From IMG/VR virus record IMGVR_UViG_3300043399_000361, positions 1 through 38,836 of that record: DNA of 38,836 bases; one strand, written 5' to 3'. The DNA is from a virus. The position numbers were made by a program, and so were the translations under genes. Each line of letters begins with the position of its first letter. Within the stretch, counting starts at the first letter, position 1. The notes beneath the pieces were generated by a model. It was given only the letters and a program-made list of their open reading frames with translations. It did no database searches and was not told where the DNA came from. This document shows, piece by piece, positions 1 through 38,836 of the stretch.

Positions 1-390
1 ACCGTCCAGGTTGGCACCGTCCAGGTTGGCACCGTCCAGGTTGGCACTGTCCAGGTTGGCACCGACCAGGTTGGCACCGACCAGGTTGGCACCGACCAGG
101 TTGGCACAGTCCAGGTTGGCACTGACCAGGTTGGCACCGTCCAGGTTGGCACCGCCCAGGTTGGCACCGCCCAGGTTGGCACCGCCCAGGTTGGCACGGA
201 CCAGGTTGGCACCGTCCAGGTTGGCACCGTCCAGGTTGGCACCGTCCAGGTTGGCACAGACCAGGTTGGCACCGCCCAGGTTGGCACCGTCCAGGTTGGC
301 ACGGACCAGGTTGGCACCGCCCAGGTTGGCACCGCCCAGGTTGGCACGGACCAGGTTGGCACCGTCCAGGTTGGCACCGTCCAGGTTGGC
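1..390. repeat. 15-bp tandem repeat array, left part (26 units)
   Basis: Twenty-six head-to-tail copies of a 15-bp unit (consensus accgtccaggttggc) run without interruption. Differences are confined to a few positions that change the fourth and fifth residues of the encoded pentapeptide. The near-identity at DNA level suggests recent expansion or strong homogenisation. The array continues at the right end of the window. Confidence 0.95.
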
Positions 391-495
391 ACGAGCAGAG
401 ACCGCTGCCTCCAGAGTCAAGCGTGTAGTGTTGCCCTCAGCCTCATGCGAGAACAGAACACTGCCGCCGAACCGGCATTTAATTTCAATCTTCAT
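1..495 (-). CDS. Pentapeptide-repeat protein, N-terminal part (continues at 38836)
   Basis: The reading frame starts at ATG 495 behind a GAGG motif and stays open to position 1 (165 codons). About 35 non-repeat residues (MKIEIKCRFGGSVLFSHEAE...) are followed by 26 tandem pentapeptides of the form A-N-L-[DVG]-[GRSC]. This is the A(D/N)LXX pattern known to fold as a right-handed quadrilateral beta-helix. Some family members (Qnr, MfpA) mimic DNA and protect gyrase; whether this one does is unknown. A non-repeat N-terminal cap before the array is, from memory, usual in phage proteins of this type. The gene is cut by the window edge and its C-terminal part lies at 38325-38836. A sigma70-like promoter lies just upstream at 545-573. 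Confidence 0.85.
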   Translation of the reverse strand, partial: MKIEIKCRFGGSVLFSHEAEGNTTRLTLEAAVSARANLDGANLDGANLVRANLGGANLGGANLVRANLDGANLGGANLVCANLDGANLDGANLDGANLVRANLGGANLGGANLGGANLDGANLVSANLDCANLVGANLVGANLVGANLDSANLDGANLDGANLDG

Positions 496-544
496 TTAGG
501 AACCTCAGCAAGTTTGGTTGCGATCGTTGTTTGACCGTGATTAG

Positions 545-586
545 ATTCTAGAGTGAAACTTGCATAGCGTAAACAGGTAATTTCAA
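545..586 (-). promoter_or_regulatory. Leftward sigma70-like promoter before the pentapeptide gene
   Basis: On the minus strand TTTACG (-35, 573-568) is separated by exactly 17 bp from TAGAAT (-10, 550-545). An upstream TTGAAA (586-581) lies five bases before TGTTTAC. The same three-part layout occurs at 4188-4229 and 30899-30940. Downstream of the -10 comes CTAATCACGGTCAA, which also follows the promoter at 30899. Confidence 0.75.
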
Positions 587-587
587 A

Positions 588-1463
588 TTATTTTGCGTCC
601 ATGTCCACCTTGTCCCTGAAGCCGAGGAACACTGGGAAGCGTGGCTTGTCCTTCACGCCAGTCGGCTGCGATTTGTACTTCACGACTTTGCCCATCAGGT
701 TGTCACCCATGGCCCATAGCAGTTGGCGCTGAGACTCCGTGAACCCGGTGCCGATGTCGAACTCGACGCCTGTCTTCAGGTCCTTGACCATGAGGGCGCC
801 TAGTGTCTGCTTGCCGACCTTGCCTGCCTTGTGGCTTGACCGCTCCAGTTGGCCCAGTTCGTTGCGCTTGGCCTCATTGGCATTGTGCTGAGCCTCACTG
901 AAGCCGATGACCTTGGCCTCTGCGTCGACAAAGCGCTTGACCTTGAGCAGCCACGCCTCCTTGGCAGTTGAACGGCCATGCTTGTACGGGCCATCTGGGT
1001 GGCGTAGCATGACGCCTTCGTAGCCCGCCGCAAGATAACTCTCCTCCCAAGTCAGGATGGCGCCCTCACGGTTGACCTTGTCATGTTGCACCTGCACAAA
1101 GTGGGTGTGCCGCTTTGTCCGTTTGAAAGCCATGTCCAAGCGCTTGGCAAACCCAGCGTCGTGGCTGAAGTCGTCGAACACGTAGAACTTCACCTTGGGC
1201 TGGCCCTCGATGCTCATGACGCCTGAGGTCGTCACTTGGAAGACCTCCTTGGCAATGGGCGACTCAACAATCAGTTCCCCATCGAGGCCATTGAACTCGT
1301 GATGACCAAACAGCAGTTGGACGTACTTGTTGGGGATCGGCTTCAAGGACCTGCCGACTGCGACCCCATCGATGATCAAGCAACGAATGCCGTCCAGCTT
1401 GGGGCTGAGCAGCATTGGGAACGGGATGACTGGGCCGGCAGGTGACGCGAGCATGGGTTTCAT
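588..1463 (-). CDS. ATP-dependent DNA ligase
   Basis: This 291-residue protein seals nicks in phage DNA during replication and repair through an enzyme-AMP intermediate. The adenylation motif KLDGIR is at residues 22-27, with Lys22 the expected AMP acceptor. DGELI (61-65), FYVFDDF (93-99), EGVMLR (149-154) and LLKVKR (172-177) fit the remaining nucleotidyltransferase motifs. A C-terminal OB-fold-like segment follows. The length is typical of small phage ligases. ATG 1463 follows a GAGG motif eight bases upstream. It is the last gene before the promoter-proximal gap preceding the pentapeptide gene. Confidence 0.9.
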   Translation of the reverse strand: MKPMLASPAGPVIPFPMLLSPKLDGIRCLIIDGVAVGRSLKPIPNKYVQLLFGHHEFNGLDGELIVESPIAKEVFQVTTSGVMSIEGQPKVKFYVFDDFSHDAGFAKRLDMAFKRTKRHTHFVQVQHDKVNREGAILTWEESYLAAGYEGVMLRHPDGPYKHGRSTAKEAWLLKVKRFVDAEAKVIGFSEAQHNANEAKRNELGQLERSSHKAGKVGKQTLGALMVKDLKTGVEFDIGTGFTESQRQLLWAMGDNLMGKVVKYKSQPTGVKDKPRFPVFLGFRDKVDMDAK

Positions 1464-1481
1464 AGTGGTACCTCGACGATG

Positions 1482-1958
1482 TCAACCTGCTGAGTGGCCT
1501 TGTCCTTGAACACTGCCAGACACGGAGGCGGTTGGTACCGAAGCACCCTCGCCAGAATGACTGGAAGCTGCTTGGGTACCAGGTACGCGACCAGCTGAGT
1601 TGTCGATTGATTCTTGGGCATGGCTGAATTCCTTCTTCATGTAGTATTTCAAACTGACCCGCATCGCTGCTTCGCGCAAGCGACTTGGGCTGCAGAGCTT
1701 CATGGCTTCAAAGCCGATGGCCAGAAGCGTCTCAAGCTCAGACCGTTCATCGTCGCCCCAGCCGATCAACTCAGCGATGCATTCCTGCAGGCGCTTGTCC
1801 TTCAGCTTGGAGGCAGCTTCAGCCACGTACTCGAGGTCCTCACGGCTCAGGTTGCCTCGACCACGAGTGATGGCTGTTGACCGGTTCGTGTAGAAAGTCA
1901 GCAGAGCATCGAAGTACTCGCGGCTGCCGACCTGCACGGTCTTAGGCTTCTTAGCCAT
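1482..1958 (-). CDS. Hypothetical protein, 158 aa
   Basis: No family recognised. The N-terminal two thirds (MAKKPKTVQVGSREYF...) look like a compact, charged helical domain. The last 45 or so residues are rich in Ser, Gly and Ala and look disordered. I chose ATG 1958 rather than the longer open frame because it overlaps the end of the DnaJ-like gene by eight bases, as is usual in this operon, and because the extension is only the shadow of that gene. It lies between the DnaJ-like and ligase genes, so an early replication-related role is possible but unproven. Confidence 0.7.
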   Translation of the reverse strand: MAKKPKTVQVGSREYFDALLTFYTNRSTAITRGRGNLSREDLEYVAEAASKLKDKRLQECIAELIGWGDDERSELETLLAIGFEAMKLCSPSRLREAAMRVSLKYYMKKEFSHAQESIDNSAGRVPGTQAASSHSGEGASVPTASVSGSVQGQGHSAG

Positions 1959-2229
1959 GACCCGAGCCTCCACACACTTGGCATGGCAGCTCGATCGAGG
2001 ACCAGCCCATGGTCTGTGTGACCTTGCCAGATCCCTTGCAGGACCCACATGGCTTCGGCTCGCCGGCTTCTTCCATGGCCGCCTTGTAGGCCTTCCTGAT
2101 CGTGTTGAACTCCACAGCATTGCCACCACGGTCTGGGTGATGGATCATGCAGAGTTCCCGCCACTTCGCCTTGACCTCGTCAGGCGTCGCGGTATCAGGA
2201 AGGCCCAGAGTCGCGAAAGCTTTGCTCAT
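1951..2229 (-). CDS. DnaJ-like J-domain protein with one zinc-binding cluster
   Basis: This 92-residue protein has an N-terminal J-domain with the invariant HPD motif at residues 31-33 (HHPDRGG), the site that stimulates Hsp70 ATPase. Two CxxCxGxG motifs follow, at 61-68 (CGSCKGSG) and 83-90 (CQVCGGSG), enough for one zinc centre. Cellular DnaJ has four such motifs plus large C-terminal domains, so this is a miniature version. It probably recruits host DnaK to a phage target, for example a replication complex. ATG 2229 overlaps the stop of the preceding membrane-protein gene (ATGA); an in-frame start five codons upstream is less likely. Confidence 0.85.
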   Translation of the reverse strand: MSKAFATLGLPDTATPDEVKAKWRELCMIHHPDRGGNAVEFNTIRKAYKAAMEEAGEPKPCGSCKGSGKVTQTMGWSSIELPCQVCGGSGHG

Positions 2230-2387
2230 TTGGCTAAGTCCCAACCGATCAGAAAGAAGATCCAGAGGACCTTCAGGATGAGGCCCAGGACTGGCAGCAG
2301 GATGACGACCGCGGCCAGACCAAAGATCCAGCCCAGAATCTCCTTGGACCAGTCGACCCAGGTGTAGAGGTAGCGTTTACGCTTCAT
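2226..2387 (-). CDS. Small membrane protein, 53 aa
   Basis: A basic start (MKRKRYLYTW) is followed by a long hydrophobic stretch from about residue 18 to 48 (GWIFGLAAVVILLPVLGLIL and onward), enough for one or two membrane spans. ATG 2387 lies behind GAGG and overlaps the end of the DUF3310 gene by 11 bases. The longer open frame upstream is a shadow of ThyX and DUF3310 coding sequence. No family recognised; early phage membrane peptides of this size often act on the host envelope or on superinfection, but nothing here shows that. Confidence 0.65.
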   Translation of the reverse strand: MKRKRYLYTWVDWSKEILGWIFGLAAVVILLPVLGLILKVLWIFFLIGWDLAK

Positions 2388-2637
2388 TGAGCACCTCATC
2401 GAGCTTGGTGGCGTACCAGATGGCCTTCTTGTTGTCTTGAACCGAGCTGTCCTTCTTGCCCAGGCGCCACTGGTACTTGATGACTTGACCGCGAAGGAAG
2501 CCGATGAACTGCTCCTTGCCCAGGGCGGCACGGATGGCATCAATGCACTCGACCCCGTTGTCGGTCTCAGCGTAGTGAGGCGGATGGTTGACCACGTCCT
2601 TGACAGGAGCGGCCGGCTTAGTGATCTTGCGTTGCAT
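2377..2637 (-). CDS. DUF3310 family protein
   Basis: This 86-residue protein carries the NHPPHY signature (residues 17-22) and the downstream pattern ECIDAIRA...FLRGQVIKY...WRLG typical of DUF3310, a small phage protein often labelled nucleotide kinase-like without biochemical proof. ATG 2637 lies behind a strong AGGAG and overlaps the end of thyX by 20 bases. Association with nucleotide-metabolism genes is common for the family and is seen here too. Confidence 0.85.
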   Translation of the reverse strand: MQRKITKPAAPVKDVVNHPPHYAETDNGVECIDAIRAALGKEQFIGFLRGQVIKYQWRLGKKDSSVQDNKKAIWYATKLDEVLNEA

Positions 2638-3286
2638 CGAGAATCTCCTGGAGTGATGGCATGACGTCGAGCAGAGCGAGGCGGCACATGATGGCAATCT
2701 CGCGGTGCTCCTTCTGGGTACCGTTGCCGGCACGGAGTTGGATGTAGTGGATCCAGCTGCGAACTGAGCCGGCCATGTAGAGACGCGAAGGAGTCAGTCC
2801 TTCAGGCAGCAGGGCACGAGCAACTTCTTTCGCAATGCCACGCTCCAAGGCCTGTTGGTACACGGCCGAGGTGTAGGCCGCGACTCCTGACTGCTTGTCG
2901 TCCCACCACAGCTTCAGGTCGTCGTTGTAGACTTCCACGCTGTTCTGGCGGTTCTTGTGATCTTGCAGACGGGGTTCACGCAAGACAGGCTCGTCCACGA
3001 CAGCTGCGTAGCGCTGGCTGAACTCTTGGAAGCTGAAGGACCGATGGCGCAGAATCTGACGGGCGATGTCGCGGGTTGTGGTAATCTGAATGACTGCATG
3101 AGCCATCTCGAAAGGCGACCAGTGTTGGTTGCGGACCAGATACTTGAGCAGGCGAGGAGCTGTGCTGTGGTTGGCTTGGTTCTCAGGGTTCGAGACCCGA
3201 GCGCAGTAGGCCACCAGCTCCTCGCCCGTCTGGACGCCTTCCAGCTCAACAGGCTGGGTGAACGCGATCAGACGGACTTGGCTCAT
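2618..3286 (-). CDS. thyX: Flavin-dependent thymidylate synthase
   Basis: ThyX makes dTMP from dUMP using FAD, NADPH and methylene-tetrahydrofolate. The 222-residue protein has the ThyX signature RHR-x2-S-x4-S-x-R at residues 80-92 (RHRSFSFQEFSQR), and an HWSPFEM segment (55-61) like the usual H-x-SPFEH. ATG 3286 overlaps the stop of the upstream gene by four bases, so the longer frame is rejected. A second, ThyA-type enzyme is encoded at 26371-27153. ThyX therefore probably supplies thymidylate while the ThyA relative does something else. Confidence 0.95.
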   Translation of the reverse strand: MSQVRLIAFTQPVELEGVQTGEELVAYCARVSNPENQANHSTAPRLLKYLVRNQHWSPFEMAHAVIQITTTRDIARQILRHRSFSFQEFSQRYAAVVDEPVLREPRLQDHKNRQNSVEVYNDDLKLWWDDKQSGVAAYTSAVYQQALERGIAKEVARALLPEGLTPSRLYMAGSVRSWIHYIQLRAGNGTQKEHREIAIMCRLALLDVMPSLQEILDATQDH

Positions 3287-3498
3287 TCTTCCGCATCCTT
3301 CGCGTCGGTCTCGGCGCACAAGGTGTTGATGAACTCAAGTAAGTCGGCCTTGGCGACCGGGATGTCGGTCTGCTCAATCTCAACGTCCTTCTTCTTGCAG
3401 TCCAACTGCTCAACCAGCGCATCGCGTGTGGCGCGAGCATCGGCGTTCGTGGCGGCGTAGCGCTTGGCACCAGGGCCTGTTACGAGGTAGCAACGCAT
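3283..3498 (-). CDS. Hypothetical protein, 71 aa
   Basis: A small acidic protein (MRCYLVTGPGAKRY...) with no family recognised. The N-terminal beta-rich stretch is followed by a helical part and an acidic tail (ETDAKDAEE). The gene is sandwiched between the gp49/66-family gene and thyX and overlaps the thyX start by four bases, so it is translationally coupled to it. Confidence 0.65.
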   Translation of the reverse strand: MRCYLVTGPGAKRYAATNADARATRDALVEQLDCKKKDVEIEQTDIPVAKADLLEFINTLCAETDAKDAEE

Positions 3499-3500
3499 GG

Positions 3501-3854
3501 TCAGTTACCTTCCACAATTTGAGAAGCGGCACGACCTGACAACAGGTTGCGCAGCGCGTAGCCTTCAAGCGACCAGATCTTGTCTCGAGCATTACGACGT
3601 GCAATGTCGCGACCAATCTGCTCGTCAAAGTTCTCAGGCGAGGCGGCAGCCGACTCACCAGTGACGTTGAAGCCATTCTTCAGCATCAAAAGGCAAACGG
3701 TCATGGTGGTACCTGGAAAGACGTGGTACTGCTCGCCAGCAATTTGTGCATCGATGTCGGCCGGTGTCAGGCGAGGCGCGTTGAGGCCTTTGGCTTGAAT
3801 CTGAGCCTCAAGTGCTTGCTCGTCCGATTGGACACTTGCATCACGATTGTTCAT
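3501..3854 (-). CDS. N4 gp49 / Sf6 gp66 family protein
   Basis: This 117-residue protein has the hallmark core of the family: YHVFPGTTMTVCLLMLKNGF at about residues 43-62, then VTGESA, SPENFDEQIGR and KIWSLEGYALRNLL. Members are widespread in phages, small, and of unproven function. ATG 3854 follows a strong AAGGAG. It lies just downstream of the terminator at 3881-3906, so its transcription depends on read-through. Confidence 0.85.
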   Translation of the reverse strand: MNNRDASVQSDEQALEAQIQAKGLNAPRLTPADIDAQIAGEQYHVFPGTTMTVCLLMLKNGFNVTGESAAASPENFDEQIGRDIARRNARDKIWSLEGYALRNLLSGRAASQIVEGN

Positions 3855-3880
3855 GTGAAACTCCTTACTTACATTCAGAT

Positions 3881-3906
3881 GAAAAGAAAGGAGACCGAAG
3901 TCTCCT
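3881..3906 (-). terminator. Rho-independent terminator, leftward
   Basis: On the minus strand a 7-bp stem AGGAGAC/GTCTCCT closes a TTCG tetraloop (3906-3889) and runs into TTTCTTTTC (3888-3880). A second small hairpin, GTCTGC-N3-GCAGAC, lies just upstream at 3907-3921. It follows the 68-aa gene at 3925-4131, which has its own promoter. Confidence 0.85.
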
Positions 3907-3924
3907 GTCTGCTTGGCAGACTGC

Positions 3925-4131
3925 TTACGCAGCTTCCTTGATGCCGTCCACGATGGACTTGAGCACGGCCTTGGTTGCCTTGGCAGCAGCCTTGTCTTCG
4001 GGCAGCTCGGCTTCCTTGACCACGGTCAGGACACGCTTGGTCTCGGCCTTCACAGCAGCAGCGACTTGCTTCTCGATAGCAGCTTGCACACCTTCGTCGG
4101 CCAGTGCGGCCTTGATCTCTTTTGCATTCAT
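3925..4131 (-). CDS. Small helical Ala/Lys/Glu-rich protein, 68 aa
   Basis: The sequence (MNAKEIKAALADEGVQAAIE...) is almost entirely Ala, Lys, Glu and Val and is predicted by eye to be helical, possibly coiled coil. No family recognised. ATG 4131 has an ideal AAGGAG seven bases upstream. The gene stands alone between a strong-looking promoter (4188-4229) and a terminator (3881-3906), so it is likely to be transcribed in excess over its neighbours. Confidence 0.75.
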   Translation of the reverse strand: MNAKEIKAALADEGVQAAIEKQVAAAVKAETKRVLTVVKEAELPEDKAAAKATKAVLKSIVDGIKEAA

Positions 4132-4187
4132 GATTCACTCCTTCAAGTGGTTGATAACGCGTTGGGAGAATTCCCTCAGCAGTTGCG

Positions 4188-4229
4188 ATTCTAATCTACG
4201 CCGCCATGGCTGTAAACATGCGGTTTCAA
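4188..4229 (-). promoter_or_regulatory. Leftward sigma70-like promoter before the 68-aa gene
   Basis: On the minus strand TTTACA (4216-4211) is followed after 17 bp by TAGAAT (4193-4188), a near-consensus pair. TTGAAA (4229-4224) lies five bases upstream of TGTTTAC. The upstream element overlaps the last codons of the primase-helicase gene. Confidence 0.75.
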
Positions 4230-6328
4230 TATTTTGCGGCTTTTTGCCCGCTTTGTTTCTTCGACCAGTCTTCCAAGTGCTTCACAGCAGCTTGCGGAGC
4301 AGCCTCAGTCATCCAGAACTCGATGTTGCGCAACGCGTACAAGCGACCTTGCCCACCGTCGGCCAAGCGGATCGGCTTGCCACCACATATCTGACGGACT
4401 CCGGCCCGTGCCAGCTCGCGACCCAGTCCGTTGGCAGTGGTTCCGGTCTTACCACTCGGATCGTAGAACTGCAGCAGCTCCTTGCTCGTGAACAGGTCCT
4501 TGTCCACCACGATCTCGCCCACCTTGAGGACGTGGTTCGGCGTGGCCAAGAGCTGACGTACCCAACCGGCCAGGTCACTCTGCACGTTGGCGATCATGCG
4601 TTCCTTGGCCGCTGTCTTGAAGGCAGGAGCAGCCGGGTTGAAGTCGCCGGTGTCACGGTTCAGCAGGTAGTGGAAGACTGCCTTGCTGCCGCCCGTGTCC
4701 AGCCACAGGTCATAGTTCATGTAGAACTCTTCGTCCATGGGGCCTACCTGCACCTCGTGGATGAAGAAGCGGCGGTCGTCGTCTTCAAGGAAGAACGAGT
4801 CAGGATGGTTGGCCGTGAAGAAGTAGTTGATACAGTCAGGCACGACGTAGGTTGGCACGTACTTGCCGTTAACTCGGAGTTCCCGCTGCGTGATAAGCTT
4901 CTTCAAGAAGTCGGCATCAGCCCGCTTGTTAGATCCGGTCACGTCGTCGCCCATGACGAACTGCTTGCCCTCAGCCCACTCGTTGAATGAATTGTGCAAG
5001 TCCATCTGGCTAATCTCGGTGAAGTTCTGTCCGTAGATTCTGCCTAGCGTGTAGCCGATCAGCGACTTACCGGTGCCGTGACGGATGCCGTGTAGGACCG
5101 CTGAGCTGAACAGCTTCGTACCCGGATGCTGCAGCGGGTAGGCGCACCAGTTGAGAAACCAGTTCATGGCCTCAGGTTCACTGCCCTTAAAGATGTGAGA
5201 GACCAGCTCCAAGAACGGCGTGACGTCGTCCTCAACCGGCTCGACACCCCAGCCTGGCCAGATGTTGAACATGGGACGCGGCTCAGCGATGAAGCGGCCG
5301 TCGCCTGGCTTGTACGTGATCTTCGTGACCTCAGTCCGCAACGGCCACTTGAGCCAGGCAGCAGCAGCTGAGACCGCCTTGAAGGAGACGGTACCGTCTT
5401 GCTTAAGGCTCCGCTCGTGGTAGTTCAGGGGCGCCTGCAAGTGCTCCTTGAATGCGGATGGTGATGCTTTGAACCGAGTGTCTTGGTCAACGATGAGACC
5501 AGGGTCTTGGACATAGACGTATTTCTCATTGAGCCCCCAAAGCGGCGCGGTCAGGCCCAGCGGCTCGGCTTCTGTGAGGAGTCCGCGGAACATCGAGACG
5601 GCTGAGGGGCCGGCGTGCACAAGGAAGTCATCCAGTCCCACCTTCTCCAGGCCAGGCAGCTGAGGCAGTGAGACCAGATGGACAAAGCAGCCGCGACGGT
5701 GCAGCTCTTCACCGAGCTCACGAAGGGCTGCGCACACCATGGGGTTGGTCTTGTAGTCGCTGTCGAAGCAGATGTAGACGTTGCGCTTGGTCCACTTGAC
5801 AAGGTCGAGGCTGGGGAGCCAGTCGAGTCCCAGCTTGTGGCTGCGCCAGTTGTACACGCCACCCAGCCCGATGGTGGGGAAGCCTTCCTTGCAGGCCTTG
5901 GCGGCTTTGAGCTCGCCTTCAGTAAGGATCAGCGGCTGGTCCGTGTCGCCGAGGATGGCTGACCAGTCTTGGTTGCCTGGGTAGTAGGCGACTGGTGCCG
6001 TGTTGGGTTCTTGCACGTACCTGACAGGCTTCTTCTCGGCCAGAGCTGCGAAGTCAGTCGGCGTCTCGAGGTACCTGATGCGATAGAACGGCTTGGCGCC
6101 TGGCCAGTCCGAGATGGGGAACCCTGCAGGATCGAGGTACTCGATCTTCAAGCTGCAGAGTTGCTTGAATGCTTGGTGATGTTGAGCTGTCTGCTGAGCG
6201 CTGAGCGCCGTCATCTTCAGTAGCTTGGCGTCTTCGAGAGTGAGTCCACTTCCCTTGAGCTTGGTTTCTACTAGTGCAGTTGCTTTGTGGTCGGTGGTTG
6301 GAGCCACCTTCTTTGTCTTCGTTGCCAT
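4226..6328 (-). CDS. Primase-helicase (Toprim-like DUF3854 plus SF3-like helicase)
   Basis: This 700-residue protein probably primes and unwinds DNA at the phage fork. The N-terminal half has a Toprim-like segment with LILTEGELKAAKA (133-145) and YICFDSD (185-191), as in DUF3854 primase-type proteins. The C-terminal half is an AAA/SF3-like helicase of the DUF5906 type: Walker A HGTGKS (417-422), Walker B-like FVMGDDV (457-463), sensor YFFTANHPD (502-510) and an arginine-finger-like DDRRF (517-521). It follows the HNH gene by four bases. It is one of the first genes of the leftward unit, consistent with an early replication role. Confidence 0.88.
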   Translation of the reverse strand: MATKTKKVAPTTDHKATALVETKLKGSGLTLEDAKLLKMTALSAQQTAQHHQAFKQLCSLKIEYLDPAGFPISDWPGAKPFYRIRYLETPTDFAALAEKKPVRYVQEPNTAPVAYYPGNQDWSAILGDTDQPLILTEGELKAAKACKEGFPTIGLGGVYNWRSHKLGLDWLPSLDLVKWTKRNVYICFDSDYKTNPMVCAALRELGEELHRRGCFVHLVSLPQLPGLEKVGLDDFLVHAGPSAVSMFRGLLTEAEPLGLTAPLWGLNEKYVYVQDPGLIVDQDTRFKASPSAFKEHLQAPLNYHERSLKQDGTVSFKAVSAAAAWLKWPLRTEVTKITYKPGDGRFIAEPRPMFNIWPGWGVEPVEDDVTPFLELVSHIFKGSEPEAMNWFLNWCAYPLQHPGTKLFSSAVLHGIRHGTGKSLIGYTLGRIYGQNFTEISQMDLHNSFNEWAEGKQFVMGDDVTGSNKRADADFLKKLITQRELRVNGKYVPTYVVPDCINYFFTANHPDSFFLEDDDRRFFIHEVQVGPMDEEFYMNYDLWLDTGGSKAVFHYLLNRDTGDFNPAAPAFKTAAKERMIANVQSDLAGWVRQLLATPNHVLKVGEIVVDKDLFTSKELLQFYDPSGKTGTTANGLGRELARAGVRQICGGKPIRLADGGQGRLYALRNIEFWMTEAAPQAAVKHLEDWSKKQSGQKAAKY

Positions 6329-6332
6329 TGGT

Positions 6333-6842
6333 CTACTTCGCCCCTTTGGTGAGATTGTCTTGAGCCCAAAGAGGACGCAGGTTTGAAAGCGCGTTTATGA
6401 TTTTTGGGTCTGTGATACCTTCGTTAAGGAAGGAGGAAACTGGCTTGACGTGGTCAATGTGCCAAGCCCCTCGATTCTGCCAACTCATTCCTAGTTCAAA
6501 TTGTGCTTCAATGTGGGAACAAAGATCCTTTGCCGAATACCCAAGGATCTTCTTTGACGGGAATTTTTTCGCCGTTGGCGAAACTCTGCGAATAAGCCCG
6601 CGCATATTGTTGCGCAACCTTGACAATATATTACCCCGGTGGTATTCTCTAATTTCGCTATTGCGCTGCTCACGATACTCAGGTTCTAGTAACCGAATTC
6701 TTCGATGTTCAGAGCAGCACTGTTTGCACCATGGTTGGAGACTGTCTTCCGTCCTAGCATGTTTGCTGAACTCAGCAAGTGGTTTGGTTGAAAGACATTT
6801 CGAGCATTGTTTCATTGATTGGGGGTCCTTAGTTATCGTCAT
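6333..6842 (-). CDS. HNH endonuclease, probably a homing type
   Basis: This 169-residue protein has an N-terminal zinc-binding part (CSKC ... CKQC, about residues 13-41). The C-terminal HNH core reads HIDHVKPVSSF (about 128-138) followed by NALSNLRPLWAQDNLTKGAK (about 150-169). ATG 6842 follows GAGG; an alternative ATG at 6815 lies closer to the zinc fingers. Its sequence is visibly more AT-rich than its neighbours, as expected for a mobile nuclease gene. It is the first gene of the leftward transcript. Confidence 0.85.
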   Translation of the reverse strand: MTITKDPQSMKQCSKCLSTKPLAEFSKHARTEDSLQPWCKQCCSEHRRIRLLEPEYREQRNSEIREYHRGNILSRLRNNMRGLIRRVSPTAKKFPSKKILGYSAKDLCSHIEAQFELGMSWQNRGAWHIDHVKPVSSFLNEGITDPKIINALSNLRPLWAQDNLTKGAK

Positions 6843-6892
6843 GCCTGCCTCAGCGTGTCAGGCTAACCATCATGCTCAGCCAGAATGGTAGG

Positions 6893-6964
6893 TGTCAGTC
6901 GGGCAAGTCTTTGCTGAGGAGACGACGTAGACCCACTAGAGGAGAACGACACACCCGACTGACA
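6893..6964. repeat. 11-bp inverted repeat in the leftward leader
   Basis: The arms TGTCAGTCGGG (6893-6903) and CCCGACTGACA (6954-6964) are perfectly complementary and enclose 50 bases. The element lies between the leftward promoter (6971-6999) and the first leftward gene, so the leader RNA could fold into a long stem-loop; it could also be a protein-binding site. Confidence 0.6.
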
Positions 6965-6970
6965 AGACAG

Positions 6971-6999
6971 ATTGTAGCTCGGCTGTCGCTTTCCGTAAA
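6971..6999 (-). promoter_or_regulatory. Leftward sigma70-like promoter for the early unit
   Basis: On the minus strand TTTACG (6999-6994) is separated by 17 bp from TACAAT (6976-6971), preceded by TG to give TGTTTACG as in the other leftward promoters. The upstream TTGAAA element found at the other three is missing here. It is placed to transcribe the HNH and primase-helicase genes. Confidence 0.7.
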
Positions 7000-7079
7000 C
7001 AATGGATTACAGGCTGAGTAGAACACTGACTACACTGTGAAGAAAGCTGTTATAGATCAAGCACTTAGCTCACTTGGCT

Positions 7080-7109
7080 GCTCCCGCTACGCATCTCAGC
7101 TCCCGCTAC
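7080..7109. repeat. Direct repeat of GCTCCCGCTAC
   Basis: Two identical 11-bp copies (7080-7090 and 7099-7109) are spaced 19 bp start to start. More GCTAC words occur at 7122, 7245, 7258 and 7267 (approximate). This looks iteron-like, possibly for an initiator or regulator. Confidence 0.5.
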
Positions 7110-7129
7110 AGATTATGCTCAGCTACACC

Positions 7130-7182
7130 ATTCTCTATTCTCTCTTCTCTCTATATACTATTCTTCTTCTTCTTCTTCTTCT
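7130..7182. repeat. Polypyrimidine tract with seven TTC repeats
   Basis: A run made almost only of C and T on the plus strand, interrupted by a short TATATACTA, ends in seven TTC units (7161-7181). Such tracts bend or unwind easily and could be part of an origin; on their own they prove nothing. Confidence 0.6.
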
Positions 7183-7254
7183 ATAGAAAAGTAAGAATAA
7201 TCTGTAGTATCTGTAGAAGTCCTTATAAATCAACAACTTAGGTCGCTACACATT

Positions 7255-7293
7255 GCCGCTACACAGGCTACGCCGCCGCAGATGTGTAGCGGC
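7255..7293. repeat. 11-bp inverted repeat with GTAGCGG arms
   Basis: GCCGCTACACA (7255-7265) and TGTGTAGCGGC (7283-7293) are perfect inverted copies around a 17-bp spacer. The arms contain the GCTACA word repeated elsewhere in the region. A regulator or initiator binding site is likely; it lies about 40 bp upstream of the rightward promoter-like site. Confidence 0.65.
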
Positions 7294-7335
7294 CATAAAG
7301 TGGGTGTACGAAGAACTCCACATGTGATAGAGAGG

Positions 7336-7364
7336 TTTACGCCACCAGTGAAACGGTTTACGAT
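7336..7364 (+). promoter_or_regulatory. Rightward promoter-like site for the late unit
   Basis: TTTACG (7336-7341) and TACGAT (7359-7364) are 17 bp apart, about 50 bp before the small terminase start. The -10 is poor (four of six matches), so an activator may be needed. GTTTACGAT and ATCGTGGTAAAC (7357-7385) form an imperfect palindrome over the -10 and start region, a possible operator. Confidence 0.5.
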
Positions 7365-7413
7365 CCACTTCCATCGTGGTAAACAACCAGAAAACCTTTG
7401 TGGAGATTAGATT

Positions 7414-7782
7414 ATGGCAGTTGGTGGACCAAGACCCGGCAGTGGACGGCCGAAAGGCTCGGTGACAAAGGTCACCGCCAAAGCCCGCGAAGCCGCCATG
7501 GAGACCGGTTTGCTCCCACATGAGTGGTTGCTGAAAGTCAGCCGTGGTGAAGGCATCGTGCACAAGCGCTGGGTCGTCAAGTACGATGCCAAGGGCAACG
7601 AAAAGAGCCGCGACCTTGTGGAAGAAGAAGTCTATGCTGACTTCCCTACCCGCATCGATGCGGCGAAAGCAGCAGCTCCGTTCTACGCACCTCGCCTCGC
7701 AGTGCAAACCGTCTCCGTCAGCGGCAACTCTGATGCTGTGGCTGAGACCCTCAAGTCGATTGCGGAGAAGCTGCCTGTATGA
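7414..7782 (+). CDS. terS: Terminase small subunit-like protein
   Basis: This 122-residue basic protein starts MAVGGPRPGSGRPKGS, the G-R-P-x-G start common in small terminase subunits, which recognise phage DNA and load the motor. It overlaps the large terminase gene by four bases (ATGA). A GGAG lies nine bases before ATG 7414. It is the first gene of the rightward unit. The middle of the protein shows no motif I can name. Confidence 0.75.
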   Translation: MAVGGPRPGSGRPKGSVTKVTAKAREAAMETGLLPHEWLLKVSRGEGIVHKRWVVKYDAKGNEKSRDLVEEEVYADFPTRIDAAKAAAPFYAPRLAVQTVSVSGNSDAVAETLKSIAEKLPV

Positions 7783-9104
7783 TCGAGCTCGCCCATCAAA
7801 AGGACATGGAACGCTGGTACCCGCTGACTGAGCACCAGGTCCAGACCGACCTCGTCAATGACAAGGTGCGGTTCAAGGTGGTCCCAGCAGGACGCCGATC
7901 GGGCAAGACTGAGCGAGCCAAGCGCTTCGTGGTGCGTGAGGCCATGAGGGAACCCGGACCCTACTTTGTGGCAGCACCAACCCGGGACCAAGTCAAGCGG
8001 ATCTACTGGCAAGACCTCAAGCGGTTGTGTTTCACCTCCGTGCTCGGCGACCGCTCAGTCAGTGAGTCCGAGCTTCAAATACGTCTGCCCAACGGCAGCA
8101 CGATCAGCCTCATCGGTCTTGACCAGCCTCAGCGCATGGAAGGTGTGCTCTGGATCGGAGGCGTCATCGATGAGATTGCCGACGTCCGTGACGGTGCGTG
8201 GCAAGAGAACATCAGCCCAGCCCTGGACACGTTCAACCCGCTGAAGCCTGACTACCGCCCATGGTGCTGGCTGATCGGTGTCCCTGACGGTTTGAACCAC
8301 TACTTCGAGATGGCCGAGTACGCTCGGTCCTCAGGCGATCCTGACTGGAAGCTGTACACGTGGAAGAGCTCAGACATCCTGCCCAAGGACGTCATCGATG
8401 CTGCCAAGCGCCGCATGTCGCCCCGTCAGTACCGTCAGGAGTACGAGGCCAGCTTCGAGACCGCGTCAGGCCGCGTCTACGAGGACTACAGCCCGGACAA
8501 CTACACCACTGAGGTCATTAAGCCCAATGAGCAGCTGATGTGGCACCACGACTTCAACTTCACGCCCATGAGCTCAGGCGTCGGTGTGCGTCGTGGCAAT
8601 GACTTCTACATCCTCGATGAGATTGTCCTCCAGTCCGCAGTGGCTCGGCAGTCGGCCCTCGAGTTCGTTGAGAAGTTCAAGAACCACACCAACCGCAGCG
8701 TCATCATCTACGGTGACCCCGCAGGACGAGCTGGTGAGAAGCATGGCCACGCCTCTGACTACACCGAGATGGAACAAGTGCTGCGCGCCAACAACTGGAC
8801 CGTGACCCGCAAGGTGAAGAACGCGGCACCAGCCATCAAGGACCGTCAGAATGCTGTGCGAGCCAAGATCAAGAACGCCAAGGGCGAAGTCAGTCTGTTC
8901 GTGAACATCGAGAAGGCCAAGTACGTTCACAAGGGCTTCGCCACCGTGCAGATCAAGAAGGGCAGCACCTTCCTCGAGGAGGACAGCGAGTACCAGCACA
9001 TCACCACCGCAGTCGGCTACTGCGTCGACTACGAATGGCCGATCAACTTTAAGAAGGACGTCAAGGTCGAGCCGATCGCGTCCACCCATCACTTCAACCG
9101 ATAA
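7779..9104 (+). CDS. terL: Terminase large subunit
   Basis: This is the 441-residue packaging ATPase and nuclease. Walker A is AGRRSGKT (37-44) and Walker B is GVIDE (128-132). The RNase H-like nuclease begins with HHDFNF (256-261, Asp258) and continues with IYGDPAG (310-316, Asp313). Length and domain order are normal. With a P22-type portal, headful packaging of circularly permuted DNA is the likely mode, which would fit the circular-looking assembly. Confidence 0.93.
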   Translation: MIELAHQKDMERWYPLTEHQVQTDLVNDKVRFKVVPAGRRSGKTERAKRFVVREAMREPGPYFVAAPTRDQVKRIYWQDLKRLCFTSVLGDRSVSESELQIRLPNGSTISLIGLDQPQRMEGVLWIGGVIDEIADVRDGAWQENISPALDTFNPLKPDYRPWCWLIGVPDGLNHYFEMAEYARSSGDPDWKLYTWKSSDILPKDVIDAAKRRMSPRQYRQEYEASFETASGRVYEDYSPDNYTTEVIKPNEQLMWHHDFNFTPMSSGVGVRRGNDFYILDEIVLQSAVARQSALEFVEKFKNHTNRSVIIYGDPAGRAGEKHGHASDYTEMEQVLRANNWTVTRKVKNAAPAIKDRQNAVRAKIKNAKGEVSLFVNIEKAKYVHKGFATVQIKKGSTFLEEDSEYQHITTAVGYCVDYEWPINFKKDVKVEPIASTHHFNR

Positions 9105-9113
9105 GGAACCACC

Positions 9114-11192
9114 ATGGCCCGACCATCCAAAGAGCAACGACTTGCCGCCATCCACCAGGAGGCGCTCGCCGAGTTTGACAACATCCAATCTGCCTTGCGC
9201 GATGAGCGACTGCAGTGCCTCCAAGACCGTCGCTTCTACTCGATCGCAGGTGCTCAGTGGGAAGGTCCGCTGGGCGAGCAGTTCGAGAACAAGCCCAAGT
9301 TCGAGGTCAACAAGATCCACTTGGCCGTCATCCGCATCATCAACGAGTACCGCAACAACCGTATCACCGTCGACTTCGTGAGCAAGGAAGGCAAGGAGTA
9401 CGACAAGCTGGCCGACACGTGCGACGGTCTGTACCGTGCTGACGAGCAGGACAGTGGTGCTGAGGAAGCCTACGACAACGCCTTCGAGGAAGGTGTGGCT
9501 GGCGGCTTCGGAGCCTGGCGTCTGCGCACTGTGTACGAGAACGAAGAGGACGAAGAGGACGAGAAGCAGCGGATCCGCATTGAGCCGATCTTCGATGCTG
9601 ACTCGTCTGTGTTCTTTGACCTGAACGCCAAGCGCCAAGACAAGGCCGACGCCAAGCGCTGCTTTGTCATCACGTCCATGACGCGCCAAGCCTACAAGGA
9701 CGAGTGGGGCGATGATCCAGCCTCGTGGCCGAAAGAAGTCCACCAATACGAATTCGACTGGTTGACGCCTGACGTCGTCTTCGTGGCCGAGTACTACCGC
9801 GTCGAGGAAACTCGCGAGACCGTCTACGTCTGGGAGACCATTGACGGTGAAGAGGAACGCTACAAGGACGCCGACTTCGAGGCCGATGAGACCTTGGAAG
9901 AACGCCTGCTTGCAGTTGGCAGCCGTGAGGTCCGCCAGAAGAACATCAAGCGCCGCCGTGTCCGCAAGTACATCTTGTCCGGTGGCAAGGTCCTTGAGGA
10001 CTGCGGCTACATTGCTGGCAAGTGCATCCCCATCGTGCCCATGTACGGCAAGCGCTGGTTCGTCGACAACGTGGAACGCTGCATGGGCCATGTCCGCCTG
10101 GCCAAGGATGCCCAGCGTCTGAAGAACATGCAGCTGTCGAAGCTCGGTGAAATCAGTGCCCTGTCCTCGGTTGAGAAGCCGATCCTCACGCCTGAGCAGG
10201 TCGCTGGTCACCAGATGATGTGGGCTGACGACAACATCAAGAACTACCCCTACCTGCTGGTGAACCCCATCACCGACGCCAATGGCAACCAAGCCGTGAC
10301 CGGTCCGATCGGCTACACTAAGCCGCCTCAGATCCCTCAGGCCTTGGCTGCTTTGCTGCAGATTACCGAACAGGACATGCAAGACCTGCTTGGCAACCAG
10401 CAAGCTGGTGAGGAGCTGCAGCCTAACATCAGTGGCAAGGCCGTTGAGCTGATCCAGAACAAGCTCGACATGCAGACCTTCATCTACATGAGCAACATGG
10501 CCAAGGCCGTCAAGCGCTCAGGTGAAATCTGGTTGAGCATGGCCAAGGATGTGCTGGTCGAAGAAGGCCGCAAGATGAAATCCATTGGCCCGCAGAACGA
10601 GATGCAATCGGTCGAGCTGGCCAAGCCTGTGGTCAACGAGAAAGGCGAGATTGAGACTGAGAACGACCTGTCCGAAGCCGAGTTCGACGTCAATGTGGAC
10701 GTTGGTCCGTCGTCTTCGAGCAAGCGTGCTGCCACGGTCCGGGCACTGACTGGCATGGCTTCCTTGACCGATGACGCTGAGACCAAGCAGGTCCTGGGCG
10801 CCATGGCCATGATGAACATGGAAGGCGAGGGCATCACCGAGGTGCGTGACTACTTCCGCAAGAAACTGCTCCGCATGGGAGTCGTCAAGCCCACAGAGGA
10901 AGAACAGCAGACCATGGCTGAAGAGGCCCAGAACGCGCAGCCTGATCCGAATACCCAGTACCTGCAGGCAGCGGCCGACGAAGCCACAGCCAACGCCACT
11001 CAGGCTCGTGCCAAGACCATCCTCACGGTGGCCCAGGCTGATGAAACCAAGGCCAAGACCATGAAGACCTTGGCTGAAGTGGACTCGTCAGAACAGCGCC
11101 AGGCCATGGAGGTCATTGAAAAGTTCGGTGGTTTGGGCCAAGTCCAACCACAAGGGGCCGAAACTGTATCACAGAACGGCATTCCACTGTAA
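9114..11192 (+). CDS. Portal protein, P22 gp1-like
   Basis: This 692-residue protein is about the length of the P22 portal (725) and matches its style: a charged N-terminus, NKPKFEVNKIHLAVIRIINEYRNNRITVDF (split here as NKPKFEVNKIHL and NEYRNNRITVDF, about 62-90), and a long Glu/Gln-rich helical C-terminus (from about 610) like the P22 barrel. The dodecamer forms the DNA channel at one capsid vertex. It follows terL by nine bases and precedes the scaffold gene, the standard order. Confidence 0.88.
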   Translation: MARPSKEQRLAAIHQEALAEFDNIQSALRDERLQCLQDRRFYSIAGAQWEGPLGEQFENKPKFEVNKIHLAVIRIINEYRNNRITVDFVSKEGKEYDKLADTCDGLYRADEQDSGAEEAYDNAFEEGVAGGFGAWRLRTVYENEEDEEDEKQRIRIEPIFDADSSVFFDLNAKRQDKADAKRCFVITSMTRQAYKDEWGDDPASWPKEVHQYEFDWLTPDVVFVAEYYRVEETRETVYVWETIDGEEERYKDADFEADETLEERLLAVGSREVRQKNIKRRRVRKYILSGGKVLEDCGYIAGKCIPIVPMYGKRWFVDNVERCMGHVRLAKDAQRLKNMQLSKLGEISALSSVEKPILTPEQVAGHQMMWADDNIKNYPYLLVNPITDANGNQAVTGPIGYTKPPQIPQALAALLQITEQDMQDLLGNQQAGEELQPNISGKAVELIQNKLDMQTFIYMSNMAKAVKRSGEIWLSMAKDVLVEEGRKMKSIGPQNEMQSVELAKPVVNEKGEIETENDLSEAEFDVNVDVGPSSSSKRAATVRALTGMASLTDDAETKQVLGAMAMMNMEGEGITEVRDYFRKKLLRMGVVKPTEEEQQTMAEEAQNAQPDPNTQYLQAAADEATANATQARAKTILTVAQADETKAKTMKTLAEVDSSEQRQAMEVIEKFGGLGQVQPQGAETVSQNGIPL

Positions 11193-11257
11193 GATCTTTG
11201 TTTATGCGGTTCCCACCCAGCCGCTTTAATGGGTGAGTTTTGAATGGGGTCATGAAA

Positions 11258-12160
11258 ATGAGCAAAAAGGCAGACGGTCAAGCAGCGACAGACGATGAAG
11301 TGGTAACCTTGGAAGACGAAACCACGGTTGTGGACGGCGAGGGCGAAGAAGGTGTGGAAACCACCGACGAAACCCAGTCCGATGACAACGAAGGCGAAGG
11401 CACCCAGGAAACTGCCACCGAGTCCGATGACGTTGTCGTGACCATTGGTGAGGAAGCGCCGCCCACCGAGGAAGAGACCCAAGCGCCTGAATGGGTACGT
11501 GAACTGCGCAAGACCAATCGCGAGGATAAGCGTCGCATCCGTGAACTGGAAGAGAAGTTGAATGCCACCAAGGCGGCTGAGACCAAGCCGGCAGCCCTGG
11601 GCAAGAAGCCTACTCTCGAGGACCACGACTACGACACTGAGAAGTTCGAGCAAGCACTGGCAGCCTGGTACGACCGGAAACGGGAAGCCGATCAAGCTGC
11701 AGCCCAGGCCGAAGCCGCTCAGAAAGAGCAGCAGAAAGCCTGGCAAGCCAAGTTGGACGCTTACGGCAAGGCCAAAACCGAGCTGAAGGTGAAGGACTTT
11801 GACGACGCCGAGGCAGTTGCCCAGGACGTCTTCAACGTCACCCAACAAGGCATCGTGCTGCAAGGAGCTGAAAACCCCGCACTGGTTATCTACGCGCTGG
11901 GCAAGAACCCGAAGAAGGCCAAGGAAATCTCGACCATCACCGACCCCGTGAAATTTGCTTTCGCGGTGGCTAAACTGGAGACTCAATTGAAAGTTACGCA
12001 ACGCAAAGCAGCCACGGCACCGGAACGCACTGTCCAGGGAACTGGCAATAAGTCTGGGACTGTGGACTCAACCCTCGAGCGGCTGCGTGCCGAGGCGGCT
12101 AAGACTGGAGACTTCACCAAAGTTATCCAGTACAAGAAGTCGAAGCAAGCGGCCAAGTAA
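11258..12160 (+). CDS. Scaffold protein
   Basis: An acidic N-terminal third (DEVVTLEDETTVVDGEGEEG and similar) is followed by a helical, charged middle and a basic C-terminus ending QYKKSKQAAK. This composition and the position between portal and coat genes are typical of P22 gp8-like scaffolds, which guide procapsid assembly and then leave. I chose ATG 11258 because GGGG lies eight bases upstream; ATG 11252 and TTG 11240 are in-frame alternatives. The protein is 300 residues, close to P22 gp8 (303). Confidence 0.8.
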   Translation: MSKKADGQAATDDEVVTLEDETTVVDGEGEEGVETTDETQSDDNEGEGTQETATESDDVVVTIGEEAPPTEEETQAPEWVRELRKTNREDKRRIRELEEKLNATKAAETKPAALGKKPTLEDHDYDTEKFEQALAAWYDRKREADQAAAQAEAAQKEQQKAWQAKLDAYGKAKTELKVKDFDDAEAVAQDVFNVTQQGIVLQGAENPALVIYALGKNPKKAKEISTITDPVKFAFAVAKLETQLKVTQRKAATAPERTVQGTGNKSGTVDSTLERLRAEAAKTGDFTKVIQYKKSKQAAK

Positions 12161-12185
12161 ACCAATCTTGAAATAGGAGCCAATC

Positions 12186-13460
12186 ATGGCAAATGCATTT
12201 TCCAAAGAAGAACGCGTCGCGTTCGAAGACATCCTCGAAGGTTTCAACGACGCCTTGGTCCTGAGCCGCAACGTCGCAACCTACTCCACCGATTCCACAA
12301 TGATGGAGCGCACCAACGACATCATCTGGCGTCCACAGCCGTACATCGCCACGTCGATCGACGGTGCGCCTGGTACGGACATCTCTGCGTCGTACAAGAA
12401 CATGACCCAGCTGTCTGTGCCGGCCACCATCGGCTTCAGCAAGACTGTGCCGTGGACTCTGAACGCCAAGGAGCTGCGTGATGCGCTGCAAGAGAACCGC
12501 CTCGGTGACAGCGCCAAGCAGAAGCTGGCCAGCGACATCAACGTGGCGCTCATGAACGTGGCGTCCGCCCAGGGCACCCTGTTCGTGAAGCGCACGGCTG
12601 CTGCCTCTGGCTTCGATGACGTGGCGCAAGCTGAAGCAATCTTCAACGAACAAGGCGTGCCTTCGTACGACCGCTACCTTGCTCTGAGCACGCGTGACTA
12701 CAACGGCATGGCAAGCAACCTGGCTGGTCGTCAGAACATGACTGACCTGCCCAAGGAAGCTTACCGCCGCGCCTACGTCGGCATGATCGCGTCGTTCGAC
12801 ACGTACAAGCTCGACTACGCCAACCGCCAAGCTGCTGCAGCTGGTGGCGCCGGTCTGACGATCGACACCCGTGACGCTGCCGTCAACTACTACATCCCCA
12901 AGGCCACGAGCACCTCCGTGGGCGGCAAGATCAACGTTGACAACCGCTACCAGACCGTGACCGTCTCCAGCACTGCTTCTGTGGCAGCTGGCGACGCCTT
13001 CACGATCGCTGCCGTCAATGCCGTGCACCACATCACCAAGGGCGACACCGGTCAGCTGAAGACCTTCCGTGTCATCTCGGTGGACAGCGGCACGACCATG
13101 ACGATCAGTCCTCCGATCATCAGCAACCAAGTGGCCAACGACGCGGCAGCCCAGTACCAGAACTGCGTGGTGAACACCAAGTCTGCGACCTCGGCCATCG
13201 TGTTCCTGAACACCGTTGCCGGCTACGTCAACCCGTTCTGGCAGAAGGACGCACTGGAAATCCTGCCTGGCCGCTACGCCGTCCCGTCCGATGCTGGCAC
13301 CGCAGTGATGCGCGCCTCCACCGATCAGGGCATCGAGCTGGTCATGCAGAAGTTCTACGACATCGACACGATGAAGACCAAGTACCGCTTGGATACTCTC
13401 TTCGGTGTGGTCTGCAAGCAGCCTGAGATGGCCGGCTTGATCATGTTCAGCCAAACCTAA
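12186..13460 (+). CDS. Major coat protein, P22 gp5-like
   Basis: This 424-residue protein is close to P22 coat (430) in length and pattern: ALVLSRNVATYSTDSTMMER then DIIWRPQPYIATS, LGDSAKQKLASDINVALMN and a C-terminal KTKYRLDTLFGVVC segment. It builds the icosahedral shell in the HK97-like fold. A GGAG lies seven bases before ATG 12186. A terminator-like hairpin follows the stop, which would raise its yield relative to the genes downstream. Confidence 0.9.
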   Translation: MANAFSKEERVAFEDILEGFNDALVLSRNVATYSTDSTMMERTNDIIWRPQPYIATSIDGAPGTDISASYKNMTQLSVPATIGFSKTVPWTLNAKELRDALQENRLGDSAKQKLASDINVALMNVASAQGTLFVKRTAAASGFDDVAQAEAIFNEQGVPSYDRYLALSTRDYNGMASNLAGRQNMTDLPKEAYRRAYVGMIASFDTYKLDYANRQAAAAGGAGLTIDTRDAAVNYYIPKATSTSVGGKINVDNRYQTVTVSSTASVAAGDAFTIAAVNAVHHITKGDTGQLKTFRVISVDSGTTMTISPPIISNQVANDAAAQYQNCVVNTKSATSAIVFLNTVAGYVNPFWQKDALEILPGRYAVPSDAGTAVMRASTDQGIELVMQKFYDIDTMKTKYRLDTLFGVVCKQPEMAGLIMFSQT

Positions 13461-13472
13461 GCTGATTGAGGG

Positions 13473-13494
13473 AAGGGGCTTCGGCCCCTTTCTT
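13473..13494 (+). terminator. Terminator-like hairpin after the coat gene
   Basis: A 7-bp stem AAGGGGC/GCCCCTT closes a TTCG tetraloop and is followed by TCTT. The T-tract is short, so partial termination is likely, a common arrangement after phage coat genes. Confidence 0.75.
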
Positions 13495-13513
13495 CAACCT
13501 TTAGGAGACTGAT

Positions 13514-13666
13514 ATGCCACTCAAGCAAGGTTACAGCAAAAAGTCCGTGTCGGAGAACATCCGCCGCGAAATGAAATCCGGCAAGCCTCAGAAGCAAGCA
13601 GTCGCCATCGCTCTGAGCGTGGCGAAGAAGGCCAAAGCCGCAACCAAGAAAGGTACCAAGAAATGA
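13514..13666 (+). CDS. Small basic protein, 50 aa (DUF6496-like)
   Basis: The protein begins [20 protein letters not shown], has [15 protein letters not shown] in the middle and ends in a Lys/Ala tail. The pattern matches a family of small basic proteins seen widely in phage structural regions, of unknown function. AGGAG lies eight bases before ATG 13514, and its stop overlaps the next start (ATGA). Confidence 0.8.
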
Positions 13667-13992
13667 CCGAACAAGTTCAAGCTGCTGACGACCAGTTCCC
13701 CACGCTCGTCTACAAGGGACATGGCCCGCACTCCCGCGCTGGTGGCACCTACGACTACGTGGCTGCCAACGACCAAGAAGAGCTCGATGCCAAGTTGGCC
13801 GACGGCTGGTTCACCACGCTGCCCGAGGCCATCGACGCCCACGACAAACCTGCCGCCAAGTCCGACGACACCGCGCCTCCGACCCGCAAGGAGCTCGAAG
13901 TCAAGGCCAAGGAGCTGGGCATCAAGTTCACCAACAAAACGACCGACGCTGAACTCGGCGCCGCGATCACCGCAGCTCTCGCCAAGGAGTAA
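13663..13992 (+). CDS. Structural-region protein with a HeH/LEM-like C-terminus
   Basis: This 109-residue protein has an N-terminal segment [18 protein letters not shown] (about 17-34) with [12 protein letters not shown], and a C-terminal helix-extended-helix-like stretch [17 protein letters not shown] (about 73-89) with TDAELGAAI. Similar two-part proteins sit between coat and head-completion genes in many podophages. A capsid-accessory role is inferred from position only. Confidence 0.65.
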
Positions 13993-13994
13993 TC

Positions 13995-14477
13995 ATGGGC
14001 TGGACTAAGCGCCAATTCGTCACACAGGCCTTCGAGGAAATCGGGTTGGCGGCTTACGTCTTCGACCTGACTCCTGAGCAGCTGCAAAGCGCCCTGCGCC
14101 GACTCGACTCTATGATGGCGTCGTGGAATGCCAAGGGTATTCGTCTCAGCTACCCAATTCCTTCAAGTCCTGGCGACAGTGACCTCGATGAGCAGACCAA
14201 CGTGCCTGACTCAGCCAACGAAGCCATCTACAGCAACTTGGGTGTACGGTTGGCACCAAGTTTTGGCAAGACCGTGTCGCCTGACGCCAAGGGCATTGCC
14301 AAAACCACGTATGACACATTGATGTCGCGTGCAGCACTGCCTCCTGAGCAGCAACTCCCAGGCACGATGCCGTCGGGCGCTGGCAACAAGCCGTGGCGCA
14401 CCTACGATGACCCGTTCTTGCGCAAACCTGTCGACCCAGTCCTTGCTGGACAAGATGGTCCCATTGAATTCAACTGA
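13995..14477 (+). CDS. Head-completion / tail accessory factor, P22 gp4-like
   Basis: This 160-residue protein closely follows the P22 gp4 pattern (166 residues): AFEEIGLAAYVFDLTPEQLQ at 12-31, then ALRRLDSMMASWNAKGIRL, and NLGVRLAPSFGKTVSP at about 81-96. Gp4 rings bind the portal after packaging, stabilise the DNA and form the platform for gp10 and the tailspike. Some gp4 relatives have muralytic activity; that cannot be judged here. Confidence 0.9.
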   Translation: MGWTKRQFVTQAFEEIGLAAYVFDLTPEQLQSALRRLDSMMASWNAKGIRLSYPIPSSPGDSDLDEQTNVPDSANEAIYSNLGVRLAPSFGKTVSPDAKGIAKTTYDTLMSRAALPPEQQLPGTMPSGAGNKPWRTYDDPFLRKPVDPVLAGQDGPIEFN

Positions 14478-14486
14478 GGAGGCACC

Positions 14487-14942
14487 ATGCCAACAATCAA
14501 CCAACTGTCAGGACTGAGTCAACTTTCCTCCGGCGACCTGCTGCCTATTTACGTGCCAAACAACGGCGATGCGCGCAAAGTTTCTATTGGGCAGTTGCTC
14601 GCTTTTTTCCAACAGCAATTTGCGTCTCCTACTCTTGCCACTCAATTTGCCACGCCTGGCACTGGGTTCAATGTGGCCGTGCAGACGCCAGTCAGCGAGC
14701 AACAGTGGCTGATTCTTCAGCCGGCTGGTACACTTGCTTCAGGTACTGTCACACCACCACTCAACACGCAGACACCTGATGGGACTGAACTGCTGATCAC
14801 CACCACGCAGCAAATCACCTCATTCACGTTTGCCCTCAACGGAGCCGCGGCCGCATACGGTGTGCCAAGTACCTTGTCGGCCGAAGACTTCTTCCGCGTT
14901 CGCTACTACGCGGCCACAAATAGCTGGTACCGCATCGCCTAA
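14487..14942 (+). CDS. Virion-associated protein, 151 aa
   Basis: The N-terminus (MPTINQLSGLSQLSSGDLLP) followed by IYVPNNGDARKVSIGQLLAFF is a short segment seen at the start of many podophage tail or head-fibre proteins. The rest is Thr/Ala-rich beta-type sequence. GAGG precedes ATG 14487 by six bases. It lies between the gp4-like and gp10-like genes, so it is probably a tail component; no exact function recognised. Confidence 0.65.
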   Translation: MPTINQLSGLSQLSSGDLLPIYVPNNGDARKVSIGQLLAFFQQQFASPTLATQFATPGTGFNVAVQTPVSEQQWLILQPAGTLASGTVTPPLNTQTPDGTELLITTTQQITSFTFALNGAAAAYGVPSTLSAEDFFRVRYYAATNSWYRIA

Positions 14943-14952
14943 GGTGAATTGA

Positions 14953-16356
14953 ATGCAGATCCCAATCCTAAACGGAATCTACGCAGGCAGTGAACCTGAG
15001 TTGCGTACAAGCTACCCAGTCAATATGGTGCCCGTGCCAAAGCAGTCTGGCATCAGCAATGGCTTCCTGAGACCGGCAGATGGATTGGTGTCTGACGGCT
15101 CTGGTCCTGGCGTTGATCGTGGTGGCATCAACTGGAACGGAGCGTGCTACCGCGTCATGGGTACCAAACTTGTGACCGTTGCAACCAACGGCGCAGTGAC
15201 TGTGTTGGGAGACGTTGGTGGCCCCACCAATGGCCTTGTGTCCATGGACTACAGCTTTGATCGATTGGCCATAGTCTCTGGCGGTCGGTTGTACTACTGG
15301 AACGGCGCTCTCACGCAAGTCACTGACCGGGACCTAGGTATTGTGCTTGACGTGGTTTGGGTTGACGGGTACTTCATGACGACAGACGGTAGCAGTTTGG
15401 TTGTCACAGAGTTGACAGACCCGACTCAGGTCAATCCTTTGAAGTACGGGTCATCTGAAGCCGACCCAGATCCTGTTGTTGCACTTGTGAAGCTCCGCAA
15501 CGAAGTCTACGCCCTGAACCGCAACACCATTGAGGTGTTTGACAACATTGGCGGTGACTTCTTTCCATTCCAACGAATCGACGGAGCGCAAATCCAAAAA
15601 GGGGTGCTCGGCACGTTTGCCTGCTGCGTGTTCGTTGAGACCATCGCCTTTCTTGGCAGTGGACGTAACGAGGAGCCGGGTATCTATCTTGGCGCCAACG
15701 CCACAGCAAACAAGATCAGCACACAGGAGATTGACCAGATTTTGCTTCAATACACTGAGGGCCAACTCTCAACGGTGAAACTTGAAGCCCGCAACGACAA
15801 GAGCCACCAGCATTTGTACGTCCACCTGCCTGACCGCACGCTAGTGTACGACGCGGCGGCCTCAGGTATACTTGAGGAGCATGTCTGGTTCACGTTGACA
15901 ACCAGCACTGTTGGCTTTGACCAGTACAGGGCCAGAAACTTTGTTTGGGCCTATGGTAAATGGCTGATCGGCGACCCTCAATCTTCGACCATTGGTCACA
16001 TGTCACAAGATACCAGCAGCCATTGGGGCCAGATTGTTCGCTGGGAGTTTGGCACGTTGGTTGTCTACAACGAAGGACGAGGAGCCATTTTCAATGAGCT
16101 TGAGCTTGTCGCTTTGACTGGGCGCACTGCTATTGGTACCGATCCTGTCATCACCACTAGCTACTCTGTTGACGGTCAATCTTGGAGCCAGGATCGTCCA
16201 ATTCGTGCTGGCACGACTGGTAACACCAAGAAGCGTCTTACCTGGTTCCAACAAGGACACATGCGCAACTGGAGAGTGCAACGTTTCCGTGGTGATAGCC
16301 AAGCTCACATGTCTTTTGTGCGGCTTGAAGCTCAACTTGAACCTCTGGCTTACTGA
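14953..16356 (+). CDS. Tail / DNA-stabilisation protein, P22 gp10-like
   Basis: This 467-residue protein is nearly the length of P22 gp10 (472). It has the family-style start MQIPILNGIYAGSEP with TSYPVNMVPVP and repeated beta-propeller-like strands (GGRLYYWNGALTQVTD, WVDGYFMTTDGSSLVV, GTFACCVFVETIAFLGSGR). Gp10 hexamers plug the gp4 ring and connect to the tailspike. It directly follows the gp4-like and 151-aa genes. Confidence 0.88.
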   Translation: MQIPILNGIYAGSEPELRTSYPVNMVPVPKQSGISNGFLRPADGLVSDGSGPGVDRGGINWNGACYRVMGTKLVTVATNGAVTVLGDVGGPTNGLVSMDYSFDRLAIVSGGRLYYWNGALTQVTDRDLGIVLDVVWVDGYFMTTDGSSLVVTELTDPTQVNPLKYGSSEADPDPVVALVKLRNEVYALNRNTIEVFDNIGGDFFPFQRIDGAQIQKGVLGTFACCVFVETIAFLGSGRNEEPGIYLGANATANKISTQEIDQILLQYTEGQLSTVKLEARNDKSHQHLYVHLPDRTLVYDAAASGILEEHVWFTLTTSTVGFDQYRARNFVWAYGKWLIGDPQSSTIGHMSQDTSSHWGQIVRWEFGTLVVYNEGRGAIFNELELVALTGRTAIGTDPVITTSYSVDGQSWSQDRPIRAGTTGNTKKRLTWFQQGHMRNWRVQRFRGDSQAHMSFVRLEAQLEPLAY

Positions 16357-16358
16357 CC

Positions 16359-17450
16359 ATGGCGACAAATAAACTCAACCTTACGCGCGACCAACTTGCT
16401 ACATTCCTCAAAAACTTTGAGCAGATCAAGCAGTTTGAGGGTCTGTTTGCGCTGGCCGACTCAATCGCTCCTGATGTTGTCAACGAGGTCAAGATAGAAG
16501 CGGGCAATGCGTTGGCCGCTGCAAACAGCGCACTGGCACAGCTTTCACGTATTGCCAACGCACTAGAGATGCTGGCCGCCGCACCAGTCACCGAGCACAA
16601 TAATTCAGTGGTAACTGATTACATCGACCTGCCTGAGATTGGCCCACATGTCAGCAAAGAACGGCGTGTGCAGTGGAACCGCGACGACGGCACGATGGAC
16701 GTTGGTCTGTACGGCGGCAGCGTGCTGCAGGTCGGACAGGAAATTCACTACTACGCCAAGAACACCAGCGGCGGCCTGATAGCCAACGGCACGCCTGTGA
16801 TGTTCACCGGCACGGTCGGATCGTCTGGCAAGTTGACGTTTGGTCTGGCGGTTGCTGATGGGTCAGTTCCTGCCGACTACATGATGGGCGTGGCCACTCA
16901 GGACATCGCTGACAACAACTTTGGCTACGTGACTAACTTCGGTCTGTTGCGAGGTTTCAATACAACGGGCTCTCCATACGGCGAGGTGTGGAACGACGGA
17001 GACCTGCTCTACTTCGATCCGGCCACGCCTGGCACTTGGACCAACGTGCAACCTTCAGCACCAAGCATCGCTGTTCCTGTTGCTGTTGTCATCAATGCTG
17101 GAGGCGGTGGTTCAGGCTCGATCTTCGTTCGCATGAAGGTCAGCGAGTCTCTGAACCAACTGCAGGACGTCTACATCAACGGCACTGGTACTCCTCTGGC
17201 TGGCGAAGTTTTGATCTACGACGCCACACAGCAACGTTGGGAAAACCACCACTTGACACAAGGTGCTAACATCCAGATCACCAACGCTGACGGTGCTATA
17301 ACTGTTGCCGTGACAGGACTTGGCACGATGGCCTTTGAGAACGTCGGCATCTCTGGAACTGCAGCACTGGAAAAAATCACAGCACTTGGAACGGATGGTT
17401 CGTTGACTTTTGTCAACGGCATCATCACCGGATACGCCGCCCCAACTTAA
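16359..17450 (+). CDS. Putative tail fibre or virion protein, 363 aa
   Basis: An N-terminal helical region (about 1-75, NFEQIKQFEGLFALADSIAP) is followed by a beta-rich body with YIDLPEIGPHVSKERRVQWN (about 88-107) and YYAKNTSGGLIANGTPVMF, then a Gly-rich stretch GGGGSGSIFVRMK near 250. The style matches trimeric fibre or needle-like proteins of podophages. It starts two bases after the gp10-like stop. A tail-needle role is possible, but I see no clear gp26 heptad pattern. Confidence 0.6.
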   Translation: MATNKLNLTRDQLATFLKNFEQIKQFEGLFALADSIAPDVVNEVKIEAGNALAAANSALAQLSRIANALEMLAAAPVTEHNNSVVTDYIDLPEIGPHVSKERRVQWNRDDGTMDVGLYGGSVLQVGQEIHYYAKNTSGGLIANGTPVMFTGTVGSSGKLTFGLAVADGSVPADYMMGVATQDIADNNFGYVTNFGLLRGFNTTGSPYGEVWNDGDLLYFDPATPGTWTNVQPSAPSIAVPVAVVINAGGGGSGSIFVRMKVSESLNQLQDVYINGTGTPLAGEVLIYDATQQRWENHHLTQGANIQITNADGAITVAVTGLGTMAFENVGISGTAALEKITALGTDGSLTFVNGIITGYAAPT

Positions 17451-17462
17451 GGAGAAAGCTCT

Positions 17463-17798
17463 ATGACCGTCACCGTTAAAACACTCACCCCGTCCAAGCA
17501 GGCCGAGGACACTCAGACTACTCAGTACACCGCAACTAACTGCAAGACCATCATTGACAAGTTCACAGCCACTAACACCAGTGCTGTCAACGTGACGTTG
17601 AGCGTCAATCTTGTGTCGCCAGGTGGTTCTGCTGGAGTCGGCAACCTAATTGTGGACTCTCGCGCCATTGCTCCAGATGAGACCTACACCTTCCCAGAAC
17701 TTGTGGGCCAAGTACTTGAATCAGGCGGACTCATTTCCACAATTGCCAGTGCGGCCGCAGCCTTGACTATCCGCGCCAGCGGACGCGAAATAACCTAG
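17463..17798 (+). CDS. Small structural protein, 111 aa
   Basis: The protein is Thr/Ser/Val-rich and beta-type (TATNTSAVNVTLSVNLVSP, PDETYTFPELVGQVLESGG). It resembles small beta-sandwich proteins found beside fibre genes in many phages, which may decorate the virion; no name can be given. GGAG lies eight bases before ATG 17463. Confidence 0.65.
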   Translation: MTVTVKTLTPSKQAEDTQTTQYTATNCKTIIDKFTATNTSAVNVTLSVNLVSPGGSAGVGNLIVDSRAIAPDETYTFPELVGQVLESGGLISTIASAAAALTIRASGREIT

Positions 17799-17807
17799 CA
17801 GTTTACA

Positions 17808-17842
17808 AGGTGGGCAGATGCGTGTTAGTATCTGATCCACCT
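17808..17842. other. Hairpin between structural genes
   Basis: AGGTGG-N-CAGAT and ATCTG-N2-CCACCT can pair as an imperfect stem. No T-run follows, so it is not a standard terminator. The 120-bp gap 17799-17918 otherwise holds only an AAGGAG site for the next gene; an RNA processing or regulatory site is possible. Confidence 0.35.
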
Positions 17843-17918
17843 GTGATGCCTAGACGCCACAGCAGCTGAGCCTAACGAGCAGCCAGCAGCTCATACCGCC
17901 CTGAAAAGGAGAGTTTGA

Positions 17919-18785
17919 ATGCTGGCTGAAGCCAAATCCCACAACATTGTTGACCCTGCCAAGATTGAGCAGGTTGAATACCACCTCTTAGACCTGCCTC
18001 AAGTTGAGTGCCCAGTAGTCCACCACTTCGGCCCAGGTATCTACATCCGCGAAGTCACTTTGCCTGCCGGCACACTTGCCATCGGCCATGCGCAAAGATT
18101 TGACCACCTCAACATCATGCTGACAGGCGCAGTTGCCATGGTCGGCGACGATGGTCAAACCAAGGTACTCCGAGCACCCATGATCTTTGTGGGTAAACCT
18201 GGCCGCAAGCTTGGGTATGTTCTTGAGACCTGCATCTGGCAGAACGTTTATGCCACTGAAGAGCACGACATTGACAAGCTCGAGGAAACCTTCCTAGACA
18301 AGAGTGCCACATGGCAAGCCCATGCCGAAGCCACAAAGCAACTTGAGGCGTACCATCGTCGCGAAGACCGCGAAGACTTTGAACTCGTGGTTCGACTGTC
18401 GGGTTTCACCCCTGAGGCAGTTCGCGCCCAGTCTGAAAACCCACATGACCAGATCACCATGCCAAGTGGCTTTGCGCCAAAGTTCACGGTGCGTGACTCA
18501 GCTATTGAGGGCAAGGGAGTATTTCTCAGCGCACCAGTTGAGCAGGATGAAGTCATTGCCCCAGCCCGCATCGATGGTATGCGTACACCTGCGGGTCGCT
18601 ACACCAACCACTCCAAAACACCCAATGCCAAGTTTGTCAAGGACGAAGGCGGCGACATTTGGTTGGTGGCTACTCAACGCATTGCTGGTTGCTCAGGTGG
18701 AAGCCAAGGTGAAGAGGTCACAGTCGACTACCGACAAGCTCTCGCCCTTTCGGGCATCAATCTAATTGAAGGAGAATCCCAATGA
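17919..18785 (+). CDS. Cupin-like plus SET-domain protein
   Basis: This 288-residue two-domain protein has an N-terminal cupin-like fold at about 25-125 (GIYIREVTLPAGTLAIGHA, FDHLNIMLTGAVAMVGDDG, PMIFVGKPGRKLGYV). The C-terminal SET domain has GKGVFL (about 197-202), the NHS-x2-PN signature in RYTNHSKTPNAKF (about 225-237) and GEEVTVDYRQAL (about 263-274). SET enzymes methylate protein lysines with SAM; target unknown, perhaps a virion or host protein. AAGGAG lies seven bases before ATG 17919, and the gene overlaps the next by four bases, so it belongs to the late operon. Confidence 0.8.
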   Translation: MLAEAKSHNIVDPAKIEQVEYHLLDLPQVECPVVHHFGPGIYIREVTLPAGTLAIGHAQRFDHLNIMLTGAVAMVGDDGQTKVLRAPMIFVGKPGRKLGYVLETCIWQNVYATEEHDIDKLEETFLDKSATWQAHAEATKQLEAYHRREDREDFELVVRLSGFTPEAVRAQSENPHDQITMPSGFAPKFTVRDSAIEGKGVFLSAPVEQDEVIAPARIDGMRTPAGRYTNHSKTPNAKFVKDEGGDIWLVATQRIAGCSGGSQGEEVTVDYRQALALSGINLIEGESQ

Positions 18786-19426
18786 GTGGAATCGCAACGG
18801 CCGTTGTGGCCGGATCAGTCATCACTGGTGTAATGGCCAGCAACGCGCAATCTGACGCGGCTTCAACTGCCGCAGGTGCTCAGACCGCATCTAGCCAGGC
18901 ATCAATTGAAGAGCAGCGCCGCCAATTTGACGCAGTGCAGAAACTGTTGGCCCCTTATGTAGGAGCCGGCGAGAGTGCCATTAAGGGTCAGCAAGGTCTT
19001 CTCGGTTTGGCTGGACCAGCCGCCCAAAAAGAAGCCATCGCAGGACTTGAATCCTCGCCTCAGTTCCAATCAATGATGCAGCAAGGAGAGAACGCCATCC
19101 TTCAGAATGCTTCGGCAACTGGCGGTCTTCGTGGCGGCAACGTGCAAGCCACACTTGCCCAGTTCCGCCCACAGCTGCTCAGTCAATTGATCGAGTCACA
19201 GTTCAGTAAACTTGGCACCATCTCAGGTCTTGGCCAGGCATCGGCCGCTGGCCAGGCAGCTGCGGCTCAACAGACTGGCGCCAACATCGGTAACGCGTTG
19301 ACCCAGCAAGGACAGGCAGCCGCCGGTGCAGCTCTGGCTCAGGGTCAGGCACAAGCGCAGATGTGGGGAAATATCGGCGGGACCATCGGCAATGTCGCCA
19401 CGCTCAAAGCTCTAAAGGTGTTCTAA
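18782..19426 (+). CDS. DNA ejection protein, P22 gp7-like
   Basis: This 214-residue Ala/Gln/Gly-rich protein has a hydrophobic N-terminus (MSGIATAVVAGSVITGVMAS), EEQRRQFDAVQKLLAPYVGAG (split: EEQRRQFDAVQ and LLAPYVGAG, about 42-63), then ATGGLRGGNVQATLAQFRP. Such low-complexity helical proteins with a membrane-active N-terminus enter the cell with the DNA in P22-type phages. It is the first of three consecutive ejection-type genes, the order 7-20-16 known in P22. Confidence 0.8.
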   Translation: MSGIATAVVAGSVITGVMASNAQSDAASTAAGAQTASSQASIEEQRRQFDAVQKLLAPYVGAGESAIKGQQGLLGLAGPAAQKEAIAGLESSPQFQSMMQQGENAILQNASATGGLRGGNVQATLAQFRPQLLSQLIESQFSKLGTISGLGQASAAGQAAAAQQTGANIGNALTQQGQAAAGAALAQGQAQAQMWGNIGGTIGNVATLKALKVF

Positions 19427-19427
19427 C

Positions 19428-20723
19428 ATGGCACAACCATTCAACTATATGCTCAATGTCCCAGACCCGACTCAATCGGTCATGGGCGGCGTCCAAAATG
19501 CTTTGAACATCTCGAACATGATGTCTCAACGCAACCTGGCAGAACAAAAAGCTCTTGATCTTCAAAAAGCTCGTGAGACCCGGGCTCAGATGGAAGCTGA
19601 CCTTGGTACACTGTCAAAGAACCCAACGCCATCGGCCTTGGCCAGCATGATGGTCAAGTACCCGTCGCTCAGCGAGAACTTTAAGCGCACCTATGATGTG
19701 CTCAGCACCGAGCAGAAGGACTCACGTCTTGGTCAAGCTACACAGGTCTACGCGGCACTTCAATCTGGCAAGCCTGAGATTGCCCAGCAGCTTCTGACTG
19801 ATCAAGCCACGGCCTACCGCAACTCAGGACAGGAGCGCGAAGCCAAGACACTTGAGGACCTAGGTGTCCTGATCAAGACCAGCCCCGAGACGGCCAAGAC
19901 ATCAACCGGCCTTTTCTTGGCTTCGGCCATGGGTCCTGACAAGTTCACTGAGACGTTCACCAAGCTCCAAGGCGAGCAACGTGATGCTGAACTCCAACCA
20001 TCGAAGTTGACCGAGTCTCAGGCCAAAGCCCAGAAGGCTGCTGTCGAGGCCAAGTTTGCCGAGTCAGGTGCCGTGCTCGACCTGCAGAAGAAAGGTTGGG
20101 ACATCACCAAGATCCAAGAGGACATCAAGATCGCCAAGCAAAATGCTGGCATTGCAGCCATGAATGCTCAGATCGCTCGCGAGGGCAACCAAATCAAGCG
20201 CGAGGAAAACCAACTCAAGCTTCGGGACATGATCGACAAGCGTGATGAAGCTGTGCGCACCAAAGCCGCCGACCTTGAGTCTGCTCGTACCAACATGGAC
20301 AACATGCTCAACACGGCCGATCGCATCCTGAAGACGCCTGTCGGTGTGGTTGGTTCTGCAGCTGGCCCAGTGTCGTCACGTATGCCTACTCTCACACAGG
20401 ATACTGCAGACTTTGAAGCTCTGGTCGAGACGCTTGGTTCTCAGTCATTCATGGCCCAGATCCCAAACATCAAGGGCATGGGCGCCTTGTCAAACGCTGA
20501 AGGCGAGAAACTCCAAGCTGCTCTGCAGAACTTTAGCTTGAAGCAGTCTCCTGAACGCCTGCTCGAGAACGTTCGCGAAGCCCAGCGCTTGGTCATGAAG
20601 GCGCGCAAAAATATGACCGCGCGAGCTGGTTTACCTGAGACCATCCCTGACACGCCGGCTGTGAGCACCTCAGGCAGTGACATTGATGCACTCGTGAAGA
20701 AGTATACACAAGGAGCCCGCTGA
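19428..20723 (+). CDS. DNA ejection protein, P22 gp20-like
   Basis: This 431-residue helical protein (P22 gp20 is 471) is rich in Gln, Lys, Ala and Glu with long coiled-coil-like stretches (for example AREGNQIKREENQLKLRDM, about 247-265). It sits between gp7-like and gp16-like genes and overlaps the next gene by one base (TGATG). Assignment rests on composition and gene order more than on motifs. Confidence 0.7.
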   Translation: MAQPFNYMLNVPDPTQSVMGGVQNALNISNMMSQRNLAEQKALDLQKARETRAQMEADLGTLSKNPTPSALASMMVKYPSLSENFKRTYDVLSTEQKDSRLGQATQVYAALQSGKPEIAQQLLTDQATAYRNSGQEREAKTLEDLGVLIKTSPETAKTSTGLFLASAMGPDKFTETFTKLQGEQRDAELQPSKLTESQAKAQKAAVEAKFAESGAVLDLQKKGWDITKIQEDIKIAKQNAGIAAMNAQIAREGNQIKREENQLKLRDMIDKRDEAVRTKAADLESARTNMDNMLNTADRILKTPVGVVGSAAGPVSSRMPTLTQDTADFEALVETLGSQSFMAQIPNIKGMGALSNAEGEKLQAALQNFSLKQSPERLLENVREAQRLVMKARKNMTARAGLPETIPDTPAVSTSGSDIDALVKKYTQGAR

Positions 20724-22621
20724 TGGCAACACTCCAAGAACTTGAGCAGGCTCTGGTCAACGCCGACAAAGCTGGTGACCTTGATGCTGCTCGGCGCTTG
20801 GCGGCCGTGCTTGTCAAGGCCCGCCAAGATACTACAAACCAGATCCCAGACACGATTGTGCCTGGTACGACACAAGAGTATGTTGAACCATCAATTGGCG
20901 AGAAGATCGTCGGAGCTGGTGAGGCAGCGTTGACGATCGGCACTGGCGCAGTGGGTGGCACAGCCGGTCTAATTGGTGGCACACTGAAAGGTTTGGCTGA
21001 GCAGATCCTGTCTGGCCAGTTTGGCAGTCAAGAGGCTGCAAACCTGGTTCAAAAGTCAGCCATGCAGGGAGCTCAGGCATTGACCTACGCGCCTCGCACG
21101 CAGTCAGGCCAAGAGCAAGTACAGGCTGTTGGCGAAGTGCTCCAGAACGTCCCTCCTGTCATCCCAGTTGTTGGTCCGATTGGAGCAGTTGCAGCCAGTA
21201 CCAAGATGGCTGCACCGGTCATGGCCGCAACTGCTGGCCGCGTGGCCGCACCAGTTATCGCAGCTACAAAACGCGCTGGCCAGGCTGTGTCTAAAGTAGC
21301 TGAGCCGATTCGTGAGATGATGCCCGGTGCAACAGCCAAGAAACCTACTCCTGGCACGCCAGGTTCTGGTGGAGCTGCTGGTGTGGATTTGGCCACACTA
21401 CGCCAAGCCAAAGCTGATGAACTACCTGTGCCCATCAAGCTGACTGAGGGCCAGAAGACACGCCAGTTCGAGCAACAGCGGTTTGAGCGTGAGACTGCCA
21501 AGTTGCCTGAGGTTGGTGCGCCCATCCGTGAACGCTTTGCTACTCAGAACAAGCAGTTACAGCAGAACCTTGAAAGTTTTATCGACATGACCGGTGCCGA
21601 GGCACCTGACCTGCGCTCCATTGGTCTGACCGTAGACAAGGCATTGCGTGACAGAGCGGCCAGAGACAAGACGCGCATCCGCACCTTGTACAAGGAGGCC
21701 GAAAAGGCCGGCGAGATGGAGGCGCCAGTCAAACTTGACACCGTGGTCCAGCACCTTGTTGACAATGCGCCTGAAGCTGAAGTCGCCAACGTACTCAAGG
21801 CAACTCGAGCTAAAGCTTTGCAACTTGGTGTGGCCACTGAGGCGCCTGATGGTACGTTGATTGCCCAGCCTGTCACTCTCAAGACGGCTGAGTTGTTTCG
21901 CCGTTCGATCGGTGGTGCCACGAATGCTGAGCCGACCAACATCATGCAGGCTTCTCAAATGCGTAGCCTCATCGATGCTTCAACTGAAGGGTTGGGCGGC
22001 AACATGTACAAGCAGGCGCGGGCTGCTCGGGCTCGGTTCGGCAGTGACTATGAAAACATCGGTCTGGTGAAAAACCTGCTTGGTCAGAAGCGCGGTAGCA
22101 ATGACCGTTCCATCGCCATGGAGGATGTCTTGCGCCGCTCAGTCATCGACCCATCAACGTCTCTTGATACTGTGCGGCAAGTTCGTCGCCTACTTCAGAC
22201 AGAAGGTCCTAATGGCCAACAGGCCTGGAAGGAATTGCAGGGCGGCACGCTCAAGTTCATGCGTGACGAGGCCACTAAAGGTGTTGGTCGTGATGAACTG
22301 GGCAACCCAATTCTGTCTCCTGCTCAGCTCGACCGCGTAGTTGGCCAGTTGGACAAGTCCGGAAAACTTGACTTTGTCTTTGGCAAGAAGGGCGCTGAGC
22401 AGCTTCGAACCATCAACGACGTGGCCAAGGATGTTCTGACTGCGCCACCCGGTGCAGTAAACACAAGCAACACTGCCAGCGTTCTTGCAGGCATGATGGA
22501 CATCGCCATCAGCGGCACTGCTGGTGTGCCAGCCCCTGTAATGACCAGCTTCAGATTATTGACTAAAGGAATCAAAGGTGCAAAAACCCGCGCCCGCGTC
22601 AGACAAGCTCTAGGAGAATAG
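20723..22621 (+). CDS. DNA ejection protein, P22 gp16-like
   Basis: This 632-residue protein (P22 gp16 is 609) has an N-terminal helical segment, a Gly/Ala-rich hydrophobic region at about 58-100 and 135-170 (VGGTAGLIGGTLKGL, PVIPVVGPIGAVAAS) that could insert in membranes, and a long charged helical C-terminus. It is the third and largest of the ejection-type genes and probably forms part of the trans-envelope conduit. Confidence 0.72.
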   Translation: MATLQELEQALVNADKAGDLDAARRLAAVLVKARQDTTNQIPDTIVPGTTQEYVEPSIGEKIVGAGEAALTIGTGAVGGTAGLIGGTLKGLAEQILSGQFGSQEAANLVQKSAMQGAQALTYAPRTQSGQEQVQAVGEVLQNVPPVIPVVGPIGAVAASTKMAAPVMAATAGRVAAPVIAATKRAGQAVSKVAEPIREMMPGATAKKPTPGTPGSGGAAGVDLATLRQAKADELPVPIKLTEGQKTRQFEQQRFERETAKLPEVGAPIRERFATQNKQLQQNLESFIDMTGAEAPDLRSIGLTVDKALRDRAARDKTRIRTLYKEAEKAGEMEAPVKLDTVVQHLVDNAPEAEVANVLKATRAKALQLGVATEAPDGTLIAQPVTLKTAELFRRSIGGATNAEPTNIMQASQMRSLIDASTEGLGGNMYKQARAARARFGSDYENIGLVKNLLGQKRGSNDRSIAMEDVLRRSVIDPSTSLDTVRQVRRLLQTEGPNGQQAWKELQGGTLKFMRDEATKGVGRDELGNPILSPAQLDRVVGQLDKSGKLDFVFGKKGAEQLRTINDVAKDVLTAPPGAVNTSNTASVLAGMMDIAISGTAGVPAPVMTSFRLLTKGIKGAKTRARVRQALGE

Positions 22622-22630
22622 GATGGCAAA

Positions 22631-22729
22631 ATGTTTACCACACTCGTCAAATGGATTGCGATGCTGTTTAATTGGCTTCGCTCACTTTTCACAACACGTC
22701 AATTGCCCAACCAAAAGGAGAACCAGTAA
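22631..22729 (+). CDS. Possible 32-aa membrane-active peptide
   Basis: The short ORF begins MFTTLVKWIAMLFNWLRSLF, an amphipathic hydrophobic helix, and ends in a polar tail. Its stop overlaps the tailspike start (TAATG), suggesting translational coupling. The Shine-Dalgarno is weak (GGATGG, three bases upstream), so the call is tentative. It could also be a lysis or ejection accessory peptide, or not a gene. Confidence 0.4.
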   Translation: MFTTLVKWIAMLFNWLRSLFTTRQLPNQKENQ

Positions 22730-24642
22730 TGTCCGCACTTTCCGTTCAACCCACCTATCCAATCTTCACGGACATTGACGGCCAACCTCTTGAGGATGGT
22801 TACGTCTGGATCGGTACAGTAAATCTTGACCCTCAGACCAACCCAATTGCCGTCTTTTGGGACGCCGCACTTACTATTGCTGCAGTTCAACCCATCCGCA
22901 CTCTGGCAGGTTACCCCTCAAACAGTGGAACGCCTGCTCGCCTATATGTCAATACCGACTACAGCATCCGTGTGATGAATAAAAAGGGCGGCACCGTCTA
23001 CAGCGCGCCTGCTGCAGCTGAGCGCACCAACGGCAATTTGGTGTCATACCAACCACCATTTACAGGAGCCACGGCCACTACCGTGCAAGATAAATTGGCA
23101 CAGACCGTCAGCGTCAAGGACTTTGGGGCTGTGGGAGATGGGGTCACAAATGACACGGTAGCGATTCAAGCGGCGATAAATTCTGGAGAAGACCTGTCCT
23201 TTCCGGCTGGAACTTACCTAGCCAGTAACCTGGTGCAATCAACAAGTTTTCAACGGTTCTACGCGCACGGACAGGTCAACATTGCAAAAACTGCCAACGG
23301 CGTGTTGCTCGCATCGGCGGGTGACTATGTTGAGTTTAGTGGCATCCAATTCTTAGGAACAGGCTACACGGGTGATAACGTAACGGCAACAGGCAATCAC
23401 CCACGCTTCATCAACTGCTCGTCTTATGGGGCCGCGGGGCGTGCGCTTAAAGCCACCGGGAACCATGTGCAGGTGCTTGGCACCTGCGGAATTTATGCCA
23501 CCACAGACGCCACTGCAACAGGTTACGACATTGAGATCGGGGTTAGTGGCACGGCGACTCTCTACCACCAGCTTGTGGGTGTCTACACCTCACAAGCTGT
23601 CGGCGGTATCTTGCTGGTAGACACCGGGTCACATGTGATCAGCGGTGGGCAATTTGGCAAGTTGGACATACGAGCCGGCACCTCGCCCGCTGGAATAAAT
23701 GGCGGCATCACCACTGGCGCTCGTATTTTAGGAAATGTGTCAGTGGGTGCCTCTAGCGCAATTTTGAGCGCCAACCAATTCGGCGCAGTGTCTATCACTT
23801 TTTTGCTTGGTACATCTGCATGCCGACTTGATGTGAGCAATGTTTATGCTAGTGGGGCCACTATTGTAAACAACGGCAATTCAAACAATTTGATTGAGCG
23901 TGAAGTATCTACTGGCGGTGGTACTAAAATCAGATGGGGGTCAGATACACAATACAGACAGTTGGACCTCAACAATACAGACCCAACTTTTGGTTGGAGC
24001 TTTGACGGATCGATGGTCATCCCCAACACACGCGGGTATAGAGCCTTGCTGGCAGGAGGATCAGTAACAACTATTGCCTCGGTCTCATCTGGTGACGTGC
24101 TAAACATCGGCGGTACTGGCATCACCCGCACCTCACTTTCTGGGGCGTCAATTGACTTGAATTCCACAGCGGGAACACAAGTCCAAGTTGTCGATGGTGC
24201 CCTTCGTCCCTGGTCTGATAACAACAAAACATTGGGCACAGCCGCTTTGAGATGGTCCGTTGTGTACGCGGGAACGGGGACTATCAATACCTCAGACAGC
24301 CGCGCAAAGCAAGATACGGTGCCGTTGGATGACACAGAAAAGCGGGTAGCCGTTGCAGTAAAAGGTCTCATCAAGAAGTTCCGTTTCAGAGATGCCGTGC
24401 AAGCCAGAGGTGAAGGGGCTCGCTTCCACGTTGGCGTGATCGCTCAAGAAGTTATGGATGCATTCCAGGCTGAAGGCCTTGACCCGATGCGCTACGGGAT
24501 CATCTGCTATGACGAGTGGGCCGCCGAGGACGCGGTTATTGACGTGGATAGCGGTGAAATTGTGACGCCAGCACGCAAAGCCGGCAATCGTTACGGCGTG
24601 CGCTACGAAGAACTTCTAGCGTTCATCATTGGAGCAATATGA
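22729..24642 (+). CDS. Tailspike with P22-like head-binding domain and S74 chaperone
   Basis: This 637-residue receptor-binding spike has an N-terminal head-binding domain (PTYPIFTDIDGQPLEDGYVW, about 8-27, through NTDYSIRVMNKKGG), the P22 gp9-type adaptor. A pectate-lyase-type beta-helix starts at VKDFGAVGDGVTNDT (about 128-142). The C-terminus is an S74 intramolecular chaperone with SDSRAK (Ser522, Lys527), HVGVIAQEV and EELLAFIIGAI; family members trimerise the fibre and cut themselves off near that Ser. ATG 22729 follows AGGAG. The beta-helix middle is more AT-rich than the flanks, as expected of exchangeable host-range DNA. Substrate unknown. Confidence 0.9.
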   Translation: MSALSVQPTYPIFTDIDGQPLEDGYVWIGTVNLDPQTNPIAVFWDAALTIAAVQPIRTLAGYPSNSGTPARLYVNTDYSIRVMNKKGGTVYSAPAAAERTNGNLVSYQPPFTGATATTVQDKLAQTVSVKDFGAVGDGVTNDTVAIQAAINSGEDLSFPAGTYLASNLVQSTSFQRFYAHGQVNIAKTANGVLLASAGDYVEFSGIQFLGTGYTGDNVTATGNHPRFINCSSYGAAGRALKATGNHVQVLGTCGIYATTDATATGYDIEIGVSGTATLYHQLVGVYTSQAVGGILLVDTGSHVISGGQFGKLDIRAGTSPAGINGGITTGARILGNVSVGASSAILSANQFGAVSITFLLGTSACRLDVSNVYASGATIVNNGNSNNLIEREVSTGGGTKIRWGSDTQYRQLDLNNTDPTFGWSFDGSMVIPNTRGYRALLAGGSVTTIASVSSGDVLNIGGTGITRTSLSGASIDLNSTAGTQVQVVDGALRPWSDNNKTLGTAALRWSVVYAGTGTINTSDSRAKQDTVPLDDTEKRVAVAVKGLIKKFRFRDAVQARGEGARFHVGVIAQEVMDAFQAEGLDPMRYGIICYDEWAAEDAVIDVDSGEIVTPARKAGNRYGVRYEELLAFIIGAI

Positions 24643-24736
24643 TGACTTTATTGAGGTTCGGCAATGTGTCATTTTTAGGGTCTTGCATCGACGGTCGACG
24701 CCCATCTACATTTTTGATAAGTCAGGAGCGTAACAA

Positions 24737-24991
24737 ATGGATCAAACATTCATCAACTGGTTGCTTGGTGGCTTTGGGGCACTCATCGGGTTTTTGCTCA
24801 ATGCAGTTTGGCAGGCCGTCAAGGACCTGCAGACTGCTGACAAGGAACTTGCAAAGAAAGTCTCTGAGATTGAGGTCTTAGTGGCCGGAGACTACGTCAA
24901 GAAAGATGAGTTCTCAACCTCGGTTGCGACCCTGTTCACTAAACTCGACCGCATTGAAGACAAGATCGACAAGAAGGCAGACAAGCCATGA
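24737..24991 (+). CDS. Small membrane protein, possibly lysis-related
   Basis: This 84-residue protein has one membrane segment at about 8-27 (WLLGGFGALIGFLLNAVWQA) followed by a charged coiled-coil tail (DKELAKKVSEIEVLVAGDYV and LDRIEDKIDKKADKP). AGGAG lies nine bases before ATG 24737, and it overlaps the endolysin start by four bases. An antiholin, holin-like or spanin-like role is suggested by its place in the lysis cassette; no family was named with certainty. Confidence 0.7.
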   Translation: MDQTFINWLLGGFGALIGFLLNAVWQAVKDLQTADKELAKKVSEIEVLVAGDYVKKDEFSTSVATLFTKLDRIEDKIDKKADKP

Positions 24992-25371
24992 CCTATAACC
25001 TTAGCAAGAAGTCAAAAGACCGCTTGTCTGGGGTCCACCCGGACCTCGTCAAGGTTGTTGAGCGTGCCATTGAAATCACTGAGGTTGACTTTGCAGTGCT
25101 TGAAGGAGTTCGCTCCAAGACTCGTCAGGAGCAGCTTGTCAAGGCGGGCGCCAGCCAGACCATGCGGTCACGCCACCTGACTGGCCATGCGGTCGACCTC
25201 GGTGCTTACGTAGCCGGGTCAGTTCGTTGGGACTGGCCTCTGTACCACAAGCTTGCTGTTGCCGTCAAGCAGGCGGCCGCCGAGTTGCAGATCCCCATCG
25301 AGTGGGGAGGCGACTGGACGACATTCAAAGACGGACCACATTGGCAGTTGCCTTGGAAGGAGTACCCATAA
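24988..25371 (+). CDS. Endolysin, M15 peptidase (L-Ala-D-Glu type)
   Basis: This 127-residue zinc peptidase probably cuts the peptide stem of peptidoglycan. The VanY/M15 pattern is clear: SRHLTGHAVDL (about 61-71) with the HxxxxxxD zinc ligands and a final GPHWQL (about 116-121) with the third ligand His. There is no signal peptide, so it needs a holin for export. The stop overlaps the holin start (TAATG). Confidence 0.9.
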   Translation: MTYNLSKKSKDRLSGVHPDLVKVVERAIEITEVDFAVLEGVRSKTRQEQLVKAGASQTMRSRHLTGHAVDLGAYVAGSVRWDWPLYHKLAVAVKQAAAELQIPIEWGGDWTTFKDGPHWQLPWKEYP

Positions 25372-25790
25372 TGGACCCGATTACCCTCAGCTCGATCTTC
25401 GGCATCGGTTCGAAGATCATCGACAAGATCTTCCCAGACCCGGCACAGAAGGCCCAGGCTCAACTTGAACTTCTCAAGATGCAGCAGGCCGGCGACCTGG
25501 ACGAGATCAAGGTGCAGCTCAGCGCCATCATCGCTGAAGCTCAGTCCACAGATCCGTGGACCAGTCGTGCACGCCCATCATTCCTGTATGTGGTCTACGT
25601 GCTGCTGTTGTGGAGCATTCCGATGGGGGTTCTGACCATCTTCAGACCCGAGGCTGCTGCGGCGTTTACGTCCGGCTTCAAGGCCTGGATGCTGGCCATT
25701 CCCGAGCCAGTCCTGACCCTTTTCGGTGTTGTCATGACCGGCTACGTCGCCGGCAGGTCTTGGGAGAAGGTACGCGGAGCCACGAAGTAG
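25371..25790 (+). CDS. Holin, 3-TM type
   Basis: This 139-residue protein has a helical N-terminal part (QAQLELLKMQQAGDLDE) and hydrophobic segments at about 68-87 (FLYVVYVLLLWSIPMGVLTI), a weaker one near 100-112 and one at about 113-130 (LTLFGVVMTGYVAG). The layout fits the Holin_3 family known from gene-transfer agents and phages. ATG 25371 overlaps the endolysin stop; the longer open frame upstream is a shadow. It is the last late gene before the convergent terminator. Confidence 0.8.
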   Translation: MDPITLSSIFGIGSKIIDKIFPDPAQKAQAQLELLKMQQAGDLDEIKVQLSAIIAEAQSTDPWTSRARPSFLYVVYVLLLWSIPMGVLTIFRPEAAAAFTSGFKAWMLAIPEPVLTLFGVVMTGYVAGRSWEKVRGATK

Positions 25791-25826
25791 GCAGGGATCA
25801 ACAGGAACCATGCAGGATTGAAAAGA

Positions 25827-25862
25827 AAGGCCTAGTCCAGTACTTACTACTGGCTAGGCCTT
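25827..25862. terminator. Bidirectional terminator between convergent units
   Basis: The arms AAGGCCTAG(T)CCAGTA and TACTGGCTAGGCCTT form a 15-bp stem with a single bulge and a 5-base loop. The minus-strand reading is followed by TTTCTTTTC, the plus-strand one by TTAGTTGTTT. It is well placed to stop both the late (rightward) and early (leftward) transcripts. Confidence 0.85.
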
Positions 25863-25870
25863 AGTTGTTT

Positions 25871-25891
25871 GCCTCGGGTCATCCCTGAGGC
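25871..25891. terminator. Second hairpin next to the bidirectional terminator
   Basis: GCCTCGGG-TCAT-CCC(T)GAGGC pairs over eight positions with one bulge, just after the dCMP deaminase stop. No T-run follows on the minus strand, so it may protect the RNA 3' end or assist the adjacent terminator. Confidence 0.45.
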
Positions 25892-25901
25892 TCAAGTTTG
25901 A

Positions 25902-26369
25902 TCAAAGCTCCACAAGAAGCTGCTCCCAAGCCCTTCCGGCGCCAGTCCACAAGTCTTTGGCTGCCGAATGTGGGTACTCCTCCACATAGACGATCCGCTG
26001 GCAGCTCGTGTTCAGCAGCAGCTTGCAGCAGGTCATGCATGGGCTGGCCGTCACGTAGGCTGTGTGGATGGCGTACATGTCGCGGCACTGGAGCAAGGCG
26101 TTTTGCTCGGCGTGGATCGCTTGACAGCCATCGAGGTTCGTGCCACTTGGCGCCTGAGCCCCAGAGCAAGCATGGGGAAACCCGATCGGGTGCCATGGGT
26201 CATGCTGGTTGCAGTGAGGAAGACCGGCCGCGACGCCGTTGTACCCTGTTGAGAGCACATGACCACGGGCATTCAGCAAGACACACCCCACAGCTCGTCG
26301 GCAGCAGGTTGTCCGTTGGGCAGTCAGCAAGGCCAGCTTGAGGGCCCACTCGTCGCGGCTGAGTCTCAT
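25902..26369 (-). CDS. dCMP deaminase
   Basis: This 155-residue zinc enzyme converts dCMP to dUMP, feeding ThyX. The zinc site is HAEQNAL (86-92, His86 and proton-shuttle Glu88) with SPCMTC (109-114, Cys111 and Cys114). Extra Cys/His residues in the Gly/Pro-rich insert at about 50-85 resemble the second zinc site or allosteric loop of T4 dCMP deaminase. ATG 26369 is two bases past the stop of the ThyA-like gene; the longer frame is rejected. It is the last gene of the leftward unit. Confidence 0.92.
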   Translation of the reverse strand: MRLSRDEWALKLALLTAQRTTCCRRAVGCVLLNARGHVLSTGYNGVAAGLPHCNQHDPWHPIGFPHACSGAQAPSGTNLDGCQAIHAEQNALLQCRDMYAIHTAYVTASPCMTCCKLLLNTSCQRIVYVEEYPHSAAKDLWTGAGRAWEQLLVEL

Positions 26370-26370
26370 A

Positions 26371-27153
26371 TCAGTGCTCCCACCAACGAAGTTCGTCACC
26401 GACCTTGCTGTCACGCAAAGCAGCCAAGACTTTCATCAGGTTCTGAGGATCGTTCCAGAGCAGGATGTCGGTCTCCGGCTGTTCAAGCACTTCACTGGCC
26501 AAGCACAACTTGGCATCAGCCCAGTTGGTCTCGTACAGGTGGCTTGAAGCGGCCGTCAAGAAAAGACGCCCAGGCTTCACGGCGTTGGCGACTGATCGGT
26601 GCTCATTCAGCAGACCGCAGACCAAGTGACTCAGCATGCTGAAATTGAAGACGTCGTATGGCACGCCAAGCCAGACGTCACTCGACCGCATGAACACGTG
26701 GGCATTGAGCTTGCCACCGCGAATGCTGAAGAAGATCGCCACGGTGCATGGCACGTCTTTGGTCTGAGGTGGGCACTCACGCCAGATGGTCAGTCCAGCT
26801 TGGCGGCTGTCTTCATCGGCCAACAGCTTCTCAACAACGTAGGGCAGTTGCGCCTTGATCTTGGGGCCGTAGGCGCCGAAGAAGCGTTCACCATCATCGC
26901 TGAAGTCCTTGATGCGGCTGTTGTATGGGGCAATCGTCTCGACACGGTCGTCGCCAGACAGGATCCAAAAGGCTTCAGCTGCCATGAACTTGTAGCTCAG
27001 GCTGCGATCAGGTACACGGAGCACCGGACGGCGCATGTCGACCACCATGGTGCGTTGAGGAATCTCACGGGTCATCTTGCCACGCGGCGCCACTGGGTCA
27101 CCGTTGGCAAGAATGTCGTTGATGGCGTCGAGCCAAGTTCTTGAAAAGTCCAT
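26371..27153 (-). CDS. ThyA-family enzyme, probable dCMP hydroxymethylase
   Basis: This 260-residue protein has the ThyA framework: EAFWILSGDDR (60-70), GAYGPKI (93-99), catalytic Cys136 in KDVPCTVA, the phosphate-binding RSSD (156-159), and HLY near the C-terminus. After WLGVPYDV, Asp167 aligns with Asn177 of E. coli ThyA. That Asn selects uracil; Asp at this position marks dCMP hydroxymethylases such as T4 gp42, and the Asn-to-Asp change in ThyA gives cytosine specificity. Lys82 replaces Trp80 of E. coli. I infer a dCMP hydroxymethylase or methylase. It lies between the deaminase and kinase genes; AAGGA precedes ATG 27153. Confidence 0.82.
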   Translation of the reverse strand: MDFSRTWLDAINDILANGDPVAPRGKMTREIPQRTMVVDMRRPVLRVPDRSLSYKFMAAEAFWILSGDDRVETIAPYNSRIKDFSDDGERFFGAYGPKIKAQLPYVVEKLLADEDSRQAGLTIWRECPPQTKDVPCTVAIFFSIRGGKLNAHVFMRSSDVWLGVPYDVFNFSMLSHLVCGLLNEHRSVANAVKPGRLFLTAASSHLYETNWADAKLCLASEVLEQPETDILLWNDPQNLMKVLAALRDSKVGDELRWWEH

Positions 27154-27162
27154 GATGCTTCC

Positions 27163-28074
27163 TTAGATGAGGTCCAGCAGAGGATACCGCTGGCCGTGTT
27201 TGAATCGCTTCCAGCTCTGTGGGTGCTGGACAGTTGCCGCCTTGATCTTCAGCCGGTACAGCTGCTGGTAGGCTTCAGTGCCAAGTGTGATGACGCGCTC
27301 AGGAGTCAGGTCATGCAGCACAGACAGGTCCTGGTCTGAGTTGAGCCAGAGAATCTGATCCTCGCCCATCTCGATCAGATCAAGCTTCTCAGCCAACCAC
27401 TGGCTGCAACCTTCGCCGCTGAACGAGGCAAATGGCCATTGGTAGAACGAGTCACAGTCCTTGCGCTCGGCAAAAGCTTCACCAATCAGCACGATGCGCC
27501 CGTCCCAGTTGCCAGCCGAAGCCAAGTTCAACGGATGCTGGCGCATGCGCAGACCTTCGATCGTCATGGCCAGCTTGGCGTCGGCAAACAGATCGCCCTT
27601 GGTGTAGTCGTAGTCTAGCAGAGGCAGGTCGGTGGCCTGCTCCGCGTAGATGTCGTAGACCGTTTTGAGCTGGTGCTCGTTGTCCAGCATCTCCATGTGC
27701 TTGCGGCTGAGGTAGTTGGCCTTGACCGTCTCCCAAGCCGGTTGGCACTTGACCACCACGGCGCCGCAGCGCATGGCCAGACGCTCAAGCATCCGACGGC
27801 TGGCATCAGTCAAGCGATCACGGCCCTCGCGAAACGCGACGCCGTAAGGCATCTCGCTCAGCCAGCAGCGATCGAAGACCACGTCTTGGTAACCGAGCAG
27901 CGCAGGCAGCATGGCCTCCACGTACATGCGACCCAAGTTGCGACTGACTCGTGGCAATGCTGGGAAGTGGACGTACTTGGCGCCCGTCGACTCAGCAAAG
28001 ACCTTGGCAGCCGTGCTTTTGCCGCCTCCATCGGGACCTTCAAAGATGGTCAGCTTGCAGCTCACTTTGTCCAT
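27163..28074 (-). CDS. P-loop nucleotide kinase fused to a UDG-like domain
   Basis: The N-terminal part of this 303-residue protein (about 1-175) is a thymidylate-kinase-like P-loop domain with EGPDGGGKST (12-21), DVVFDRCWLSE (64-74) and a lid-like LSRKHMEMLDN. The C-terminal part (about 190-292) follows the uracil-DNA-glycosylase fold pattern: RIVLIGEAFAERKD (193-206), WPF (213-215), SGEGCSQWL (219-227), VITLGTEAYQQL (261-272) and HPQSWKR (284-290). The usual GEAPG is GEAFA, so ordinary uracil excision is doubtful. It probably phosphorylates the modified dNMP, with the second domain binding or editing bases. It overlaps the MazG-like gene by 13 bases. Confidence 0.75.
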   Translation of the reverse strand: MDKVSCKLTIFEGPDGGGKSTAAKVFAESTGAKYVHFPALPRVSRNLGRMYVEAMLPALLGYQDVVFDRCWLSEMPYGVAFREGRDRLTDASRRMLERLAMRCGAVVVKCQPAWETVKANYLSRKHMEMLDNEHQLKTVYDIYAEQATDLPLLDYDYTKGDLFADAKLAMTIEGLRMRQHPLNLASAGNWDGRIVLIGEAFAERKDCDSFYQWPFASFSGEGCSQWLAEKLDLIEMGEDQILWLNSDQDLSVLHDLTPERVITLGTEAYQQLYRLKIKAATVQHPQSWKRFKHGQRYPLLDLI

Positions 28075-28460
28075 GACAGTACCTCTTCCAGACGAGCTTC
28101 AGGGCCTACCCAGCCTGCAGGCTTCTTGACGTCGAAAGCACTGCCGCGCTTCGAGTCTTCGGCCTTGGCCACTCGGACCTTGGCCATGTTGCAGTTGTGA
28201 ACTGCGTGCATGCCGGCGTGCCACTGGGCTGGACTGATGCCGGCAAAAAGAGCGGTGCCATAGGCCACGTAGGCCAGATCCAGCAGCGCGTCAAATGCCT
28301 TCACCTTGTTGCCCTCAGCCAAAGCTTCCTTGAGTTCATCAAGCTCCTCTTGGAGGAACTTGACGCGGAATTCCTGCGCAGCAGGATCTTGCATGAGTTG
28401 ATCGTCGGTACCCAACGGGAGACCGAACTTCTCATGGAATTCAGCGACATTTCCAATCAT
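28062..28460 (-). CDS. MazG-like nucleoside triphosphate pyrophosphatase
   Basis: This 132-residue all-alpha NTP pyrophosphatase family member carries the metal-binding pattern EELDELKE (38-45) and FDALLDLAYVAYG (56-68), as in MazG and related dUTPase/dCTPase folds. In this gene cluster, hydrolysis of dCTP to dCMP would remove the normal nucleotide and feed the hydroxymethylase, the job of T4 gp56; that substrate is inference. The start overlaps the methyltransferase stop (TGATG). Confidence 0.78.
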   Translation of the reverse strand: MIGNVAEFHEKFGLPLGTDDQLMQDPAAQEFRVKFLQEELDELKEALAEGNKVKAFDALLDLAYVAYGTALFAGISPAQWHAGMHAVHNCNMAKVRVAKAEDSKRGSAFDVKKPAGWVGPEARLEEVLSWTK

Positions 28461-29278
28461 CAGAACGGCGCTCCTTTCGTTGCCTTGCGTGCCACAGGCT
28501 TGACAGGCTTGCCATCAGCTGCTTTGCGGCACACCCACAGGTTGTTGCGGGCGTGGTCTTCATGCAGCGGGCCAAAGATGTTGCTGATGGCATCGTTGTC
28601 GAAGTACTGCTCCAACGCTTTGCGGACTTCCAGCACGGCCGCCTTGCTGCAGCCAGTGGGGTCAACCTTGCCGATGTGCTTGATGTCCATGAACGTACCG
28701 AAGCGTCGCTCGATGACGTAGCCAGCCTTCTCGATGGCAGCCTGCAGCTCAGGCACCTTGTACTCGTGGATGTGGTTCTTGGCGTGACGCACGCCGTCGT
28801 AGACCGGGGTTGAGAGCAGCAACACGCCGCCCGGCTTGGTAGCCGCAAACATGGCCTTGAGCAGATTGGCACCATGCTCGACCTTCATGTGCTCAATGAC
28901 CTCGTAGTTGACAACGACATCGAAACCCTCGGGACGCGCCTTGAGGAGTTCCTTGTAACGCTCGACGAAGTTGAACTCGCCGATGAACTGGAGACGCTGG
29001 ATGTTGGACGGCTTCAGCTTGTTGAGGTCCACGCCAGTGTAGTGGTTGACATGAGCAGTTGTGCCGCCAGTGAGAATCTTGCTGAGCGGTTTGTCTTCCC
29101 CGCAGCCGACTTCAAGGACGTTGTGCTTGGCCGTGATGAATCGACGGGCAAAACTCCAGCGCCAGAAGTGGGCGGAGTAGTCGCGGTGCAGGGTGCGGCC
29201 ATGGACAGCTTCGTGCAGTTGTGTGGTATCGTAGTCGCGGGAGTCACGGGAAACTTCTTTGGTGCTTGATTTAGGCAT
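28460..29278 (-). CDS. Class I SAM-dependent methyltransferase
   Basis: This 272-residue protein has VLEVGCG (54-60) as SAM-binding motif I, TGVDLN (81-86), FDVVVNYEVIEHM (119-131) and KPGGVLLLSTP (148-158). It is the Methyltransf_11/23 style used for small molecules, with no DPPY or PCQ motif of the usual DNA methylases. HIHEY (169-173) suggests a substrate or metal site. The target is unknown. It is the first gene of the nucleotide-modification cluster and couples to the MazG-like gene, so tailoring of a modified nucleotide or base is a reasonable guess. AAGGA precedes ATG 29278. Confidence 0.82.
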   Translation of the reverse strand: MPKSSTKEVSRDSRDYDTTQLHEAVHGRTLHRDYSAHFWRWSFARRFITAKHNVLEVGCGEDKPLSKILTGGTTAHVNHYTGVDLNKLKPSNIQRLQFIGEFNFVERYKELLKARPEGFDVVVNYEVIEHMKVEHGANLLKAMFAATKPGGVLLLSTPVYDGVRHAKNHIHEYKVPELQAAIEKAGYVIERRFGTFMDIKHIGKVDPTGCSKAAVLEVRKALEQYFDNDAISNIFGPLHEDHARNNLWVCRKAADGKPVKPVARKATKGAPF

Positions 29279-29309
29279 GATGGTTCCTTATTGGATGATT
29301 GCCATTGGT

Positions 29310-29333
29310 GAGGCGCCTTGTCGGCGGCGCCTC
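29310..29333 (-). other. GC-rich hairpin before the modification cluster
   Basis: GAGGCGCC/GGCGCCTC forms a perfect 8-bp stem with an 8-base loop in the 67-bp gap between the Ala/Lys-rich gene and the methyltransferase gene. No T-run follows, so partial termination or RNA processing is more likely than full termination. Confidence 0.5.
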
Positions 29334-29345
29334 GAGGCCGTTTGG

Positions 29346-29981
29346 TTACTTCGCCACCTTGGCTTCGGGCGGATTGGCGCCTTGCTTCTTCAGGTGGTTG
29401 CGGTACCACTTGACGTAGCCACGCTTCTTCTCGTCCAGACCGAACTCTGCTTGAACCTTCTCGAAGATTTGATCGTCGGTCAACTTGCCGGCCATGATCA
29501 GGTCTTGGAACATCTGCGCAGCCGACGGCTTCTTCTCGCCTGCCTTGGCAGGTTTTGCAGCGGGCTTTGCTGTTTTGGCTGCTGGCTTCTCAACCTTGGC
29601 CGTCTTCACTGGTGCCGCCTTCTTAGCGGCGGATTTGGTCGCCGGCTTTTCAGCCGTGACCTGCTTCTTGGTGGTAGCCATTTCGAGCTCCTGTTTACTG
29701 ATGTTGATAACTTGGCCAAGGTACTCCATGGCCTCCTTTGTCGCCCCGAGGGTCTGGCTGTAGTTCACGAAGAGCTGACAGGCCTTCTCAACGGGGTATC
29801 CTTCCATCGGCGTGAACCGCTGGTCGAATGAATCCGCCGACGTCGAATGGACCTCAAGGCCCAGACTGACGTCTAACGGGATGAACTTGACGAGGCCTGC
29901 TGCTCGCTCGACTTGGATGCAGGTCCTACGTTGACTGTCATAGCACGGCATGATGACCGGCGCTTGTTTTTTAGTTGCCAT
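29346..29981 (-). CDS. Two-part protein with Ala/Lys-rich linker and WYR domain
   Basis: The N-terminal domain of this 211-residue protein (about 1-100; DSQRRTCIQVERAAGLVKFI) is unrecognised. A histone-H1-like Ala/Lys/Pro linker follows (about 105-150; AAKKAAPVKTAKVEKPA), then a C-terminal helical domain (about 155-205) ending YVKWYRNHLKKQG. That domain resembles the C-terminus of the protein at 30413-30841. ATG 29981 follows GGAG. An internal in-frame ATG at 29681 (MATTKKQ) has its own AGGAG, so a 111-residue short form may also be made. The Lys-rich linker suggests DNA binding. Confidence 0.65.
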   Translation of the reverse strand: MATKKQAPVIMPCYDSQRRTCIQVERAAGLVKFIPLDVSLGLEVHSTSADSFDQRFTPMEGYPVEKACQLFVNYSQTLGATKEAMEYLGQVINISKQELEMATTKKQVTAEKPATKSAAKKAAPVKTAKVEKPAAKTAKPAAKPAKAGEKKPSAAQMFQDLIMAGKLTDDQIFEKVQAEFGLDEKKRGYVKWYRNHLKKQGANPPEAKVAK

Positions 29982-30219
29982 TCTTTTCTCCAGATAGTTT
30001 ATCAGCGATGACGGACAGCTCAAGAAGGCCTTGCATCAAGACCTTGGCTTCAGGCCAGTACTGCGGTCCGTAGACCTGCCAGTGAAGCTGAACTGTGCCG
30101 CTCTTCTTGCTCACGAGAGCACGCCTGCTGCCGTCGATGTACAGCTGAAAGCGAATCTCCTCGTGCGTGCTCTCGTCAATAATCTCAATGGTGTCCGGGT
30201 TGCTGATAGTCATTTGCAT
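29971..30219 (-). CDS. Hypothetical protein, 82 aa
   Basis: A mostly beta-type small protein (IEIIDESTHEEIRFQLYIDG; VQLHWQVYGPQYW) with no family recognised. ATG 30219 is used here; ATG 30213, which overlaps the upstream stop (ATGA), is equally possible. It overlaps the following gene by 11 bases and belongs to the same leftward operon. Confidence 0.6.
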   Translation of the reverse strand: MQMTISNPDTIEIIDESTHEEIRFQLYIDGSRRALVSKKSGTVQLHWQVYGPQYWPEAKVLMQGLLELSVIADKLSGEKNGN

Positions 30220-30410
30220 TCACCATCGTACGGAGGCCACCCAGTGCGGTCGTTGGCAGGCACGCCGGCTTTTGCTTCGGCCTTCCAAGTTGCGACCATG
30301 GAGCAGTAGAGGTTGTGCTGGTCATCGGCGTCCTGAGCATCGAAGTGCCCAAGTATGCCGACCAAGATCAGGAATGCGACGGCCAGTGCCGCCTTGCCCA
30401 AGCTCGTCAT
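30210..30410 (-). CDS. Small membrane or exported protein, 66 aa
   Basis: One hydrophobic segment at about residues 6-22 (GKAALAVAFLILVGILGHF) is followed by a polar domain with two Cys (LYCSM, GECK). This is either a membrane anchor or a signal peptide. ATG 30410 follows AAGGAAG; the in-frame TTG six bases upstream is less likely. No family recognised. Confidence 0.65.
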   Translation of the reverse strand: MTSLGKAALAVAFLILVGILGHFDAQDADDQHNLYCSMVATWKAEAKAGVPANDRTGWPPYDGECK

Positions 30411-30412
30411 GA

Positions 30413-30841
30413 TCAAGCTTCCTTAGGCAGCAGACCAGTGCGCTTCATCTCGCAGCGATACCAAGTGGGATAGTGCTTCTTGGAGTCATCAAGGTTGAAC
30501 TGCTGCTTGAGAGCTTCCCAGACCTCTTGGTTGGTCTTGCCAGACAGGATCAACTCGCGGGCAGTGGCAGAGATGCCCATTTTCTTCGGCTTGACTTCAA
30601 CAACTGGGTCTGCAGCACGGCGGCCTGCCTTGACGACTTTGGCCTTGGGCTCGTCAGCAACTTTGGTCTCAGCAGGCTTGGGGTTCTTCAAAGATTCGAG
30701 GTGGGCAGCAGCTGCACCGAGTTCGCACTCGAACTTGTCGCCGACCTTCGTGATGAAGAGGTTGTAATCGCGAGCTTGGAGGCCGAGCTTACGCAGAGCG
30801 GAAGTGGCGGAGTCGCGGGCGGTGTAGGTCTTGGTCGTCAT
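30413..30841 (-). CDS. Protein with C-terminal WYR domain, 142 aa
   Basis: The N-terminus (about 1-50; DSATSALRKLGLQARDYNLF) is followed by a Lys/Ala/Pro linker and a C-terminal helical domain (about 88-138) with ELILSGKTNQEVWEALKQQF, YPTWYR and MKRTG. The same domain closes the gene at 29346-29981. ATG 30841 has GAGG about nine bases upstream and is the first gene after the promoter at 30899-30940, so it is probably well expressed. Confidence 0.7.
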   Translation of the reverse strand: MTTKTYTARDSATSALRKLGLQARDYNLFITKVGDKFECELGAAAAHLESLKNPKPAETKVADEPKAKVVKAGRRAADPVVEVKPKKMGISATARELILSGKTNQEVWEALKQQFNLDDSKKHYPTWYRCEMKRTGLLPKEA

Positions 30842-30898
30842 GATAGGGTCCTCAGCAAGGTTTGTTCGGTCAAGCACCATTGCGTTGACCGTGATTAG

Positions 30899-30940
30899 AT
30901 TTTAGTGTGCCGCAGTGGCCATGTAAACACCTATTTTCAA
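30899..30940 (-). promoter_or_regulatory. Leftward sigma70-like promoter before the WYR/modification genes
   Basis: On the minus strand TTTACA (30927-30922) and TAAAAT (30904-30899) are 17 bp apart, with TTGAAA (30940-30935) five bases before TGTTTAC. CTAATCACGGTCAA follows the -10, as at 545. It is placed to drive 30841 down to 25902, including the whole nucleotide-modification cluster. Confidence 0.77.
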
Positions 30941-30950
30941 AAATACCAAA

Positions 30951-32420
30951 CTATTTGCGCAATTTTTTGAGTGCGTCAAACAAAGCATTCTGTCCACGGC
31001 GCTTCGACTTCACGGCAGCCAAGACCACTTCATCGACTGTCCCACGAGCCATGATGTGGTGTACGAAGACCTTCTTGCTCTTGTTGCCCTGCCGAAGCAC
31101 ACGACGGATGAACTGGTCGTAGAGCTCGTAGTCCCAGGTCAGTGAGTGCCAGCAGACGTGGTTCCCCATCTCCTGCAGGTTCAGACCGTGGGCCATGGCT
31201 TGCGGGTGGCCGAGCAGCACAGGCAACTTACCGGCGTTCCAGAGCTGCTCCAGCTCAGATGACCGCTTGGCACTCACGCCTCCGCCGATGTACGGCACAT
31301 CTTGTCCGAGCTTCTCGCGCAGCCGATCGAGGTCATGCTCGAAGTCGTAGGCCACGAGGAGCGGGCTGCCTTGCAGCTCGTCGATCAGATCGGCCAAGGC
31401 GTCAACCTTCTCGGTGTGCAGGTTCACCCACTCACGCTTGGACTTGGGCAGCTTGATCAGGGCCTGCACGTCAGGATCGAGGTAGATGCCGCCATTGGCC
31501 ACCTGACGGCACTTCATGGAGGCTGCTGCTGCCGTCGATGCGACGATGATCTTGGCATCCAGCTTGGCGATCAGATCCTCTTCGAGCTGGTTGTACATGG
31601 TCATCACATCAGCCGGCAGGTCGATGCGGATGTTGTTCTCAATGAGGGCGGGCATGTCGAGATAGTCGTCAGCCGCCATGCGCAAAGCGAGTGGGCTGAT
31701 GCGCTCGTAGATCTCGTCCTCAGCACCTTCGCGGATGTTCCAGCTGAAGCCGTCATGGCTTGGTACGAAGTACTTCATCCGGTAGTGGCTGATATACGGA
31801 CCCAGCGTGCGGCCTTGGTCAAGGATGTAGCACTGGCCAAACAGATCGAGCAGGCCATTAGACGCTGGTGAACCAGTCAGGCCCCAACGACGACGGAAGG
31901 TGTTGAGCACCAGCTTCAGACCTTTGAAGCGGTTGGTGTTGGTGTGCTTGAACTTAGACAGCTCGTCAACGACCAGCGTGTCGAAGCCGAGGTTCTTGAA
32001 GCGGCGCAGATCGACCTCGACCTTGGTCTTGCCCTGGGCAGTCTTGGTCTTCTTGGCTTGCAGGAGCCAATCGAGACCTTCAGGGTTGATGACGTAGACG
32101 TCTGCATCAGACTTCAGCGCCTCTTCCTTCCTGGGACCATGCAGCACAGCTACCTTGAGCCCGCCGAAGTCAGTCCACTTGCTGACCTCCTTGGGCCACA
32201 CGCTGTAGCAGACTCGCAGCGGGGCGATGAGCAGGACCTTGTCCAGCAGCTTCTTCTGCTTGAGCAGTTTGATGGCAGCCAGCGTGATGCTAGTCTTGCC
32301 CAGCCCTGGATCCAAGAACAGAGCAGATGCTGCGTGCTCGAGCAAGAATTTGACGGCCTTCTTTTGATAGGCGTGTGGTTGCCACGGCTTCGATGACTGC
32401 GGAAAAAGCTCGGATTGCAT
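30951..32420 (-). CDS. SNF2-type DEAD/DEAH-box helicase
   Basis: This 489-residue SF2 protein has a Q-motif-like HAYQKKAV (16-23), Walker A DPGLGKTS (37-44), DELS (152-155) as motif II and LTGSPASNG as motif III. Motif V/VI-like segments (WHSLTWDYELYDQFIRRVLR; VFVHHIMARGTVDE) lie near the C-terminus. It likely remodels DNA or protein-DNA complexes in replication or recombination. The gene begins inside the VRR-NUC gene, overlapping it by 131 bases, a pairing known in other phages. Confidence 0.9.
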   Translation of the reverse strand: MQSELFPQSSKPWQPHAYQKKAVKFLLEHAASALFLDPGLGKTSITLAAIKLLKQKKLLDKVLLIAPLRVCYSVWPKEVSKWTDFGGLKVAVLHGPRKEEALKSDADVYVINPEGLDWLLQAKKTKTAQGKTKVEVDLRRFKNLGFDTLVVDELSKFKHTNTNRFKGLKLVLNTFRRRWGLTGSPASNGLLDLFGQCYILDQGRTLGPYISHYRMKYFVPSHDGFSWNIREGAEDEIYERISPLALRMAADDYLDMPALIENNIRIDLPADVMTMYNQLEEDLIAKLDAKIIVASTAAAASMKCRQVANGGIYLDPDVQALIKLPKSKREWVNLHTEKVDALADLIDELQGSPLLVAYDFEHDLDRLREKLGQDVPYIGGGVSAKRSSELEQLWNAGKLPVLLGHPQAMAHGLNLQEMGNHVCWHSLTWDYELYDQFIRRVLRQGNKSKKVFVHHIMARGTVDEVVLAAVKSKRRGQNALFDALKKLRK

Positions 32421-32658
32421 TGTCGTGTACCTCTACTTGGTAGCCAAGCTGCTTGAGCTGGCCATGGATGTATTCTTGTTTTGGCTCAGGCTCTTCGCCT
32501 GGCCGCTTGAACTCAATCAGCAACGGACGACCACCGGGAATCCAGAAAATCCTGTCTGGGTACCCTGTGTCGCCCGGCGTCACGAGTTTAGAGCCGATGA
32601 TCCCGAGGTGTTTCCACGCCAGGTCAACGGCATCACGTTCGATCTTTGATTCTCTCAT
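32290..32658 (-). CDS. VRR-NUC domain nuclease
   Basis: This 122-residue protein carries the PD-(D/E)xK-type VRR-NUC core: GDTGYPDRIFWIPGG (29-43) and LLIEFKRPGEEP (46-57), then QEYIHGQLKQLGYQVEVHDN. Family members cut branched or flap DNA. The C-terminal tail of about 43 residues is encoded within the SNF2 gene in another frame. Linked VRR-NUC and SNF2 genes suggest joint action in recombination or fork repair. Confidence 0.87.
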   Translation of the reverse strand: MRESKIERDAVDLAWKHLGIIGSKLVTPGDTGYPDRIFWIPGGRPLLIEFKRPGEEPEPKQEYIHGQLKQLGYQVEVHDNAIRAFSAVIEAVATTRLSKEGRQILARARSICSVLGSRAGQD

Positions 32659-32843
32659 GGAAGCTTGTGAAGATCACGACAAGGAACGCAGACGCCATTC
32701 ACCAGGCGTCCTGACCACTCGCCGCAAAGATCACAATCACCAGGACGCCCTACAGGTATCTTGGCCGCTTCCTCGCGAGTCTTCTTGATCATCGCTTCGT
32801 CCCATGGAGCGTCGCGGTCAAGCTGGCGATCAACTTCGTCCAT
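32655..32843 (-). CDS. Small C4 zinc-finger protein (DksA/TraR-like)
   Basis: This 62-residue protein has Cys37, Cys40, Cys52 and Cys55 (CDLCGEWSG ... GVCVPC) in the spacing of TraR/DksA-type zinc fingers. The acidic N-terminus (DEVDRQLDRDAPWDE) resembles the acidic tip of TraR, which binds RNA polymerase through its secondary channel. A role in tuning host RNA polymerase is possible. It overlaps the VRR-NUC start by four bases. Confidence 0.75.
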   Translation of the reverse strand: MDEVDRQLDRDAPWDEAMIKKTREEAAKIPVGRPGDCDLCGEWSGRLVNGVCVPCRDLHKLP

Positions 32844-32847
32844 CTCG

Positions 32848-33372
32848 TCACCCCATCAACTGAAGCGCATGAGTGGCCTGCGACTTGGCATCGTCGAGCG
32901 CGTTGTGGTAGGTACCTTGACGAGCCAACTTGACTTGAGGCTGCAGGCTCTTCAGCGTGCGGTAGCAGCGGTTGTTCCAGAAGTCCCACGGTTGGTTGCT
33001 GCCAATGGCCGCGTAGCAGTTGGCCAAGATGGCGTTGTCAAAGTCTGAACCATTACCCCAGACTTTGACTTTCTTCAGTCCAAACTGGTTGAGGTACTCA
33101 GTGAGCTTGTTCAAGGCGTCACGCAGATGCTCGCCACCACCGTCGACCTCGGCAAGGATCTTCTTGGCCTCGGCATTCTGACCTTCCCACCATTTCACAG
33201 TCTCTGGGTCCTCATGAAGGCCGAGCTTGAAGCAACTGAGACGGTTCACAACCACGTAGAACTCAGCGCCAAGCTGCTTGGTTTTGGGGTCGAAGGCTAC
33301 AGCGCCAATCGAGAGGATGGAGCACCCGGCACGGCGGCCAAGGGTCTCGAGGTCAATCATCACGTGTTCCAT
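32848..33372 (-). CDS. DnaQ-like 3'-5' exonuclease
   Basis: This 174-residue exonuclease has MIDLETLG (5-12, catalytic Asp7 and Glu9), GNGSDFDNAIL in the middle and HNALDDAKSQA near the C-terminus, the DEDD plan of DnaQ and Rv2179c-like enzymes. It may act in degradation or proofreading. I start it at ATG 33372 because AAGGAG lies six bases upstream; an ATG two codons earlier abuts the Shine-Dalgarno. Confidence 0.85.
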   Translation of the reverse strand: MEHVMIDLETLGRRAGCSILSIGAVAFDPKTKQLGAEFYVVVNRLSCFKLGLHEDPETVKWWEGQNAEAKKILAEVDGGGEHLRDALNKLTEYLNQFGLKKVKVWGNGSDFDNAILANCYAAIGSNQPWDFWNNRCYRTLKSLQPQVKLARQGTYHNALDDAKSQATHALQLMG

Positions 33373-33382
33373 TTTCATCTCC

Positions 33383-34108
33383 TTAGTATTTGCAGGGACC
33401 GTTCTTGCTGGCACTGAAGAAGCACCAACGGCATTTGTCATTGGGGCGTGGGGCGAAGGTCGTGTCGTTCATCATGGCCTTCGTGCGCTTGGCCCAGACC
33501 TTCTTCAGGCGGTCGATGTCCTTCGGTGTGAAGATCAACGGCTTGTCAGCGTCTGGGTAGATGGTACCCTGGTCGAGGTAGGCCAGGCGGGGACGGACTT
33601 CTTTAAGGTGCGGGTGCAACAGGAGAGCCGCCAGTGCATAGAGCTCGAGCTGCTCCATGTATTCCTCATTCATCTCAGCGCGGAACTTCCCTGTCTTCCA
33701 GTCAGTCACGATGAGGATGTCGTCGCCTTCGTGGTGGGCACAGTCAAGCTTGATGCGAACCCAGCAGTGAACCCAGTTGTTCCACTCGGTTTCTTCCCAG
33801 TCCTTGGTGAAGGACCAGTTGTCTTCGACCACCATACCGTTGATCGACTTCTTGAACTGCTTGCGCAGCGCCTTGAGCTCATCACTGAACAGCTTCAGCT
33901 CAGGCGGAATGGTGCGACCTTTGCCCTTGATGTACTCCTCAGCCAGTGTGTGAATCGCAGCACCACGAGCCATGGCTGGGTTTGGTGGCTCCTTGATCTT
34001 GTCGATGTGCTTCAGCTTGAACTTCAATGGACAATTTTTATAGTCCGAGTAGCGACTGAACGACCAGCTAGTTGCTGGCTTGATTGGGATCACTTTTTTG
34101 GTGACCAT
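33383..34108 (-). CDS. Cas4/RecB-like PD-(D/E)xK exonuclease
   Basis: This 241-residue nuclease has four cysteines placed as in Cas4/AddB iron-sulfur enzymes: Cys26 near the start (YKNCPLKF) and Cys226, Cys229 and Cys239 at the end (CRWCFF ... GPC). The catalytic residues are His53 (GAAIHTLAEE), Asp121, and Asp135/Lys137 in TDWKTGKF. It probably makes single-stranded ends for recombination. AAGGAG precedes ATG 34108; the gene overlaps the endonuclease VII-like gene by 19 bases. Confidence 0.87.
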   Translation of the reverse strand: MVTKKVIPIKPATSWSFSRYSDYKNCPLKFKLKHIDKIKEPPNPAMARGAAIHTLAEEYIKGKGRTIPPELKLFSDELKALRKQFKKSINGMVVEDNWSFTKDWEETEWNNWVHCWVRIKLDCAHHEGDDILIVTDWKTGKFRAEMNEEYMEQLELYALAALLLHPHLKEVRPRLAYLDQGTIYPDADKPLIFTPKDIDRLKKVWAKRTKAMMNDTTFAPRPNDKCRWCFFSASKNGPCKY

Positions 34109-34497
34109 GATAGTTCTCCTTGTAAATATTTAGCCGCTGTTTCAACGTTCTTCAATGAGTCATTCAATAACCCAAGCCCTCTATTGCACCGATGGCACAA
34201 CAGTCCTCGCACCTTGCCGGTCTTGTGGTCATGATCAACACAGAGGAATCTCTTCCCAGTTTGGCCGGTGTCAGATGATCTACAAATCGCGCATTTGCCT
34301 CGTTGACTCTTGAACATCCGGTCGTAGTCTTCAGGTGTGATACCATACGAGAAGCGAAGGGCAATTCGTCGAACATTGGAAGCGTAGAGTTCAGGATCTT
34401 TGGCCTTGCGCTCACGCATCTTGTCGGCGTAGTAAGTCGGGTTGCGCTCACGAAACCTCTTCTGCGCCTCACGCCTTCTGGCAAGAAGTTCACTCAT
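34090..34497 (-). CDS. Endonuclease VII-like Holliday junction resolvase
   Basis: This 135-residue His-Me finger nuclease has zinc ligands CAIC (69-72) and CHRC (101-104) around the catalytic VDHDHKTG (87-94), then NRGLGLLND (105-113). The plan matches T4 endonuclease VII, which resolves branched DNA before packaging. A mobile HNH origin is an alternative, since it abuts the polymerase gene (ATGA overlap) and looks more AT-rich than its neighbours. Confidence 0.87.
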   Translation of the reverse strand: MSELLARRREAQKRFRERNPTYYADKMRERKAKDPELYASNVRRIALRFSYGITPEDYDRMFKSQRGKCAICRSSDTGQTGKRFLCVDHDHKTGKVRGLLCHRCNRGLGLLNDSLKNVETAAKYLQGELSWSPKK

Positions 34498-36410
34498 AGC
34501 ACCTTGCCTTTCTTGTCGTAGTCCTGGAGTTCATCCCAGTTGGTTGCGGAGATTGCCCCCTCGCTCAGGATGGAGACGTCGAACTCAACCGACTCCATTG
34601 TCTTGCGCAGCACTTCCATCTCAGGTTTGAGAATCTTCTTCGGCACACTGACCGTGACTTGGTCATGGACGTTGAGGACGATCTTGGCGTCAGGATGCTT
34701 GGCTGCATGGTACCTGATCAAGGCCTCCTTAGTGCAGTCAGCGGCAGAACCTTGAATGAGCACGTTGACCAGCTTATAGTCGAACTCACGGATGCGACCA
34801 TCAATGAGCTTTGGCTCCTCGCAATAGTACTCACGCCCACCCCAAGTGCGGATGGGTTCCTTATTCTTGGCCCGCAACTTCATGTCGCTGTACATCTGCT
34901 TGAGCCCAGGGTAGAGCATCAGAATGGCCTTCTTCAACTCACTAGACTCCTCGACCGTCATGCCGTTGCGCTCAGCAAGCTTGCCGACGCCCATGCCATA
35001 GATCAGACCGAGGTTCGTGTTCTTCACCGGCTTGCGGTCATAGAACTTGCCCATCTTCTCAAGCTCAGCCTTGGCGTAGTCGTGGAAGTCAATCCAAGGA
35101 TTCTCGACGTACTTGTCCATCAAGGCGCCACCGTCGAAGTGGGCCAAGATGCGAGGTTCCTGCTGGGAGTAGTCTCGGTCGATGAAGATCTCGCCTTTGA
35201 ACGGCGTGATGTAGCTGCGCACCTTGGGCAGCGGCGGCAAGGTCTCCTTGAAGGGAGACTTGGGCAACTTCTTCTCAGGTGCTTCGTGGTGGAAGATGGC
35301 GGCGAACTCCTTGGGGATGTTCTGGAAGTTCGGCGTGCTTGACAGTCGACCAGTCCGCGTGCCAACGTTGTGGTCACCAGACGGCGACTTAATTTGGTTC
35401 CAGGTCGTGAAGATCAGGCCACCAGACGCGTTGGCTGTGTTGAGCCATGGCTGCATGAAGGTGTTCAAGCAGGTGTTGAGCTGGGTCCTGTACTTGAGGA
35501 CGGCCAGCAGCACCTTGTCAGTGACTCCTTGCAGCAGGGCCTCCTTGTTCGTTTGGAACTTGCCAGTTGGCGTCTTGGGCAGCAGATCAGGATCGGCCTT
35601 GCCGGCTTCCACCATGGCAGCCACGAGCTGTGCGCCAGAGTCGAGGTTGATGTCAGCATCGGCCTTGAGGGTCTTGATGATCCAAGCATCGATCTTGACG
35701 CGCCAGTCGTTGTACATGGCCACGTCATCGGCCAATCGCTTGTGGTCCATCTGCAAGCCTTGGCGCTCCATCTCAAGCAGAATGGGCATGAGCTTGCGTT
35801 CACGGTCGTAGGAGGTCAGCATACCGCGATCAACCGTCTTCTTCCACAGCAGGTTGAAGATGGCCTCAGTGCGGTCCACGTCACCGTTGGCGTACTTGCC
35901 GACGAGGTCTCCAGGCGCGTAGGCGATGTACCGGCCAAAGTAGTGCTCAGACGATTTGCTCTTGCTGATCTTGACACCTTTGACCGGCTGGTTGGCGATG
36001 AGCCACTCACCGACTGCGTCTTGCTCATCAGCAGGCAAGCCAAGCAGCCGAGTGGCCGATGGCTTCAGACCGAGTTCCATTTGGTGCGGGTCATCAAGGA
36101 ACAGCAGGAACATCGTGTCATGGATCTTGTCCCATGTTGGGATAGGCAGACCGAAGTGCTCTTCAGCTACGTCGACGTCGAACTTGCCGTTCTGGAAGAG
36201 GATGCCATCTTTGTACGCCCAGGCTTTCTTCAGCTCAGCAGCTCCATCTGACCAACAGCAGTTGTTGCCAGTGGGATGTCCCCAGGCGTAGTACTTGGAC
36301 TTCTTGCCAGGATACTTGATGGACACGCCGACAGGCATGGGAGGGTACTTTGGTCTGCCCTCAATCCCAAAAGTCTCGAAGTCCACTGTGACTGGTCTAG
36401 GCTGTTTCAC
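34494..36410 (-). CDS. DNA polymerase, family A
   Basis: This 638-residue replicative polymerase has a 3'-5' exonuclease starting DFET (10-13). The polymerase domain contains GTRTGRLSSTPNFQNIP, motif A IDRDYSQQEPR (near 411), motif B with VKNTNLGLIYGMG (near 463) and motif C NVHDQ (near 580). I start it at GTG 36410 (GTG AAA CAG CCT), with GGGAG seven bases upstream. The longer open frame overlaps the HNH gene and is not conserved-looking. The start lies 14 bases inside the HNH gene's end. Confidence 0.9.
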   Translation of the reverse strand: MKQPRPVTVDFETFGIEGRPKYPPMPVGVSIKYPGKKSKYYAWGHPTGNNCCWSDGAAELKKAWAYKDGILFQNGKFDVDVAEEHFGLPIPTWDKIHDTMFLLFLDDPHQMELGLKPSATRLLGLPADEQDAVGEWLIANQPVKGVKISKSKSSEHYFGRYIAYAPGDLVGKYANGDVDRTEAIFNLLWKKTVDRGMLTSYDRERKLMPILLEMERQGLQMDHKRLADDVAMYNDWRVKIDAWIIKTLKADADINLDSGAQLVAAMVEAGKADPDLLPKTPTGKFQTNKEALLQGVTDKVLLAVLKYRTQLNTCLNTFMQPWLNTANASGGLIFTTWNQIKSPSGDHNVGTRTGRLSSTPNFQNIPKEFAAIFHHEAPEKKLPKSPFKETLPPLPKVRSYITPFKGEIFIDRDYSQQEPRILAHFDGGALMDKYVENPWIDFHDYAKAELEKMGKFYDRKPVKNTNLGLIYGMGVGKLAERNGMTVEESSELKKAILMLYPGLKQMYSDMKLRAKNKEPIRTWGGREYYCEEPKLIDGRIREFDYKLVNVLIQGSAADCTKEALIRYHAAKHPDAKIVLNVHDQVTVSVPKKILKPEMEVLRKTMESVEFDVSILSEGAISATNWDELQDYDKKGKVL

Positions 36411-36750
36411 GTCGTGTCTCCCACATTCGTTTAGATGCTGCCGATATTTTGACCTTTGCCTCGTCTGTATGGCGCCCAGAAAATCTGGTGCCACCCTTAC
36501 GCAAAGACGAGTGCCTGCCCTTCTTGACGGAGTCTCTGATGTTGTCTTTGGCCGAACCAACGAAATGGTGGTCATCAACCAAGCATCCTACAGTGTCACA
36601 TTTATGGCAGACGTATTGCTCTGTCAGCAACTGGCCATGTCTGAGTTTGTAGACCTTACGCGGAGCCAATGGCGATGGGTGAACTAAGCATTCACCGACC
36701 CACTTTGCTTCAGCCTCAAAGTCTTTGATTGTTCTTTTGCGTGCTGGCAT
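36397..36750 (-). CDS. HNH homing endonuclease
   Basis: This 117-residue protein has CHKCDTVGCLVDDHHFVGS (about 48-66) and DNIRDSVKKGRHS, the HNH_3 core of phage homing nucleases, and a C-terminal NUMOD3-like TDEAKVKISAASKRM. It sits directly upstream of, and overlaps, the DNA polymerase start, a classic homing site. ATG 36750 overlaps the preceding stop (TAATG). Confidence 0.88.
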   Translation of the reverse strand: MPARKRTIKDFEAEAKWVGECLVHPSPLAPRKVYKLRHGQLLTEQYVCHKCDTVGCLVDDHHFVGSAKDNIRDSVKKGRHSSLRKGGTRFSGRHTDEAKVKISAASKRMWETRRETA

Positions 36751-36953
36751 TACGTCGCCCCAAGTTCTACACGTTCACGGTCGGCGCGGACCTTGTTCAG
36801 CCGGCTGTGGATGCGCTTGATGAACTGCCTGCGCTTGCGACCTTTGAGCTCCTCCTTCAGGAGGGCTTGGCACGCAGGCTCATCAGCATCGCGCAGGACG
36901 TCGTTCAGAGCCAGCCAAGACTGGAGCGCTGGGTTCGTCACTAGTTTCTTCAT
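36750..36953 (-). CDS. Hypothetical basic protein, 67 aa
   Basis: A helical, strongly charged protein (EELKGRKRRQFIKRIHSRLN) with no family recognised. AGGAG precedes ATG 36953 by nine bases. It is the first gene after the terminator at 36972-37012, so it leads the polymerase module. Confidence 0.7.
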   Translation of the reverse strand: MKKLVTNPALQSWLALNDVLRDADEPACQALLKEELKGRKRRQFIKRIHSRLNKVRADRERVELGAT

Positions 36954-36971
36954 AATTGTTGCTCCTGAGTC

Positions 36972-37012
36972 AAAAAGGCCCGACGGCCAAGGGTTAGTTC
37001 AGCACGTCGGGC
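36972..37012 (-). terminator. Rho-independent terminator, leftward
   Basis: On the minus strand GCCCGACG and CGTCGGGC form a perfect 8-bp stem with a 19-base loop, followed by CTTTTT. It lies between the possible ssDNA-binding gene and the polymerase module, and would lower transcription of the latter relative to the former. Confidence 0.85.
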
Positions 37013-37030
37013 AAAGGCTCCTGCGAAGGA

Positions 37031-37840
37031 TCAGTACTTACCGCGCTTGGCCGCAGGTTTTGCTGCCGCACGGCTGCCGCGCTTCGGAGGAGGTGGTGCC
37101 TTCTCTTCAGCCGGCTGGTAAGGGAAGTCGATCGTGGACTTGGCTTCCTCGTGACGCTGCATGATGGTGCCCATCAGCTCGTCAGGGATGTTCATGATAG
37201 GCTCGAAGATGACCTTGAACTGGGTCTTCGGATCAGGCACAACCTTGACCTTGGTCACGATGCCAAACGGAGGGCGGCGCAGTGCACCGGCCACCTGCTT
37301 GACGAACGAGGCGTAGCCCTTGACCGACGTGACCGGCAGCTTCATGAAGCCGATGGCCGTGGAAGCGAAGTGCTCCTCGTCCTCGAACATCTCGAGCTTG
37401 CCAGACTGGTTGAAGGTACCTGCCGGGATCATCGCCAGACGGCGGGTCTCACGAGCAGCCTTTCCGCGACCGGTATCAGCCGAGCCCCACTCACAGACTT
37501 CGCTTTCGCAGCACAGCTTGCCTGCGAACTCGGGGTCGGAGTTCTCGTGCCAGACCATGGTCTTCTCATCACGACCGAAGGCGAATGCCACCGGCGATTG
37601 AGGAGTGTCAGGATCGTACTTGCCTTCGTAGTAGGTGGTCTCGAAGATGCTGTCCAAGATGACCACAGCCATCTGGTTGCCGGGCAGCGGAGCATCTTGC
37701 CAAGACAGGATGCCGCCCCTGGCGCTGAAGAACTGGCCGCCTCCGGTGTTGGCTTCCATGCCGGCAGCGACTTCAGCTTGCTTGGCGAGTTCTTCGTCCC
37801 ACTTGACGAGGGCGGTCGATTGAGTTTTCTTTGTAGCCAT
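37031..37840 (-). CDS. Conserved phage replication protein, possibly ssDNA-binding
   Basis: This 269-residue protein reads GGGQFFSARGGILSWQDAPL (about 33-52), then PGNQMAVVILDSIFE, and has a Cys-containing loop CCESEVCEWGSADTGRGK (about 109-126). The C-terminal tail is Pro/Lys/Arg-rich (APPPPKRGS). From memory, this pattern recurs in phage genes found next to polymerase and recombination genes. A ssDNA-binding or annealing role is inferred from context and from the abundance implied by the terminator. AAGGA precedes ATG 37840. Confidence 0.6.
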   Translation of the reverse strand: MATKKTQSTALVKWDEELAKQAEVAAGMEANTGGGQFFSARGGILSWQDAPLPGNQMAVVILDSIFETTYYEGKYDPDTPQSPVAFAFGRDEKTMVWHENSDPEFAGKLCCESEVCEWGSADTGRGKAARETRRLAMIPAGTFNQSGKLEMFEDEEHFASTAIGFMKLPVTSVKGYASFVKQVAGALRRPPFGIVTKVKVVPDPKTQFKVIFEPIMNIPDELMGTIMQRHEEAKSTIDFPYQPAEEKAPPPPKRGSRAAAKPAAKRGKY

Positions 37841-37926
37841 GATGATGGTTCCTTAGTGATTAGTAACGAGCACTGCGCGGGGTTGAAAGATCAGAACCTT
37901 GAGCCGCGCCCCAAGATCTTGATTGG

Positions 37927-38322
37927 TTAAACCTTGTTGATGGACACCGAGACAGCATTGAAGTGCTCGACACCTGGGACTTCTTTGCCTGCCTCCCAAC
38001 GCTCTTTGATGGCCGCGTCAGTCAGGCGCTTCTGCATGAGGTCGAAGCTGCCGGTCTTCTTCACATACTTGTAGAAGGCGTCCCAGTCCTTGACCTGAGG
38101 AATCTGCTTGGTCACGACAGTGACACGAGCCAGCTTGCCAGCCACGCCAGACGCTTCGGACTTTGGCAGGTTTTCAATGATGTGGTTCTTGAGAGCAGTC
38201 TCTTCAGCTGCGATCTCGTCGACCTTCTTCTGCTCGGCCAAGCGCTTGTTGCGCAGCTCGAACAGTTTATCCGCGCAGGCGCCTAGTGCCTTGGGAAATT
38301 TGTACTTAACTTCTGTTGCCAT
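37927..38322 (-). CDS. Hypothetical protein, 131 aa
   Basis: A helical, coiled-coil-like N-terminal part (LFELRNKRLAEQKKVDEIAA) is followed by a compact domain (ARVTVVTKQIPQVKDWDAFY; FDLMQKRLTDAAIKERWEAG) ending in a beta-like tail. From memory, similar proteins lie beside the preceding gene type in many phages; function unknown. I start at ATG 38322 behind AAGGAAG, three bases after the pentapeptide stop. The 86-bp gap to the next gene (37841-37926) holds only an imperfect GCGCGG/CCGCGC hairpin. Confidence 0.72.
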   Translation of the reverse strand: MATEVKYKFPKALGACADKLFELRNKRLAEQKKVDEIAAEETALKNHIIENLPKSEASGVAGKLARVTVVTKQIPQVKDWDAFYKYVKKTGSFDLMQKRLTDAAIKERWEAGKEVPGVEHFNAVSVSINKV

Positions 38323-38324
38323 GA

Positions 38325-38836
38325 TTATTCTTCCTTGCTGTCTGCAGACCAGAGTTCTGCGTGGATGTCGATGAGAGCCAAAGCAGCTTTGTACTCCTTG
38401 GCGTGGACGTTGTCTCCGTGACTGTCTTGCAGACGAGACTCGAAAACTTCGCGTGTGATTTGACGCTGGCAACCAGCATCGAACCTCAGACCTTTGTCTG
38501 TGATGTAGGCAGTGAAGTAGGCGCAGCGTGAACCAATGGGGCCGACTTGAAAGATTGGACGACCACCAACCAAGGTGCAGTCATCTTTGATCTTGGCACC
38601 GTCCAGGTTGGCACCGTCCAGGTTGGCACCGTCCAGGTTGGCACTGTCCAGGTTGGCACCGTCCAGGTTGGCACCGCCCAGGTTGGCACCGTCCAGGTTG
38701 GCACTGTCCAGGTTGGCACTGTCCAGGTTGGCACCGTCCAGGTTGGCACCGCCCAGGTTGGCACCGCCCAGGTTGGCACCGCCCAGGTTGGCACTGACCA
38801 GGTTGGCACAGACCAGGTTGGCACAGACCAGGTTGG
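38325..38836 (-). CDS. Pentapeptide-repeat protein, C-terminal part (begins at 495)
   Basis: The frame is open from the window edge: about 16 ANL-type pentapeptides (the first missing one base), then a 90-residue C-terminal domain ([56 protein letters not shown]) ending at 38325. From memory, that C-terminal domain is common in phage and bacterial pentapeptide proteins with the same N-terminal cap. If only the one missing base separates the two ends, the whole protein is about 335 residues with 42 repeats; the true repeat number may be higher. Confidence 0.85.
38598..38836. repeat. 15-bp tandem repeat array, right part (16 units)
   Basis: Fifteen full copies plus 14 of 15 bases of a sixteenth. 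Same unit and register as 1-390; the two parts together make one array interrupted by the window ends. Confidence 0.95.

Follow-up and report, generated by a model that had tools for sequence, protein, structure and literature searches.

Known cytosine-modification systems

Cytosine modification in phage T4 involves the gp42 dCMP hydroxymethylase together with the gp56 dCTPase/dUTPase, the gp1 kinase, the Cd deaminase, glucosyltransferases and Td. In contigs with modified cytosine, MetaGPA found an association with the domains PF00303, PF01503, PF00383 and PF14437 and the ligase domains PF14743 and PF01068, and Asp at position 177 (PMC8670742). The 5-carbamoyloxymethylcytosine system described there combines an Asp177 thymidylate synthase with PRA-PH and dCMP deaminase neighbours, ligase domains and a carbamoyltransferase (PMC8670742).

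We analyzed a viral record of 38,836 nucleotides (IMG/VR IMGVR_UViG_3300043399_000361), the whole of which is called the window below. All of the listed MetaGPA domains occur in the window, the ligase domains PF14743 and PF01068 within an ATP-dependent DNA ligase (588..1463, minus strand). The window shares with the 5-carbamoyloxymethylcytosine system the Asp177 synthase, its PRA-PH and deaminase neighbours and the ligase domains, but has a methyltransferase at the place of the carbamoyltransferase. Carbamoyltransferase (PF16861) was found in none of 34 records, comprising the window, Stenotrophomonas phage AXL3, Pseudoxanthomonas phage PW916, Manatee Spring phage MW202621 and 30 related contigs. 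Compared with T4, the metabolic logic is the same and the catalytic and specificity residues of gp42 are conserved, whereas the genes are compact and contiguous, a MazG/PRA-PH protein stands instead of gp56, a thymidylate-kinase (TMPK)-like kinase fused to a UDG-like domain instead of gp1, and ThyX instead of Td; a SAM methyltransferase is present and no glucosyltransferase was recognised. The initial annotation had already pointed to a MazG-type dCTPase and a fused kinase arranged unlike T4. The logic is T4-like, and what sets the cassette apart is its predicted MazG-type dCTPase, the fusion of a kinase with a UDG-like domain and the slot held by the methyltransferase.

Organization and conservation of the cassette

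The five-gene cassette was confirmed on the minus strand from 29278 to 25902, with the genes at the positions and in the order first annotated (methyltransferase, MazG, kinase-UDG, ThyA-like, dCMP deaminase); Pfam and PHROGs profile matches agree on their identities. The genes had been described as overlapping, which is correct for methyltransferase and MazG (1 common base) and for MazG and kinase (13 bases), but not for kinase and ThyA-like or for ThyA-like and deaminase, which are separated by gaps of 9 bases and 1 base, respectively.

The search for homologous cassettes that had been proposed showed that the cassette recurs in over 50 viral contigs; three named phages, AXL3, PW916 and MW202621, have it as well. 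A total of 79 related contigs were collected, and neighbor counts use the 65 with enough upstream sequence. In these 65 the ThyA-like gene is accompanied by either a MazG-type (60) or a dUTPase_2-type (5) gene and never lacks both, and the deaminase is kept in 61 of the related contigs. Since these genes are retained across the 65 contigs, their association is more than chance.

ThyA-like protein

The ThyA-family protein (26371..27153, minus strand, 260 aa; Pfam Thymidylat_synt 2e-22) is a predicted dCMP hydroxymethylase. We aligned it with T4 gp42, relatives and a kuttervirus enzyme (31 sequences); its key residues are Glu60, Asp133, Cys136, Thr137 and Asp167. The cytosine-type residue noted in the initial annotation is indeed present: Asp167, in the motif LGVPYD, aligns with T4 gp42 Asp179 (the thymidylate synthase 177 position), which serves in cytosine recognition. 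Asp occupies this position in every aligned relative, and Asn appears solely in a uracil-type control from a kuttervirus. Cys136 corresponds to T4 gp42 Cys148, Glu60 and Tyr95 are also kept, and Asp133, three residues ahead of the catalytic Cys, corresponds to the water-activating T4 Asp145 and is invariant in the 31 aligned sequences. Both motifs are present in 54 of 55 ThyA-like relatives, the remaining one (L083) having DxPCT together with SYD in the other motif. In T4 gp42, the substitutions D145N and D179N abolish hydroxymethylation; thymidylate synthases have Leu at the Asp145 position, where Asp or Glu is a hydroxymethylase signature (PMC6400193).

The Ser94 signature, a Ser or Thr two residues ahead of the active-site Tyr, is replaced by Gly in the ThyA-like family, as also in the aligned kuttervirus enzyme; T4 gp42 S94A retains about 25% activity (PMC6400193). 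The protein is therefore better described as a putative hydroxymethylase working like gp42 than as a member of the strict T4 dCH signature group. Its best PDB match, above all thymidylate synthases, is the CMP 5-hydroxymethylase MilA of mildiomycin biosynthesis (4.6e-18), with which it has in common the Asp before Cys, the Cys-Thr motif and the 177-position Asp. MilA itself shows a preference for ribose CMP; in the two places where deoxyribose enzymes have Ser and Arg it carries Ala176 and Lys133 (PMC5175136), whereas the family described here has an RSSD motif with Ser.

MazG, kinase-UDG, deaminase and ThyX

The MazG/PRA-PH-type NTP pyrophosphatase (28062..28460, minus strand, 132 aa; Pfam PRA-PH/MazG 5e-12) is a predicted dCTP and dUTP pyrophosphatase. 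In 5 of the 65 contigs a dUTPase_2 (PF08761)-type protein stands in its place, which fits a dCTP/dUTP role; a function in nucleotide house-cleaning only was also considered and is the less favoured alternative.

The next gene (27163..28074, minus strand) encodes a thymidylate-kinase-like P-loop kinase (residues 1-175; phrog_761 thymidylate kinase 4e-16) followed by a UDG-superfamily-like domain (residues about 180-303). The P-loop GPDGGGKST and the TMPK fold mark the former as a thymidylate-kinase-like dNMP kinase, and in the AF2 model of the protein (pLDDT 92) the kinase domain matches YorR and TMPK with Z scores of 13 to 14. The protein is predicted to act as a hydroxymethyl-dCMP kinase. The C-terminal part had no significant match in a Pfam search, and when the model of the entire fusion was compared by Foldseek and VIA, the kinase domain filled the match lists and no fold match to solved UDGs was seen. 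The proposed UDG-like domain is supported by profile comparison: hhalign with a 28-sequence profile of the UDG family gave an E-value of 8e-6, while five control profiles scored between 0.15 and 0.5, and the domain shares the collinear UDG motifs GE, PF, LG.A and HP. An earlier profile with only three UDG sequences had given a weak E-value of 0.011.

In 17 of the 65 contigs a DUF1599-like protein stands in place of the kinase. Eleven of these 17 were searched further and gave no phrog_761 or phrog_139 kinase at another position, so the kinase step cannot be needed by all versions of the cassette. Thus, the view that each T4-type step has a candidate holds here, where all five gene types are present, but does not extend to the kinase step throughout the family.

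The dCMP deaminase (25902..26369, minus strand; Pfam dCMP_cyt_deam 2e-19, phrog_174 4e-38) more likely starts at the ATG at 26369, giving 155 aa, than at the GTG at 26414, which gives a longer form. The flavin-dependent thymidylate synthase ThyX is encoded separately (2618..3319, minus strand; Pfam Thy1 3e-38, phrog_85 3e-68); it would supply dTMP, and the ThyA-like gene therefore need not.

Methyltransferase and the tailoring slot

The first gene of the cassette encodes a SAM methyltransferase, a predicted tailoring enzyme (28460..29278, minus strand, 272 aa; Pfam Methyltransf_23 4e-13). Relatives were found in 47 viral contigs, and a search of about 85,000 genomes gave just two MAG contigs, both with the same cassette; it thus occurs essentially only alongside the cassette, and the family is seemingly dedicated to phage cytosine modification. 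In 21 of the 28 loci that were compared, no other gene of the cassette is as well conserved. In related phages its position is held by an SGNH-unknown-PALP triad, the 380-aa protein of which matched nothing in Pfam, PHROGs or NCBIfam. The methyltransferase was found in 52 contigs, the triad in 9 and both together in none, although the Fisher test on this exclusion ignores relatedness and the tree requires only about three tailoring changes. A common core cassette with an exchangeable tailoring slot offers a route to more DNA bases and their enzymes.

The AF2 model of the methyltransferase (pLDDT 86.7) has E. coli CmoM as its top structural match (Z 18.3 and 18.1), at about 16% identity and only about one Z unit above unrelated methyltransferases; the fold is generic, and many unrelated small-molecule methyltransferases score close to CmoM. 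CmoM is a tRNA 5-carboxymethoxyuridine methyltransferase, which acts on a pyrimidine C5 substituent (described in PMC12783734). Among the main ORFs of the window, Pfam and PHROGs pointed to no further tailoring enzyme such as a glycosyltransferase, a carbamoyltransferase or a C5 DNA methylase.

Related phages and their restriction phenotype

The five genes stand in the same order in AXL3, where the ThyA-like protein is gp28, and the cassettes of AXL3, PW916 and MW202621 are orthologous to that of the window, with identities of 70 to 74% for the methyltransferase, 57 to 63% for the ThyA-like protein and 44 to 51% for kinase-UDG. The structural genes of this virus look podovirus-like, in contrast to AXL3, which is a siphovirus.

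AXL3 DNA resists 35 of 37 restriction enzymes, being cut only by TasI and Tru1I, the sites of which are all A/T, and its authors left this resistance unexplained (PMC7504290). MluCI and MseI, which recognise the same two A/T-only sites, also cut T4 DNA. AXL3 therefore fits the phenotype of replaced cytosine, in which C/G sites resist and A/T-only sites are cut. The cassette provides a specific chemical prediction for the AXL3 resistance, and the chemistry can be tested directly on AXL3, a cultivated phage that shares the gene set.

Proposed pathway and alternative explanations

From the gene identities, active-site signatures, conservation and slot exchange seen in the sequences we infer each of the reactions that follow, the methyltransferase step above all. 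The cassette would make 5-hydroxymethyl-dCTP and exclude plain dCTP, so that a modified cytosine would replace C in virion DNA. The MazG-type enzyme would cleave dCTP and dUTP to monophosphates. With methylene-tetrahydrofolate and water as the other reactants, the ThyA-like enzyme would hydroxymethylate dCMP at C5; the kinase would then convert hydroxymethyl-dCMP to the diphosphate and host NDK would complete the triphosphate. Surplus dCMP would pass to dUMP by the deaminase and on to dTMP by ThyX, and the methyltransferase would most likely perform a tailoring step on the hydroxymethylated base or nucleotide. The cytosine-hydroxymethylating pathway of the initial annotation is well supported by the active-site residues, gene context and published AXL3 restriction phenotype, on which basis the virion DNA probably carries hydroxymethylated cytosine. 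Whether the methyltransferase tailors the base in this pathway is evenly balanced, and O-methylation of the hydroxymethyl group is a tentative assignment, less likely than not. A more speculative and rather unlikely reading is that the methyltransferase caps the hydroxymethyl group to give 5-methoxymethylcytosine or another methylated 5-hydroxymethylcytosine derivative as the virion base, while relatives exchange this step for other modules in the slot; a literature search for methoxymethyl-cytosine returned nothing relevant and no report of it as a phage DNA base.

Plain 5-hydroxymethylcytosine without tailoring, with the methyltransferase acting on another target, for example a tRNA, a protein of the host or a small metabolite, is a distinct possibility short of probable. 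It departs from the proposed pathway in the tailoring step alone, the core being common to both. T4gt DNA, which contains 5-hydroxymethylcytosine, already resists 82% of enzymes (PMC7653180), PHROGs weakly calls the methyltransferase a tRNA methyltransferase (2e-7), and in contig L148, which carries the core genes, no tailoring gene was recognised in the 7 kb upstream. Against this reading, the methyltransferase is the best conserved gene of the cassette in most loci compared, is confined to phages and to this cassette, and is replaced at the same place by other modules.

Two further readings concern the ThyA-like enzyme itself. An Xp12-like pathway to 5-methylcytosine, also entertained initially, would make it a dCMP methylase, and Asp at 177 alone can convert a thymidylate synthase, according to work as cited in PMC8670742. 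Its Asp at the Asp145 position is, however, the hydroxymethylase signature (PMC6400193), and AXL3 DNA is uncut by KpnI and Eam1105I (PMC7504290) despite 13 and 14 sites in the genome, whereas KpnI and AhdI cut Xp12 DNA completely (PMC7653180), the two panels having used different enzymes and conditions. AhdI and Eam1105I recognise the same site. Plain 5-methylcytosine is therefore improbable. An ordinary thymidylate-synthesis operon (dCMP to dUMP, dTMP and dTDP) would agree with the published gene names of AXL3 and PW916, whose authors annotated the cassette genes as thymidylate or deoxyuridylate enzymes. We consider it very improbable, given that the uracil-type Asn is replaced by Asp in all aligned cassette relatives, that the separate ThyX already produces dTMP, and that AXL3 DNA resists nearly all enzymes with C/G sites (PMC7504290).

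Gene adjoining the cassette

A conserved cassette-leader protein is encoded next to the methyltransferase (29346..30023, minus strand; C-terminal domain YVKWYRNHLKKQGANPPE), and its homologues adjoin the methyltransferase in most loci. AXL3 gp32 is a homologue of this protein, with 46% identity.

Organization of the cassette and predicted specificity of its ThyA-like enzyme

Five tightly packed genes on the minus strand of the 38,836-base virus record, from 29278 down to 25902, encode a SAM methyltransferase (272 aa), a MazG/PRA-PH protein (132 aa), a P-loop kinase with an additional C-terminal domain (303 aa), a ThyA relative (260 aa) and a dCMP deaminase. Adjacent genes overlap by 1 and 13 bases or are separated by 9 and 1 bases. 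For the deaminase, ATG 26369 is the more probable start codon than the GTG that opens the long ORF. A ThyX gene lies apart from the cassette (2618-3319). Two proteins (29346-30023 and 30413-30880) have in common a C-terminal domain of ~60 aa without a family name, which also heads the cassette in most relatives. The initial annotation proposed a modified-cytosine nucleotide pathway, and this core is supported by gp42-type residues, the restriction resistance of phage AXL3, the MetaGPA domains and the conservation of the cassette. The cassette follows the logic of T4 in a variant assembled from different parts.

In the alignment with T4 gp42, Asp167 of the ThyA-like protein corresponds to the cytosine-recognizing Asp179, Cys136 to the nucleophile Cys148, and Asp133 to Asp145. 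Asp145 activates the water that gives rise to the hydroxymethyl group in the T4 structure, gp42 activity is abolished by D145N and by D179N, and thymidylate synthases have Leu at the Asp145 position (PMC6400193). The specificity motif was found in 54 of 55 ThyA-like relatives; in the exception, L083, DIPCT is retained and SYD is present. The uracil-type control in the alignment, a kuttervirus dUMP hydroxymethylase, retains the Asp145-type residue but has Asn at the 179 position. The T4 Ser94 signature is absent from both the ThyA-like protein and the kuttervirus enzyme, which have Gly instead. The closest solved relative of the ThyA-like protein is the CMP hydroxymethylase MilA, with every thymidylate synthase ranking behind. 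On balance, the ThyA-like protein is predicted to be a dCMP hydroxymethylase. The public annotations of its counterparts in Stenotrophomonas phage AXL3 (24942-25751, 'thymidylate synthase') and Pseudoxanthomonas phage PW916 (3280-4098, 'deoxyuridylate hydroxymethyltransferase') are probably wrong, because both proteins have the cytosine-type Asp.

Restriction of AXL3 DNA and MetaGPA association

Phage AXL3 possesses all five cassette genes in identical order; its annotation also lists a second thymidylate synthase gene, which the authors call ThyX-like. Every enzyme included in our site count has sites in the AXL3 genome; KpnI has 13 and Eam1105I, which shares its recognition site with AhdI, has 14. 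The AXL3 authors, whose name for the ThyA-like gene was thymidylate synthase, found that only 2 of 37 enzymes, TasI (AATT) and Tru1I (TTAA), cut the phage DNA, and they suspected that its G or C is altered (PMC7504290). In a panel of known modified phage DNAs, the 5-methylcytosine DNA of Xp12 is cut completely by KpnI and AhdI, and T4 DNA by MluCI (AATT) and MseI (TTAA) (PMC7653180). AXL3 DNA therefore resembles 5-hydroxymethylcytosine-type or bulkier DNA, unlike plain 5-methylcytosine, a comparison that is strong but not final because conditions and suppliers differ between the panels. The 5-methylcytosine option of the initial annotation is thus disfavored, and the chemistry of the cassette is open to direct testing on AXL3.

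Window regions 30951-38472 and 588-6328 were compared with AXL3. The virus under study has a podovirus-like portal and a P22 gp7-like ejection protein, and AXL3 is a siphovirus. As both have the helicase, exonuclease, polymerase, primase, ligase and cassette, the replication-modification module crosses virion types.

The MetaGPA selection of environmental phage DNA with modified cytosine yielded the associated or co-occurring domains PF00303, PF01503, PF00383, PF14437 and the ligase domains PF14743 and PF01068, alongside an Asp at position 177; the tailoring enzyme proved there is a 5hmC carbamoyltransferase (PMC8670742). The window contains every one of these domains, but no 5hmC carbamoyltransferase was found in it or in 33 other records searched.

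Conserved and exchangeable cassette members

IMG/VR scans identified 9 kinase, 29 ThyA-like and 47 methyltransferase loci, and a profile scan 79 loci. Co-occurrence was counted, ignoring relatedness, in the 65 of these 79 loci with sufficient upstream sequence. A MazG-type gene (60 loci) or a dUTPase_2-type gene (5 loci) is present in all of them, and the deaminase in 61.

The N-terminal domain of the kinase is TMPK-like, closest to YorR and thymidylate kinases, and its C-terminal domain resembles uracil-DNA glycosylases when profiles are compared (E 8e-6, against at least 0.15 for controls). The latter domain is accessory, since some relatives (e.g. L036, L094) do not have it, and might serve in base sensing. 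The kinase occurs in 45/65 loci and a DUF1599-like protein in 17/65, never together, with at least seven changes between them on the ThyA-like tree. The DUF1599-like protein (~130 aa) sits between the MazG and ThyA-like genes, replacing the kinase-UDG fusion (L014:7603-7998, L025, L027, L032, L046, L063, L071, L076). No phrog_761 or phrog_139 kinase was found anywhere in 11 contigs of this type; in these, the kinase step must therefore fall to a kinase of the host or to a different enzyme.

The methyltransferase is the best conserved member, with the top identity in 21 of 28 loci (median 71% vs 65, 60.5 and 52.5% for other cassette genes). Among ~85,000 bacterial and archaeal genomes, it has matches on only two MAG contigs, both with the same cassette. 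These contigs (L177 and L178), filed under Lentisphaera and Chromatiales genomes, each contain the complete cassette and resemble phage contigs taken up in binning. By profiles and an AlphaFold model, the enzyme groups with small-molecule O- and N-methyltransferases, UbiG and Hen1. In structural comparison, the highest score goes to E. coli CmoM (Z 18.3, unrelated enzymes within ~1 Z unit behind), which methylates the C5 substituent of a tRNA uridine (PMC12783734). We take the methyltransferase as the predicted tailoring enzyme because it is dedicated to the cassette and exchanged in its slot; O-methylation of the hydroxymethyl group, the simplest chemistry, is our guess for its reaction.

The methyltransferase is present in 52 of the 65 loci, and nine others carry a three-gene triad instead, never both (kinship ignored), with about three tailoring changes on the ThyA-like tree. 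The triad, which adjoins the same core cassette, encodes an SGNH-like protein, a 380-aa protein without a family match and a PALP-type PLP enzyme (L034:3069-6120, L036:3748-6808, L157, L158, L162, L164, L166), and is a candidate for another cytosine hypermodification. Finally, ten contigs carry a C5 cytosine DNA methylase homologue, with the methyltransferase present or absent and, in one case, followed by a glycosyltransferase-like gene. Homologues with an NPPC motif lie inside or adjoining the cassette in L039:4308-6307, L040:4749-6284, L151, L168, L143 and L150; such genes are unexpected in phages whose DNA should contain 5-hydroxymethylcytosine already.

Follow-up and report, generated by a model that had tools for sequence, protein, structure and literature searches.

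A dNMP kinase-like protein fused to a compact uracil-DNA glycosylase-superfamily domain in a putative phage cytosine-modification operon

Organization of the gene and its operon

In the DNA under study (the window, the whole analysed stretch of 38,836 nucleotides), a gene at 27163..28074 on the minus strand encodes a 303-amino acid protein that consists of a dNMP kinase domain (residues 1-178) and a compact domain of the uracil-DNA glycosylase (UDG) superfamily (residues ~188-303). The first-pass annotation had located the gene correctly at 27163-28074 without giving a strand; translation of the plus strand contains stops, and the open reading frame (ORF) lies on the minus strand. The MazG-like gene upstream (28062-28460) overlaps at its end with the ATG of this gene at 28074, and the stop is 9 bases short of the ATG of a thymidylate-synthase (TS) homologue, which starts at 27153. 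AlphaFold predicted the whole protein confidently (pLDDT 95.2, pTM 0.93). An assembly or annotation artefact was ruled out, because the same kind of fused ORF turned up at 59 of the loci in the first set, including the cultured phages AXL3 and PW916.

The gene is part of a tightly packed operon that lies downstream of genes for a helicase, exonucleases, and DNA polymerase A. All members are on the minus strand, in the order SAM methyltransferase (28460..29278; PF13489, 4.1e-13), MazG-like NTP pyrophosphohydrolase (28062..28460; PF01503, 4.8e-12; phrog_671, 4.1e-24), kinase-UDG gene, TS homologue (26371..27153; PF00303, 2e-22), and dCMP deaminase (25902..26414; PF00383, 2.3e-19; phrog_174, 3.8e-38). 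The MazG-like product is a candidate dCTPase, a role inferred from the T4 pathway. The TS homologue is of the dCMP type and is probably a dCMP hydroxymethylase or methylase. The target of the methyltransferase is unknown; its substrate may be the modified base or nucleotide. Its gene is a frequent partner, found in operons with the fusion and in operons with an Nmad1-like gene, and is often the best conserved member of the operon, with identity of up to 97% where the kinase-UDG gene is missing from the operon (for example L158, of the Nmad1-like type).

The kinase half

The N-terminal domain (27541..28074, minus strand) carries a P-loop, EGPDGGGKS, at residues 12-20, and the first-pass annotation had assigned a thymidylate-kinase layout to the first 175 residues. 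This assignment was borne out, since residues 7-170 matched PHROG 761 "thymidylate kinase" (phrog_761, 3.7e-16) and a profile of the kinase half (alignment A2) matched YorR of SPbeta (2axp) at 6.9e-16. The window protein alone did not reach the cut-off of PF02223 (Thymidylate_kin; 15.2 vs 27 bits), and its best kinase match stood at 0.018. The solved structures nearest to the full-length model were YorR (3kb2; Z 14.1, rmsd 3.9, 165 residues) and human thymidylate kinase (TMPK; 2xx3, Z 13.9), which we treated as ties, as we did all structures within 1 Z unit. G13, G18, K19, D68, and R69, which lie in the P-loop and the DR motif, were invariant in alignment A2. Residues 1-178 are thus a dNMP kinase of the YorR/thymidylate-kinase type, which share with it the kinase fold and the P-loop and DR motifs. 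The substrate is inferred and is probably modified dCMP. Unlike the window protein, YorR has no UDG domain.

The UDG-fold half

For the C-terminal half (residues 188-303; 27166..27513, minus strand), the first-pass annotation had recognized the spaced UDG-superfamily motifs GEA, WPF, SGEG, VITLG, and HP in residues 193-290. These are present, far beyond chance, as G198-E199-A200, W213-P214-F215, S219-G222, V261-G265, and H284-P285, and GEAPG does read GEAFA, as had been noticed. Because the window protein alone had no Pfam UDG match at E<=1, the identification depends on relatives. Of the 28 PDB sequences that a domain-only profile (alignment A6, 56 sequences) matched at E<=1, all but one were family-4/UdgX UDGs (27; best E 2.4e-4), and the remaining chain stood at 0.99; PF03167 (UDG) was matched by 15 of 19 standalone members of the family (best 1.3e-4). 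The AlphaFold model of one standalone protein, L068 (pLDDT 90.5), aligned with the family-4 UDG 4zbx (Z 10.8, rmsd 3.2, 131 residues), next with 1ui0, 1vk2, and UdgX, and at lower rank with MUG, SMUG, and TDG. The PDB matches of the window model covered the kinase half only, and the fold evidence from its own C-terminal half (pLDDT 95) is limited to the order of strands and helices, which is the same as in the L068 model. Together, the profile and fold evidence ruled out a chance match of motifs. The structure prediction and fold search that had been proposed for the two halves could have refuted the UDG idea by revealing another fold or a mere extension of the kinase; the idea survived, and standalone homologues without any kinase exist.

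The domain shares with family-4 UDGs and UdgX (PF03167) the fold, the motif order, and the positions of the acid, Phe, Asn, and His of the pocket. It is, however, shorter (~116 vs ~190 amino acids in family-4 UDGs, motifs 2 and 3 being separated by short spacers), is fused to a kinase, and reads HPQ..KRF where those enzymes have HPS. Family-4 UDGs hold an Fe-S cluster with four cysteines, and UdgX has a covalent His109 in the loop after motif 2. The four-Cys test was not met, as the window C-terminal half has only C207 and C223 (the latter is Cys in 43/56 sequences), nor was the covalent-His test, as no conserved His was found between N245 and G265 in A6. Because of its short length and the absence of both a conserved four-Cys set and a UdgX-type His, we did not file the domain in either family; it forms a compact branch within the UDG superfamily, marked by the signature HPQ..KRF.

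The pocket residues E199, F215, N245, and H284 are strongly conserved. Among the 56 sequences of alignment A4, 53 have an acid at position 199 (27 Asp, 26 Glu) and 54 have Phe at position 215; N245, G265, A268, H284, P285, Q286, R290, and F291 are invariant. The equivalence of the acid, Phe, and Asn to known pockets rests on HMM alignment, in which position 199 pairs with the Glu of the UdgX GEQPG motif and N245 with the motif-2 Asn; that of the His rests on motif order. Position 201 is Phe in 24/56 sequences and Pro in 9/56. GEAFA is a derived form, since some relatives keep P-G in this motif. In six pairs among four close sequences, dN/dS was 0.06-0.14 for the C-terminal half and 0.03-0.14 for the kinase half; purifying selection on the two halves is equal. 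The conserved pocket and the low dN/dS indicate that the UDG-fold domain is maintained and not decaying. The invariant Asn suggests a 4-keto base, with the caveat that its side chain fits uracil-like bases but could turn to read cytosine. Glycosylase activity remains an inference.

Distribution of fused and standalone forms

We found the fused protein in 60 loci, that is, 57 viral-contig loci from two scans and three named phage records. The kinase part is lost at the contig end in one (L008), which leaves 59 fused ORFs. In the three named records, Stenotrophomonas phage AXL3 (gp29), PW916, and one from a spring-water phage, the fused gene lies in the same operon, and the AXL3 protein is 46% identical to that of the window. 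A search of the phage collection with the C-terminal half alone returned only these three, plus three records at E 6-7 that were dropped. The genome-contig scan gave one relative, L237 (DYMC01000001.1), with 83% identity to the window gene, on a 34 kb contig in a "Lentisphaera" MAG that is probably a mis-binned phage. A bacterial origin was rejected on this single relative, itself probably phage; the pattern search sees close motif matches only, and distant bacterial kin are not excluded.

Further loci encode the C-terminal domain as a standalone protein of ~140-200 amino acids, and jumbo phages carry it alone, often beside gp32. In a tree of the domain, a single branch (support 88/82, 90% of bootstrap trees) split 48 fused from 23 standalone rows. 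The tree was built on 131 columns and many of its forks are unresolved, and it is consistent with one fusion or one split. In standalone copies of the GEQ type, a gene for a gp32-type ssDNA-binding protein follows in five of the six loci examined (L071 being the exception), and then one for a UvsX-type recombinase (recognized by eye in L056). The gp32 gene adjoins directly in four loci, with two small ORFs between in L088. For the standalone form, this context suggests a role on DNA and not on nucleotides. Copies of the GDRPGP type adjoin, by ORF reading, structural- or lysis-looking genes and not repair genes. The idea that the standalone gene always lies near nucleotide genes therefore fails for both types. 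In L069 (4045-4896), the GDRPGP-type gene has a 2OG-Fe(II) oxygenase neighbour (Pfam 5.9e-16). L078 (2620-3255), L079, L082 (3980-4612), L099, L101 (2164-2796), L106, and L117 have a conserved ORF of ~210 amino acids, similar by eye, in the oxygenase slot; the three of these ORFs that were scanned had no Pfam match.

A distant homologue, gp315 of Bacillus phage G (L156:5928-6923; hhalign probability 95 vs A6), passed both Pfam cut-offs (UDG, 48.2 vs 24.3 bits; Thymidylate_kin, 28.9 vs 27 bits). Its gene adjoins those for a dCMP deaminase and a dCMP-type TS homologue (RSNDIIFGTPYD). Motif 1 of gp315 is NPG in place of GEAPG, as in MUG/SMUG-type enzymes. An alpha-glucosyltransferase gene lies near it (PMC6024577). 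RefSeq labels both AXL3 gp29 and phage G gp315 "thymidylate kinase", and the fusion is unrecognized there.

Link to cytosine modification

In the T4 enzyme, Asp179 decides between dCMP and dUMP and Cys148 is catalytic (PMC6400193). The window TS homologue has Asp at the dCMP-specificity position (RSSDVWLGVPYD) and the catalytic Cys in PCTV, and so met the test for the dCMP type. Among the 60 fused loci, 59 have a TS homologue on the DNA examined (L040 is without one there), and the dCMP-type Asp is present in 59/59; the loci are partly near-copies and are not 59 independent cases. A reverse scan by TS alignment alone found Asp in all of the best 80 of at least 573 confirmed matches. Of these 80 loci, 52 carry the fusion, 6 a kinase without the domain, 16 an Nmad1-like gene, and 6 none of these; the shares hold only for close kin of the window TS, and the fusion and the Nmad1-like gene never occurred together (0/80). 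Taken as sequence evidence, the Asp in 59/59 neighbours and the fusion at 52 of the best 80 of at least 573 TS loci strongly support the proposed link of the fused gene to a putative cytosine-modification operon.

Contigs with the standalone domain gave a similar picture. A TS homologue was present on 9/15, and all nine include the dCMP type; seven of these also have a canonical TS, which reads Asn in 7/7 and thereby checks the Asp/Asn reading. The other six contigs are without a TS homologue, and the records may be fragments. A phrog_761 kinase lies within 6 kb of the dCMP-type TS in 7/9 jumbo contigs, but this profile also matched all 14 control genomes, and the result is a lead to a split version of the system, not proof.

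The Nmad1-like (DUF1599-like) gene, of ~130 amino acids, sits between the MazG and TS genes in the kinase-UDG slot, even where the flanking genes are ~90% identical to those of the window. Examples are L157:5603-5995, L174:5549-5983, and L194:5585-6001, with 13 more among the TS loci. The Nmad1 label is only weakly backed by Pfam (0.01-0.07, below the cut-off). On whole contigs, the phrog_761 kinase was found in 0/10 records of the Nmad1-like type vs 6/6 of the fused type. The A6 profile matched 0/17 contigs with the Nmad1-like gene (10), with the kinase only, or with neither, vs 17/17 carriers (15 standalone and 2 fused); here, too, fragmentary records are possible.

Comparison with known systems

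The first-pass annotation knew of no standard enzyme with this fusion. That part stood, as a kinase-UDG fusion is not described in the full-text literature searched (most subscription papers were outside its scope); uniqueness to the window did not, as the protein belongs to a large phage family. New relative to that literature are the kinase fusion, the compact branch, the link to dCMP-type TS, and the exchange with the Nmad1-like gene. UDG domains on phage polymerases and the action of a UDG fold on modified cytosine are already known from PaBG and Brig1, respectively. In PaBG, a UDG domain stands at the N-terminus of the DNA polymerase (PMC7412058). The phiLo polymerase (9qhs), which was among the structural matches of the L068 model, also has its UDG domain at the N-terminus; no paper on it was found in our literature search. 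Polymerases of the PaBG group and phiLo resemble the window protein in joining a UDG-fold domain to an enzyme of phage replication, but the partner is a polymerase and the UDG domain is full-length. Brig1 acts on modified cytosine, with a Glu (E147) proposed at the Watson-Crick face (PMC11078745). It shares with the domain described here the superfamily, the connection to modified cytosine, and Sulfolobus tokodaii UDG as the nearest structure, whereas it is a standalone bacterial defence enzyme against such phages and has Glu, not Asn, at the base face.

The closest pathway is that of T4, with dCTP removal, dCMP hydroxymethylase, and a dNMP kinase for hydroxymethyl-dCMP (PMC6400193). The window operon has the same set of steps; in its relatives, however, the kinase gene is swappable for the Nmad1-like gene. 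We know of no UDG domain on the T4 kinase. The AXL3 authors labelled gp29 a thymidylate kinase and reported that AXL3 DNA was cut by only 2/37 restriction enzymes, both with A/T-only sites (PMC7504290). Such resistance is expected if cytosine is replaced.

Possible functions of the fusion

Our best explanation, which we hold with somewhat less than even confidence, is a two-domain enzyme in which the kinase charges modified dCMP and the UDG-fold half excises a wrong pyrimidine from DNA. The phage that carries the gene would replace cytosine in its own DNA. The YorR/TMPK-type half would phosphorylate the 5-modified dCMP supplied by the adjacent dCMP-type TS homologue, as the T4 dNMP kinase does for hydroxymethyl-dCMP. 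The UDG-fold half would recognize a 4-keto pyrimidine where modified cytosine belongs, namely uracil or deaminated modified cytosine, and would take it out by base excision. The most likely substrate is DNA, at the replication fork or close to it, and joining the two domains would keep this base check beside the supply of the modified nucleotide. Since deamination of a cytosine with a 5-substituent should, by inference, yield a 5-substituted uracil, a dedicated glycosylase would be sensible. The kinase substrate, the glycosylase activity and its substrate, and the choice of DNA over free nucleotide are all inferred. Against this explanation, no activity has been shown, the domain is short, GEAPG is degraded to GEAFA, and the standalone copies of the GDRPGP type have structural- or lysis-looking neighbours instead of repair genes. 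Moreover, among the best 80 of at least 573 TS loci, the 6 with the kinase only, the 16 with the Nmad1-like gene, and the 6 with neither indicate that the domain is dispensable to some dCMP-type phages.

The same weaknesses leave room for a domain that does not cut at all. In this possible but unlikely reading, the glycosidic bond stays intact, and the UDG-fold half, by binding a template base or a pyrimidine nucleotide, would modulate the kinase or anchor it at the replication machinery. The short domain, the alteration of GEAPG in the fused clade (Phe and Pro at position 201), the Asp/Glu interchange at 199, the very confident relative placement of the halves (pTM 0.93), and the standalone copies beside gp32 are all compatible with it. 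A pure binder would not need the nearly fixed His284 and acid at 199, and copies that lack a kinase mean that kinase tuning is not the whole story. A DNA-level role is in turn challenged by the kinase partner, which would be as natural for a job on nucleotides. The domain might then strip unwanted monophosphates (dUMP, dCMP, or deaminated modified dCMP) of their base by hydrolysis, ahead of the kinase step that would charge them; the gene lies within a nucleotide-pool operon whose dCMP deaminase could make the wrong product. We consider this rather improbable given that the standalone gene can lie beside gp32 and UvsX genes. The known UDGs work on DNA, and to our knowledge there is no UDG-fold nucleotide hydrolase.

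Finally, the protein could be what its RefSeq label says, a plain thymidylate kinase that acts on dTMP and whose C-terminal extension has no function. The labels of the AXL3 and phage G records, the nearness of the fold to YorR and TMPK, and the kinase without the domain in 6 of the best 80 of at least 573 TS loci agree with this. We regard it as very unlikely, because the C-terminal half forms a UDG fold of its own, keeps its pocket residues fixed, and is under strong purifying selection, and all TS homologues found beside the fusion are of the dCMP type, although dTMP as one of the substrates is not excluded. Returning to excision from DNA, a broader and more speculative form of this reading, which we put forward as a doubtful working idea, is a dedicated base checkpoint in cytosine-replacing phages. 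The checkpoint would be a UDG-fold domain of minimal size, either joined to the kinase for the modified nucleotide or encoded beside an ssDNA-binding protein, and it would read and remove a wrong pyrimidine (uracil or deaminated modified cytosine, and possibly also cytosine without a modification). An Nmad1-like protein, with another solution to this problem, could take the place of the entire kinase-checkpoint gene in the operon.

The UDG superfamily is known as a source of DNA repair tools and, in Brig1, of bacterial weapons against cytosine-modified phages; here, a member is borne by the phage itself, within the putative modification pathway. The Nmad1-like gene in the same slot is a direct lead on the function of Nmad1 proteins. 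If the domain is active, it would explain genes labelled only "thymidylate kinase" in AXL3 and phage G, would offer new base-specific glycosylases, and would show how phages with modified DNA keep their alphabet clean.
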